This document shows, one piece after another, positions 1 through 21,829 of a DNA stretch of 21,829 nucleotides (its first letter is position 1; the number at the start of each line of letters is the position of its first letter). The stretch is taken from positions 1 to 21,829 of IMG/VR virus record IMGVR_UViG_3300030390_002383; one strand, 5' to 3'. The notes beneath the pieces are model-generated. The model was not told where the DNA came from. It was given only the letters and a program-made list of their open reading frames with translations, and did not search any database. The stretch is from a virus. Made by a program: the position numbers and the translations under genes.

Positions 1-2
1 CT

Positions 3-281
3 AAAGAAGAATTTATTAATGATCATAGATTACAAGAAAGAGCAATGCATATGTTATTATCGCATAATAGGAAAAAATTAAAACGTTACATTAAAAAATA
101 TGAAGGGCAAATTATACATGGTATTCTAATTACAGAATCAGGTATATTAGCAGCTGCACATTTAGCTGGACAAGGTAATGTGCGTAAATTCTTAAAGAAT
201 GGTTTTGTATTTAAGGATGGAAATGGAACTAAAATGACATCTTACATGAAACAATTTGGAGGTTATATTCTAAATTTATAA
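3..281 (+). CDS. C-terminal part of a muralytic-type (lysozyme/transglycosylase-associated) protein, 5' end outside window
   Basis: The reading frame is open from base 3 to the stop at 279-281, so the first in-frame ATG at 45 is probably internal and the true start lies upstream of the window. The visible part is basic (HNRKKLKRYIKKY), followed by a stretch with GILAAAHLAGQGNVRKFL, a DGNGT motif and the ending SYMKQFGGY. From memory, this pattern (AAHL-G-G-V-KFL, D-NGT, Y-KFGGY) forms the end of phage and bacterial proteins linked to peptidoglycan cleavage or virion-associated lysis. No catalytic residues are visible because the N-terminal part is missing. The lectin-fold protein downstream fits a virion or lysis neighbourhood. 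The coding call is solid; the functional call is tentative. Confidence 0.5.
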   Translation, partial: KEEFINDHRLQERAMHMLLSHNRKKLKRYIKKYEGQIIHGILITESGILAAAHLAGQGNVRKFLKNGFVFKDGNGTKMTSYMKQFGGYILNL

Positions 282-305
282 TCTAATATTTATAATTAAA
301 ACATT

Positions 306-464
306 ATGGTATATTTTTGCAATATGGATTATGACTCTGATTCTGGTAAATGGTGGATTGACGCTTTTTATAATTGGCCTTCTACTGAAACTACTAGAAC
401 TTGGTATGATACTAAAGCTGAGGCATATGTTTTTTATAATTCAATAGTAAATAATACTCCTTAA
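306..464 (+). CDS. Small hypothetical protein, 52 aa, aromatic-rich
   Basis: ATG at 306 to TAA at 462-464, one base before the next ATG at 466. The product begins MVYFCNMDYDSDSGKWWID and is rich in Tyr, Trp and Phe (FYNWP, TWYDTK, YVFYN). It has no signal peptide or membrane segment, and I do not recognise a family. It is supported mainly by position: it exactly fills the gap between two genes on the same strand, with tight spacing typical of this genome. It may be a small virion or host-interaction protein, but nothing in the sequence shows this. Confidence 0.45.
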   Translation: MVYFCNMDYDSDSGKWWIDAFYNWPSTETTRTWYDTKAEAYVFYNSIVNNTP

Positions 465-465
465 T

Positions 466-1512
466 ATGTCAGATCCAATAAAATACGCAGAAGATTTACC
501 AGATAATGCTGTTTTAAAAACCACAACAGCTGCAGGAGTATCAAACATAAACTATGGTCCTACTTCATCAACAGGTTGGTATAATGGTTTAAGAACAACA
601 GGGTATACTATTATAAAAGGTCAAGAGGGTGCTTCACCTCTTATTTATTCCCCTGCAGATAATAATGGAGTTATCCAATTTTGCAATACAACAGCATCTC
701 CTAGTCCTTCAACTACAATCACTACAATAGATGAAGCTTTAGAATTTATTTCTAATACTGGGTATATGATTTTTCATGGAACAGATAATATAGATAACTT
801 TCCTGAAGGCTTACCTATGGATGGGTTATCATCTTATTTAGACTCACAAATCGATGTTAGTACAAATGTAACAGGTGAATGGAAAGATGTAAGTGGAAAT
901 GGTTTATGTTTTTACATATATGGTACTCAATTATCCTTAACTTCTTTAGGGGGATATCAAGCATTCCAATTTAATGATTCAGGATATTATCAATGTAATG
1001 ATTTACATGGAGCAGTTAATATAGGAGGAGATTGTACTATAATTATGTGGGTTTGGTGTACTAGTATAGCATCAAGAGATACCATTTTTGAAAAAGCAGG
1101 AAATGGAGGTACTTCATATCAATGTTCAGTAGCTATTACTTGGGAAACAAATGAAGCATTTTCTTATTATTCAAGAAAAACTCCTGCTTATGATTATGCA
1201 GGTACATCAGCTTGTGATACTAATGGTGGTGAAGGTGCTTGGACTATGATGGCTATTAAAATGAGTACAGGTTTAACTGAAACATCAAGAACCGGATTTT
1301 ATTCTAAAAATGGAGCAAATTGGACTGCCAATTACGTTTCAAGAAGTGATACAGCATTAAATAGAGGTCAACAGATTAGAGTTGGATATGGTTATGCTGG
1401 TCCTGTAGAAGGATCAAATGGTATTGGAGCTTTACTAACATATAATAAAATGTTATCTAATACTGAAATATTAGATCTTTACAATGCTACTAAGGGAAGA
1501 TATGGAAAATGA
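466..1512 (+). CDS. Phage structural/adhesin protein with C-terminal LamG-type (concanavalin A-like) lectin domain
   Basis: A 348-aa protein with no signal peptide. The N-terminal ~100 residues are Gly/Ser/Thr/Asn-rich and look like a virion attachment or beta-rich segment. From about residue 120 (SSYLDSQIDVS) to the end the pattern is that of a LamG/concanavalin A-like jelly roll: a 'WKDVSGNG' turn, 'TIIMWVW' and 'TIFEKAGNG' strands, 'WTMMAIKMS', and the characteristic ending GIGALLTYNKMLSNTEI then LYNATKGRYG. Such domains bind carbohydrates or protein surfaces in tail fibres and capsid decorations. It lies downstream of a muralytic-type gene and overlaps the next ORF by 11 bases. A receptor-binding or decoration role is inferred; the fold call is fairly secure. 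Confidence 0.7.
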   Translation: MSDPIKYAEDLPDNAVLKTTTAAGVSNINYGPTSSTGWYNGLRTTGYTIIKGQEGASPLIYSPADNNGVIQFCNTTASPSPSTTITTIDEALEFISNTGYMIFHGTDNIDNFPEGLPMDGLSSYLDSQIDVSTNVTGEWKDVSGNGLCFYIYGTQLSLTSLGGYQAFQFNDSGYYQCNDLHGAVNIGGDCTIIMWVWCTSIASRDTIFEKAGNGGTSYQCSVAITWETNEAFSYYSRKTPAYDYAGTSACDTNGGEGAWTMMAIKMSTGLTETSRTGFYSKNGANWTANYVSRSDTALNRGQQIRVGYGYAGPVEGSNGIGALLTYNKMLSNTEILDLYNATKGRYGK

Positions 1513-1657
1513 TAGTCAAAATTTATCAAAAGAAGAAGCAATTGAGGTATTAGAAGAAATATCTGAAAATGTTAGTGTTTGTTGTGCTATAACAATGGAA
1601 CCCGATGAAGTATTAATATTAATTGACAAATTAAAAAAATATTTAGAAAATGGATAA
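1502..1657 (+). CDS. Small acidic hypothetical protein, 51 aa
   Basis: ATG at 1502 to TAA at 1655-1657. It overlaps the end of the lectin-domain gene by 11 bases and the start of the nuclease gene by 8 bases, an arrangement that suggests translational coupling. The product (MENDSQNLSKEEAIEVLEEI... ending LIDKLKKYLENG) is acidic, predicted helical, and has a Cys-Cys pair in the middle. No family is recognised. Coding is favoured because it covers the otherwise unexplained 137-base gap between 1513 and 1649, and its composition resembles neighbouring genes. Confidence 0.5.
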   Translation: MENDSQNLSKEEAIEVLEEISENVSVCCAITMEPDEVLILIDKLKKYLENG

Positions 1658-2021
1658 ATATATTTACGGAGCAAAATTATTAAGAGTAGTAGATGGAGAT
1701 ACAGCTGATTGTATGATTGATTTAGGTTTTGATACTTGGGTAAAAGCAAGATTAAGATTTAAAGGAGTAGATACTTGGGAAAAACGAACAAGAGATAAAG
1801 CAGAAAAAGTAAAAGGATTAGCAGCATCTGCTTTTACTACTAGTTATTTAGAGAAAAATGATGGTAATTTTACTATTCAATCTCATGGAAAAGGAAAATA
1901 TGGTAGAATATTAGCAGAGATTTTTATTGAAGGTGAAGAAAAATCATTAAACACATTATTAATAGAAAACGGACACGCTTATCAATATGATGGGGGTAAA
2001 AAACAATTATTTAAAGGTTAA
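1650..2021 (+). CDS. Staphylococcal-nuclease-like (SNase/TNase) endonuclease
   Basis: A 123-aa protein of the thermonuclease fold, which hydrolyses DNA or RNA phosphodiesters using calcium. The family signature is clear. VVDGDTAD (residues 13-20) carries the metal-binding Asp. RFKGVDTWE (36-44) aligns with the RLLLVDTPE segment, giving R36 and E44 as equivalents of R35 and E43. KYGRILAEI (83-91) supplies the second catalytic Arg (R86). LNTLLIENGHAY near the C-terminus matches the family end. There is no signal peptide, so it acts in the cytoplasm or is packaged, unlike the secreted staphylococcal enzyme. It may help degrade host DNA or process phage DNA. It precedes a PRTase and FolE in a nucleotide-metabolism run. 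Confidence 0.85.
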   Translation: MDKYIYGAKLLRVVDGDTADCMIDLGFDTWVKARLRFKGVDTWEKRTRDKAEKVKGLAASAFTTSYLEKNDGNFTIQSHGKGKYGRILAEIFIEGEEKSLNTLLIENGHAYQYDGGKKQLFKG

Positions 2022-2024
2022 AAT

Positions 2025-2456
2025 ATGGTACAAACAAATGGCAAATCGTTCCTTAGTTGGGATGATGTTGAAGTTTTAGTAAATAAGTTATGTGATAAAA
2101 TATTAATATCTAATTTAGAGATAAAGGATTTATGGGGTCTTCCAAGAGGAGGATTAATTCCAGCAGTTATGGTTTCTCATAATTTAAATATCCCTATTAC
2201 AAAAGGTACAATTTCCCCAACTACTTTAATTATAGATGATATATGTGATAGTGGAGAAACATTTGCTAAATATTACAACTACCATCAAACTTCGTTTTCA
2301 TTTCCATTTAAGTTAAGAACAGCATGTTTGCATTATAAACCACAAACATCATCATTTCAACCTACTTTATGGGCTAATCAGTGGAGTAGTAATGATTGGA
2401 TTATATATCCTTGGGAAAGAAAAGATTCAGAATCTATACAAGATTATAAAATATAG
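2025..2456 (+). CDS. Phosphoribosyltransferase-like protein (type I PRTase)
   Basis: A 143-aa protein with the PRPP-binding loop TLIIDDICDSGETF at residues 67-80 (hydrophobic strand, DD acidic pair, then small residues and T), preceded by the LWGLPRGGLIPAVM strand-loop-helix of purine and uracil PRTases. The ending NDWIIYPWE is common in phage and xanthine/hypoxanthine-type PRTases. It would transfer phosphoribose between PRPP and a base, or act as a regulator; the base cannot be read from the sequence. At 143 aa it is short for the family. It starts 3 bases after the nuclease gene. Its neighbours FolE and a MazG-like enzyme place it in a nucleotide-pool module. Confidence 0.8.
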   Translation: MVQTNGKSFLSWDDVEVLVNKLCDKILISNLEIKDLWGLPRGGLIPAVMVSHNLNIPITKGTISPTTLIIDDICDSGETFAKYYNYHQTSFSFPFKLRTACLHYKPQTSSFQPTLWANQWSSNDWIIYPWERKDSESIQDYKI

Positions 2457-2487
2457 TTTGGAAACCCACCAAATTATTCGTATATTA
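2457..2487 (+). promoter_or_regulatory. Promoter-like motif ahead of folE (TTGGA-N18-TATATT)
   Basis: TTTGGA at 2457-2462 and TATATTA at 2481-2487 leave 20 bases between TTG and the downstream box, which is preceded by TTATTCG. The same arrangement occurs at 7594-7623, 10244-10273 and, in weaker form, 17929-17958. It fits both a Bacteroidetes -33/-7 promoter (TTTG, TAnnTT) and a sigma70-like promoter with a 17-base spacer. The folE ATG follows 21 bases after the box. Function is inferred from recurrence and position. Confidence 0.6.
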
Positions 2488-2507
2488 TATCATATAAAAA
2501 ATTAAAA

Positions 2508-3206
2508 ATGGCAGAAAACAAACGAAGAAAAATTCACGAGGAATTAGAAGTTGTACAAGAAGGTTTTGCTAATGGTGTTGCACCTGGTTTTCCTTTAGAA
2601 CAATCTGAAAAAGATAAAATGATTATCCAAGCAGAAAAAGCATATGGTCAATTTTTAGATGCTTTAAAATGTGATTGGAGAAATGATCCAAACTCAATGG
2701 AAACACCTCGTCGAGTAGCTAAAGCATATGTAAATGATTTATGGGCAGGACGTTATACAGCAATGTCCCCTATTACATCCTTCCCATCAGATGGTTATGA
2801 TGGAATTATAATAGAAAGAAATATACCTTTAACTTCAATGTGTTCACACCATCATCAAACTATTGGGGGTGTAGTTCATATTGGTTATATTGCTGGAGAA
2901 GAAGGACAAGTAATTGGTCTTAGTAAATTAAATAGAATTGTTGAATTATTTGGTAGAAGGGGAGCAATTCAAGAACAATTAACTTCTGCAATACATAATG
3001 CAGTAGGAAAAATTACTGAAGGTAATAGAGGGGTTATTGTTACTATCGTAGGAACACATAATTGTGTAAGTTGTAGAGGTGTAAAACACCAAGGAGCAGC
3101 TATGGTAACAACAAAAGCTTCAGGGGTATTTAGAGATAATGATAATTTATCAAGAAAAGAATTTTTTGACAGTCTAAAGATTAATAACGGAGGACATAAT
3201 ATTTAA
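2508..3206 (+). CDS. folE: GTP cyclohydrolase I
   Basis: A 232-aa homologue of FolE, which converts GTP to 7,8-dihydroneopterin triphosphate, the first step of folate, pterin and 7-deazaguanine synthesis. Zinc ligands are visible: C112 with H114/H115 in MCSHHHQT, and HNCVSC at 184-189 (C186 matches E. coli C181). The VIGLSKLNRIVELF helix (135-148) and GVKHQGAAMVTTKASGVF (191-208) are hallmark segments. Length matches bacterial enzymes (about 220 aa). The leader is A/T-rich with no Shine-Dalgarno site, and a promoter-like motif lies just upstream. No queC, queD, queE or thymidylate synthase is in the window, so the end product (folate boost or modified guanine) cannot be decided. Confidence 0.95.
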   Translation: MAENKRRKIHEELEVVQEGFANGVAPGFPLEQSEKDKMIIQAEKAYGQFLDALKCDWRNDPNSMETPRRVAKAYVNDLWAGRYTAMSPITSFPSDGYDGIIIERNIPLTSMCSHHHQTIGGVVHIGYIAGEEGQVIGLSKLNRIVELFGRRGAIQEQLTSAIHNAVGKITEGNRGVIVTIVGTHNCVSCRGVKHQGAAMVTTKASGVFRDNDNLSRKEFFDSLKINNGGHNI

Positions 3207-3219
3207 ATAAATAACAGTT

Positions 3220-3717
3220 ATGAGTAAAAGTAATGTACCATTTGTAAATGAAGTAGAGGAATTTAATTCCACTATGGGCAAACCAAATAATTATGAACCA
3301 ACAATCCCCGAAAAAAAAGAATGGAAGTTTGTTTATGATTTCATCCTTGAAGAACTTGAAGAATATAAAGCTGCATGTGAAGCAGGAGATATTGTTGAGA
3401 TTCTTGATGCTTTATGTGATATTACCTATGTTTCATTGGGTAACGGAGCTATGTTACATGGTCTTAAGGATAAAATACGGCCAGCCTATCAAGAAGTACA
3501 AGGGTCGAATATGTCAAAAGCTTGTTCAAACGAAGAAGATGCACAGGCAACCGTGGATAAAAGGTCAATTGAACAAAAGGAACCGTGTCACTATGAAAAA
3601 GTTGGCGATTATTATATTGTCTATAGAACACGAGATAGGAAAGTAATGAAAAATGTTAAATATTACAGACCAGATTTAAAACAATTTTTCACTAAAGAAG
3701 AGTTAGAGAATGTATAA
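3220..3717 (+). CDS. MazG/phosphoribosyl-ATP-pyrophosphohydrolase-like NTP pyrophosphohydrolase
   Basis: A 165-aa protein with an all-alpha NTP-PPase core at about residues 35-95. It shows an acidic EELEEY helix (44-49) and, after a short gap, a second helix GDIVEILDALCDITYV (56-71) that supplies E60, D63 and D67, the usual Mg2+-binding pattern ExxE...ExxD. A segment around AYQEVQGSNMSK (89-100) is typical of phage and bacterial members. The C-terminal third (YYIVYRTRDRK then YYRPDLKQFF) looks like a small beta extension. Likely role: removal of pyrophosphate from NTPs or dNTPs, or alarmone control. It starts 13 bases after folE and overlaps the polymerase gene by 8 bases, which suggests co-translation. 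The substrate is unknown. Confidence 0.75.
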   Translation: MSKSNVPFVNEVEEFNSTMGKPNNYEPTIPEKKEWKFVYDFILEELEEYKAACEAGDIVEILDALCDITYVSLGNGAMLHGLKDKIRPAYQEVQGSNMSKACSNEEDAQATVDKRSIEQKEPCHYEKVGDYYIVYRTRDRKVMKNVKYYRPDLKQFFTKEELENV

Positions 3718-5392
3718 AAAGGCCTTTGCTAGACGTCTTAAAAATAATAAGTTTCTAATACATTTATGGGAAGATAAAGGTTATTCTAAAATAGAATGGG
3801 ATAATAAAGCTTATATTGAATGTCATGAAGCAGATGCGCAGCATACTGGGTTAAATGGAGAACCTCTAAAAAAGGTTTCAAACTGGAAGTCAGACAATTC
3901 AAAACTTCATTTTCATGATATGCCTGCTTACCAAAAATTCTTAGTTGAAAAATATGGTATTAACGATGAACCATCTACTACTCATAGAGAAATATTTTTT
4001 GATATAGAAACAGAAATGGGAGATGCTCTTACTGAGGAATACATAAAATCAGCTCCTAAAAAAGTAACATCAATAGCTTGGTATGATAAGCAAGTAGATT
4101 TATGGGGTATAGTAATTCTTGATCCTAAAGGTCAACTAAACCATACTAAAGCTAAAAATAAAGAAATTATACCTTGTAAAACTGAAGAAGAATTATTAGG
4201 TAAATTTTTAGAAAGATTTAGAGATATTGATCCTGATATTATTGTAGGGTGGAATAGTGATTATTTTGATGTTCCTTATTTATATTATAGAATGTGTAAT
4301 GTGTTAGGTGAAGATTTTGCTAAACATTTATCTCCTATAGGATATGTAAGAGAAACTCCATGGTTTAAAGATCAATACATACAAATTTGTGGTGTTGAAT
4401 CTTTAGATTATATGCGTTTACATAAAAAGTTTAGTTGGGCAGATGAACCATCAATGAGATTAGATGCTATTGGAGAAAAATATGTAGGAATGAATAAGAT
4501 AGAATATGAAGGTAATCTTGATGCTTTATTTGAAACTGATATTCATAAGTTTATTAAGTATAATTTTGTTGATGTTGAAATTCTTAAAAAATTAGATGAA
4601 AAGTTAGATTATTTAGCACTTGTAAAAAATCTATCTCATAAAGGAAAACATAATTATAGTGAAGTCTATGCTAATACTAAAACCCAAGATGGAGCTATTT
4701 CAGCTTATTTATTAAGTAAAAATATTATTCCACCTGCTAAAGATAGAAATCCAATGTCTAAAAAAGGATATGCTGGAGGTTATTTATTTTGTCCTAAGGC
4801 AGGAATATATAATTATGTATTTGATGAAGATTTAACTTCACTATATCCATCAATTATTATGACTGTTAATATAGGTAAAGAAACTATGGTTGGCAGAATT
4901 ATAGATGCTGATGATAGAAATAATCGTTTAGGATTAAATGATTTAAAATGTAGAGATTATGCCGAAGAATTAATTGTTGAAAATATTAAAAGAAGTAGAA
5001 CAAAAGTTAATATAGGTAGAATTGTTGCAATGGTAGAACAAAACGATTTATCAATTTCAGCAAATGGGGTTATGTTTAATACAGATCGTGAATCTGTACT
5101 ATCAACTATATTAAAAAAGTGGTTTGATGAAAGAGTTTTATATAAAGGCAAAATGCAAAAAGCATTTAAATCAGGAGATAAAGAGCTAGGTGCAGCTTAT
5201 TATATGAAACAATATACTATGAAAATTCTACTTAATTCGTTATATGGAGCCACAGCCTTAGGTAGTTTCAGATATGGCAACGTTATATTATCTGAAGCTA
5301 TAACGCTTAGTGGACAGCGTATAATACAAGAATCTGCGTTAACCGCAAATACTCATATGAATAAAGTTATAAGAGAAGAAATTACATTATGA
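3710..5392 (+). CDS. 43: DNA polymerase family B (gp43), N-terminal part: 3'-5' exonuclease plus palm motifs A and B
   Basis: The 560-aa first piece of a T4-type replicative polymerase. Exonuclease motifs: Exo I FFDIET (96-101; D98, E100), Exo II VGWNSDYFDVPYL (179-191) and Exo III YNFVDVEIL (284-292; D288). Polymerase motif A is DLTSLYPSI (374-382), where D374 matches T4 D408. Motif B is KILLNSLYG (505-513). Motif C is absent from this ORF and appears in the next, which starts at 5389 and shares an ATGA stop/start with this one. All proofreading residues are intact. The start at 3710 overlaps the MazG-like gene by 8 bases and gives an N-terminus of the expected length. With its partner the enzyme totals 870 aa, close to T4 gp43 (898). 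Confidence 0.93.
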   Translation: MYKKAFARRLKNNKFLIHLWEDKGYSKIEWDNKAYIECHEADAQHTGLNGEPLKKVSNWKSDNSKLHFHDMPAYQKFLVEKYGINDEPSTTHREIFFDIETEMGDALTEEYIKSAPKKVTSIAWYDKQVDLWGIVILDPKGQLNHTKAKNKEIIPCKTEEELLGKFLERFRDIDPDIIVGWNSDYFDVPYLYYRMCNVLGEDFAKHLSPIGYVRETPWFKDQYIQICGVESLDYMRLHKKFSWADEPSMRLDAIGEKYVGMNKIEYEGNLDALFETDIHKFIKYNFVDVEILKKLDEKLDYLALVKNLSHKGKHNYSEVYANTKTQDGAISAYLLSKNIIPPAKDRNPMSKKGYAGGYLFCPKAGIYNYVFDEDLTSLYPSIIMTVNIGKETMVGRIIDADDRNNRLGLNDLKCRDYAEELIVENIKRSRTKVNIGRIVAMVEQNDLSISANGVMFNTDRESVLSTILKKWFDERVLYKGKMQKAFKSGDKELGAAYYMKQYTMKILLNSLYGATALGSFRYGNVILSEAITLSGQRIIQESALTANTHMNKVIREEITL

Positions 5393-6321
5393 AACATTTA
5401 GAAGATACCCCATGGTGGATTTGTGATCCTGAAGATAAAAATTATGTAGCATATTCTGATACAGATTCTATTTATATCCATGCTGAACCTTTACTTAGAC
5501 ATTTATATCCAACATTTGAAGAAATGCCTAGTGAAGAAAAAGATGATAAATTAGAGGAAATTGCTTTAAAGTATCAAGATATTATAACAGATTCTTATAG
5601 TTCACTAGCAGCTAATTGTTTTAATGCTAAAGGAAAGCATAGATTAGAAATGAAAACAGAATGTGTAATTAGATCAGCTTATTTTAGAGCTACAAGACGT
5701 TATGCACAGTGGATTACAAAACAGGAAGGTATAACAAAAGAAACACTAGATGTTAAGGGATTAGAATTTAAAAAAGCAAATTTTCCTCCTGTACTAGGCG
5801 ATTTTTTTAGAAAAGCATTAATTGATGTTTTAAAAGGAGCAGAACAAAGTGAAATTGATAGTAGATTAAAACTATTTAAAACACAAATTTTAGATGGAAC
5901 TATACCTTTAACTAAATTAGGAAACCCAACATCAGTAAAAAAATTAAATAAGTATACAGAACGTAAAGCTAGAGCTGGAGAAATGTTTTCAATTATGGCT
6001 AAAGGTGCACCTGCAGCTGTTAAAGCAACAGTAGTTTATAATGATTTATTAAAGTTTTGGGGTTTACATAAAGAACATAATTACATAACTCAAGGTAGTA
6101 AAGTAAAATGGATTTATATGAAACCTAATCCATATCAAATTGATGCTATTGCTTTTTTAGACTATGATTTACCAGAAAAAATTCGTATATTCATTGAGCA
6201 ATATGCTGACAGAAAAAAAATATTCGAGTCCATACTATTAAATAAATTAGAAGGATTTTATAATGATTTAGGATGGACACTAAATTTAAATCCATACCAA
6301 CAAATGTTTTTCAATATATGA
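5389..6321 (+). CDS. 43: DNA polymerase family B (gp43), C-terminal part: motif C palm and thumb
   Basis: The 310-aa second piece. Motif C, YSDTDSIYIHAE (22-33), carries the catalytic pair D24 and D26 (T4 D621/D623). The K-K-Y thumb-region segment around VKKLNKYTERKARAG (about 184-198) and later residues match the family C-terminus. The piece ends NPYQQMFFNI, a hydrophobic tail reminiscent of clamp-binding peptides. It starts inside the stop codon of the first piece (ATGA at 5389-5392), and the sliding clamp follows by another ATGA at 6318-6321. No conserved segment is lost at the join, so the two chains probably assemble into one active enzyme. A single-base sequencing error is less likely because a well-placed ATG exists at the break, but it cannot be excluded from one read. 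Confidence 0.92.
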   Translation: MKHLEDTPWWICDPEDKNYVAYSDTDSIYIHAEPLLRHLYPTFEEMPSEEKDDKLEEIALKYQDIITDSYSSLAANCFNAKGKHRLEMKTECVIRSAYFRATRRYAQWITKQEGITKETLDVKGLEFKKANFPPVLGDFFRKALIDVLKGAEQSEIDSRLKLFKTQILDGTIPLTKLGNPTSVKKLNKYTERKARAGEMFSIMAKGAPAAVKATVVYNDLLKFWGLHKEHNYITQGSKVKWIYMKPNPYQIDAIAFLDYDLPEKIRIFIEQYADRKKIFESILLNKLEGFYNDLGWTLNLNPYQQMFFNI

Positions 6322-7052
6322 TAAATAAACAGAAACTACAATCAGTAATTAACAAATATTATTTAAATGTTAATGAAGCCGTAAAATGGGTTACAAAAGA
6401 TAACACATTGCAAATTGATTTTATGTCGCCTACTAAAGATATTATAGGAAAATTAACCTGTAAAGATTTTGATGTAGAAGATAGTACATTAGCTATCTAT
6501 GATACCAAAAAATTAAATAGTTTAGTTAGCATATGTAATGGTGATCTACTCTTAGAATTAGAAAGAACCAACAAAATATTTACTAAATTAAAGATATCAG
6601 ATTTAAACTTTAATTTAACATATGCTTTATCTGATGCTTTATTAATTGGTAAAGTAGGAACAATAAATATGCCTGAATTTGTAGTTAAATTAAATTTAAC
6701 TACTGAGGATATTGAAAATCTTATTAAAGCAAAAAGTGCATTATCTCAAGTAGATAATATGTTAATTACAACTACTACTAATTTAGATGGGGAAAATGTT
6801 TGTGAATTTATATTTGGTGATGAATCTGGACATAATAATAAAATCACATATCAAATAATGGGAAATATCACAGAGCAAGATTTAAAAATCCCATTTAATT
6901 CAGATACATTTAAAACAATTCTTCATGCTAATAAAGACATGGAAGAAGGAACATTAAATATTAGTACAATGGGATTAATTGAAATGAAATTTAAAACAGA
7001 TACAATTTCCTCAGAATATTTTATGGTGAGGAAAGCAGAAACTGATTTTTAA
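6318..7052 (+). CDS. 45: Sliding clamp, DNA polymerase processivity factor (gp45-like)
   Basis: A 244-aa protein placed directly after the polymerase. It has the length of T4 gp45 (228 aa) and a similar beta-rich pattern: IDFMSPT, KLTCKDFDVEDSTLAIYD (compare DVIDFDVAIYD in T4), LNSLVSICNGDLLLEL and a terminal ...AETDF (T4 ends ...STHDF). As a trimeric ring it tethers gp43 to DNA and in T4 also activates late transcription. The ATG at 6318 is chosen because it forms an ATGA overlap with the polymerase stop and fits the family length. An in-frame ATG at 6273 would add 15 residues encoded inside the polymerase C-terminus and is less likely. Confidence 0.88.
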   Translation: MINKQKLQSVINKYYLNVNEAVKWVTKDNTLQIDFMSPTKDIIGKLTCKDFDVEDSTLAIYDTKKLNSLVSICNGDLLLELERTNKIFTKLKISDLNFNLTYALSDALLIGKVGTINMPEFVVKLNLTTEDIENLIKAKSALSQVDNMLITTTTNLDGENVCEFIFGDESGHNNKITYQIMGNITEQDLKIPFNSDTFKTILHANKDMEEGTLNISTMGLIEMKFKTDTISSEYFMVRKAETDF

Positions 7053-7144
7053 TATATGTATTAGAGAATAAACTGACCTAAGGGCGTAAGTTATTTATTT
7101 TATTATTAACCGCTGATCTAACGACAGCATAAAAACAAAGTGAT
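7053..7144 (+). promoter_or_regulatory. Intergenic leader upstream of hsp20, regulatory content uncertain
   Basis: This 92-base gap follows the clamp gene. At 7050-7063 there is an imperfect inverted repeat, TAATA-tatg-TATTA, whose TATATGTAT core recurs at 13486-13494 ahead of the ribbon-helix-helix gene. CCTAAGGGCG at 7077-7086 is complementary, apart from one bulged base, to CGCCCTTTAGG at 7583-7593 downstream of hsp20. A TAAGTTAT box at 7087-7094 is only a weak promoter match. No Shine-Dalgarno site precedes the ATG at 7145. A promoter or thermosensor for hsp20 could lie here but is not demonstrated. Confidence 0.3.
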
Positions 7145-7564
7145 ATGAGTACACATTTTTTAGAGAGATTTTACAACCCGTATGATCTATTATTTCGTAA
7201 CCTGTTTGAATCAGGAGCAACATTTACACCGGCTGGAGAAGCCAAACAACAATATCCAATTAATATTTTTGAAGATGATCTAGGTCTAACTTTTGAGTTA
7301 GCTTGCACTGGCATTCCTAAAGAAGCCATTGAAGTTAAATTAGAAGGAGATATGATTACTTTTTCTTATGATAAGGATAAAACCCCAGAACCCGAAAGAA
7401 GTTACATTCATAGAGGGATTGCCAAACGTTCTTTTAATTTAGCTTATAAATTAGGAACAAAATTTACACCAAATAAAGCAATGGCTGATTTTAATGATGG
7501 ACTATTAATAGTAAGAGTTCCATTTGCAAAAGAAGCTGCGCCTAAAGTTTTAAAAATTAATTAA
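7145..7564 (+). CDS. Small heat-shock protein, Hsp20/alpha-crystallin family
   Basis: A 139-aa ATP-independent holdase. The short N-terminus (about residues 1-35: FLERFYNPYDLLFRNLFE) precedes an alpha-crystallin domain running to the end. Visible family elements are YPINIFEDDLGLTFELACTG (36-55), 'IPKEAIEVKLEGDMITFSY', 'SYIHRGIAKRSFNLAYKL' and 'ADFNDGLLIVRVPF' with the L-x-V strand, ending PKVLKIN. Hsp20 genes are a recurring feature of marine T4-like phages, where a role in capsid or scaffold folding has been proposed. Here it opens a chaperone block with groES and groEL. Its leader holds candidate regulatory structure, and the next gene has its own promoter-like motif. Confidence 0.92.
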   Translation: MSTHFLERFYNPYDLLFRNLFESGATFTPAGEAKQQYPINIFEDDLGLTFELACTGIPKEAIEVKLEGDMITFSYDKDKTPEPERSYIHRGIAKRSFNLAYKLGTKFTPNKAMADFNDGLLIVRVPFAKEAAPKVLKIN

Positions 7565-7593
7565 TTAGTCTTAACAAAAGTTCGCCCTTTAGG

Positions 7594-7623
7594 TTGGATT
7601 ATTTAATTATTATTCGTATATTA
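7594..7623 (+). promoter_or_regulatory. Promoter-like motif ahead of the 98-aa gene/groES/groEL unit
   Basis: TTGGA at 7594-7598 and TATATTA at 7617-7623, preceded by TTATTCG: the same 20-base spacing and the same seven bases before the box as upstream of folE. The ATG of the 98-aa gene lies 25 bases downstream at 7648. It would drive the unit 7648-10241. The flanking 7565-7593 segment contains CGCCCTTTAGG, complementary to a site upstream of hsp20. Confidence 0.6.
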
Positions 7624-7647
7624 CGGTAAACAAAAATAAAAAGTTAT

Positions 7648-7944
7648 ATGTCAAAAATTGAAGACCCACTAATGAAACCCTATTTTATAGGGAAAGATAC
7701 ACATTGTTATACTGTGTATGAAGTAGTAACCCCACAAGAAAAATATTTAGAAAAAGGTAGTGAAGGTAAAGATTATGAAAAACCTTTAGGACATTTTGGT
7801 ACATTTGGAAGTGCCTTGCAAAAAGTTGCAAAATTAAAACTCCACAACGAAAAAGATCACTATACCAGCATTAAAGAATATGTGGATAGATGGGATGAAT
7901 TATTAATCGAATTAAAAAACTTACAAAATTATAGAGAATTATGA
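7648..7944 (+). CDS. Hypothetical protein, 98 aa, first gene of the chaperonin unit
   Basis: The product is soluble and charged (MSKIEDPLMKPYFIGKDTHC... ending LKNLQNYREL). It looks like one small alpha/beta domain: a beta segment DTHCYTVYEVVTPQEKY, a GHFGTFGSALQKVAKLKL turn-helix, then a helical tail IKEYVDRWDELLIELKNL. The pattern (Y-V near the start, 'G-F-S-AL-K', terminal helix) resembles small uncharacterised phage proteins, but I cannot name a family. It starts 25 bases after a promoter-like motif and overlaps groES by ATGA at 7941-7944, so its translation is probably coupled to groES. A link to chaperonin function is possible by context only. Confidence 0.7.
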   Translation: MSKIEDPLMKPYFIGKDTHCYTVYEVVTPQEKYLEKGSEGKDYEKPLGHFGTFGSALQKVAKLKLHNEKDHYTSIKEYVDRWDELLIELKNLQNYREL

Positions 7945-8339
7945 ACTTAGAAGCAACCTTTAATGCAGTTATAGTTAAACCTCTTGAAGTAGAGGAAGAA
8001 AAGTATGGATCAATTGTAGTACCAGATATTGGTAAAGATAGAAATGAACATGGAGAAGTAATATCAGTAGGTCCTGGTCAACACACAATATCAGGAACAT
8101 TTATTGAAACCTCACTTAAAGTGGGTGATTTAGTTATTGTACCTACACAAGGTTTTACAAAGTTAGAACATAATGGTGAGGATTATTATGTAGGGCCTGA
8201 AAATCAAATTTTAGCTAAATTTAAAAAAATAGTAGATGTTGAAAATATTTTAGCAGAAACAGATCCACTAGAAGAAACTGAACTTATTAGTGAAGACGAA
8301 ATGAATAAATTAGAAACAAAATTAAAAAGACAAGTATGA
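7941..8339 (+). CDS. groES: GroES-type co-chaperonin (gp31-like role) with extended C-terminus
   Basis: A 132-aa lid protein that caps GroEL. Residues 1-96 are a GroES domain: FNAVIVKPLE (7-16), a mobile loop 16-36 with the hydrophobic tripeptide in GSIVVPD (IVL in E. coli), GEVISVGPG (38-46), LKVGDLVIVP (59-68) and a terminal strand NQILAKF (88-94). A tail of about 36 mostly charged residues (97-132, ...TDPLEETELISEDEMNKLETKLKRQV) extends beyond both bacterial GroES (about 97 aa) and T4 gp31 (111 aa). It is joined to groEL by an ATGA overlap at 8336-8339. Co-encoding with groEL makes this a complete phage chaperonin pair, unlike T4, which supplies only the lid. Confidence 0.93.
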   Translation: MNLEATFNAVIVKPLEVEEEKYGSIVVPDIGKDRNEHGEVISVGPGQHTISGTFIETSLKVGDLVIVPTQGFTKLEHNGEDYYVGPENQILAKFKKIVDVENILAETDPLEETELISEDEMNKLETKLKRQV

Positions 8340-9967
8340 GTAAAATTATAGAATTTGGACCCGAGGGAAGACAAAAATTAGTAAAGGGGATTGACATATT
8401 AGCAGATGCTGTAGTATCAACTTTAGGACCTAATGGTAGAAATGTAGTAATTGAAAAAGAACATAATCAAGCACAATCTACTAAAGATGGTGTAACTGTT
8501 GCTAAACATATTTCTGTTAAAGACCCAGTAGAAAATTTAGGAGTAAATTTAGTTAGAGAAGCATCGGTAAAAACAGCAGATAAAGCAGGTGATGGTACAA
8601 CTACCTCTACCTTATTAGCTAGAGAGATGATTAAAGATGGGTTACAACATCTTGCTAATGGAGCTAATGCTGTTGAGATTAAAAGATCAATTGATAAAGC
8701 TGTAAAAGAAGTTACTAGTAATTTAAGATCTAATATTTCAGATGATATTTCATCTGAAGAACAGTTAGAACAAGTAGCAACTATATCTGCAAATAATGAT
8801 CCTGAAGTAGGTAAATTAATTGCAACCGCAATGAAGAATGTAGGACATGAAGGAATTGTTCATATAGAAGAAAGCAAATCAGGGGATACTTATTTAGAAA
8901 CAGTTGAAGGTTTACAATTTGAAAGAGGTTACAAATCCCATTTCTTTGTAACTAACAATAGTACAATGACTTCAACTTTAGAAGATGTTTCAATTCTTAT
9001 TGCTGATCAAAAACTAACAGCAGTTAAAGATTTATTACCAATATTTGAAAGTTGTGCATCCCAAAATAAATCTCTATTAATTATTGCAGAAGATATAGAT
9101 AATGAAGCTCTTGCTACACTTATTGTTAATAAAGGTAGAGGAACTATTAAAGCTTGTGCTGTTAAAGCTCCTGATTTTGGAGATAGAAGAAAATTAATTT
9201 TAGAAGATATAGCTATTATGACAGGAGCTACAGTATTTTCAAAAGAAAAAGGACATAGATGGGATAGATTTGAACATAGTTGGTTTGGAGAAGCTCGTGT
9301 AGTTACTGTTGGTAAAGATAAAACAACTATTATTGATGGTAAAGGAGATGTTAAGTTAATTGATAATAGAATTGAAGAATTAACATCTCAAATTGAATCA
9401 GCAGATAGTGATTTTGAAAAAGAACAATTACAAGGAAGATTAGCTAGAATTGCTGGAGGTGTTTCTATTATTCATGTAGGTGGTTATACTGAAATTGAAA
9501 TGAATGAAAAAAAGGACAGAGTAGATGATGCTCTACATGCTACAAAAGCAGCAATTGAAGAAGGAATTGTTCCTGGTGGAGGTGCTGCATTATTATATGC
9601 TAGAGAAATTATTAATAATAATAGTATAGGTGCAGAGATTGTTTATAAATCTTGTGGAAAACCATTTGAACAAATACTTATAAATGCAGGACATGATTCA
9701 GTTAAAGCTCAAATGTTAGGTAAATATCAATTAGTTGAATCTGGTGATAATACATGGAAAGGATATGATCTTAAAAAAGGCGAAGTTGTTGATATGAAAG
9801 AAGCAGGTATTATTGATCCAACTAAGGTAACTAGAGTTGCTTTAGAAAATGCAGCAGCAGTTGCTGGGACAGTATTACTTACAGAATGTATTGTAGTAAA
9901 TGAGCCTTCAGATGATGATAAACAACCACAAATGGATCCATCACAAATGATGGGAATGGGAATGTAA
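8336..9967 (+). CDS. groEL: Chaperonin GroEL (HSP60), full length
   Basis: 543 aa against 548 in E. coli, so it is not truncated. ATPase residues are intact: GPNGRNVVI (31-39), D51 in TKDG, D86 in GDGTTT (86-90) and D398 in KKDRVDDALHATKA, plus GGG (414-416). Apical residues that bind GroES and substrate are kept or conservatively changed: Y199, F203, F204, L234, L259, I263, V264. The C-terminus ends MMGMGM, a bacterial-type Gly-Met tail. A stretch at about 306-320 (GHRWDRFEHSWFGEA) is richer in Trp, Phe and His than usual for that apical region. Start and stop are tightly coupled to groES (ATGA) and to the next gene (one base gap). It folds proteins in a double-ring ATP-driven cage; phage targets are inferred. 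Confidence 0.97.
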   Translation: MSKIIEFGPEGRQKLVKGIDILADAVVSTLGPNGRNVVIEKEHNQAQSTKDGVTVAKHISVKDPVENLGVNLVREASVKTADKAGDGTTTSTLLAREMIKDGLQHLANGANAVEIKRSIDKAVKEVTSNLRSNISDDISSEEQLEQVATISANNDPEVGKLIATAMKNVGHEGIVHIEESKSGDTYLETVEGLQFERGYKSHFFVTNNSTMTSTLEDVSILIADQKLTAVKDLLPIFESCASQNKSLLIIAEDIDNEALATLIVNKGRGTIKACAVKAPDFGDRRKLILEDIAIMTGATVFSKEKGHRWDRFEHSWFGEARVVTVGKDKTTIIDGKGDVKLIDNRIEELTSQIESADSDFEKEQLQGRLARIAGGVSIIHVGGYTEIEMNEKKDRVDDALHATKAAIEEGIVPGGGAALLYAREIINNNSIGAEIVYKSCGKPFEQILINAGHDSVKAQMLGKYQLVESGDNTWKGYDLKKGEVVDMKEAGIIDPTKVTRVALENAAAVAGTVLLTECIVVNEPSDDDKQPQMDPSQMMGMGM

Positions 9968-9968
9968 T

Positions 9969-10241
9969 ATGGAAACAATAATTAATGAACATAATGAATT
10001 AATAGCTACTAGAGTACCTCCTGGAGACAGGTGGACTTTAGTAGATGATTCTAAAAAGGTAGTTCATCCATCTTTAACAGAATGTTTAGAAGCTTTTCTT
10101 AATAAGACTGGATTTAAAGGAGAATATAGATTAGATCCTGTTAATAGTAGATTATATGCTATTCATACAACTGAAGAAGAAATAGCACCCAAAGAAGAAA
10201 AAACATTTTCATTATATGGTGAGTTTAAGCAAGGCGCCTAA
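9969..10241 (+). CDS. Hypothetical protein, 90 aa, directly downstream of groEL
   Basis: ATG one base after the groEL stop, with no recognisable Shine-Dalgarno site. The product (METIINEHNELIATRVPPGD... ending KTFSLYGEFKQGA) is soluble and acidic, with a PPGDRWTLVDDSKKVV segment that looks like beta strands and a helix around TECLEAFLNK. I recognise no family. Tight spacing to groEL suggests co-transcription from the 7594-7623 motif. The gp44 promoter-like motif starts right after its stop, so this is probably the last gene of the chaperonin unit. Confidence 0.65.
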   Translation: METIINEHNELIATRVPPGDRWTLVDDSKKVVHPSLTECLEAFLNKTGFKGEYRLDPVNSRLYAIHTTEEEIAPKEEKTFSLYGEFKQGA

Positions 10242-10243
10242 GC

Positions 10244-10273
10244 TTGGAGAATTAAATAATATTTTGTATATTT
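10244..10273 (+). promoter_or_regulatory. Promoter-like motif ahead of gene 44, nearly leaderless
   Basis: TTGGA at 10244-10248 and TATATTT at 10267-10273, preceded by ATTTTG, with the same 20-base spacing as the folE and chaperonin motifs. The gp44 ATG starts at 10279, only 6 bases after the box. If the box works as a -10/-7 element, the transcript would begin within a few bases of the start codon, giving a leaderless or near-leaderless mRNA. The element occupies nearly the whole 37-base gap. Confidence 0.55.
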
Positions 10274-10278
10274 AGGTT

Positions 10279-11196
10279 ATGAAAGATCACGGATTATTAG
10301 TAGAAAAATATCGTCCAATAAATTTGGATAATTATGTAGGTAATGAGAATATTAAAAAATCAATATCAAATTATATTGGTCAGAATGATATTCAAAATTT
10401 AATATTTTATGGACCAGCAGGAACTGGAAAGACTACATTAGCAAAATTAATTGTTAAAAATATAGATTGTGATCACTTATACATTAATGCTTCTGATGAG
10501 CGTGGTATTGAAACTATTAGGGATAAAGTCTCGGGTTTCGCATCTACTATGTCATTTAAACCCCTTAAGGTTATTATCTTGGATGAAGCAGATTTTCTTA
10601 CAATTCAAGCACAAGCGTCATTAAGAAATGTAATTGAAACATTTTCCAGAACTACACGTTTTATTTTAACCTGTAATTTTATAGAACGTATTATAGATCC
10701 ATTACAATCAAGATGTCAAACATTAAAAATTGTTCCACCTAGTAAATTAGATATTGTTAAACATTTACAGAAAGTTACTGATAAAGAAAATATTAAATAT
10801 AAGACTGTAAATGATTTAGCAATTGTAGTTAACAATAACTACCCTGATGTTCGTAAGATGCTTAATACTATACAAGTATCTACAACAGATAATGAATTAA
10901 ATTTAGATACAACAGCATTAGTATCATCTAATTATATGACAAAAGTATTAGAATGCTTAAAACAGTCTAGTCCTAAGTTTAATGAAATTAGACAAATAAT
11001 TGCAGACGCAAATGTAAAAGATTTTGAAGAATTTTATAGATTTTTATATGATAATTCATCAGAATATACAAACCATAAAGAAGGTATGGTTGCCTTTCAT
11101 ATTAATGAATATTCTTATCAATCAAATTTTAGAATAGATAAGGAAATAAATTGTATGGCTTTAATAAACCAATTAATTAAACTAAAAACCAATTAA
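10279..11196 (+). CDS. 44: Clamp-loader large subunit, AAA+ ATPase (gp44-like)
   Basis: 305 aa; T4 gp44 is 319. It is an RFC-type AAA+ protein that, with gp62, loads the gp45 ring on primed DNA. It begins LLVEKYRPINLDNYVGNE, the standard clamp-loader opening. Walker A is GPAGTGKTT (45-53), Walker B VIILDEADF (98-106), sensor 1 TCN (131-133), and the SRC arginine-finger motif DPLQSRCQ (140-147). The C-terminal collar domain (about 210-305) is less conserved. All catalytic elements are present. A promoter-like motif abuts the start. In T4 this gene lies next to 45 and 62; here the clamp is about 3.2 kb upstream, separated by chaperone genes. Confidence 0.96.
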   Translation: MKDHGLLVEKYRPINLDNYVGNENIKKSISNYIGQNDIQNLIFYGPAGTGKTTLAKLIVKNIDCDHLYINASDERGIETIRDKVSGFASTMSFKPLKVIILDEADFLTIQAQASLRNVIETFSRTTRFILTCNFIERIIDPLQSRCQTLKIVPPSKLDIVKHLQKVTDKENIKYKTVNDLAIVVNNNYPDVRKMLNTIQVSTTDNELNLDTTALVSSNYMTKVLECLKQSSPKFNEIRQIIADANVKDFEEFYRFLYDNSSEYTNHKEGMVAFHINEYSYQSNFRIDKEINCMALINQLIKLKTN

Positions 11197-11206
11197 ATTT
11201 TAAATT

Positions 11207-11449
11207 ATGAGTGATAGAATCGCACAACCCCAAGTAGACTTAAATAGTACTACACCATTTGAAACTCCAGAAGGTAATAAAATATTTCAACAAGGAGTAT
11301 TAATAAGAAAAGTATCTAAATTTGTAGCGGGTACAAATGAAGACGCAGTAATGCCAATTCCTGTATTTTATGATCCAGATACTAAAAAAATAGTAGGATT
11401 AACATTACCTCCAGAACTTAGAGAAGAATATAAGGAAGATATTATATAA
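11207..11449 (+). CDS. Hypothetical protein between clamp-loader genes, 80 aa
   Basis: The product (MSDRIAQPQVDLNSTTPFE... ending REEYKEDII) has an extended N-terminus and a likely small beta fold (GNKIFQQGVLIRKVSKFVAG, then MPIPVFYDPDTKKIVGLTLPPEL). No motif or family is recognised. It starts 10 bases after gene 44 and shares a TAATG stop/start with gene 62, so it sits inside the clamp-loader operon and is likely produced with it. Whether it contacts the clamp loader is unknown. Confidence 0.65.
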   Translation: MSDRIAQPQVDLNSTTPFETPEGNKIFQQGVLIRKVSKFVAGTNEDAVMPIPVFYDPDTKKIVGLTLPPELREEYKEDII

Positions 11450-11865
11450 TGACTGTATTTAATTGGTTAAATGAAATAACTGTTAAGAAATCTCCATCCA
11501 CCCAATTTGAAAAAGAAGATTGGGATGGATGGAATTCTTACATGGTTCATAGATTTTTATCTATGAATAAAGGATATATTGATTTAGTTAATATAGCCCA
11601 AAGATTTCACCCAACTGATAAAAAAGGTCTTTATAATTTTTATAAAGAATTAATTCCTAAAAAGAAAGTTTGGAATAAATATATTAAAAATCAAAATAAA
11701 AAAGATATAAAAGAATTATCTAAGATAGTAGCTAATTATTTAGAAGTTGGATGTAATGAGGCTAGTTCATATATTCCCATATTAGGAAAAGAAGGAACTA
11801 AAGATATTTTAAGTGGAATAGGCTTAGAGAATAAAGAAATTAAAAAATTACTAAAAACAATATGA
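11449..11865 (+). CDS. 62: Clamp-loader small subunit (gp62-like)
   Basis: A 138-aa, helix-rich, lysine-rich protein without ATPase motifs, as expected for the non-ATPase clamp-loader partner (T4 gp62 is 187 aa; many marine relatives are shorter). Matching elements are an N-terminal MTVFNWLNEITVKK, the YMVHRFLSMNKGYIDLVN helix resembling the 'FMVNRALS' helix of relatives, FHPTDKKGLYNFYKELIPKKK (where relatives show a Y-F-PR-K pattern), and a C-terminal GIGLENKEIKKLLKTI. Position after gp44 in one unit supports the call. It overlaps the following gene by ATGA at 11862-11865. Confidence 0.82.
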   Translation: MTVFNWLNEITVKKSPSTQFEKEDWDGWNSYMVHRFLSMNKGYIDLVNIAQRFHPTDKKGLYNFYKELIPKKKVWNKYIKNQNKKDIKELSKIVANYLEVGCNEASSYIPILGKEGTKDILSGIGLENKEIKKLLKTI

Positions 11866-12095
11866 TAACACAAGTATACAATATGTTAAAAACATCTGCA
11901 GAAGCAGATAAAACAAAGGCTCTTCTTAGTTTAGAATTATTATCTAACCATGCTGTAGGTATTGGAGACCATTCAACTGAAGATTTTTATAAAAACGCAG
12001 AAGAAGCACTTATAATGTTGGTTGACGCAGATGATAGATTAGCCACATTAAAAAAATATTTTGAACAACCAGCAAAAGAAGTAATTAATGAGTGA
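11862..12095 (+). CDS. Conserved small phage protein, 77 aa, helical
   Basis: A mostly helical product with a distinctive centre, LLSNHAVGIGDHSTEDFYKN (residues 27-46), and a C-terminal ADDRLATLKKYFEQP. I recall near-identical 'GIGDHST' proteins of unknown function in marine T4-like phages, but no biochemical role. It is coupled to gene 62 by ATGA and overlaps the next gene by 8 bases, so it belongs to the replication operon. Confidence 0.72.
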   Translation: MITQVYNMLKTSAEADKTKALLSLELLSNHAVGIGDHSTEDFYKNAEEALIMLVDADDRLATLKKYFEQPAKEVINE

Positions 12096-12519
12096 TATAG
12101 TTAAAAAATATTATGAAGATATGAGTGATAGAGAAATTATGGATTCTAAATTCGCAGAAAAAAAACCTTTGGTATTAAAGTCAGAGGTAGTAGATATATT
12201 TGAAAAAGAATATCCTGAATTAGCTGATGAGTTTAAAAAAATACAAACAGAAATGTATGAAATGTTTGCAGCTAAACATATGGATTATGGTCTAAATAAT
12301 ATAGCATTAGGAGGAGATATTTTAAATAGTAAAGCAGATAAAAAATTCTCATTAACGGGATTAGCAATTAGACTAACTGATAAAATCAGTAGATTAAAAA
12401 ATCTTTTAACTAATGGGAAAAATTATGTTAAAGGTGAAGCAATGGAAGATACATTTCTTGATGTTGCTAATTACGGAATAATAGGTTTGCTAGTAGGTCG
12501 TAATAAATGGAAAAAATAA
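12088..12519 (+). CDS. Nucleotide-modification-associated domain 1 protein (DUF1599-like)
   Basis: A 143-aa protein. Residues about 60-142 match the DUF1599/Nmad1 pattern: an AAKHMDYGLNNIALGG segment (61-76), then SLTGLAIRLTDKISRLKNLL (88-107), an acidic AMEDTFLDVANYG helix (118-130) and a terminal W. This family was named for its association with base-modification genes in phages and is thought to act on nucleotides, but its reaction is not settled. The D/E-rich helices recall MazG-like pyrophosphohydrolases. The N-terminal 55 residues are helical and not recognised. It starts within the end of the preceding gene, and the downstream nuclease follows after 3 bases. Confidence 0.78.
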   Translation: MSDIVKKYYEDMSDREIMDSKFAEKKPLVLKSEVVDIFEKEYPELADEFKKIQTEMYEMFAAKHMDYGLNNIALGGDILNSKADKKFSLTGLAIRLTDKISRLKNLLTNGKNYVKGEAMEDTFLDVANYGIIGLLVGRNKWKK

Positions 12520-12522
12520 ATT

Positions 12523-13479
12523 TTGGCTAAAAACAAAATCCCTATAATAGTTAGAGACATCAGGGAAAATCCTCCCACACCTCTTAATTTTGCAGTTGAA
12601 AAAAATATTTCATACTCACAGTTGAATATGTTTACTCAATGTCCTAAAAAGTGGTCACTTCAATATAGAGATGGTCATAAAATTAGTGAACAGAGTATTC
12701 ATATGACCTTTGGAACCGCTTTACATGAAGTTTTACAACACTATTTAGATGTAATGTATGAAACAAGTGGGGCTGAAGCTGATAGAATTAATATTGAAGA
12801 ATTATTTGAAGATACATTAAGAAAATGCTATGCAAATGATTATAAAAGAAATAAAGGTAAACATTTTTCAACTCCCGAGGAATTAAGGGAGTTTTTTGAT
12901 GACGGGAAAGCAATTTTAGATAATTTTAAAAAGAAAAAAGGTGGTCATTTTAGTAAAAAAGGATGGTATTTAGTTGGTTGTGAGATACCAATAGTTATTG
13001 CGCCTAATATGCGTATTAACCGCGTTAAATACATGGGTTACTTAGATATCGTAATGTACCATGAACCAACAAATACATTCAAGATAATCGACATAAAAAC
13101 GTCAACTAAAGGATGGAATTCATATGCTAAAAAGGATGAATCTAAACAATTTCAATTAGTACTTTATAAGTATTTCTTTAGTAAACAATATAACATACCA
13201 GTTGAAAATATAGAAATTGAATTTTTTATTGTTAGACGAAAAGTATATTTAGATGGGGAATATCCACAAAAAAGAATACAAACATTTGTTCCTGCTTCTG
13301 GTAAAAATAAAATAAATAAAGCTACTAGAAATTTAGATGAATTTATAAATAAGTCCTTTAACTTGGATGGGTCATTTAAAGATACTATATTTGGGGCAAA
13401 TCCGAGTAAATGGAATTGTACATTTTGCCCATATAAAGATAAAAAAGAATTATGCAATGCAATCGGTAAATCTTTATAA
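12523..13479 (+). CDS. PD-(D/E)XK nuclease, Cas4/AddB-like, with putative 4Fe-4S cysteines
   Basis: 318 aa. The restriction-endonuclease-like core shows GTALHEVLQHYL (64-75; H68), MGYLDIVM (171-178; D175), FKIIDIKTS (186-194; D190, K192) and the Q-x-x-x-Y helix QFQLVLYKYF (209-218). Four cysteines, C40 in FTQCPKKW plus C299, C302 and C311 near the C-terminus, match the Cas4/AddB iron-sulfur arrangement. The expected activity is 5' or 3' exonuclease or end processing during recombination or host-DNA breakdown. TTG at 12523 is chosen as start because the next ATG (about 12628) would remove the SYSQLNMFTQC segment and C40. It follows the Nmad1 gene by 3 bases. Confidence 0.85.
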   Translation: MAKNKIPIIVRDIRENPPTPLNFAVEKNISYSQLNMFTQCPKKWSLQYRDGHKISEQSIHMTFGTALHEVLQHYLDVMYETSGAEADRINIEELFEDTLRKCYANDYKRNKGKHFSTPEELREFFDDGKAILDNFKKKKGGHFSKKGWYLVGCEIPIVIAPNMRINRVKYMGYLDIVMYHEPTNTFKIIDIKTSTKGWNSYAKKDESKQFQLVLYKYFFSKQYNIPVENIEIEFFIVRRKVYLDGEYPQKRIQTFVPASGKNKINKATRNLDEFINKSFNLDGSFKDTIFGANPSKWNCTFCPYKDKKELCNAIGKSL

Positions 13480-13481
13480 TC

Positions 13482-13517
13482 TACATATATGTATAGACAA
13501 ATATAACATATAACATA
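13482..13517 (+). promoter_or_regulatory. Candidate operator: 12-bp palindrome plus tandem ATATAAC upstream of the RHH-like gene
   Basis: TACATATATGTA at 13482-13493 is a perfect palindrome, and ATATAAC is repeated in tandem at 13501-13507 and 13508-13514. Both lie in the 51-base gap between the nuclease gene and the small ribbon-helix-helix-like gene at 13531. RHH regulators commonly bind short repeats in their own promoters, so autoregulation is an inference. No TTGGA-N18-TATATT motif is present here. AT-richness makes short palindromes more likely by chance. Confidence 0.35.
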
Positions 13518-13530
13518 AAAAATAAAGATT

Positions 13531-13725
13531 ATGGCAAACGCAAAAGAAATGACACTAACAAGTGTAAAAGTAAAAAGTGATTTATTTGAAAATTTTAAAA
13601 TTGAATGTGTAAAGAGAAAATTTAGTTTTCAAAAATTAGCAGATAGATCTCTATTCTTATATCTTACTAATGAAGATTTTAGAAAAAAAATAAATACACA
13701 AGTAAATTTAGAATTAGAAGATTAG
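13531..13725 (+). CDS. Small ribbon-helix-helix-like protein, 64 aa
   Basis: The N-terminal strand TLTSVKVKSDLFENFK (residues 8-23) followed by helices IECVKRKFSFQKLADRSLFLYLT (24-46) fits the strand-helix-helix layout of RHH (Arc/MetJ/CopG-type) DNA-binding proteins. The SVKV strand would pair in the dimer. Similar small 'SFQKLADR' proteins occur, as I recall, in other T4-like phages. It is a likely transcriptional regulator or DNA-binding accessory factor. A palindrome and tandem repeat sit just upstream. It stands between the replication block and the glycan genes, a plausible position for a switch. Confidence 0.65.
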   Translation: MANAKEMTLTSVKVKSDLFENFKIECVKRKFSFQKLADRSLFLYLTNEDFRKKINTQVNLELED

Positions 13726-13751
13726 TAATTAATTAAAAATAGTTTTTGAAT

Positions 13752-15185
13752 ATGAAAGAAGGTTATATCAAACAAAAAGATAGAAAAAATATCTTGTTGT
13801 TAACGGATGACATTAGAGTACATTCAGGGGTTGCCCAAATAGGTAGAGAAATAGTAACAAATACAGCTCATAGATATAATTGGGTACAATTAGCTGGAGC
13901 AATTCAACATCCAGATAAAGGACAATTACAAGATTTAAGTGAAGATACTAACAAACGTATGGGGCTTAAAGATTCAAAAGTAGTTTTATATCCGGTTGAT
14001 GGTTATGGAGAACCTAAGTTATTAAAAGAAGTTATTAAAAGAGAAAATATTGATGCTTTATTTATAATAACAGATCCAAGATATTTTGAATGGTTATTTG
14101 CTATTGAGAATGAAATTAGAACTCAAATTCCTATAGTTTATTTAAATATTTGGGATGATTTACCGGCTCCAATGTATAATAAAGAATTTTATAATTCTTG
14201 TGATGCTTTATTTGGTATATCTAAACAAACTAAAAATATTAATGAAATGGTTTTAGGTAAAGAAGGTAAATCTAAAATTATTAAATATGTCCCTCATGGA
14301 TTAAATCATCATATTTTTAAACCTATAGATAAGGATAATGAGGATCTTAAAAATATTCAAAACCATATAGCTGGGGGTTCTAATAAAGATAAATTTACAC
14401 TATTTTTTAATTCAAGAAATATTAGAAGAAAATGTATTCCCGATACTATTTTAGCTTGGAAATATTTTTTAGATGGTTTAGATAAAAAAGATAGAGAAAA
14501 TTGTCAATTTATTCTACATACAAATCCTATAGATGAGAATGGTACTGATTTACCTGCAGTGGTTAAATTTTTATTCCCTAATAAAGATGGTAACGTAATA
14601 ATATCAGCAAACAAATTATCTACGGAACAAATGTCTTTATTATATAATCATGCAGATGCAACAATTTTATTATCATCAGCAGAAGGATGGGGATTATCTC
14701 TTACTGAATCATTGTTAACAGGTACACCTATTATAGCTAATGTAACTGGAGGAATGCAAGATCAGATGAGATTTGAAGATGAAAATAATAATTGGTACAC
14801 ACCAAATCCAGATGTTCCCTCAAATCATAAAAAAACATATACAAAATGTGGTGAGTGGGCATTACCTGTATTTCCTTCAAATTTATCATTAGTAGGTTCT
14901 CCAAAAACTCCATACATTTATGATGATAGGTGTAGTGCTGAAGATGCTGCTTTACAAATAAAAGCTATGTACAATATGGGTAGTGAAGAAAGAGAAAGAA
15001 TAGGTAAATTAGGTATGGAATGGGCTTTAGGTGATGAAGCTGGATTTACTTCTGAAAAAATGTCTAATAAAGTAATAGATGGTATGGATGAGTTATTTTC
15101 AACATGGGTGCCTAGAAAAAAATTCACTTTTAGTAGTGATAAAGATGCAGGAAGTAAAGTTTTAAATCATAAATTATTATATTAA
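13752..15185 (+). CDS. Glycosyltransferase, GT-B fold, GT4-like
   Basis: A 477-aa sugar transferase. The N-terminal domain starts with KNILLLTDDIRVHSGVAQIG (12-31), the first Rossmann strand and acceptor loop. The linker YVPHGLNHHIFKP (179-191) matches the 'V-P-H-G-x-x-x-x-x-F' signature of GT4 enzymes. In the C-terminal domain AEGWGLSLTESLLTGTPIIA (310-329) carries the EX7E motif (E311, E319) for nucleotide-sugar binding. ATG at 13752 is preferred over an in-frame TTG at 13746. Donor and acceptor are unknown. The next glycosyltransferase starts one base after its stop. It probably acts at the cytoplasmic face on a phage or host glycan. Confidence 0.85.
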   Translation: MKEGYIKQKDRKNILLLTDDIRVHSGVAQIGREIVTNTAHRYNWVQLAGAIQHPDKGQLQDLSEDTNKRMGLKDSKVVLYPVDGYGEPKLLKEVIKRENIDALFIITDPRYFEWLFAIENEIRTQIPIVYLNIWDDLPAPMYNKEFYNSCDALFGISKQTKNINEMVLGKEGKSKIIKYVPHGLNHHIFKPIDKDNEDLKNIQNHIAGGSNKDKFTLFFNSRNIRRKCIPDTILAWKYFLDGLDKKDRENCQFILHTNPIDENGTDLPAVVKFLFPNKDGNVIISANKLSTEQMSLLYNHADATILLSSAEGWGLSLTESLLTGTPIIANVTGGMQDQMRFEDENNNWYTPNPDVPSNHKKTYTKCGEWALPVFPSNLSLVGSPKTPYIYDDRCSAEDAALQIKAMYNMGSEERERIGKLGMEWALGDEAGFTSEKMSNKVIDGMDELFSTWVPRKKFTFSSDKDAGSKVLNHKLLY

Positions 15186-15186
15186 T

Positions 15187-16497
15187 ATGAAAAATACATT
15201 TGTTATAAGTTGTCCAATAGATACTTACAGTGGATATGGAGCTAGATCTAGAGATTTTGTTAAATCCTTAATTGAATTAGATCAATATGAAGTAAAGATT
15301 TTAGCACAAAGATGGGGAAGAACTTCAGATAATTTTATAGATAGTAATAAAGAAAAATGGGGTTTTTTAAAAAAGCATATAATCCCTCAATTAGTAGACA
15401 AACCAGACTATTGGTGTCAAGTTACTGTACCTAATGAATTCCAACCAGTTGGAAAATATAATATTGGTTTAACAGCAGGAATTGAAACTACTGTTTGTGA
15501 TGGTAGTTGGCTTGAGGGTTGTAATAAAATGGATTTAATTTTAACTTCTTCCAATCATTCTAAAAAAGTATTTGAAACTTCTCAATTTTATAAAGATGGT
15601 AAAGAAGATCAAATAATTAAATTAGAAAAACCAGTTAAAGTTTTATTTGAAGGTGCTGATTTAGATACTTTTAAAATAACTAAAACTTTTAAAAACAAAG
15701 AATTATATAATCACATAAATGATATACCTGAAAAAGATGCCTATCTATTTGTTGGGCACTGGATGCAAGGTGAATTAGGACATGATAGAAAAAATGTAGG
15801 ATTATTAGCAAAAGTGTTTTATGAAATATTTAAAGAAGCAAAAAACAAACCAGCATTAATTTTAAAATCTTCAGTAGTAGGAGGAAGTCTTTCAGATAGA
15901 GAAGAAATACTAAGAAGACTAGATATGATTAAAGAATCAGTTCCTTCTAAAGATTTACCATCAATATATCTTATTCATGGTGAGTTATCTGATGAAGAAA
16001 TGAATGAACTTTATAATCATCCAAAAATCAAAACAATGGTTTGTATAACAAAGGGTGAAGGATTTGGAAGGCCTTTACTTGAATTTAGTTTAGTTGATAA
16101 ACCTATTATTACAACAGGTTGGTCTGGTCATATAGATTTTTTAAATGAAGGAGATGTTGGATTTGTTAGTGGAGAATTAGAAAATGTTCATGCATCAGCT
16201 CATGTTCCTAATATGTTATTAAAAGAATCACAATGGTTTAAACCTAATTTAGGTGATGTTAAATATTTACTTAATGATACAAGTAAAAACTATAAAGATT
16301 GGTTAACTAAAGCTAAACGTCAAGGAAAAATTTCTAGAGAAAATTTTAGTTTTGAAAAAATGAAAGAACAATTAAAAACTCATTTAGAAATATCATTACC
16401 AATACTTCCTAAAAAAATGCAATTAAAATTACCAGGAATGGATAAAATTAAAATGCCTAAAAAAAGTAAAATTAAACATTTAAAAAGTATAAAATGA
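15187..16497 (+). CDS. Glycosyltransferase, GT-B fold, second GT4-like enzyme
   Basis: 436 aa. The N-terminus FVISCPIDTYSGYGARSRDF (5-24) is a Rossmann strand with glycine-rich loop. TKGEGFGRPLLEFSLVDKPI (288-307) contains EX7E (E291, E299), followed by TTGWSGHIDFL. It is not a close copy of the preceding transferase, so it probably adds a different sugar or linkage. The last ~30 residues are strongly basic (KKMQLKLP...KKSKIKHLKSIK), which may mediate membrane or nucleic-acid contact. It ends in an ATGA overlap with the zinc-ribbon gene. No transmembrane segment is visible. Confidence 0.82.
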   Translation: MKNTFVISCPIDTYSGYGARSRDFVKSLIELDQYEVKILAQRWGRTSDNFIDSNKEKWGFLKKHIIPQLVDKPDYWCQVTVPNEFQPVGKYNIGLTAGIETTVCDGSWLEGCNKMDLILTSSNHSKKVFETSQFYKDGKEDQIIKLEKPVKVLFEGADLDTFKITKTFKNKELYNHINDIPEKDAYLFVGHWMQGELGHDRKNVGLLAKVFYEIFKEAKNKPALILKSSVVGGSLSDREEILRRLDMIKESVPSKDLPSIYLIHGELSDEEMNELYNHPKIKTMVCITKGEGFGRPLLEFSLVDKPIITTGWSGHIDFLNEGDVGFVSGELENVHASAHVPNMLLKESQWFKPNLGDVKYLLNDTSKNYKDWLTKAKRQGKISRENFSFEKMKEQLKTHLEISLPILPKKMQLKLPGMDKIKMPKKSKIKHLKSIK

Positions 16498-16985
16498 TAA
16501 CAGATAATTTAGAAACGTGTAGTAGATGTAGTGGTGATGCCTGTTATGTACAGGAAGTAAATGGAATAAAATTATACCAATGTTATGGTTGTGGTTTTAT
16601 GACATCAGATGTAATGAAAAGAGGAGAAAAATTTCTTGAAGAACAAATGGAAATACTTCCAGAACTTTATAAAGTCTTATTAGGTGAAGATGATAAAGGT
16701 CGTGTTTGGATGCCTCAAACAGTAAATTTACCTCAACAAGGGATGGTATTTGCTACTGTAGCTAAAGAATTTGGGGATCCTGATTCACCAGCAGCTGTTG
16801 ATAATTATGAATGGGCTGCAGTAAAGGCAATTAAAATAAAAGATAAAGATAAAGAAAAATATCCTATACCTAATAAGGAAGGAGAGTATTATGAATTTAG
16901 GATGGATATGACAACAGAAAAAAGATTTTCACATAAAGATTTTGTTGAAGCGTTAGACTATATAAATGTATTTCAAAATGATTAG
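16494..16985 (+). CDS. Zinc-ribbon hypothetical protein, 163 aa
   Basis: The N-terminus has two CxxC pairs, TCSRC (C9, C12) and CYGC (C30, C33), separated by a short beta hairpin, which gives a zinc ribbon. The rest is an alpha/beta domain (MVFATVAKEFGD..., DNYEWAAVKAIKI..., YYEFRMDMTTEKRFSHKDF) of unknown function. I recall similar CxxC proteins as uncharacterised members of marine T4-like phage genomes. It sits inside the glycan cassette, joined by ATGA to the second GT and overlapping the epimerase. DNA or protein binding is possible; a sugar role is not shown. Confidence 0.7.
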   Translation: MITDNLETCSRCSGDACYVQEVNGIKLYQCYGCGFMTSDVMKRGEKFLEEQMEILPELYKVLLGEDDKGRVWMPQTVNLPQQGMVFATVAKEFGDPDSPAAVDNYEWAAVKAIKIKDKDKEKYPIPNKEGEYYEFRMDMTTEKRFSHKDFVEALDYINVFQND

Positions 16986-17931
16986 AGGAATTAAAGAAAC
17001 AATAAGAAAACTAATTTTACCTAAAAAGAAAGGTAAATTAAAAGCTATAGTAACAGGGGGTAATGGTTTTATAGGATCCCATATAGTAGATGAATTAGTA
17101 AATAATAAAAAATTTGATGAAATAAGAATAATTGATAATCAATCATCAGATGCTCATGAACATTTTTATTTTTCAAAAAGTGAAAAAGTAAGAAATTTTG
17201 TTTGGGATATTGCTGATTTTGATTTAATTAGACCTTTATTTAATGATGTAGATGTTGTATTTCATTTAGCAGCAGAGTCTAGAATTCAACCAGCAATCCA
17301 AAATCCAGCTTTAGCAGCAAAAACAAATGTAACAGGTACTTGTAATGTTTTACAAGCAGCAAGAGAAGCAGGTTGTGATAGAGTAATTTATTCATCAACA
17401 TCATCAGCTTATGGTTTAGCCAATACTCCTCCATTAAAAGAAGACATGCCTAATGATTGTCTTAATCCTTACTCAGTTACTAAAGTAGCTGGAGAAGAAT
17501 TATGTAAAATGTATACTAGCTTATTTGGATTAAAAACTATAACATTTAGGTATTTTAATGTTTATGGAGATAGACAGTGTACTAAAGGACAATATGCCCC
17601 AGTAATAGGTTTATTTTTAAAACAGAAAGAAGCAGGTGAAAAAATGACAGTAGTAGGTGATGGTTTACAAACTAGAGATTACACTAATGTAAAAGATGTT
17701 GTAAAGGTTAATATGCAAGCTATGATTACTAAAAAAGGGTTTGGTGAAATTTATAATGTAGGAACAGGAAAAGAACATAGCATATTAGATTTAGTAAATA
17801 TAATAGGGGGAAAACATAAACATATACCTGAAAGAATTGGTGAAAGTAGAAATACTAAAGCTGATATTTCTAAAACAATGAAAATATTAAATTGGAAGCC
17901 TATTATTAAATTAGAAGACTACTTAAGTTAG
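16978..17931 (+). CDS. NAD-dependent sugar-nucleotide epimerase/dehydratase (extended SDR, GalE/WbpP-like)
   Basis: 317 aa. The NAD-binding TGGNGFIGSH (26-35), an acidic residue after strand 2 (IIDNQS), VFHLAAESR (94-102), the catalytic SSTSS (139-143) and Y165-x3-K169 in NPYSVTKVAG are all present, as is FRYFNVYGDRQ (190-200), which precedes the substrate-binding region. The RYFNVYG pattern is typical of UDP-glucose/UDP-GlcNAc 4-epimerases, but the substrate cannot be fixed. ATG at 16978 (8-base overlap) is preferred to 16966. About 20 residues of basic leader precede the Rossmann fold. It likely supplies an activated sugar to the neighbouring transferases. Confidence 0.9.
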   Translation: MIRGIKETIRKLILPKKKGKLKAIVTGGNGFIGSHIVDELVNNKKFDEIRIIDNQSSDAHEHFYFSKSEKVRNFVWDIADFDLIRPLFNDVDVVFHLAAESRIQPAIQNPALAAKTNVTGTCNVLQAAREAGCDRVIYSSTSSAYGLANTPPLKEDMPNDCLNPYSVTKVAGEELCKMYTSLFGLKTITFRYFNVYGDRQCTKGQYAPVIGLFLKQKEAGEKMTVVGDGLQTRDYTNVKDVVKVNMQAMITKKGFGEIYNVGTGKEHSILDLVNIIGGKHKHIPERIGESRNTKADISKTMKILNWKPIIKLEDYLS

Positions 17932-17958
17932 GTATATCAATATATTTTTCGTATATTT
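17929..17958 (+). promoter_or_regulatory. Promoter-like motif ahead of the second glycan segment
   Basis: TATATTT at 17952-17958, preceded by TTTTTCG, resembles the boxes at 2481, 7617 and 10267. The upstream element at the matching 20-base spacing is TAGGT (17929-17933), a weaker version of TTGGA. The ATG of the next glycosyltransferase lies 19 bases downstream at 17977. It begins inside the epimerase stop codon and would start a transcript for 17977 onward. Confidence 0.45.
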
Positions 17959-17976
17959 AATTAAACAAATTAAAAT

Positions 17977-18600
17977 ATGAAATTAAGCTACGCTATTACT
18001 GTCTGTAACGAATTTACAGAAATTCAAAGATTAATTCCTTATCTTTTAAAGAATATAAGATTTGAAGATGAAATTGTAGTTCTATATGATTCAAAGAACG
18101 GTAATCCCAAAATAGAAGAATTTTTAAGAGCAAAGTCTGTAAATGGTGAATTTAGTTGGCATAAAGGTGAATTTAAAGGTCATTTTGCTGATTGGAAGAA
18201 CTATTTAACAACTTTATGTAGTGGTGATTGGATTTTTCAAATAGATGCTGATGAAATGCCTCATGAAAATTTAATAGAATTTCTCCCAGAAATAATCATA
18301 AGTAATATTGAAAATGAAGTAATTAGAGTTCCTCGAGTTAATACTGTATATGGTTTAACTGAAGAATATATTAGAAAATGGGGTTGGAATATTAATGATA
18401 GTGGGTGGGTGAATTGGCCTGATTTTCAATGGAGAATTTATAAAAATCACCCTAAAATTAAATGGGAAAATAAAGTACATGAAGTACTTACTGGTTTTAA
18501 ACATTATTCTGACCTTCATGAAGATGAAGTATGGAGTTTATATCATCCTAAAGATATAGAAAAACAAGTTAAACAAAATAATTATTATAGCACTTTTTAA
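17977..18600 (+). CDS. Glycosyltransferase, GT-A fold, GT2-like
   Basis: 207 aa. The N-terminus KLSYAITVCNEFTEIQRLI (2-20) is the classic first strand of GT2 enzymes. DEIVVLYDSKNG (31-42) holds the uridine-contacting Asp. WIFQIDADEMPH (85-96) carries the DAD metal-binding motif (D90, D92). KWENKVHEVLTG further on matches the family's acceptor-side motif. It is short for the family but keeps the core elements, so it looks complete. No membrane segment is visible. Preceded by a promoter-like motif and followed by a tiny ORF after one base. Confidence 0.85.
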   Translation: MKLSYAITVCNEFTEIQRLIPYLLKNIRFEDEIVVLYDSKNGNPKIEEFLRAKSVNGEFSWHKGEFKGHFADWKNYLTTLCSGDWIFQIDADEMPHENLIEFLPEIIISNIENEVIRVPRVNTVYGLTEEYIRKWGWNINDSGWVNWPDFQWRIYKNHPKIKWENKVHEVLTGFKHYSDLHEDEVWSLYHPKDIEKQVKQNNYYSTF

Positions 18601-18601
18601 A

Positions 18602-18742
18602 ATGAAAGATCAACAAACAAATGGTAACCCACATACCAATGAAACTCGAAATGATTTAAATAATAAAATCAGTAAATACAAAATGCTAGGTAATAGCAAA
18701 AAAGTACAATGGTCTGATAAAAGAAGATTTAGAAATATATAA
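18602..18742 (+). CDS. Small basic hypothetical protein, 46 aa
   Basis: ATG at 18602 to TAA at 18740-18742, exactly bridging the glycosyltransferase stop (18600) and the next ATG (18744). The product (MKDQQTNGNPHTNETRND... ending WSDKRRFRNI) is hydrophilic, Asn-rich and basic at the end. No family is recognised. Support is positional. Without it, the 143 bases between 18601 and 18743 would be the only notable non-coding gap in this segment. Confidence 0.4.
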   Translation: MKDQQTNGNPHTNETRNDLNNKISKYKMLGNSKKVQWSDKRRFRNI

Positions 18743-18743
18743 T

Positions 18744-19139
18744 ATGAGAAAATACCTACCAACATTGTCTGAATTAGTAGATAGACTATCTATAGTTCAG
18801 TTAAAAGAAGTATTCATTACAGAGCATAAAAAAGAATATGCAAAAGAAATAAATGAAATAACTCATGACATTGAAGAAATACTTAAAGATGGTAAAATTA
18901 GGTTAACAGGGGAAGATGTTAGGGCAATTATAGTTTTATCTCAGATGAATCTTCATATCTGGCATAATGAAACTAAATATAGAGCTGGGACAGGTGATGG
19001 TAATTTAGGATTAACTCATGGTTTGAATGGTATTAGAAACACAGCAAAAAATAAAATTCAAGAACATAGTGATGGGAGAAAAGATTATAAAATTGATTGT
19101 ATAGCTGCTGAATTTAAAGACTGGGAAATATCATGGTAA
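18744..19139 (+). CDS. DUF4254-like helical protein in glycan cassette
   Basis: 131 aa, mostly helical. The start RKYLPTLSELVDRLSIVQLKEVFI (2-25) matches the 'L-LIDRLSI-LK' opening of DUF4254-type proteins found beside bacterial and phage glycosyltransferases. IVLSQMNLHIWHNETKYRAG (about 63-82) replaces the usual 'N-x-x-IW-xE' helix. LTHGLNGIRNTAKNKI and a KIDCIAAEF segment follow. I recall this pattern from T4-like phages as uncharacterised. The reaction is unknown; context suggests a role in glycan synthesis. It overlaps the next transferase gene by 7 bases. Confidence 0.65.
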   Translation: MRKYLPTLSELVDRLSIVQLKEVFITEHKKEYAKEINEITHDIEEILKDGKIRLTGEDVRAIIVLSQMNLHIWHNETKYRAGTGDGNLGLTHGLNGIRNTAKNKIQEHSDGRKDYKIDCIAAEFKDWEISW

Positions 19140-20008
19140 GTATAATAATTCACATATTACCCCAAGAAATTGATCAATTAGAACAAACTTTAATTGCACT
19201 AAAAAAATGTAGTGTTTATACTAGTAAAAAATACTTAGTAGAAGTTGTATTAAATAATAATCTTACAAGATGGGAGAAAAGTACTTTCCCACAGCATTTT
19301 TTTATAAATAAATTATTTGAATTAGAAAAATTAACTAAAAGTTGGGCTAAAACTAATTTTTGGGTAAGTGATAAAGGTGAATCTATGGGTTGTACAGATC
19401 CTCGTAGAAAGTGCATTCAATATGATACTGAAGCAACAATATGGTTAGATGTAGATATAGTATTTAGTGATACAATTTTAGGACACTTAGAATCAGCTAT
19501 TAATAGTATAGAAAAAGATTATTATGTAATAACTCCAGAAACAACAAGATTATGGGATAATACATGGGATGTTATTACTAATCAGGAAGCTCTAAAAGAA
19601 GAAGCTAATCATCAGAATTATTTTAATAGAGATCCTTATACTACAACTGGTTTAAAAGGAGAAGTAAATTTAAAACCCATTAATCAATTTAAATGGGCTG
19701 GAGGATGGTTTACTTGTATTTCTTCTAAATTAGTAGAAAAAGTAAAAATACCAGATGCAATGGGTCCTTATTATCAGGATGATACATTCTTAATGGTATG
19801 TTTTAGCCATTTAACAAGACTTGGATTATTAGATATAAATCAGTATGTTATGATAAATGAAGTTATAATAGAAAATAATTTATATAGATTTAACCCATAT
19901 AGTGAATATTTACATAACATAGATAAAAGGGAAGAATATAAAAAAATAGCAAACGATAATTTTGAATCGTGTGTAAAAAATACCATAAAAAAGTTTACAA
20001 AAATATGA
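19133..20008 (+). CDS. Putative glycosyltransferase, GT-A fold
   Basis: 291 aa. It starts VSIIIHILPQEIDQLEQTLI (2-21), a GT2-type first strand. IWLDVDIVF (103-111) holds a DxD motif (D106, D108). CTDPRRKCIQYDTE (87-100) just before it resembles the region that positions the donor sugar. FKWAGGWFTCISSKLVEKV and YYQDDTFLMV lie where GT-A enzymes place acceptor-binding residues (compare the common W-GG and E/D-D motifs). Donor and acceptor are unknown. It is joined by overlaps to its neighbours on both sides, with ATGA at 20005-20008. Confidence 0.72.
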   Translation: MVSIIIHILPQEIDQLEQTLIALKKCSVYTSKKYLVEVVLNNNLTRWEKSTFPQHFFINKLFELEKLTKSWAKTNFWVSDKGESMGCTDPRRKCIQYDTEATIWLDVDIVFSDTILGHLESAINSIEKDYYVITPETTRLWDNTWDVITNQEALKEEANHQNYFNRDPYTTTGLKGEVNLKPINQFKWAGGWFTCISSKLVEKVKIPDAMGPYYQDDTFLMVCFSHLTRLGLLDINQYVMINEVIIENNLYRFNPYSEYLHNIDKREEYKKIANDNFESCVKNTIKKFTKI

Positions 20009-20871
20009 AAATAATTTCACATTTTATACCACAAGAAAGATATGAAAGAAGATTAGGTAACATTGAAAGATTTAAAAATTTACCTATAACTATTTTTAAT
20101 GATAAAATAGCAACACCTGAGGAATTAGCAATAAATCCTATTAATATTCTTTTAATTAATGAGCCCAATGAATTTTTTGGATTCCATACATATGCCCAAC
20201 AATATGGACATTTATACTCAGCTATATTAAGTTGGAATTCAGATATTAATTTACCCAATTCTGAGATATTTCCTCATGGTGAAAGAAATATTGATTTAGA
20301 ATATTGTAAATCATTTAAAAATAAAGAAAAAGTATTTGAAGTTAACTTTTTAAGAGGTGTTTTAAATAAAATTGAAGGTCATCATTTAAGACATAAAATA
20401 TTTGATAAGGAATCAGAAATAAAAATACCACATAAATGGTACCCACATTTAAGTGATTTTAACCATGAAAAGAATAATAGACCAGATGGGGCTGATACAA
20501 AAGAAGGAAATCCAATTGAAGGTGAAGGTAAAAAAGAATTATGGAATAGAAATGCTATGTTTCATGTAGGAGTAGAAAATTCAAAACATAATAATTATTT
20601 TACAGATAAAATTATAGATTGTTTTTGTACTAAAACGGTTCCAATTTATTGGGGTGCTCCTTACATAGGTGATTTTTATGACGACAGAGGTATTATACAT
20701 TTTGAAGATGAAAATGAATTAGTAAATATTATTAATAATTTAAAACCTCAGGATTATCATGATATGAAACCTTATATTGAAGTTAATTATAAAAGAGCAT
20801 TAGAAAATAGTGATTTCTTTAAACGAATTGAAGAATGGATTGATAAATTAGTAGAAATAAATAACTTATAA
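20005..20871 (+). CDS. GT10-like (alpha-1,3-fucosyltransferase-type) glycosyltransferase
   Basis: 288 aa. The C-terminal donor-binding domain has MFHVGVENSKHNNYFTDKI (185-203) followed by TKTVPIYWGAPYIGDFYDD (209-227), the conserved 'F-ENS-x-x-x-Y-TEK...x-PI-W-G' block of GT10 fucosyltransferases. Here D replaces E in TEK. Phage relatives with this block exist, but the actual sugar may not be fucose. ATG at 20005 is chosen: it forms ATGA with the preceding stop, and the alternative upstream start at 19969 would add 12 residues encoded in the previous gene. The stop shares TAATG with the kinase gene. Confidence 0.78.
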   Translation: MKIISHFIPQERYERRLGNIERFKNLPITIFNDKIATPEELAINPINILLINEPNEFFGFHTYAQQYGHLYSAILSWNSDINLPNSEIFPHGERNIDLEYCKSFKNKEKVFEVNFLRGVLNKIEGHHLRHKIFDKESEIKIPHKWYPHLSDFNHEKNNRPDGADTKEGNPIEGEGKKELWNRNAMFHVGVENSKHNNYFTDKIIDCFCTKTVPIYWGAPYIGDFYDDRGIIHFEDENELVNIINNLKPQDYHDMKPYIEVNYKRALENSDFFKRIEEWIDKLVEINNL

Positions 20872-21659
20872 TGAATATACTAGTAATAGGAGATAGTTGC
20901 ATAGATGAATACATTTATTGTAGTACAGATAGATTTTGCCCTGATGCTCCAGTACCAATTTTAAAACCAGAATCATATGTTTCAACTGAAGGTATGGCTG
21001 GTAATGTAACTGATAATTTAATATCATTAGGAGCTGAAGTTAATTTAATTACAAATGCTAATCGAATTAAAAAAACAAGATTTGTTGATGAAAGAACAAA
21101 TCATATGTTTGTTAGAATTGATGAAGGGGAAAATGATATATTTCCGATTGAAAAAAGAACATTAGAAAATATTAAGTGGGACAGTTATGATGCTGTTGTT
21201 ATAAGTGATTATTGTAAAGGATTTATTACAGAAGATGATATTGCTTATATTTCTCAAAAACATACTAATACATTTTTAGATACTAAAAAATCTATTGGTA
21301 CTTGGGCTTCTGATATAAATTTTATTAAAATAAATGAAGTTGAATTAGATCATAGTATAGGATTTTTACATGATAATGAGAAATATTTTTCACAAAAAGT
21401 AATTACAACATTAGGTAGTAGAGGTGCTCAATATGAAGGACAAATTTACCCTGTAGATAAAGTAGATGTTAGAGATACTAGCGGAGCTGGTGATACATTT
21501 TTAGCAGGTTTAGTATACGCATATATAAAATGTAATATAAATAATTCTGATACACGTATGTCGGAATCAATTAAATTCGCTAATAAATGCTCAACCCAAA
21601 TAGTACAGAAAAAAGGCACAGCAAAAATTAATTTAAAAGAATTAAACAATGAAGTATAA
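20871..21659 (+). CDS. PfkB-family sugar kinase, HldE/RfaE kinase-domain-like
   Basis: 262 aa. The ribokinase-fold kinase resembles the N-terminal domain of HldE (heptose-7-phosphate kinase): NILVIGDSCIDEYIY (2-16), FCPDAPVPI (22-30), an STEGMAGNVTDNL segment (38-50, small-residue substrate loop) and the catalytic anion hole DTSGAGDTFLAGL (202-214; base D208). There is no nucleotidyltransferase domain on this ORF, so unlike bacterial HldE the adenylyl transfer would need another protein, possibly outside the window. At 262 aa it is shorter than the usual ~315-aa kinase domain. It likely phosphorylates a sugar for the cassette; heptose is a guess by similarity. Confidence 0.85.
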   Translation: MNILVIGDSCIDEYIYCSTDRFCPDAPVPILKPESYVSTEGMAGNVTDNLISLGAEVNLITNANRIKKTRFVDERTNHMFVRIDEGENDIFPIEKRTLENIKWDSYDAVVISDYCKGFITEDDIAYISQKHTNTFLDTKKSIGTWASDINFIKINEVELDHSIGFLHDNEKYFSQKVITTLGSRGAQYEGQIYPVDKVDVRDTSGAGDTFLAGLVYAYIKCNINNSDTRMSESIKFANKCSTQIVQKKGTAKINLKELNNEV

Positions 21660-21829
21660 GTTTAGTAAAAAATTAAAAGACGTAGCAATTATTCAACCAG
21701 ATATACATCATGATTATAGAGGTGAGTATGTTGAAACTTGGAATAGTGAAAACTATGCAGTATTTAATCATTTAGTTAATAATAGTAAACAAATATTCTT
21801 TAAACAAGATGATATTAGCACATCCGTAA
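21649..21829 (+). CDS. RmlC-like (dTDP-4-dehydrorhamnose 3,5-epimerase family) protein, truncated by window end
   Basis: ATG at 21649 overlaps the kinase gene by 11 bases, and the frame is open to the last base. Sixty residues are visible: basic start MKYKFSKKLKDV, DYRGEYVETWNSENYA (23-38), which matches the 'D-RG-F-E-W' opening of RmlC, and IFFKQDDISTSV (49-60), which matches 'F-QDN-S-S' just before the missing catalytic H. The core cupin beta barrel lies beyond the window. It would epimerise or modify a keto-sugar nucleotide, or be a related WxcM-like enzyme. Function is inferred from the N-terminal pattern only. Confidence 0.72.
   Translation, partial: MKYKFSKKLKDVAIIQPDIHHDYRGEYVETWNSENYAVFNHLVNNSKQIFFKQDDISTSV

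Follow-up and report, generated by a model that had tools for sequence, protein, structure and literature searches.

A probable long-resident Hsp20-GroES-GroEL operon within the replication genes of a marine phage related to Flavobacterium phage immuto

Bacteriophage T4 uses the GroEL of its host together with its own gp31, an enlarged lid without the roof hairpin, and its major capsid protein gp23 needs GroEL plus that phage lid. Like gp31, RB49 CocO is a phage-coded lid for a group I chaperonin (PMC9598537). Other phages encode GroEL homologues, namely EL gp146, OBP gp246 and AR9 gp228; all three work without a co-chaperonin, with single-ring chaperonins in OBP and AR9 and double rings that separate with ATP in EL. 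GroEL/GroES pairs are likewise annotated in cultured phages, including the flavobacterial phages elemo (Flavobacterium) and phi40:1 (Cellulophaga), where the two genes are adjacent or nearly so, and phage chaperonins have been reported from marine virus genomes. In the group of Flavobacterium phage immuto, a 2024 paper describes GroEL/GroES adjoining a family-A, family-B or family-C DNA polymerase and finds that every 'regular' DNA polymerase neighbourhood in the divPolA1 group has chaperonins.

The phage described here has the same trait, with PolB and a gp45-type clamp followed by GroES-GroEL. It is kin of immuto, probably a member of the immuto/divPolA1 lineage, and a marine bacterial virus, the hosts of which are probably Flavobacteriales. 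The relevant genes of the window (the whole stretch of DNA analysed, 21,829 nt) are these:

3710..5392, + strand: PolB N-terminal part, split gp43 (PF00136, E=6.8e-24; PF03104, E=1e-13)
5389..6321, + strand: PolB C-terminal part, split gp43 (phrog_262, E=5e-48; phrog_1918, E=1.5e-42)
6273..7052, + strand: gp45-type sliding clamp (phrog_223, E=1.9e-8)
7145..7564, + strand: Hsp20 small heat-shock protein, a holdase (PF00011, E=4.7e-10; phrog_432, E=5.8e-16)
7648..7944, + strand: x98, a 98-aa DUF5405-like/phrog_154 phage protein (PHROG and fold match)
7941..8339, + strand: GroES co-chaperonin, C-terminal tail ~36 aa long (PF00166, E=1.6e-17)
8336..9967, + strand: GroEL group I chaperonin, 543 aa (PF00118, E=9.5e-67; phrog_5725, E=1.5e-147)
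9969..10241, + strand: y90, a conserved orphan between GroEL and gp44 (immuto homologue)
10279..11196, + strand: gp44-type clamp loader large subunit (phrog_168, E=6.2e-76)
11207..11449, + strand: z80, homologue of immuto26A_78 (E=1.5e-9)
11449..11865, + strand: gp62-type clamp loader small subunit (phrog_225, E=2.7e-16)

An earlier sequence-only reading had placed Hsp20, a 98-aa gene, GroES and a 543-aa GroEL between gp45 and gp44, with ATGA coupling from the 98-aa gene through GroEL. Every one of these ORFs is where it was said to be, Pfam and PHROG matches agree with the identifications, and the ATGA overlaps fall at 7941-7944 (x98/GroES) and 8336-8339 (GroES/GroEL). Hsp20 ends 83 bp upstream of x98, outside the ATGA chain, in line with the earlier reading, and the GroEL stop is followed after one base by an ATG. 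The PolB halves also overlap by ATGA; the N-terminal part aligns with the unsplit PolB of Microcystis phage Mel-JY01 (PP395634) over residues 1-549 (E=7.5e-91), the C-terminal part with residues 557-833 of that protein. Mel-JY01 has the same block order, PolB-gp45-gp44-81 aa-gp62-...-PD-(D/E)XK, with a gp45 homologue at the matching position (E=3e-18), a gp44 40% identical to that of the study phage, and an 81-aa protein that occupies the gp44/gp62 slot of z80 and matches immuto26A_78 (E=1e-10). Its gp45-gp44 gap, however, is only 69 bp, a site without the island, and its 190 kb yielded no GroEL or GroES match. For x98, phrog_154 was matched in 32 of the 34 members scanned and the fold match is a DUF5405 phage protein (E=9e-5); a role as chaperone cofactor is unsupported, the immuto homologue lying ~23 kb from the chaperonins, and x98 went undetected in 3 of 55 window-type loci (defined below; among the relatives listed) that retain GroES and GroEL. 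The y90 protein matches immuto26A_70 (E=4e-20), encoded upstream of PolA in immuto, but drew no match from Pfam or PHROG, nor any fold match from the PDB at E<=0.001. Scans for promoter-like sites (28, where shuffled sequences averaged 32) and terminator-like sites (3 against 1.2, the sole + strand one inside GroES) gave nothing usable.

Whether the island is a settled part of such genomes was judged from its relatives, divided into window-type phages, which have the PolB/gp45/gp44 layout of the study phage, and an immuto-type sister clade. Given that a first set of relatives was selected by GroEL (best 80 of 426), a second was selected by gp44 (best 80 of 424) against selection bias; a third scan took the best 80 of 585, and a scan with the Mel-JY01 gp44 returned one distant locus only. 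Among the relatives listed, the order gp45-Hsp20-x98-GroES-GroEL-y90-gp44 is kept on one strand throughout the gp44-selected loci that extend at least 4.6 kb upstream (41/41, forming 26 clusters at 97%) and in 49/55 GroEL-selected loci holding both gp45 and gp44, the six exceptions having been hidden by an earlier 3.2-kb cut-off and found on recount. The synteny comparison that the earlier reading proposed thus finds the gene order kept. The same reading called a phage with both lid and cage plus a holdase uncommon, which may be true of cultured phages (of 50,697 records, 287 match GroEL, some of them bacterial contigs, and 17 match the study GroES) but not of this lineage, where it is the rule.

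The sister clade keeps the chaperonins beside a different replisome. Immuto-type loci among the relatives listed have a family-A polymerase (58/58) in place of PolB and gp45 (gp45 in 0/58), GroES beside GroEL (58/58), Hsp20 in 26/58, and neither gp44 nor gp62 downstream (gp44 in 0/67); a strong gp44 match occurs in 4/4 window-type records and in Mel-JY01, and in 0/7 immuto-type records. Immuto itself, whose GroEL is 56% identical to the study GroEL, resembles the study phage in the adjacency of GroES-GroEL to its 'regular' DNA polymerase, in the identical order of FolE, MazG-like, PD-(D/E)XK and glycosyltransferase genes, and in having divPolA1 and gp23 elsewhere in the genome; it differs in its family-A polymerase and in showing no significant match to Hsp20, gp45, gp44 or gp62. 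Window-type records of 164 kb contain gp23 and divPolA1 and lack a match to the immuto PolA. That phage chaperonins lie beside a polymerase was known already; what is added here is that the chaperonin pair stays while the polymerase and replisome are swapped.

These comparisons, together with GroEL phylogeny, bear on whether the island is host DNA, joined by misassembly or recently captured from a flavobacterium. In favor of such an origin, GC climbs near 7000 (0.25 to 0.30) and GC skew drops between ~9500 and 11000 (0.34 to 0.03; both in 1-kb windows), and the best cellular GroEL matches are mostly Bacteroidota, at up to ~51-52%. The composition shifts are not decisive, since comparable fluctuations are seen in other parts of the window, and the shared arrangement of the 41 gp44-selected contigs excludes chimerism. 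A first tree of 71 rows put phi14:2, phi40:1, elemo and VAP7 on very long branches and joined elemo and phi40:1 to the window-plus-immuto group, making its deep placement unsafe; a second kept 64 of the 71 rows, without phi14:2, phi40:1, elemo, VAP7, D506, K469 and LR756501. In this reduced-set tree the 26 rows of sampled phage GroELs, drawn from both clades, come together in a single group (100/100) that is not nested within Bacteroidota plus phage DAC16 (99/99), although a larger clade of phages and Bacteroidota is not rejected (p-AU 0.534). A grouping with Bacteroidetes hosts, which the earlier reading had raised, is therefore not what the tree gives: the phage GroELs fall outside the sampled Bacteroidota, and a recent capture from such a host is unsupported. 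Judged from the trees, GroEL is an old phage lineage, and a host-DNA origin of either kind is so improbable as to be negligible.

Several features suggest that the encoded proteins work. GroEL has the full-length Cpn60 architecture (PF00118 profile 1-489 of 490), and alignment to E. coli GroEL numbering agrees with the earlier reading that D51, D86 and D398 (E. coli D52, D87 and D398) are intact. T30-P33, D52, D87-T91, D398, G415 and D495 are identical in the study GroEL and in 80/80 relatives (best 80 of 426), while the nucleotide-pocket neighbors N479 and A480 are replaced by other residues in many of the relatives or in all of them. The claim that the apical GroES-binding residues are intact stands as to their hydrophobic character (L234, F237, L259, I263, V264) but not as to identity, three of the ten checked (F203, F237, I263) being conservatively changed. 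GroES has a Cpn10 domain (PF00166 profile 3-93 of 93) and the mobile-loop hydrophobic tripeptide IVV, with IIV or IVV in 73 of the 76 window-type rows read. Aligned to E. coli GroES it has no gap at the mobile loop or roof. Because GroES length varies among window-type loci (mostly 95-133 aa; three other ORFs of 42, 72 and 83 aa), its C-terminal tail was rejected as a fixed functional novelty. With an alpha-crystallin domain in Hsp20 (PF00011 profile 4-96 of 102), the phage has a complete and probably active chaperone set, as the earlier reading predicted for GroEL. It thereby differs from T4 in encoding GroEL too, from EL, OBP and AR9 in a GroEL coupled to GroES (the OBP and AR9 proteins are distant, at 24-26% over ~75% of the query), and from elemo and phi40:1, whose GroELs are 38% identical and lie in other contexts, with GroEL before GroES in elemo.

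Basic residues at both K105 and R452 occur in 81/81 cellular GroELs versus 0/156 phage GroELs (0/81 window-type, 0/75 immuto-type), and position 452 of the study GroEL is E. The earlier reading did not mention this loss. A compensating R452/E461 charge swap was considered and dropped; the residue aligned to E461 is K or D depending on the alignment, so that only the losses at 105 and 452 are claimed firmly. By these residues the canonical inter-ring salt bridges are lost, which predicts a single-ring machine or a rebuilt double ring. Changes at R452/E461 are described for the SR1 GroEL mutant and mitochondrial Hsp60, with a changed K105-D435 contact in the latter; SR1 is engineered and mtHsp60 organellar, whereas the SR1-like E452 occurs naturally in the study GroEL. 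Since single-ring group I chaperonins exist, the loss lowers only the standing of this GroEL as a classical double ring. A more ambitious proposal, tentative and somewhat doubtful, is a natural SR1-like single-ring GroEL with its own tuned GroES, insulated from host GroEL because the loss of inter-ring salt bridges would prevent mixed rings. The fixed core would then be GroES-GroEL, plus Hsp20 in many members, around which whole replisomes (either PolB with its clamp and loader or PolA) would have been exchanged.

The earlier reading named capsid or replisome proteins as clients. The first of these would be a plausible candidate, but the second half of that claim is weakened: GroES-GroEL persists in the sister clade without PolB, gp45, gp44 and gp62, so a T4-type replisome is unlikely, on this comparison, to be an obligate client. 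Dedication to adjacent replication proteins (PolB halves, clamp, loader), or to divPolA1, with the split PolB needing help to fold and join, nevertheless draws on an immediate polymerase linkage in both clades, on the division of PolB across two ORFs, on the chaperonins found in all the 'regular' polymerase neighborhoods of the 2024 paper, and on divPolA1, which is common to both clades. (It was found in 4 of 10 window-type records, the 38-kb G000 being among the ten and without it, and in 4 of 6 in a second search, where three of the four are near-copies.) Set against it are the persistence just noted and Mel-JY01, which has a T4-type block, an unsplit PolB and no chaperonin. The tight linkage could mean a replication client, and persistence is compatible with divPolA1 or another such client, but dedication of this kind is on balance unlikely. 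More unlikely still is general insurance, that is, added folding capacity during infection for many phage and host proteins and no specific client. The holdase-cage-lid set is complete, and GroES, gapless against E. coli GroES at roof and mobile loop, is not obviously an enlarged gp31-like lid, both of which would suit such a use; against this, nearly all the sampled loci have GroES and GroEL, a pattern too regular to be called sporadic, which suggests essential, not optional, use.

Given that the pair survives replisome exchange, its essential client has probably been retained by both clades, and a gp23-type major capsid protein, whose T4 counterpart depends on GroEL with a phage lid, is the most likely candidate. 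A gp23 was found in four window-type records (three of them near-copies), in five immuto-type records and in Mel-JY01; it was not found in 6 of the 10 window-type records searched (G000, G001, G003, G016, G020 and G021, all <100 kb) or in 2 of the 7 immuto-type records searched. In Mel-JY01, gp23 is present although neither GroEL nor GroES could be detected, which indicates that some phages have gp23 without needing to encode the pair. The preferred reading, to which we give a probability of roughly 0.6, is that the chaperone operon has long resided in phages of the immuto/divPolA1 lineage, with gp23 as probable client and probably altered ring contacts. Unfolded proteins of the phage would first be held by Hsp20 and would then be folded by GroEL in an ATP-driven heptameric cage capped by the phage's own GroES; the rings probably work singly or meet through an altered contact that prevents mixing with host GroEL. 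The chaperone genes lie within the replication block and would probably be co-transcribed with it; from this position we infer that the machine is probably made early.

More broadly, the two sister clades are a natural experiment in which the same chaperonin pair accompanies different replisomes, which narrows the list of clients and points to gp23 or divPolA1; our literature search found no tested client for phage chaperonins accompanied by GroES. Likewise, with its ring contacts lost, the phage protein is a natural case in which to see whether a GroEL can cycle with its lid as a single ring, a question addressed up to now using engineered SR1 and mitochondrial Hsp60. A GroES-bearing single-ring GroEL, if true, would contrast with the OBP and AR9 chaperonins, which are single-ring and work without a lid. 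Finally, the cultured relative immuto (Flavobacterium sp. LMO8) puts both the client and the ring questions within experimental reach.

The window comes from an IMG/VR virus record of 37,964 bases, and the genes for Hsp20, a 98-aa protein, GroES and GroEL, which the sequence-only reading had placed between the clamp (gp45 type) and the clamp loader (gp44 type), have the coordinates and families it gave them. The ATGA coupling it described from the 98-aa gene through GroES into GroEL is visible as overlaps; Hsp20 lies upstream of the 98-aa gene across a gap of 83 bp, and a 90-aa orphan begins one base past the GroEL stop. The wider order is as follows, with FolE and other names outside the family scans assigned by homology to annotated genes of Flavobacterium phage immuto.

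FolE
MazG-like protein
PolB, 3710-6321, two ORFs joined by ATGA
gp45
Hsp20
x98, 7648-7944, the 98-aa protein
GroES
GroEL
y90, 9969-10241, the 90-aa orphan
gp44
z80, 11207-11449, homologue of immuto26A_78
gp62
further off, a PD-(D/E)XK nuclease and glycosyltransferases

At the PolB split one relative (L019:1447-3526) carries two extra ORFs, of 248 and 128 aa, ahead of the C-terminal half. After the replication block, the window (13746-20871) and locus L084 carry a series of genes that resemble glycosyltransferases and sugar-nucleotide enzymes, partly common to immuto. Around position 7000 the GC content climbs from 0.25 to 0.30, and the skew drops at about 10000-11000, but composition decides nothing because comparable swings occur elsewhere in the window.

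The best 80 of 426 relatives from a GroEL scan of IMG/VR were compared. Among those with at least 3.2 kb upstream, gp45, Hsp20, x98 and GroES are present in 36/36, the C-terminal part of PolB in 35 and the N-terminal part in 31 (of the five without it, L024 and L043 are contigs that start inside the C-part; the others are L052, L066 and L073), and PolA in none. Among those with at least 3 kb downstream, gp44, z80 and gp62 are present in 57/57 and y90 in 55. The order gp45-Hsp20-x98-GroES-GroEL-y90-gp44 on one strand is complete in 49 of the 55 loci holding both gp45 and gp44, and all six exceptions keep GroES and GroEL; x98 went undetected in L030, L046 and L054, y90 in L066, L069 and L073, and Hsp20 in L069. 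Because these loci had been selected by GroEL, a second scan was made by gp44 (424 relatives, best 80 used; L338, a locus without GroEL from a different query, is outside its counts). Where upstream sequence reaches at least 2.1 kb, GroEL lies immediately 5' of gp44 in 70/70 loci, and where it reaches at least 4.6 kb the full order is present in 41/41, which form 26 clusters at 97% identity; host DNA joined by misassembly is therefore excluded. The synteny comparison that the sequence-only reading proposed thus finds the island order near-universal in the lineage. The island is real, conserved and probably functional.

The main ATP-site residues of GroEL and its apical lid and client surface proved conserved in a residue check; positions 479 and 480, beside the nucleotide, are changed. 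With the Cpn10 domain and mobile loop of GroES also intact, the pair should form a working cage and lid. The equatorial contacts between rings differ. PMC5575113 names K105-D435 and R452-E461 (E. coli numbering) as inter-ring salt bridges missing from single-ring mitochondrial Hsp60, and PMC5653362 gives the mutations of SR1, an engineered single-ring GroEL, as R452E/E461A/S463A/V464A. In the alignment, positions 105 and 452 are both basic in 81/81 cellular GroELs versus 0/81 of the window's clade (window-type) and 0/75 of the sister clade with a family-A polymerase (immuto-type; five of 80 loci were dropped for a match not starting at residue 1-2 or a short frame). Position 105 alone is basic in 3/81 and 3/75, respectively, and position 452 alone in 0/81 and 15/75; the window has Q and E. 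Cellular GroELs have 276 columns with conservation of at least 90%, and 25 of these are gone from both phage clades; four of seven ring positions are such columns and three of these four are lost (P=0.0025, a descriptive value because the changes had been seen before the test). The GroEL of phage DAC16, which groups with Bacteroidota, has K105, K at 452, E461, S463 and V464. Our interpretation is that the GroELs of the two phage clades have lost the classical double-ring contact, although the sequence alone would fit a rebuilt double ring just as well. D435, named in PMC5575113 and outside the seven tested positions, is present in 78/81 cellular GroELs, lost in most window-type rows and kept in 63/75 immuto-type rows, which would weaken the case for contact loss, and positions 461-464 carry little weight because the alignment is unsure there.

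In a 71-row GroEL tree, support is 99/99 for the 14 window-type rows and 88/96 for the 12 immuto-type rows, with the long-branched GroELs of phages elemo and phi40:1 joining them. When seven phage rows with long branches or divergent sequences are taken out, leaving 64, the two types together form one group (100/100) and 22 rows of Bacteroidota and phage DAC16 a separate one (99/99), which on the earlier question of whether this GroEL groups with hosts or phages points to phages; the gene has so been long resident in phages. A larger clade of phages and Bacteroidota is not rejected (p-AU 0.534), and a distant Bacteroidota-side origin is possible. Among the cellular matches listed, the best reach about 51% identity and are mostly from Bacteroidota; these and the host of immuto make a host in Flavobacteriales probable. 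The GroEL of L189 (CALPIT020000291, titled a Streptomyces griseus MAG) groups with Bacteroidota, so that bin or label is probably wrong.

Immuto is the closest cultured relative (GroEL 56% identical). The genes flanking its locus on either side are homologous to those of the window, but the place of the window's PolB and gp45 is taken by a family-A polymerase. Searches of its genome by tblastn with both PolB halves, gp45, gp44, gp62 and Hsp20 gave no significant match (best gp44, E=0.067). In the sister clade (best 80 of 585 relatives of immuto GroEL), PolA and GroES are present in 58/58 loci, Hsp20 in 26/58, and PolB and gp45 in none; downstream, z80 is present in 57/67, and gp44 and gp62 in none. 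The gp44 family scan is strong in four window-type records and in Microcystis phage Mel-JY01, and weak (E 1e-5 or worse) or without match in seven immuto-type records; immuto PolA is matched in 3/3 immuto-type versus 0/6 window-type records, three of the six being 164 kb. Mel-JY01 offers a third arrangement: unsplit PolB, gp45, gp44, an 81-aa protein, gp62, a b143 homologue and PD-(D/E)XK. In this phage only 69 bp separate gp45 from gp44, and a search of its 190 kb gave no match to GroEL or GroES. Homology links the 81-aa protein to immuto26A_78 (E=1e-10) and immuto26A_78 in turn to z80 (E=1.5e-9), with no direct match listed between z80 and the 81-aa protein; a z80 relative thus lies between gp44 and gp62 where these are present and after GroEL where they are absent. 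On the simplest reading, the older arrangement was the T4-type block with the chaperones inserted, and in the immuto clade PolA later took the place of PolB, gp45, gp44 and gp62; the reverse direction is possible, Mel-JY01 being a comparison phage and not an established outgroup. The PolB-gp45-gp44-gp62-PD-(D/E)XK block (L253, PP395634:70000-82000) is common to this Microcystis phage and the putative flavobacterial phage group.

Folding of T4 gp23 requires GroEL and the phage lid gp31. A gp23-type capsid gene occurs in 5/7 immuto-type records, in Mel-JY01 and in 4/10 window-type records, namely G002 and three near-copies of 164 kb, in which gp23 is open and divPolA1, the polymerase defining the immuto phage group, is also present; it was not found in six window-type records, the window's own included, all fragments under 100 kb. 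The gp23 match of G002 (C1:1058-2503), the 119-kb record behind L019, contains two in-frame TAA codons; a frameshift, an insert or an error in the sequence close to where the contig begins could account for them. Because the two clades have gp23 and divPolA1 in common but differ in their 'regular' replisome, we rank gp23 first and divPolA1 second as client; against gp23, Mel-JY01 has it yet lacks a chaperonin of its own.

The x98 model is fairly confident (mean pLDDT 86) and resembles small phage proteins, a DUF5405 protein among them, with phrog_154 matched in 32/34 members and no solved structure at E<=0.001; in immuto the homologue lies far from the chaperonin genes, so x98 is probably not a chaperone component. 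For y90 (model with mean pLDDT 84; motif LIAxRVPPGDxW), neither PHROGs nor the solved folds gave a match. Its homologue immuto26A_70 (L082:8413-8682) lies upstream of PolA, so y90, although adjoining GroEL in the window, tracks the polymerase neighbourhood.

Some phage-collection records with chaperonins resemble bacterial chromosome contigs, L254 (CAKLQF020000019, 'Acinetobacter phage MD-2021a') by neighbouring genes and Salmonella records AGRM01000005 and AFYI01000007 by title, and the count of 287 phage records with a GroEL match is inflated by them. There is reportedly also a paper with 'Novel chaperonins are prevalent' in its title. PMC5332604 describes 36 marine genomes that carry a GroEL, with Cellulophaga phage GroELs as relatives. 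Matches to divPolA1 in 4/10 window-type records (the window's own fragment without one) and in 4/6 further records (three being near-copies) place the window, via its relatives, in the divPolA1 group; its phage is a member of a described group with chaperonins beside the polymerase. That linkage is known, having been published in 2024 in a study of polymerase swapping (PMC11348598). Across the accessible open-licence literature, PMC11348598 without its supplement, no description was found of Hsp20, x98, GroES and GroEL inserted between gp45 and gp44, of the clade-wide counts or of ring-contact loss. What is added beyond the linkage is thus a natural experiment, in which replisomes have been exchanged around a constant chaperonin pair, together with a predicted change in ring architecture.

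Follow-up and report, generated by a model that had tools for sequence, protein, structure and literature searches.

An uncultivated T4-like phage lineage carries a row of about 14 sugar-handling genes on a single strand, in which a front part that stays the same across some 45 related phage loci is followed by a rear part that is swapped between lineages, and in which genes for membrane assembly of a glycan are absent. We give an even chance to the reading that these genes form a modular glycan cassette, whose fixed core would start a glycan and whose exchangeable rear would add lineage-specific sugars, here through a heptose branch that would supply an uncommon seven-carbon sugar, elsewhere known in bacterial capsules. 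Such a layout predicts one common inner glycan with outer sugars particular to each lineage. Phage glycan cassettes are already known as a kind; the heptose branch and the arrangement of fixed core and swappable cargo are new. Virion or DNA glycans are known for only a few phages, and no explanation has been given of the sugar clusters of marine T4-like phages since these were first described.

The cassette and its phage setting

The window analysed here is the first 21.8 kb (21,829 nucleotides) of a 38-kb virus record (IMGVR_UViG_3300030390_002383). An earlier note on this stretch had listed a row of sugar genes comprising GT4-like, GT-A and GT10-like transferases, an epimerase, an HldE-type kinase, an RmlC-like cupin and a DUF4254-like protein; all these classes are present, contiguous and on the same strand (Table 1). 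The row is longer than the window, as past a scaffold gap it runs to about 24.8 kb of the record, adding two more SDR enzymes and one transferase-like gene. The N-run at 21830-21839 cuts the cupin gene, and comparison with the relative L004 suggests that about 100 bases are missing there.

Because phage genes resume after about 24.8 kb, the cassette is not a joined host locus, and because its gene order recurs in more than 10 other contigs, this order can be put down neither to chance nor to an artefact of joining. A chimera with a host surface-polysaccharide locus, which the earlier note had named as the finding that would overturn it, is ruled out by the extended sequence and the syntenic contigs; its description of a phage-borne cassette uniting sugar-nucleotide enzymes with transferases holds, with phage replication genes on both flanks. 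The T4-like assignment refers to a T4-type replisome (family B polymerase, sliding clamp and two-subunit clamp loader), with PHROG matches to the polymerase, the processivity factor, both clamp-loader subunits and the ligase, while the structural genes lie outside the 38-kb record.

Table 1. Features of the cassette, in window positions unless marked as positions of the record.
Feature	Position	Strand	Remarks
Conserved block CATATATGTATAGACAAATATAA	13484..13506	+	Upstream of core; candidate promoter or operator
Small core protein, 62-64 aa	13531..13725	+	Ribbon-helix-helix-like by eye only; in 54 loci
GT4a glycosyltransferase (core)	13752..15185	+	Pfam PF00534 (Glycos_transf_1) E 4e-10; phrog_2170; 57 related loci
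GT4b glycosyltransferase (core)	15187..16497	+	PF00534 E 2e-5; phrog_2170 E 1e-21
ZnP, four-cysteine zinc-ribbon-like protein (core)	16494..16985	+	Cysteines kept in most alignment rows
Epi1, UDP-glucose-4-epimerase-like SDR (cargo insert)	16966..17931	+	PF01370 E 8e-52; best PDB 4zrm
Conserved CGTATATTTAAT element	17950..17961	+	Before GT2a; conserved in relatives with closest Epi1 type
GT2a, GT-A type transferase (core)	17977..18600	+	Weak Pfam PF00535 match, E 0.004; DAD motif; conserved in 39 loci
46-aa conserved ORF	18602..18742	+	Just upstream of D4254 gene; overlooked in the earlier note
D4254, 131-aa DUF4254-like helical protein (cargo)	18744..19139	+	Weak PF14063 match; co-occurs with HldK
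GTx, GT-A type glycosyltransferase (cargo)	19133..20008	+	AlphaFold2 model and Foldseek; DVD motif
GT10, fucosyltransferase-like (cargo)	20005..20871	+	PF00852 E 5e-7; H. pylori FucT 2nzw/5zoi E 4e-7
HldK, short HldE-domain-I heptose-7-phosphate-kinase-like (cargo)	20871..21659	+	TIGR02198 E 7e-36; 4e84 E 2e-10; GAGD motif
RmlC-like cupin, N-terminal part	21649..21829	+	Goes on past N-gap to record position 22102
Cj1427-type dehydrogenase	record 22099-23040		Next after cupin; stretch downstream of cupin is L002:4100-6780
GDP-fucose-synthase-like SDR (reductase)	record 23042-23929		After Cj1427-type dehydrogenase
GTy, transferase-like	record 23901-24779		Last cassette gene

A fixed core with exchangeable cargo

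The common front part consists of a nuclease, a small protein, two GT4 transferases (in the window with the motifs EGWGLSLTE and EGFGRPLLE), a zinc protein and a GT2. It is kept over large divergence, with carriers among phages of Flavobacterium and Microcystis and, for the GT4 homologue, of Rhodothermus. The small protein has no Pfam match, and ZnP matches no known family in Pfam or PHROG and occurs among GenBank phages only in immuto. Many relatives lack Epi1 at its place between ZnP and GT2a. The claim that the two halves each have a regulatory region is borne out in part, by conserved upstream sequence: the CATATATGTATAGACAAATATAA block is near-identical in all close relatives that have this region in reach and occurs once in the window against 0 expected, while CGTATATTTAAT has two near-matches in the window and could be due to chance; scans for sigma-70 promoters and terminators gave no excess over shuffles.

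Flavobacterium phage immuto (MW353175) and Microcystis phage Mel-JY01 (PP395634) share the order nuclease, GT4a, GT4b and GT2-type gene with sugar cargo behind, whereas their cargo is made up of aminotransferases, an epimerase and other transferases and includes no Cj1427-type gene or D4254. Variable runs of glycosyltransferase and sugar-nucleotide genes are also found in the sugar (LPS) clusters of marine T4-like phages, namely the cyanophages P-SSM2, S-SM2 and S-SSM7 (PMC3037559) and pelagimyophages (PMC7029224); however, the excerpts of these papers describe neither a fixed GT4-GT4-ZnP-GT2 core nor a heptose-remodelling set, and a tblastn search of GenBank phages with five window-derived proteins did not return the marine clusters.

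Could the genes be passive cargo, either captured host sugar genes of no use to the phage or stuffer DNA, the latter an idea put forward for the clusters of LPS genes in large cyanophages (PMC3037559)? We regard this as very improbable, given that the core is retained over such divergence, the base composition is unchanged across the cassette and the catalytic motifs of its enzymes are intact. Moreover, the window's dehydrogenase sits in a mainly phage clade of its tree (with three bacterial rows), outside any bacterial genus, and the phage dehydrogenases of this type travel with D4254, their partner genes being unlike those in bacteria.

Candidate acceptors of the glycan

Which molecule would receive the glycan? 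The earlier note offered virion, DNA and host surface without choosing. We propose that the core (GT4a, GT4b, ZnP and GT2a) would begin a glycan on an acceptor that is soluble and is produced in the course of infection, and that the rear part would make and attach lineage-specific sugars, so that outer glycans would differ among relatives. A virion protein is the likeliest acceptor of the three, with a chance a little short of even, and is unproven. No phage cassette examined encodes a flippase, a polymerase or lipid-linked initiation, so that the acceptor is probably soluble. None qualifies as a Wzx/Wzy-type locus, PF02397, PF01943 and PF00953 are absent from 16 phage records, and multi-span membrane proteins number 0 among 1093 phage proteins compared with 41 of 1093 in bacterial loci; assembly of an O-antigen or capsule by the phage is hence disfavoured.

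The lack of membrane genes nonetheless leaves room for the host surface, because the transferases that build the LPS core are soluble too. In such a scheme, the phage enzymes and host machinery would together alter a surface glycan of the infected cell, be it the LPS core or a different one; the receptor would change, and superinfection or adsorption of progeny to debris would be blocked. A similar role has been suggested for the glycosyltransferases of SAR11 myophages (PMC7029224), heptose and the heptosyltransferase-like GT9 of relatives are typical of the LPS core, and the nearest characterised relative of the route makes capsule sugars. Against this, initiation, flippase and polymerase genes were not found, the GT4 pair is kept across phages of three host phyla with differing envelopes, and the phages look virulent, which would leave little time for surface turnover. 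We consider host surface remodelling fairly unlikely.

Decoration of DNA, in which the transferases would attach sugars to modified bases of phage DNA and so protect it from restriction, appears more doubtful still and gained no positive support. Replication genes surround the core, the window encodes FolE and an Nmad1-domain protein, and DpdA is present in immuto, in the relative G007 and in the record of L034. However, known DNA sugars need less than a long multi-sugar cassette. GT4a homologues occur in Mel-JY01 and RM378, whose genomes are complete and carry neither DpdA nor a thymidylate-synthase-family enzyme (PF00303), the two routes searched for, and the PF00303 protein of immuto is annotated ThyA. 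That diverse transferases can glycosylate phage DNA is as such established (Pyle 2024, cited in PMC12619734).

For the favoured virion protein, there are precedents elsewhere. In chlorovirus PBCV-1, capsid glycosylation is cytoplasmic and relies on virus-encoded soluble transferases that build a glycan whose core is conserved and whose decoration varies by strain (PMC7826918); as this is a eukaryotic algal virus with other enzymes, and the phage acceptor is unproven, the analogy is one of design only. Mycobacteriophages (Che8 and relatives) glycosylate capsid and tail subunits with phage-encoded transferases (Freeman 2023, cited in PMC12619734, PMC11256854), but belong to another host group, and no cassette of similar length that includes precursor enzymes is described in these two sources. 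The core adjoins replication genes, not structural genes, which counts against the virion-protein reading.

The rear part and a probable heptose branch

By sequence comparison, the rear part in the window's group looks like the GDP-heptose remodelling route of the Campylobacter jejuni HS:2 capsule (Cj1427, Cj1430, Cj1428), which uses the same three activities of dehydrogenase, epimerase and reductase (PMC10680097). The dehydrogenase, with the SDR motifs YAVTK and GGAGYLG, is 53% identical to Cj1427 (E 6e-103 vs 2e-18 for the next PDB family). The adjacent C3/C5-epimerase cupin, taken from the intact copy of L004, is 46% identical to its counterpart in this branch and fits GDP-4-keto-heptose epimerases (E 7e-39) better than dTDP-RmlC (9e-29), its best PDB matches being of the former type. 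The reductase belongs to the C4-reductase (GDP-fucose synthase) family, whereas its identity to the C. jejuni 414 enzyme is only 23%. Pfam alone had pointed to GDP-mannose dehydratases for the SDR genes, a reading given up after PDB comparison. Heptose is thus probably the substrate of the rear part.

Unlike the HS:2 locus, the cassette lies in a phage, has no capsule assembly genes, and has an HldE-type kinase and D4254 instead of HddA, with no HddC or GmhA; none of these three, which make the GDP-heptose substrate, was found in the record, and across 80 viral loci only HddA was, in a different phage clade. TIGR02198 is still the best family for HldK, which falls about 50 residues short of its family's length and scores 124 bits against the curated equivalog cut-off of 345, so that we call it HldE-type only. 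D4254 was described as DUF4254-like, which stands only as a weak match to PF14063, under the Pfam gathering score, with 5 of 12 family members matching (best E 0.015); its model has four helices (pLDDT 80), and structure searches yielded nothing informative (the top VIA hit, at Z 5.4, is a helical bundle; Foldseek E >1). The 46-aa ORF is 59-100% identical in relatives, 5-11 bases ahead of the DUF4254-like gene. GTx matches GT-A enzymes through its AlphaFold2 model (pLDDT 93.7; best Foldseek E 6e-7), with no Pfam match and an empty PDB profile search, and GT10 is found alongside GDP-sugar genes (15/16 vs 1/18).

In the order of steps that we infer, HldK would phosphorylate heptose-7-phosphate, the host or phage genes outside the contig would supply nucleotide activation, the Cj1427-type dehydrogenase would oxidise C4, the cupin would epimerise C3 and/or C5, and the GDP-fucose-synthase-like enzyme would reduce C4 to give an altered NDP-heptose, methylated in some relatives, which GT10 or its neighbours may transfer. 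The pathway falls short of the complete one that had been suggested: a PF00483 or PF01467 nucleotidyltransferase and a SIS isomerase were not found in the 38-kb record, nor a phosphatase in the contig. Related phages carry an RfaE-domain-II nucleotidyltransferase and a HAD phosphatase, along with the GT9; in the relative G007, the nucleotidyltransferase lies 21.6 kb downstream. Since HldE-type kinases yield the beta-1,7-bisphosphate and Cj1427 takes GDP-alpha-heptose, donor nucleotide and anomer are uncertain. One speculative possibility, which we think improbable, is a variant NDP-heptose pathway in which the short HldE-type kinase, an HldC-type nucleotidyltransferase and D4254 replace GmhA, HddA and HddC; D4254 might then be a new enzyme, for instance in place of the GmhA isomerase, and phage particles would display a new NDP-heptose as a swappable outer glycan.

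Our literature search on phage heptose pathways returned nothing relevant, and Cj1427-type dehydrogenases are essentially absent from 50,697 GenBank phage records. Metagenomic phages commonly carry the heptose branch and isolates hardly ever do, so that culture collections have missed it. With named enzymes and substrates and a close characterised relative, its chemistry can be assayed in vitro. In relatives, a 215-aa gene (c34) lies between the two SDR genes; a guess of GmhA from its length was dropped, as its sequence is methyltransferase-like.

Results

The run of sugar genes does not end at the window. Within the whole IMG/VR record (37964 bases, of which the window covers positions 1-21829), it extends past the window end with the rest of the cupin, a dehydrogenase, a reductase and GTy, after which come phage genes again, among them an HNH gene and those for a DnaB-like ATPase and a DNA ligase. 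The left flank is formed by a T4-type replisome and GroEL. As phage genes therefore lie on both sides, a host surface-polysaccharide locus joined by assembly error, the alternative named in the earlier note alongside its proposal to look for further pathway genes, is excluded. The scaffold gap within the cupin stands for roughly 100 absent bases, as judged by comparison with the related locus L004.

Features located in the record and in a relative (L002, part of the record that reaches past the window end; G007, a relative phage genome)
Feature	Position	Remark
Lysozyme-like protein	window 3-281	cut by left contig end
GTP cyclohydrolase FolE	window 2508-3206	
Family B DNA polymerase	window 3710-6321	two ORFs, four-base overlap
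Nmad1 (DUF1599) protein	window 12088-12519	
Conserved 46-aa ORF	window 18602-18742	5-11 bases upstream of DUF4254-like gene
Ten-N scaffold gap	21830-21839 of record	splits cupin
RmlC-like cupin, remaining part	past window end	first gene of extension
Cj1427-type dehydrogenase	22099-23040 of record	
GDP-fucose-synthase-like SDR	23042-23929 of record	
GTy	23901-24779 of record	no Pfam match; transferase-like by appearance only
Lysozyme-like protein	L002:9495-10085	behind cassette
Lipoprotein-like protein	L002:10658-11473	by eye
Signal-peptide protein resembling small outer-membrane barrel	L002:14351-14776	by eye
Second small locus in G007	L231:525-1853 (G007:79.0-80.4 kb)	296-aa protein without family assignment adjoins HldC/TagD-like nucleotidyltransferase

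The polymerase split is present in all close relatives; the halves lie 200-330 bases apart in freshwater relatives, and the gene is whole in the Microcystis phage Mel-JY01. The two lysozyme-like proteins are related, apparently as paralogues. By eye, the barrel-like and lipoprotein-like proteins suggest a Gram-negative host, perhaps of the Bacteroidota.

Searches of Pfam, PHROG, NCBIfam and PDB bear out the gene classes assigned from the sequence in the earlier note, the DUF4254 label of the helical protein D4254 being a weak match. The kinase HldK scores below the equivalog threshold of its family. GTx has no family match in sequence searches, and its AlphaFold2 model (pLDDT 93.7) matches GT-A enzymes, e.g. 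AvpGT, GalNAc-T2 and TarP. The 46-aa ORF is kept in about eight phages, across different cassette contexts.

A search with the glycosyltransferase GT4a matched 54 viral contigs, three isolate lineages and one huge uncultured phage. The order nuclease, small protein, GT4a, GT4b, ZnP, GT2a is retained nearly throughout these loci, many of the contigs being fragments, and the genes 3' of GT2a are swapped as blocks between lineages: a probable heptose branch in the window, L004, L007, L010, L011, L014, L019 and L052, GMD and GDP-fucose synthase with a GT10 in L020, and aminotransferase sets in L023, L028 and the Flavobacterium phage immuto. The epimerase Epi1 is an insert, because GT2a directly follows ZnP in phages that lack it. 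Phages with the closest Epi1 type carry a short conserved element 5' of GT2a, which lends partial backing to the suggestion that each half of the cassette has its own regulatory region. HNH or GIY-YIG homing-type endonuclease genes adjoin GT4a in one group of relatives; in L021, L022, L024, L028, L034, L042 and L046 such genes occupy the same site between GT4a and GT4b, which suggests that the core is prone to insertion.

The dehydrogenase of the window lineage shares 53% identity (E 6e-103) with C. jejuni Cj1427, which we take to be PDB entry 6vo6, the next PDB family following at E 2e-18; identity to the dehydrogenase of the C. jejuni 414 locus is likewise 53%. For the cupin, GDP-4-keto-heptose epimerases are the best matches (E 7e-39 to 4e-36) and dTDP-RmlC is more distant (E 9e-29); the reductase belongs to the GDP-fucose synthase family. 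In C. jejuni, enzymes with these three functions make up the heptose pathway of the HS:2 capsule (PMC10680097). In six relatives a methyltransferase-like gene lies between those for the dehydrogenase and the reductase, and a GT9 resembling heptosyltransferases is present in three. GT10 enzymes in known cases use GDP-fucose. Among unique core-bearing loci, with duplicate contigs removed by hand and relatedness uncorrected, a GDP-sugar set (dehydrogenase or GMD) is present in 15/16 loci with a GT10 versus 1/18 without.

Several D4254- and HldK-bearing relatives also encode an RfaE-domain-II nucleotidyltransferase, a HAD phosphatase and another cupin, and so hold most of a pathway; these three were not found in the window's 37964-base record. 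In G007 an RfaE-domain-II family nucleotidyltransferase lies 21.6 kb downstream of the main cassette, a distance that in the window's phage would fall past the contig end.

Discussion

Where did the heptose branch come from? The dehydrogenase family occurs on at least 169 viral contigs, of which we kept 80, together with 80 cellular loci; a single GenBank phage record of 50,697 encodes it at E <1e-40 (35% identity), and D4254 is absent from all of them. HddA and HddC accompany the dehydrogenase in 48 and 45 of the 80 cellular loci, and HddC in none of the 80 phage loci. HddA (23 phage loci) and D4254 (37) never co-occur (p 2e-8, counting related phages as independent), and D4254 is present in 22 of the 23 phage loci bearing HldK. 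In the tree, the 33 phage sequences that have D4254 or HldK as a neighbour all fall in one clade (SH-aLRT 97). Bacterial MAGs or SAGs contribute just three rows to it, and these may be phage contigs; bacterial entries inside the clade include L072 from a Prochlorococcus single-cell genome, which bears D4254 and HldK, and L067 from a Gammaproteobacteria MAG. A second phage clade (support 99), in which most loci have HddA, is placed among cellular sequences. Phages therefore probably acquired the branch on two or more occasions, and the window belongs to the phage-resident lineage.

What is the glycan attached to? No convincing membrane protein is among the 445 proteins encoded by the cassettes of the core group. 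In the dehydrogenase set, four or more hydrophobic segments are found in 0/1093 phage versus 41/1093 cellular proteins (the equal totals are a rechecked coincidence), distributed over 0 phage versus 30/80 cellular loci (p 6e-11, again counting related phages as independent), and 16 phage records lack the families for lipid-linked initiation and flipping. A phage-encoded capsule or O-antigen route is thus unlikely. Our leading, still tentative, candidate is a virion protein; the occurrence of the GT4a family in phages whose hosts span different phyla fits a phage-made acceptor. The host surface ranks second, through modification of the LPS core using host enzymes, and since LPS-core transferases are soluble, this is compatible with the absence of membrane proteins. 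DNA ranks third: immuto and G007 possess DpdA, but both DpdA and the thymidylate-synthase family are absent from two complete genomes that encode GT4a homologues, and co-occurrence gives a DNA acceptor no support. With FolE and Nmad1 in the window and DpdA in these two relatives, the phage DNA may carry 7-deazaguanine modification independently of the cassette.

Within the open-licence literature we found no published phage heptose-remodelling branch or core-and-cargo layout. Large sugar clusters are already known from T4-like phages (PMC3037559, PMC7029224), and glycosyltransferases belong to the core genes of a lineage of large phages associated with Bacteroidota (PMC12619734). In design, the cassette is reminiscent of capsid glycosylation in chloroviruses, in which a conserved core with variable decoration is made in the cytoplasm (PMC7826918), a likeness that we read as analogy and not kinship.
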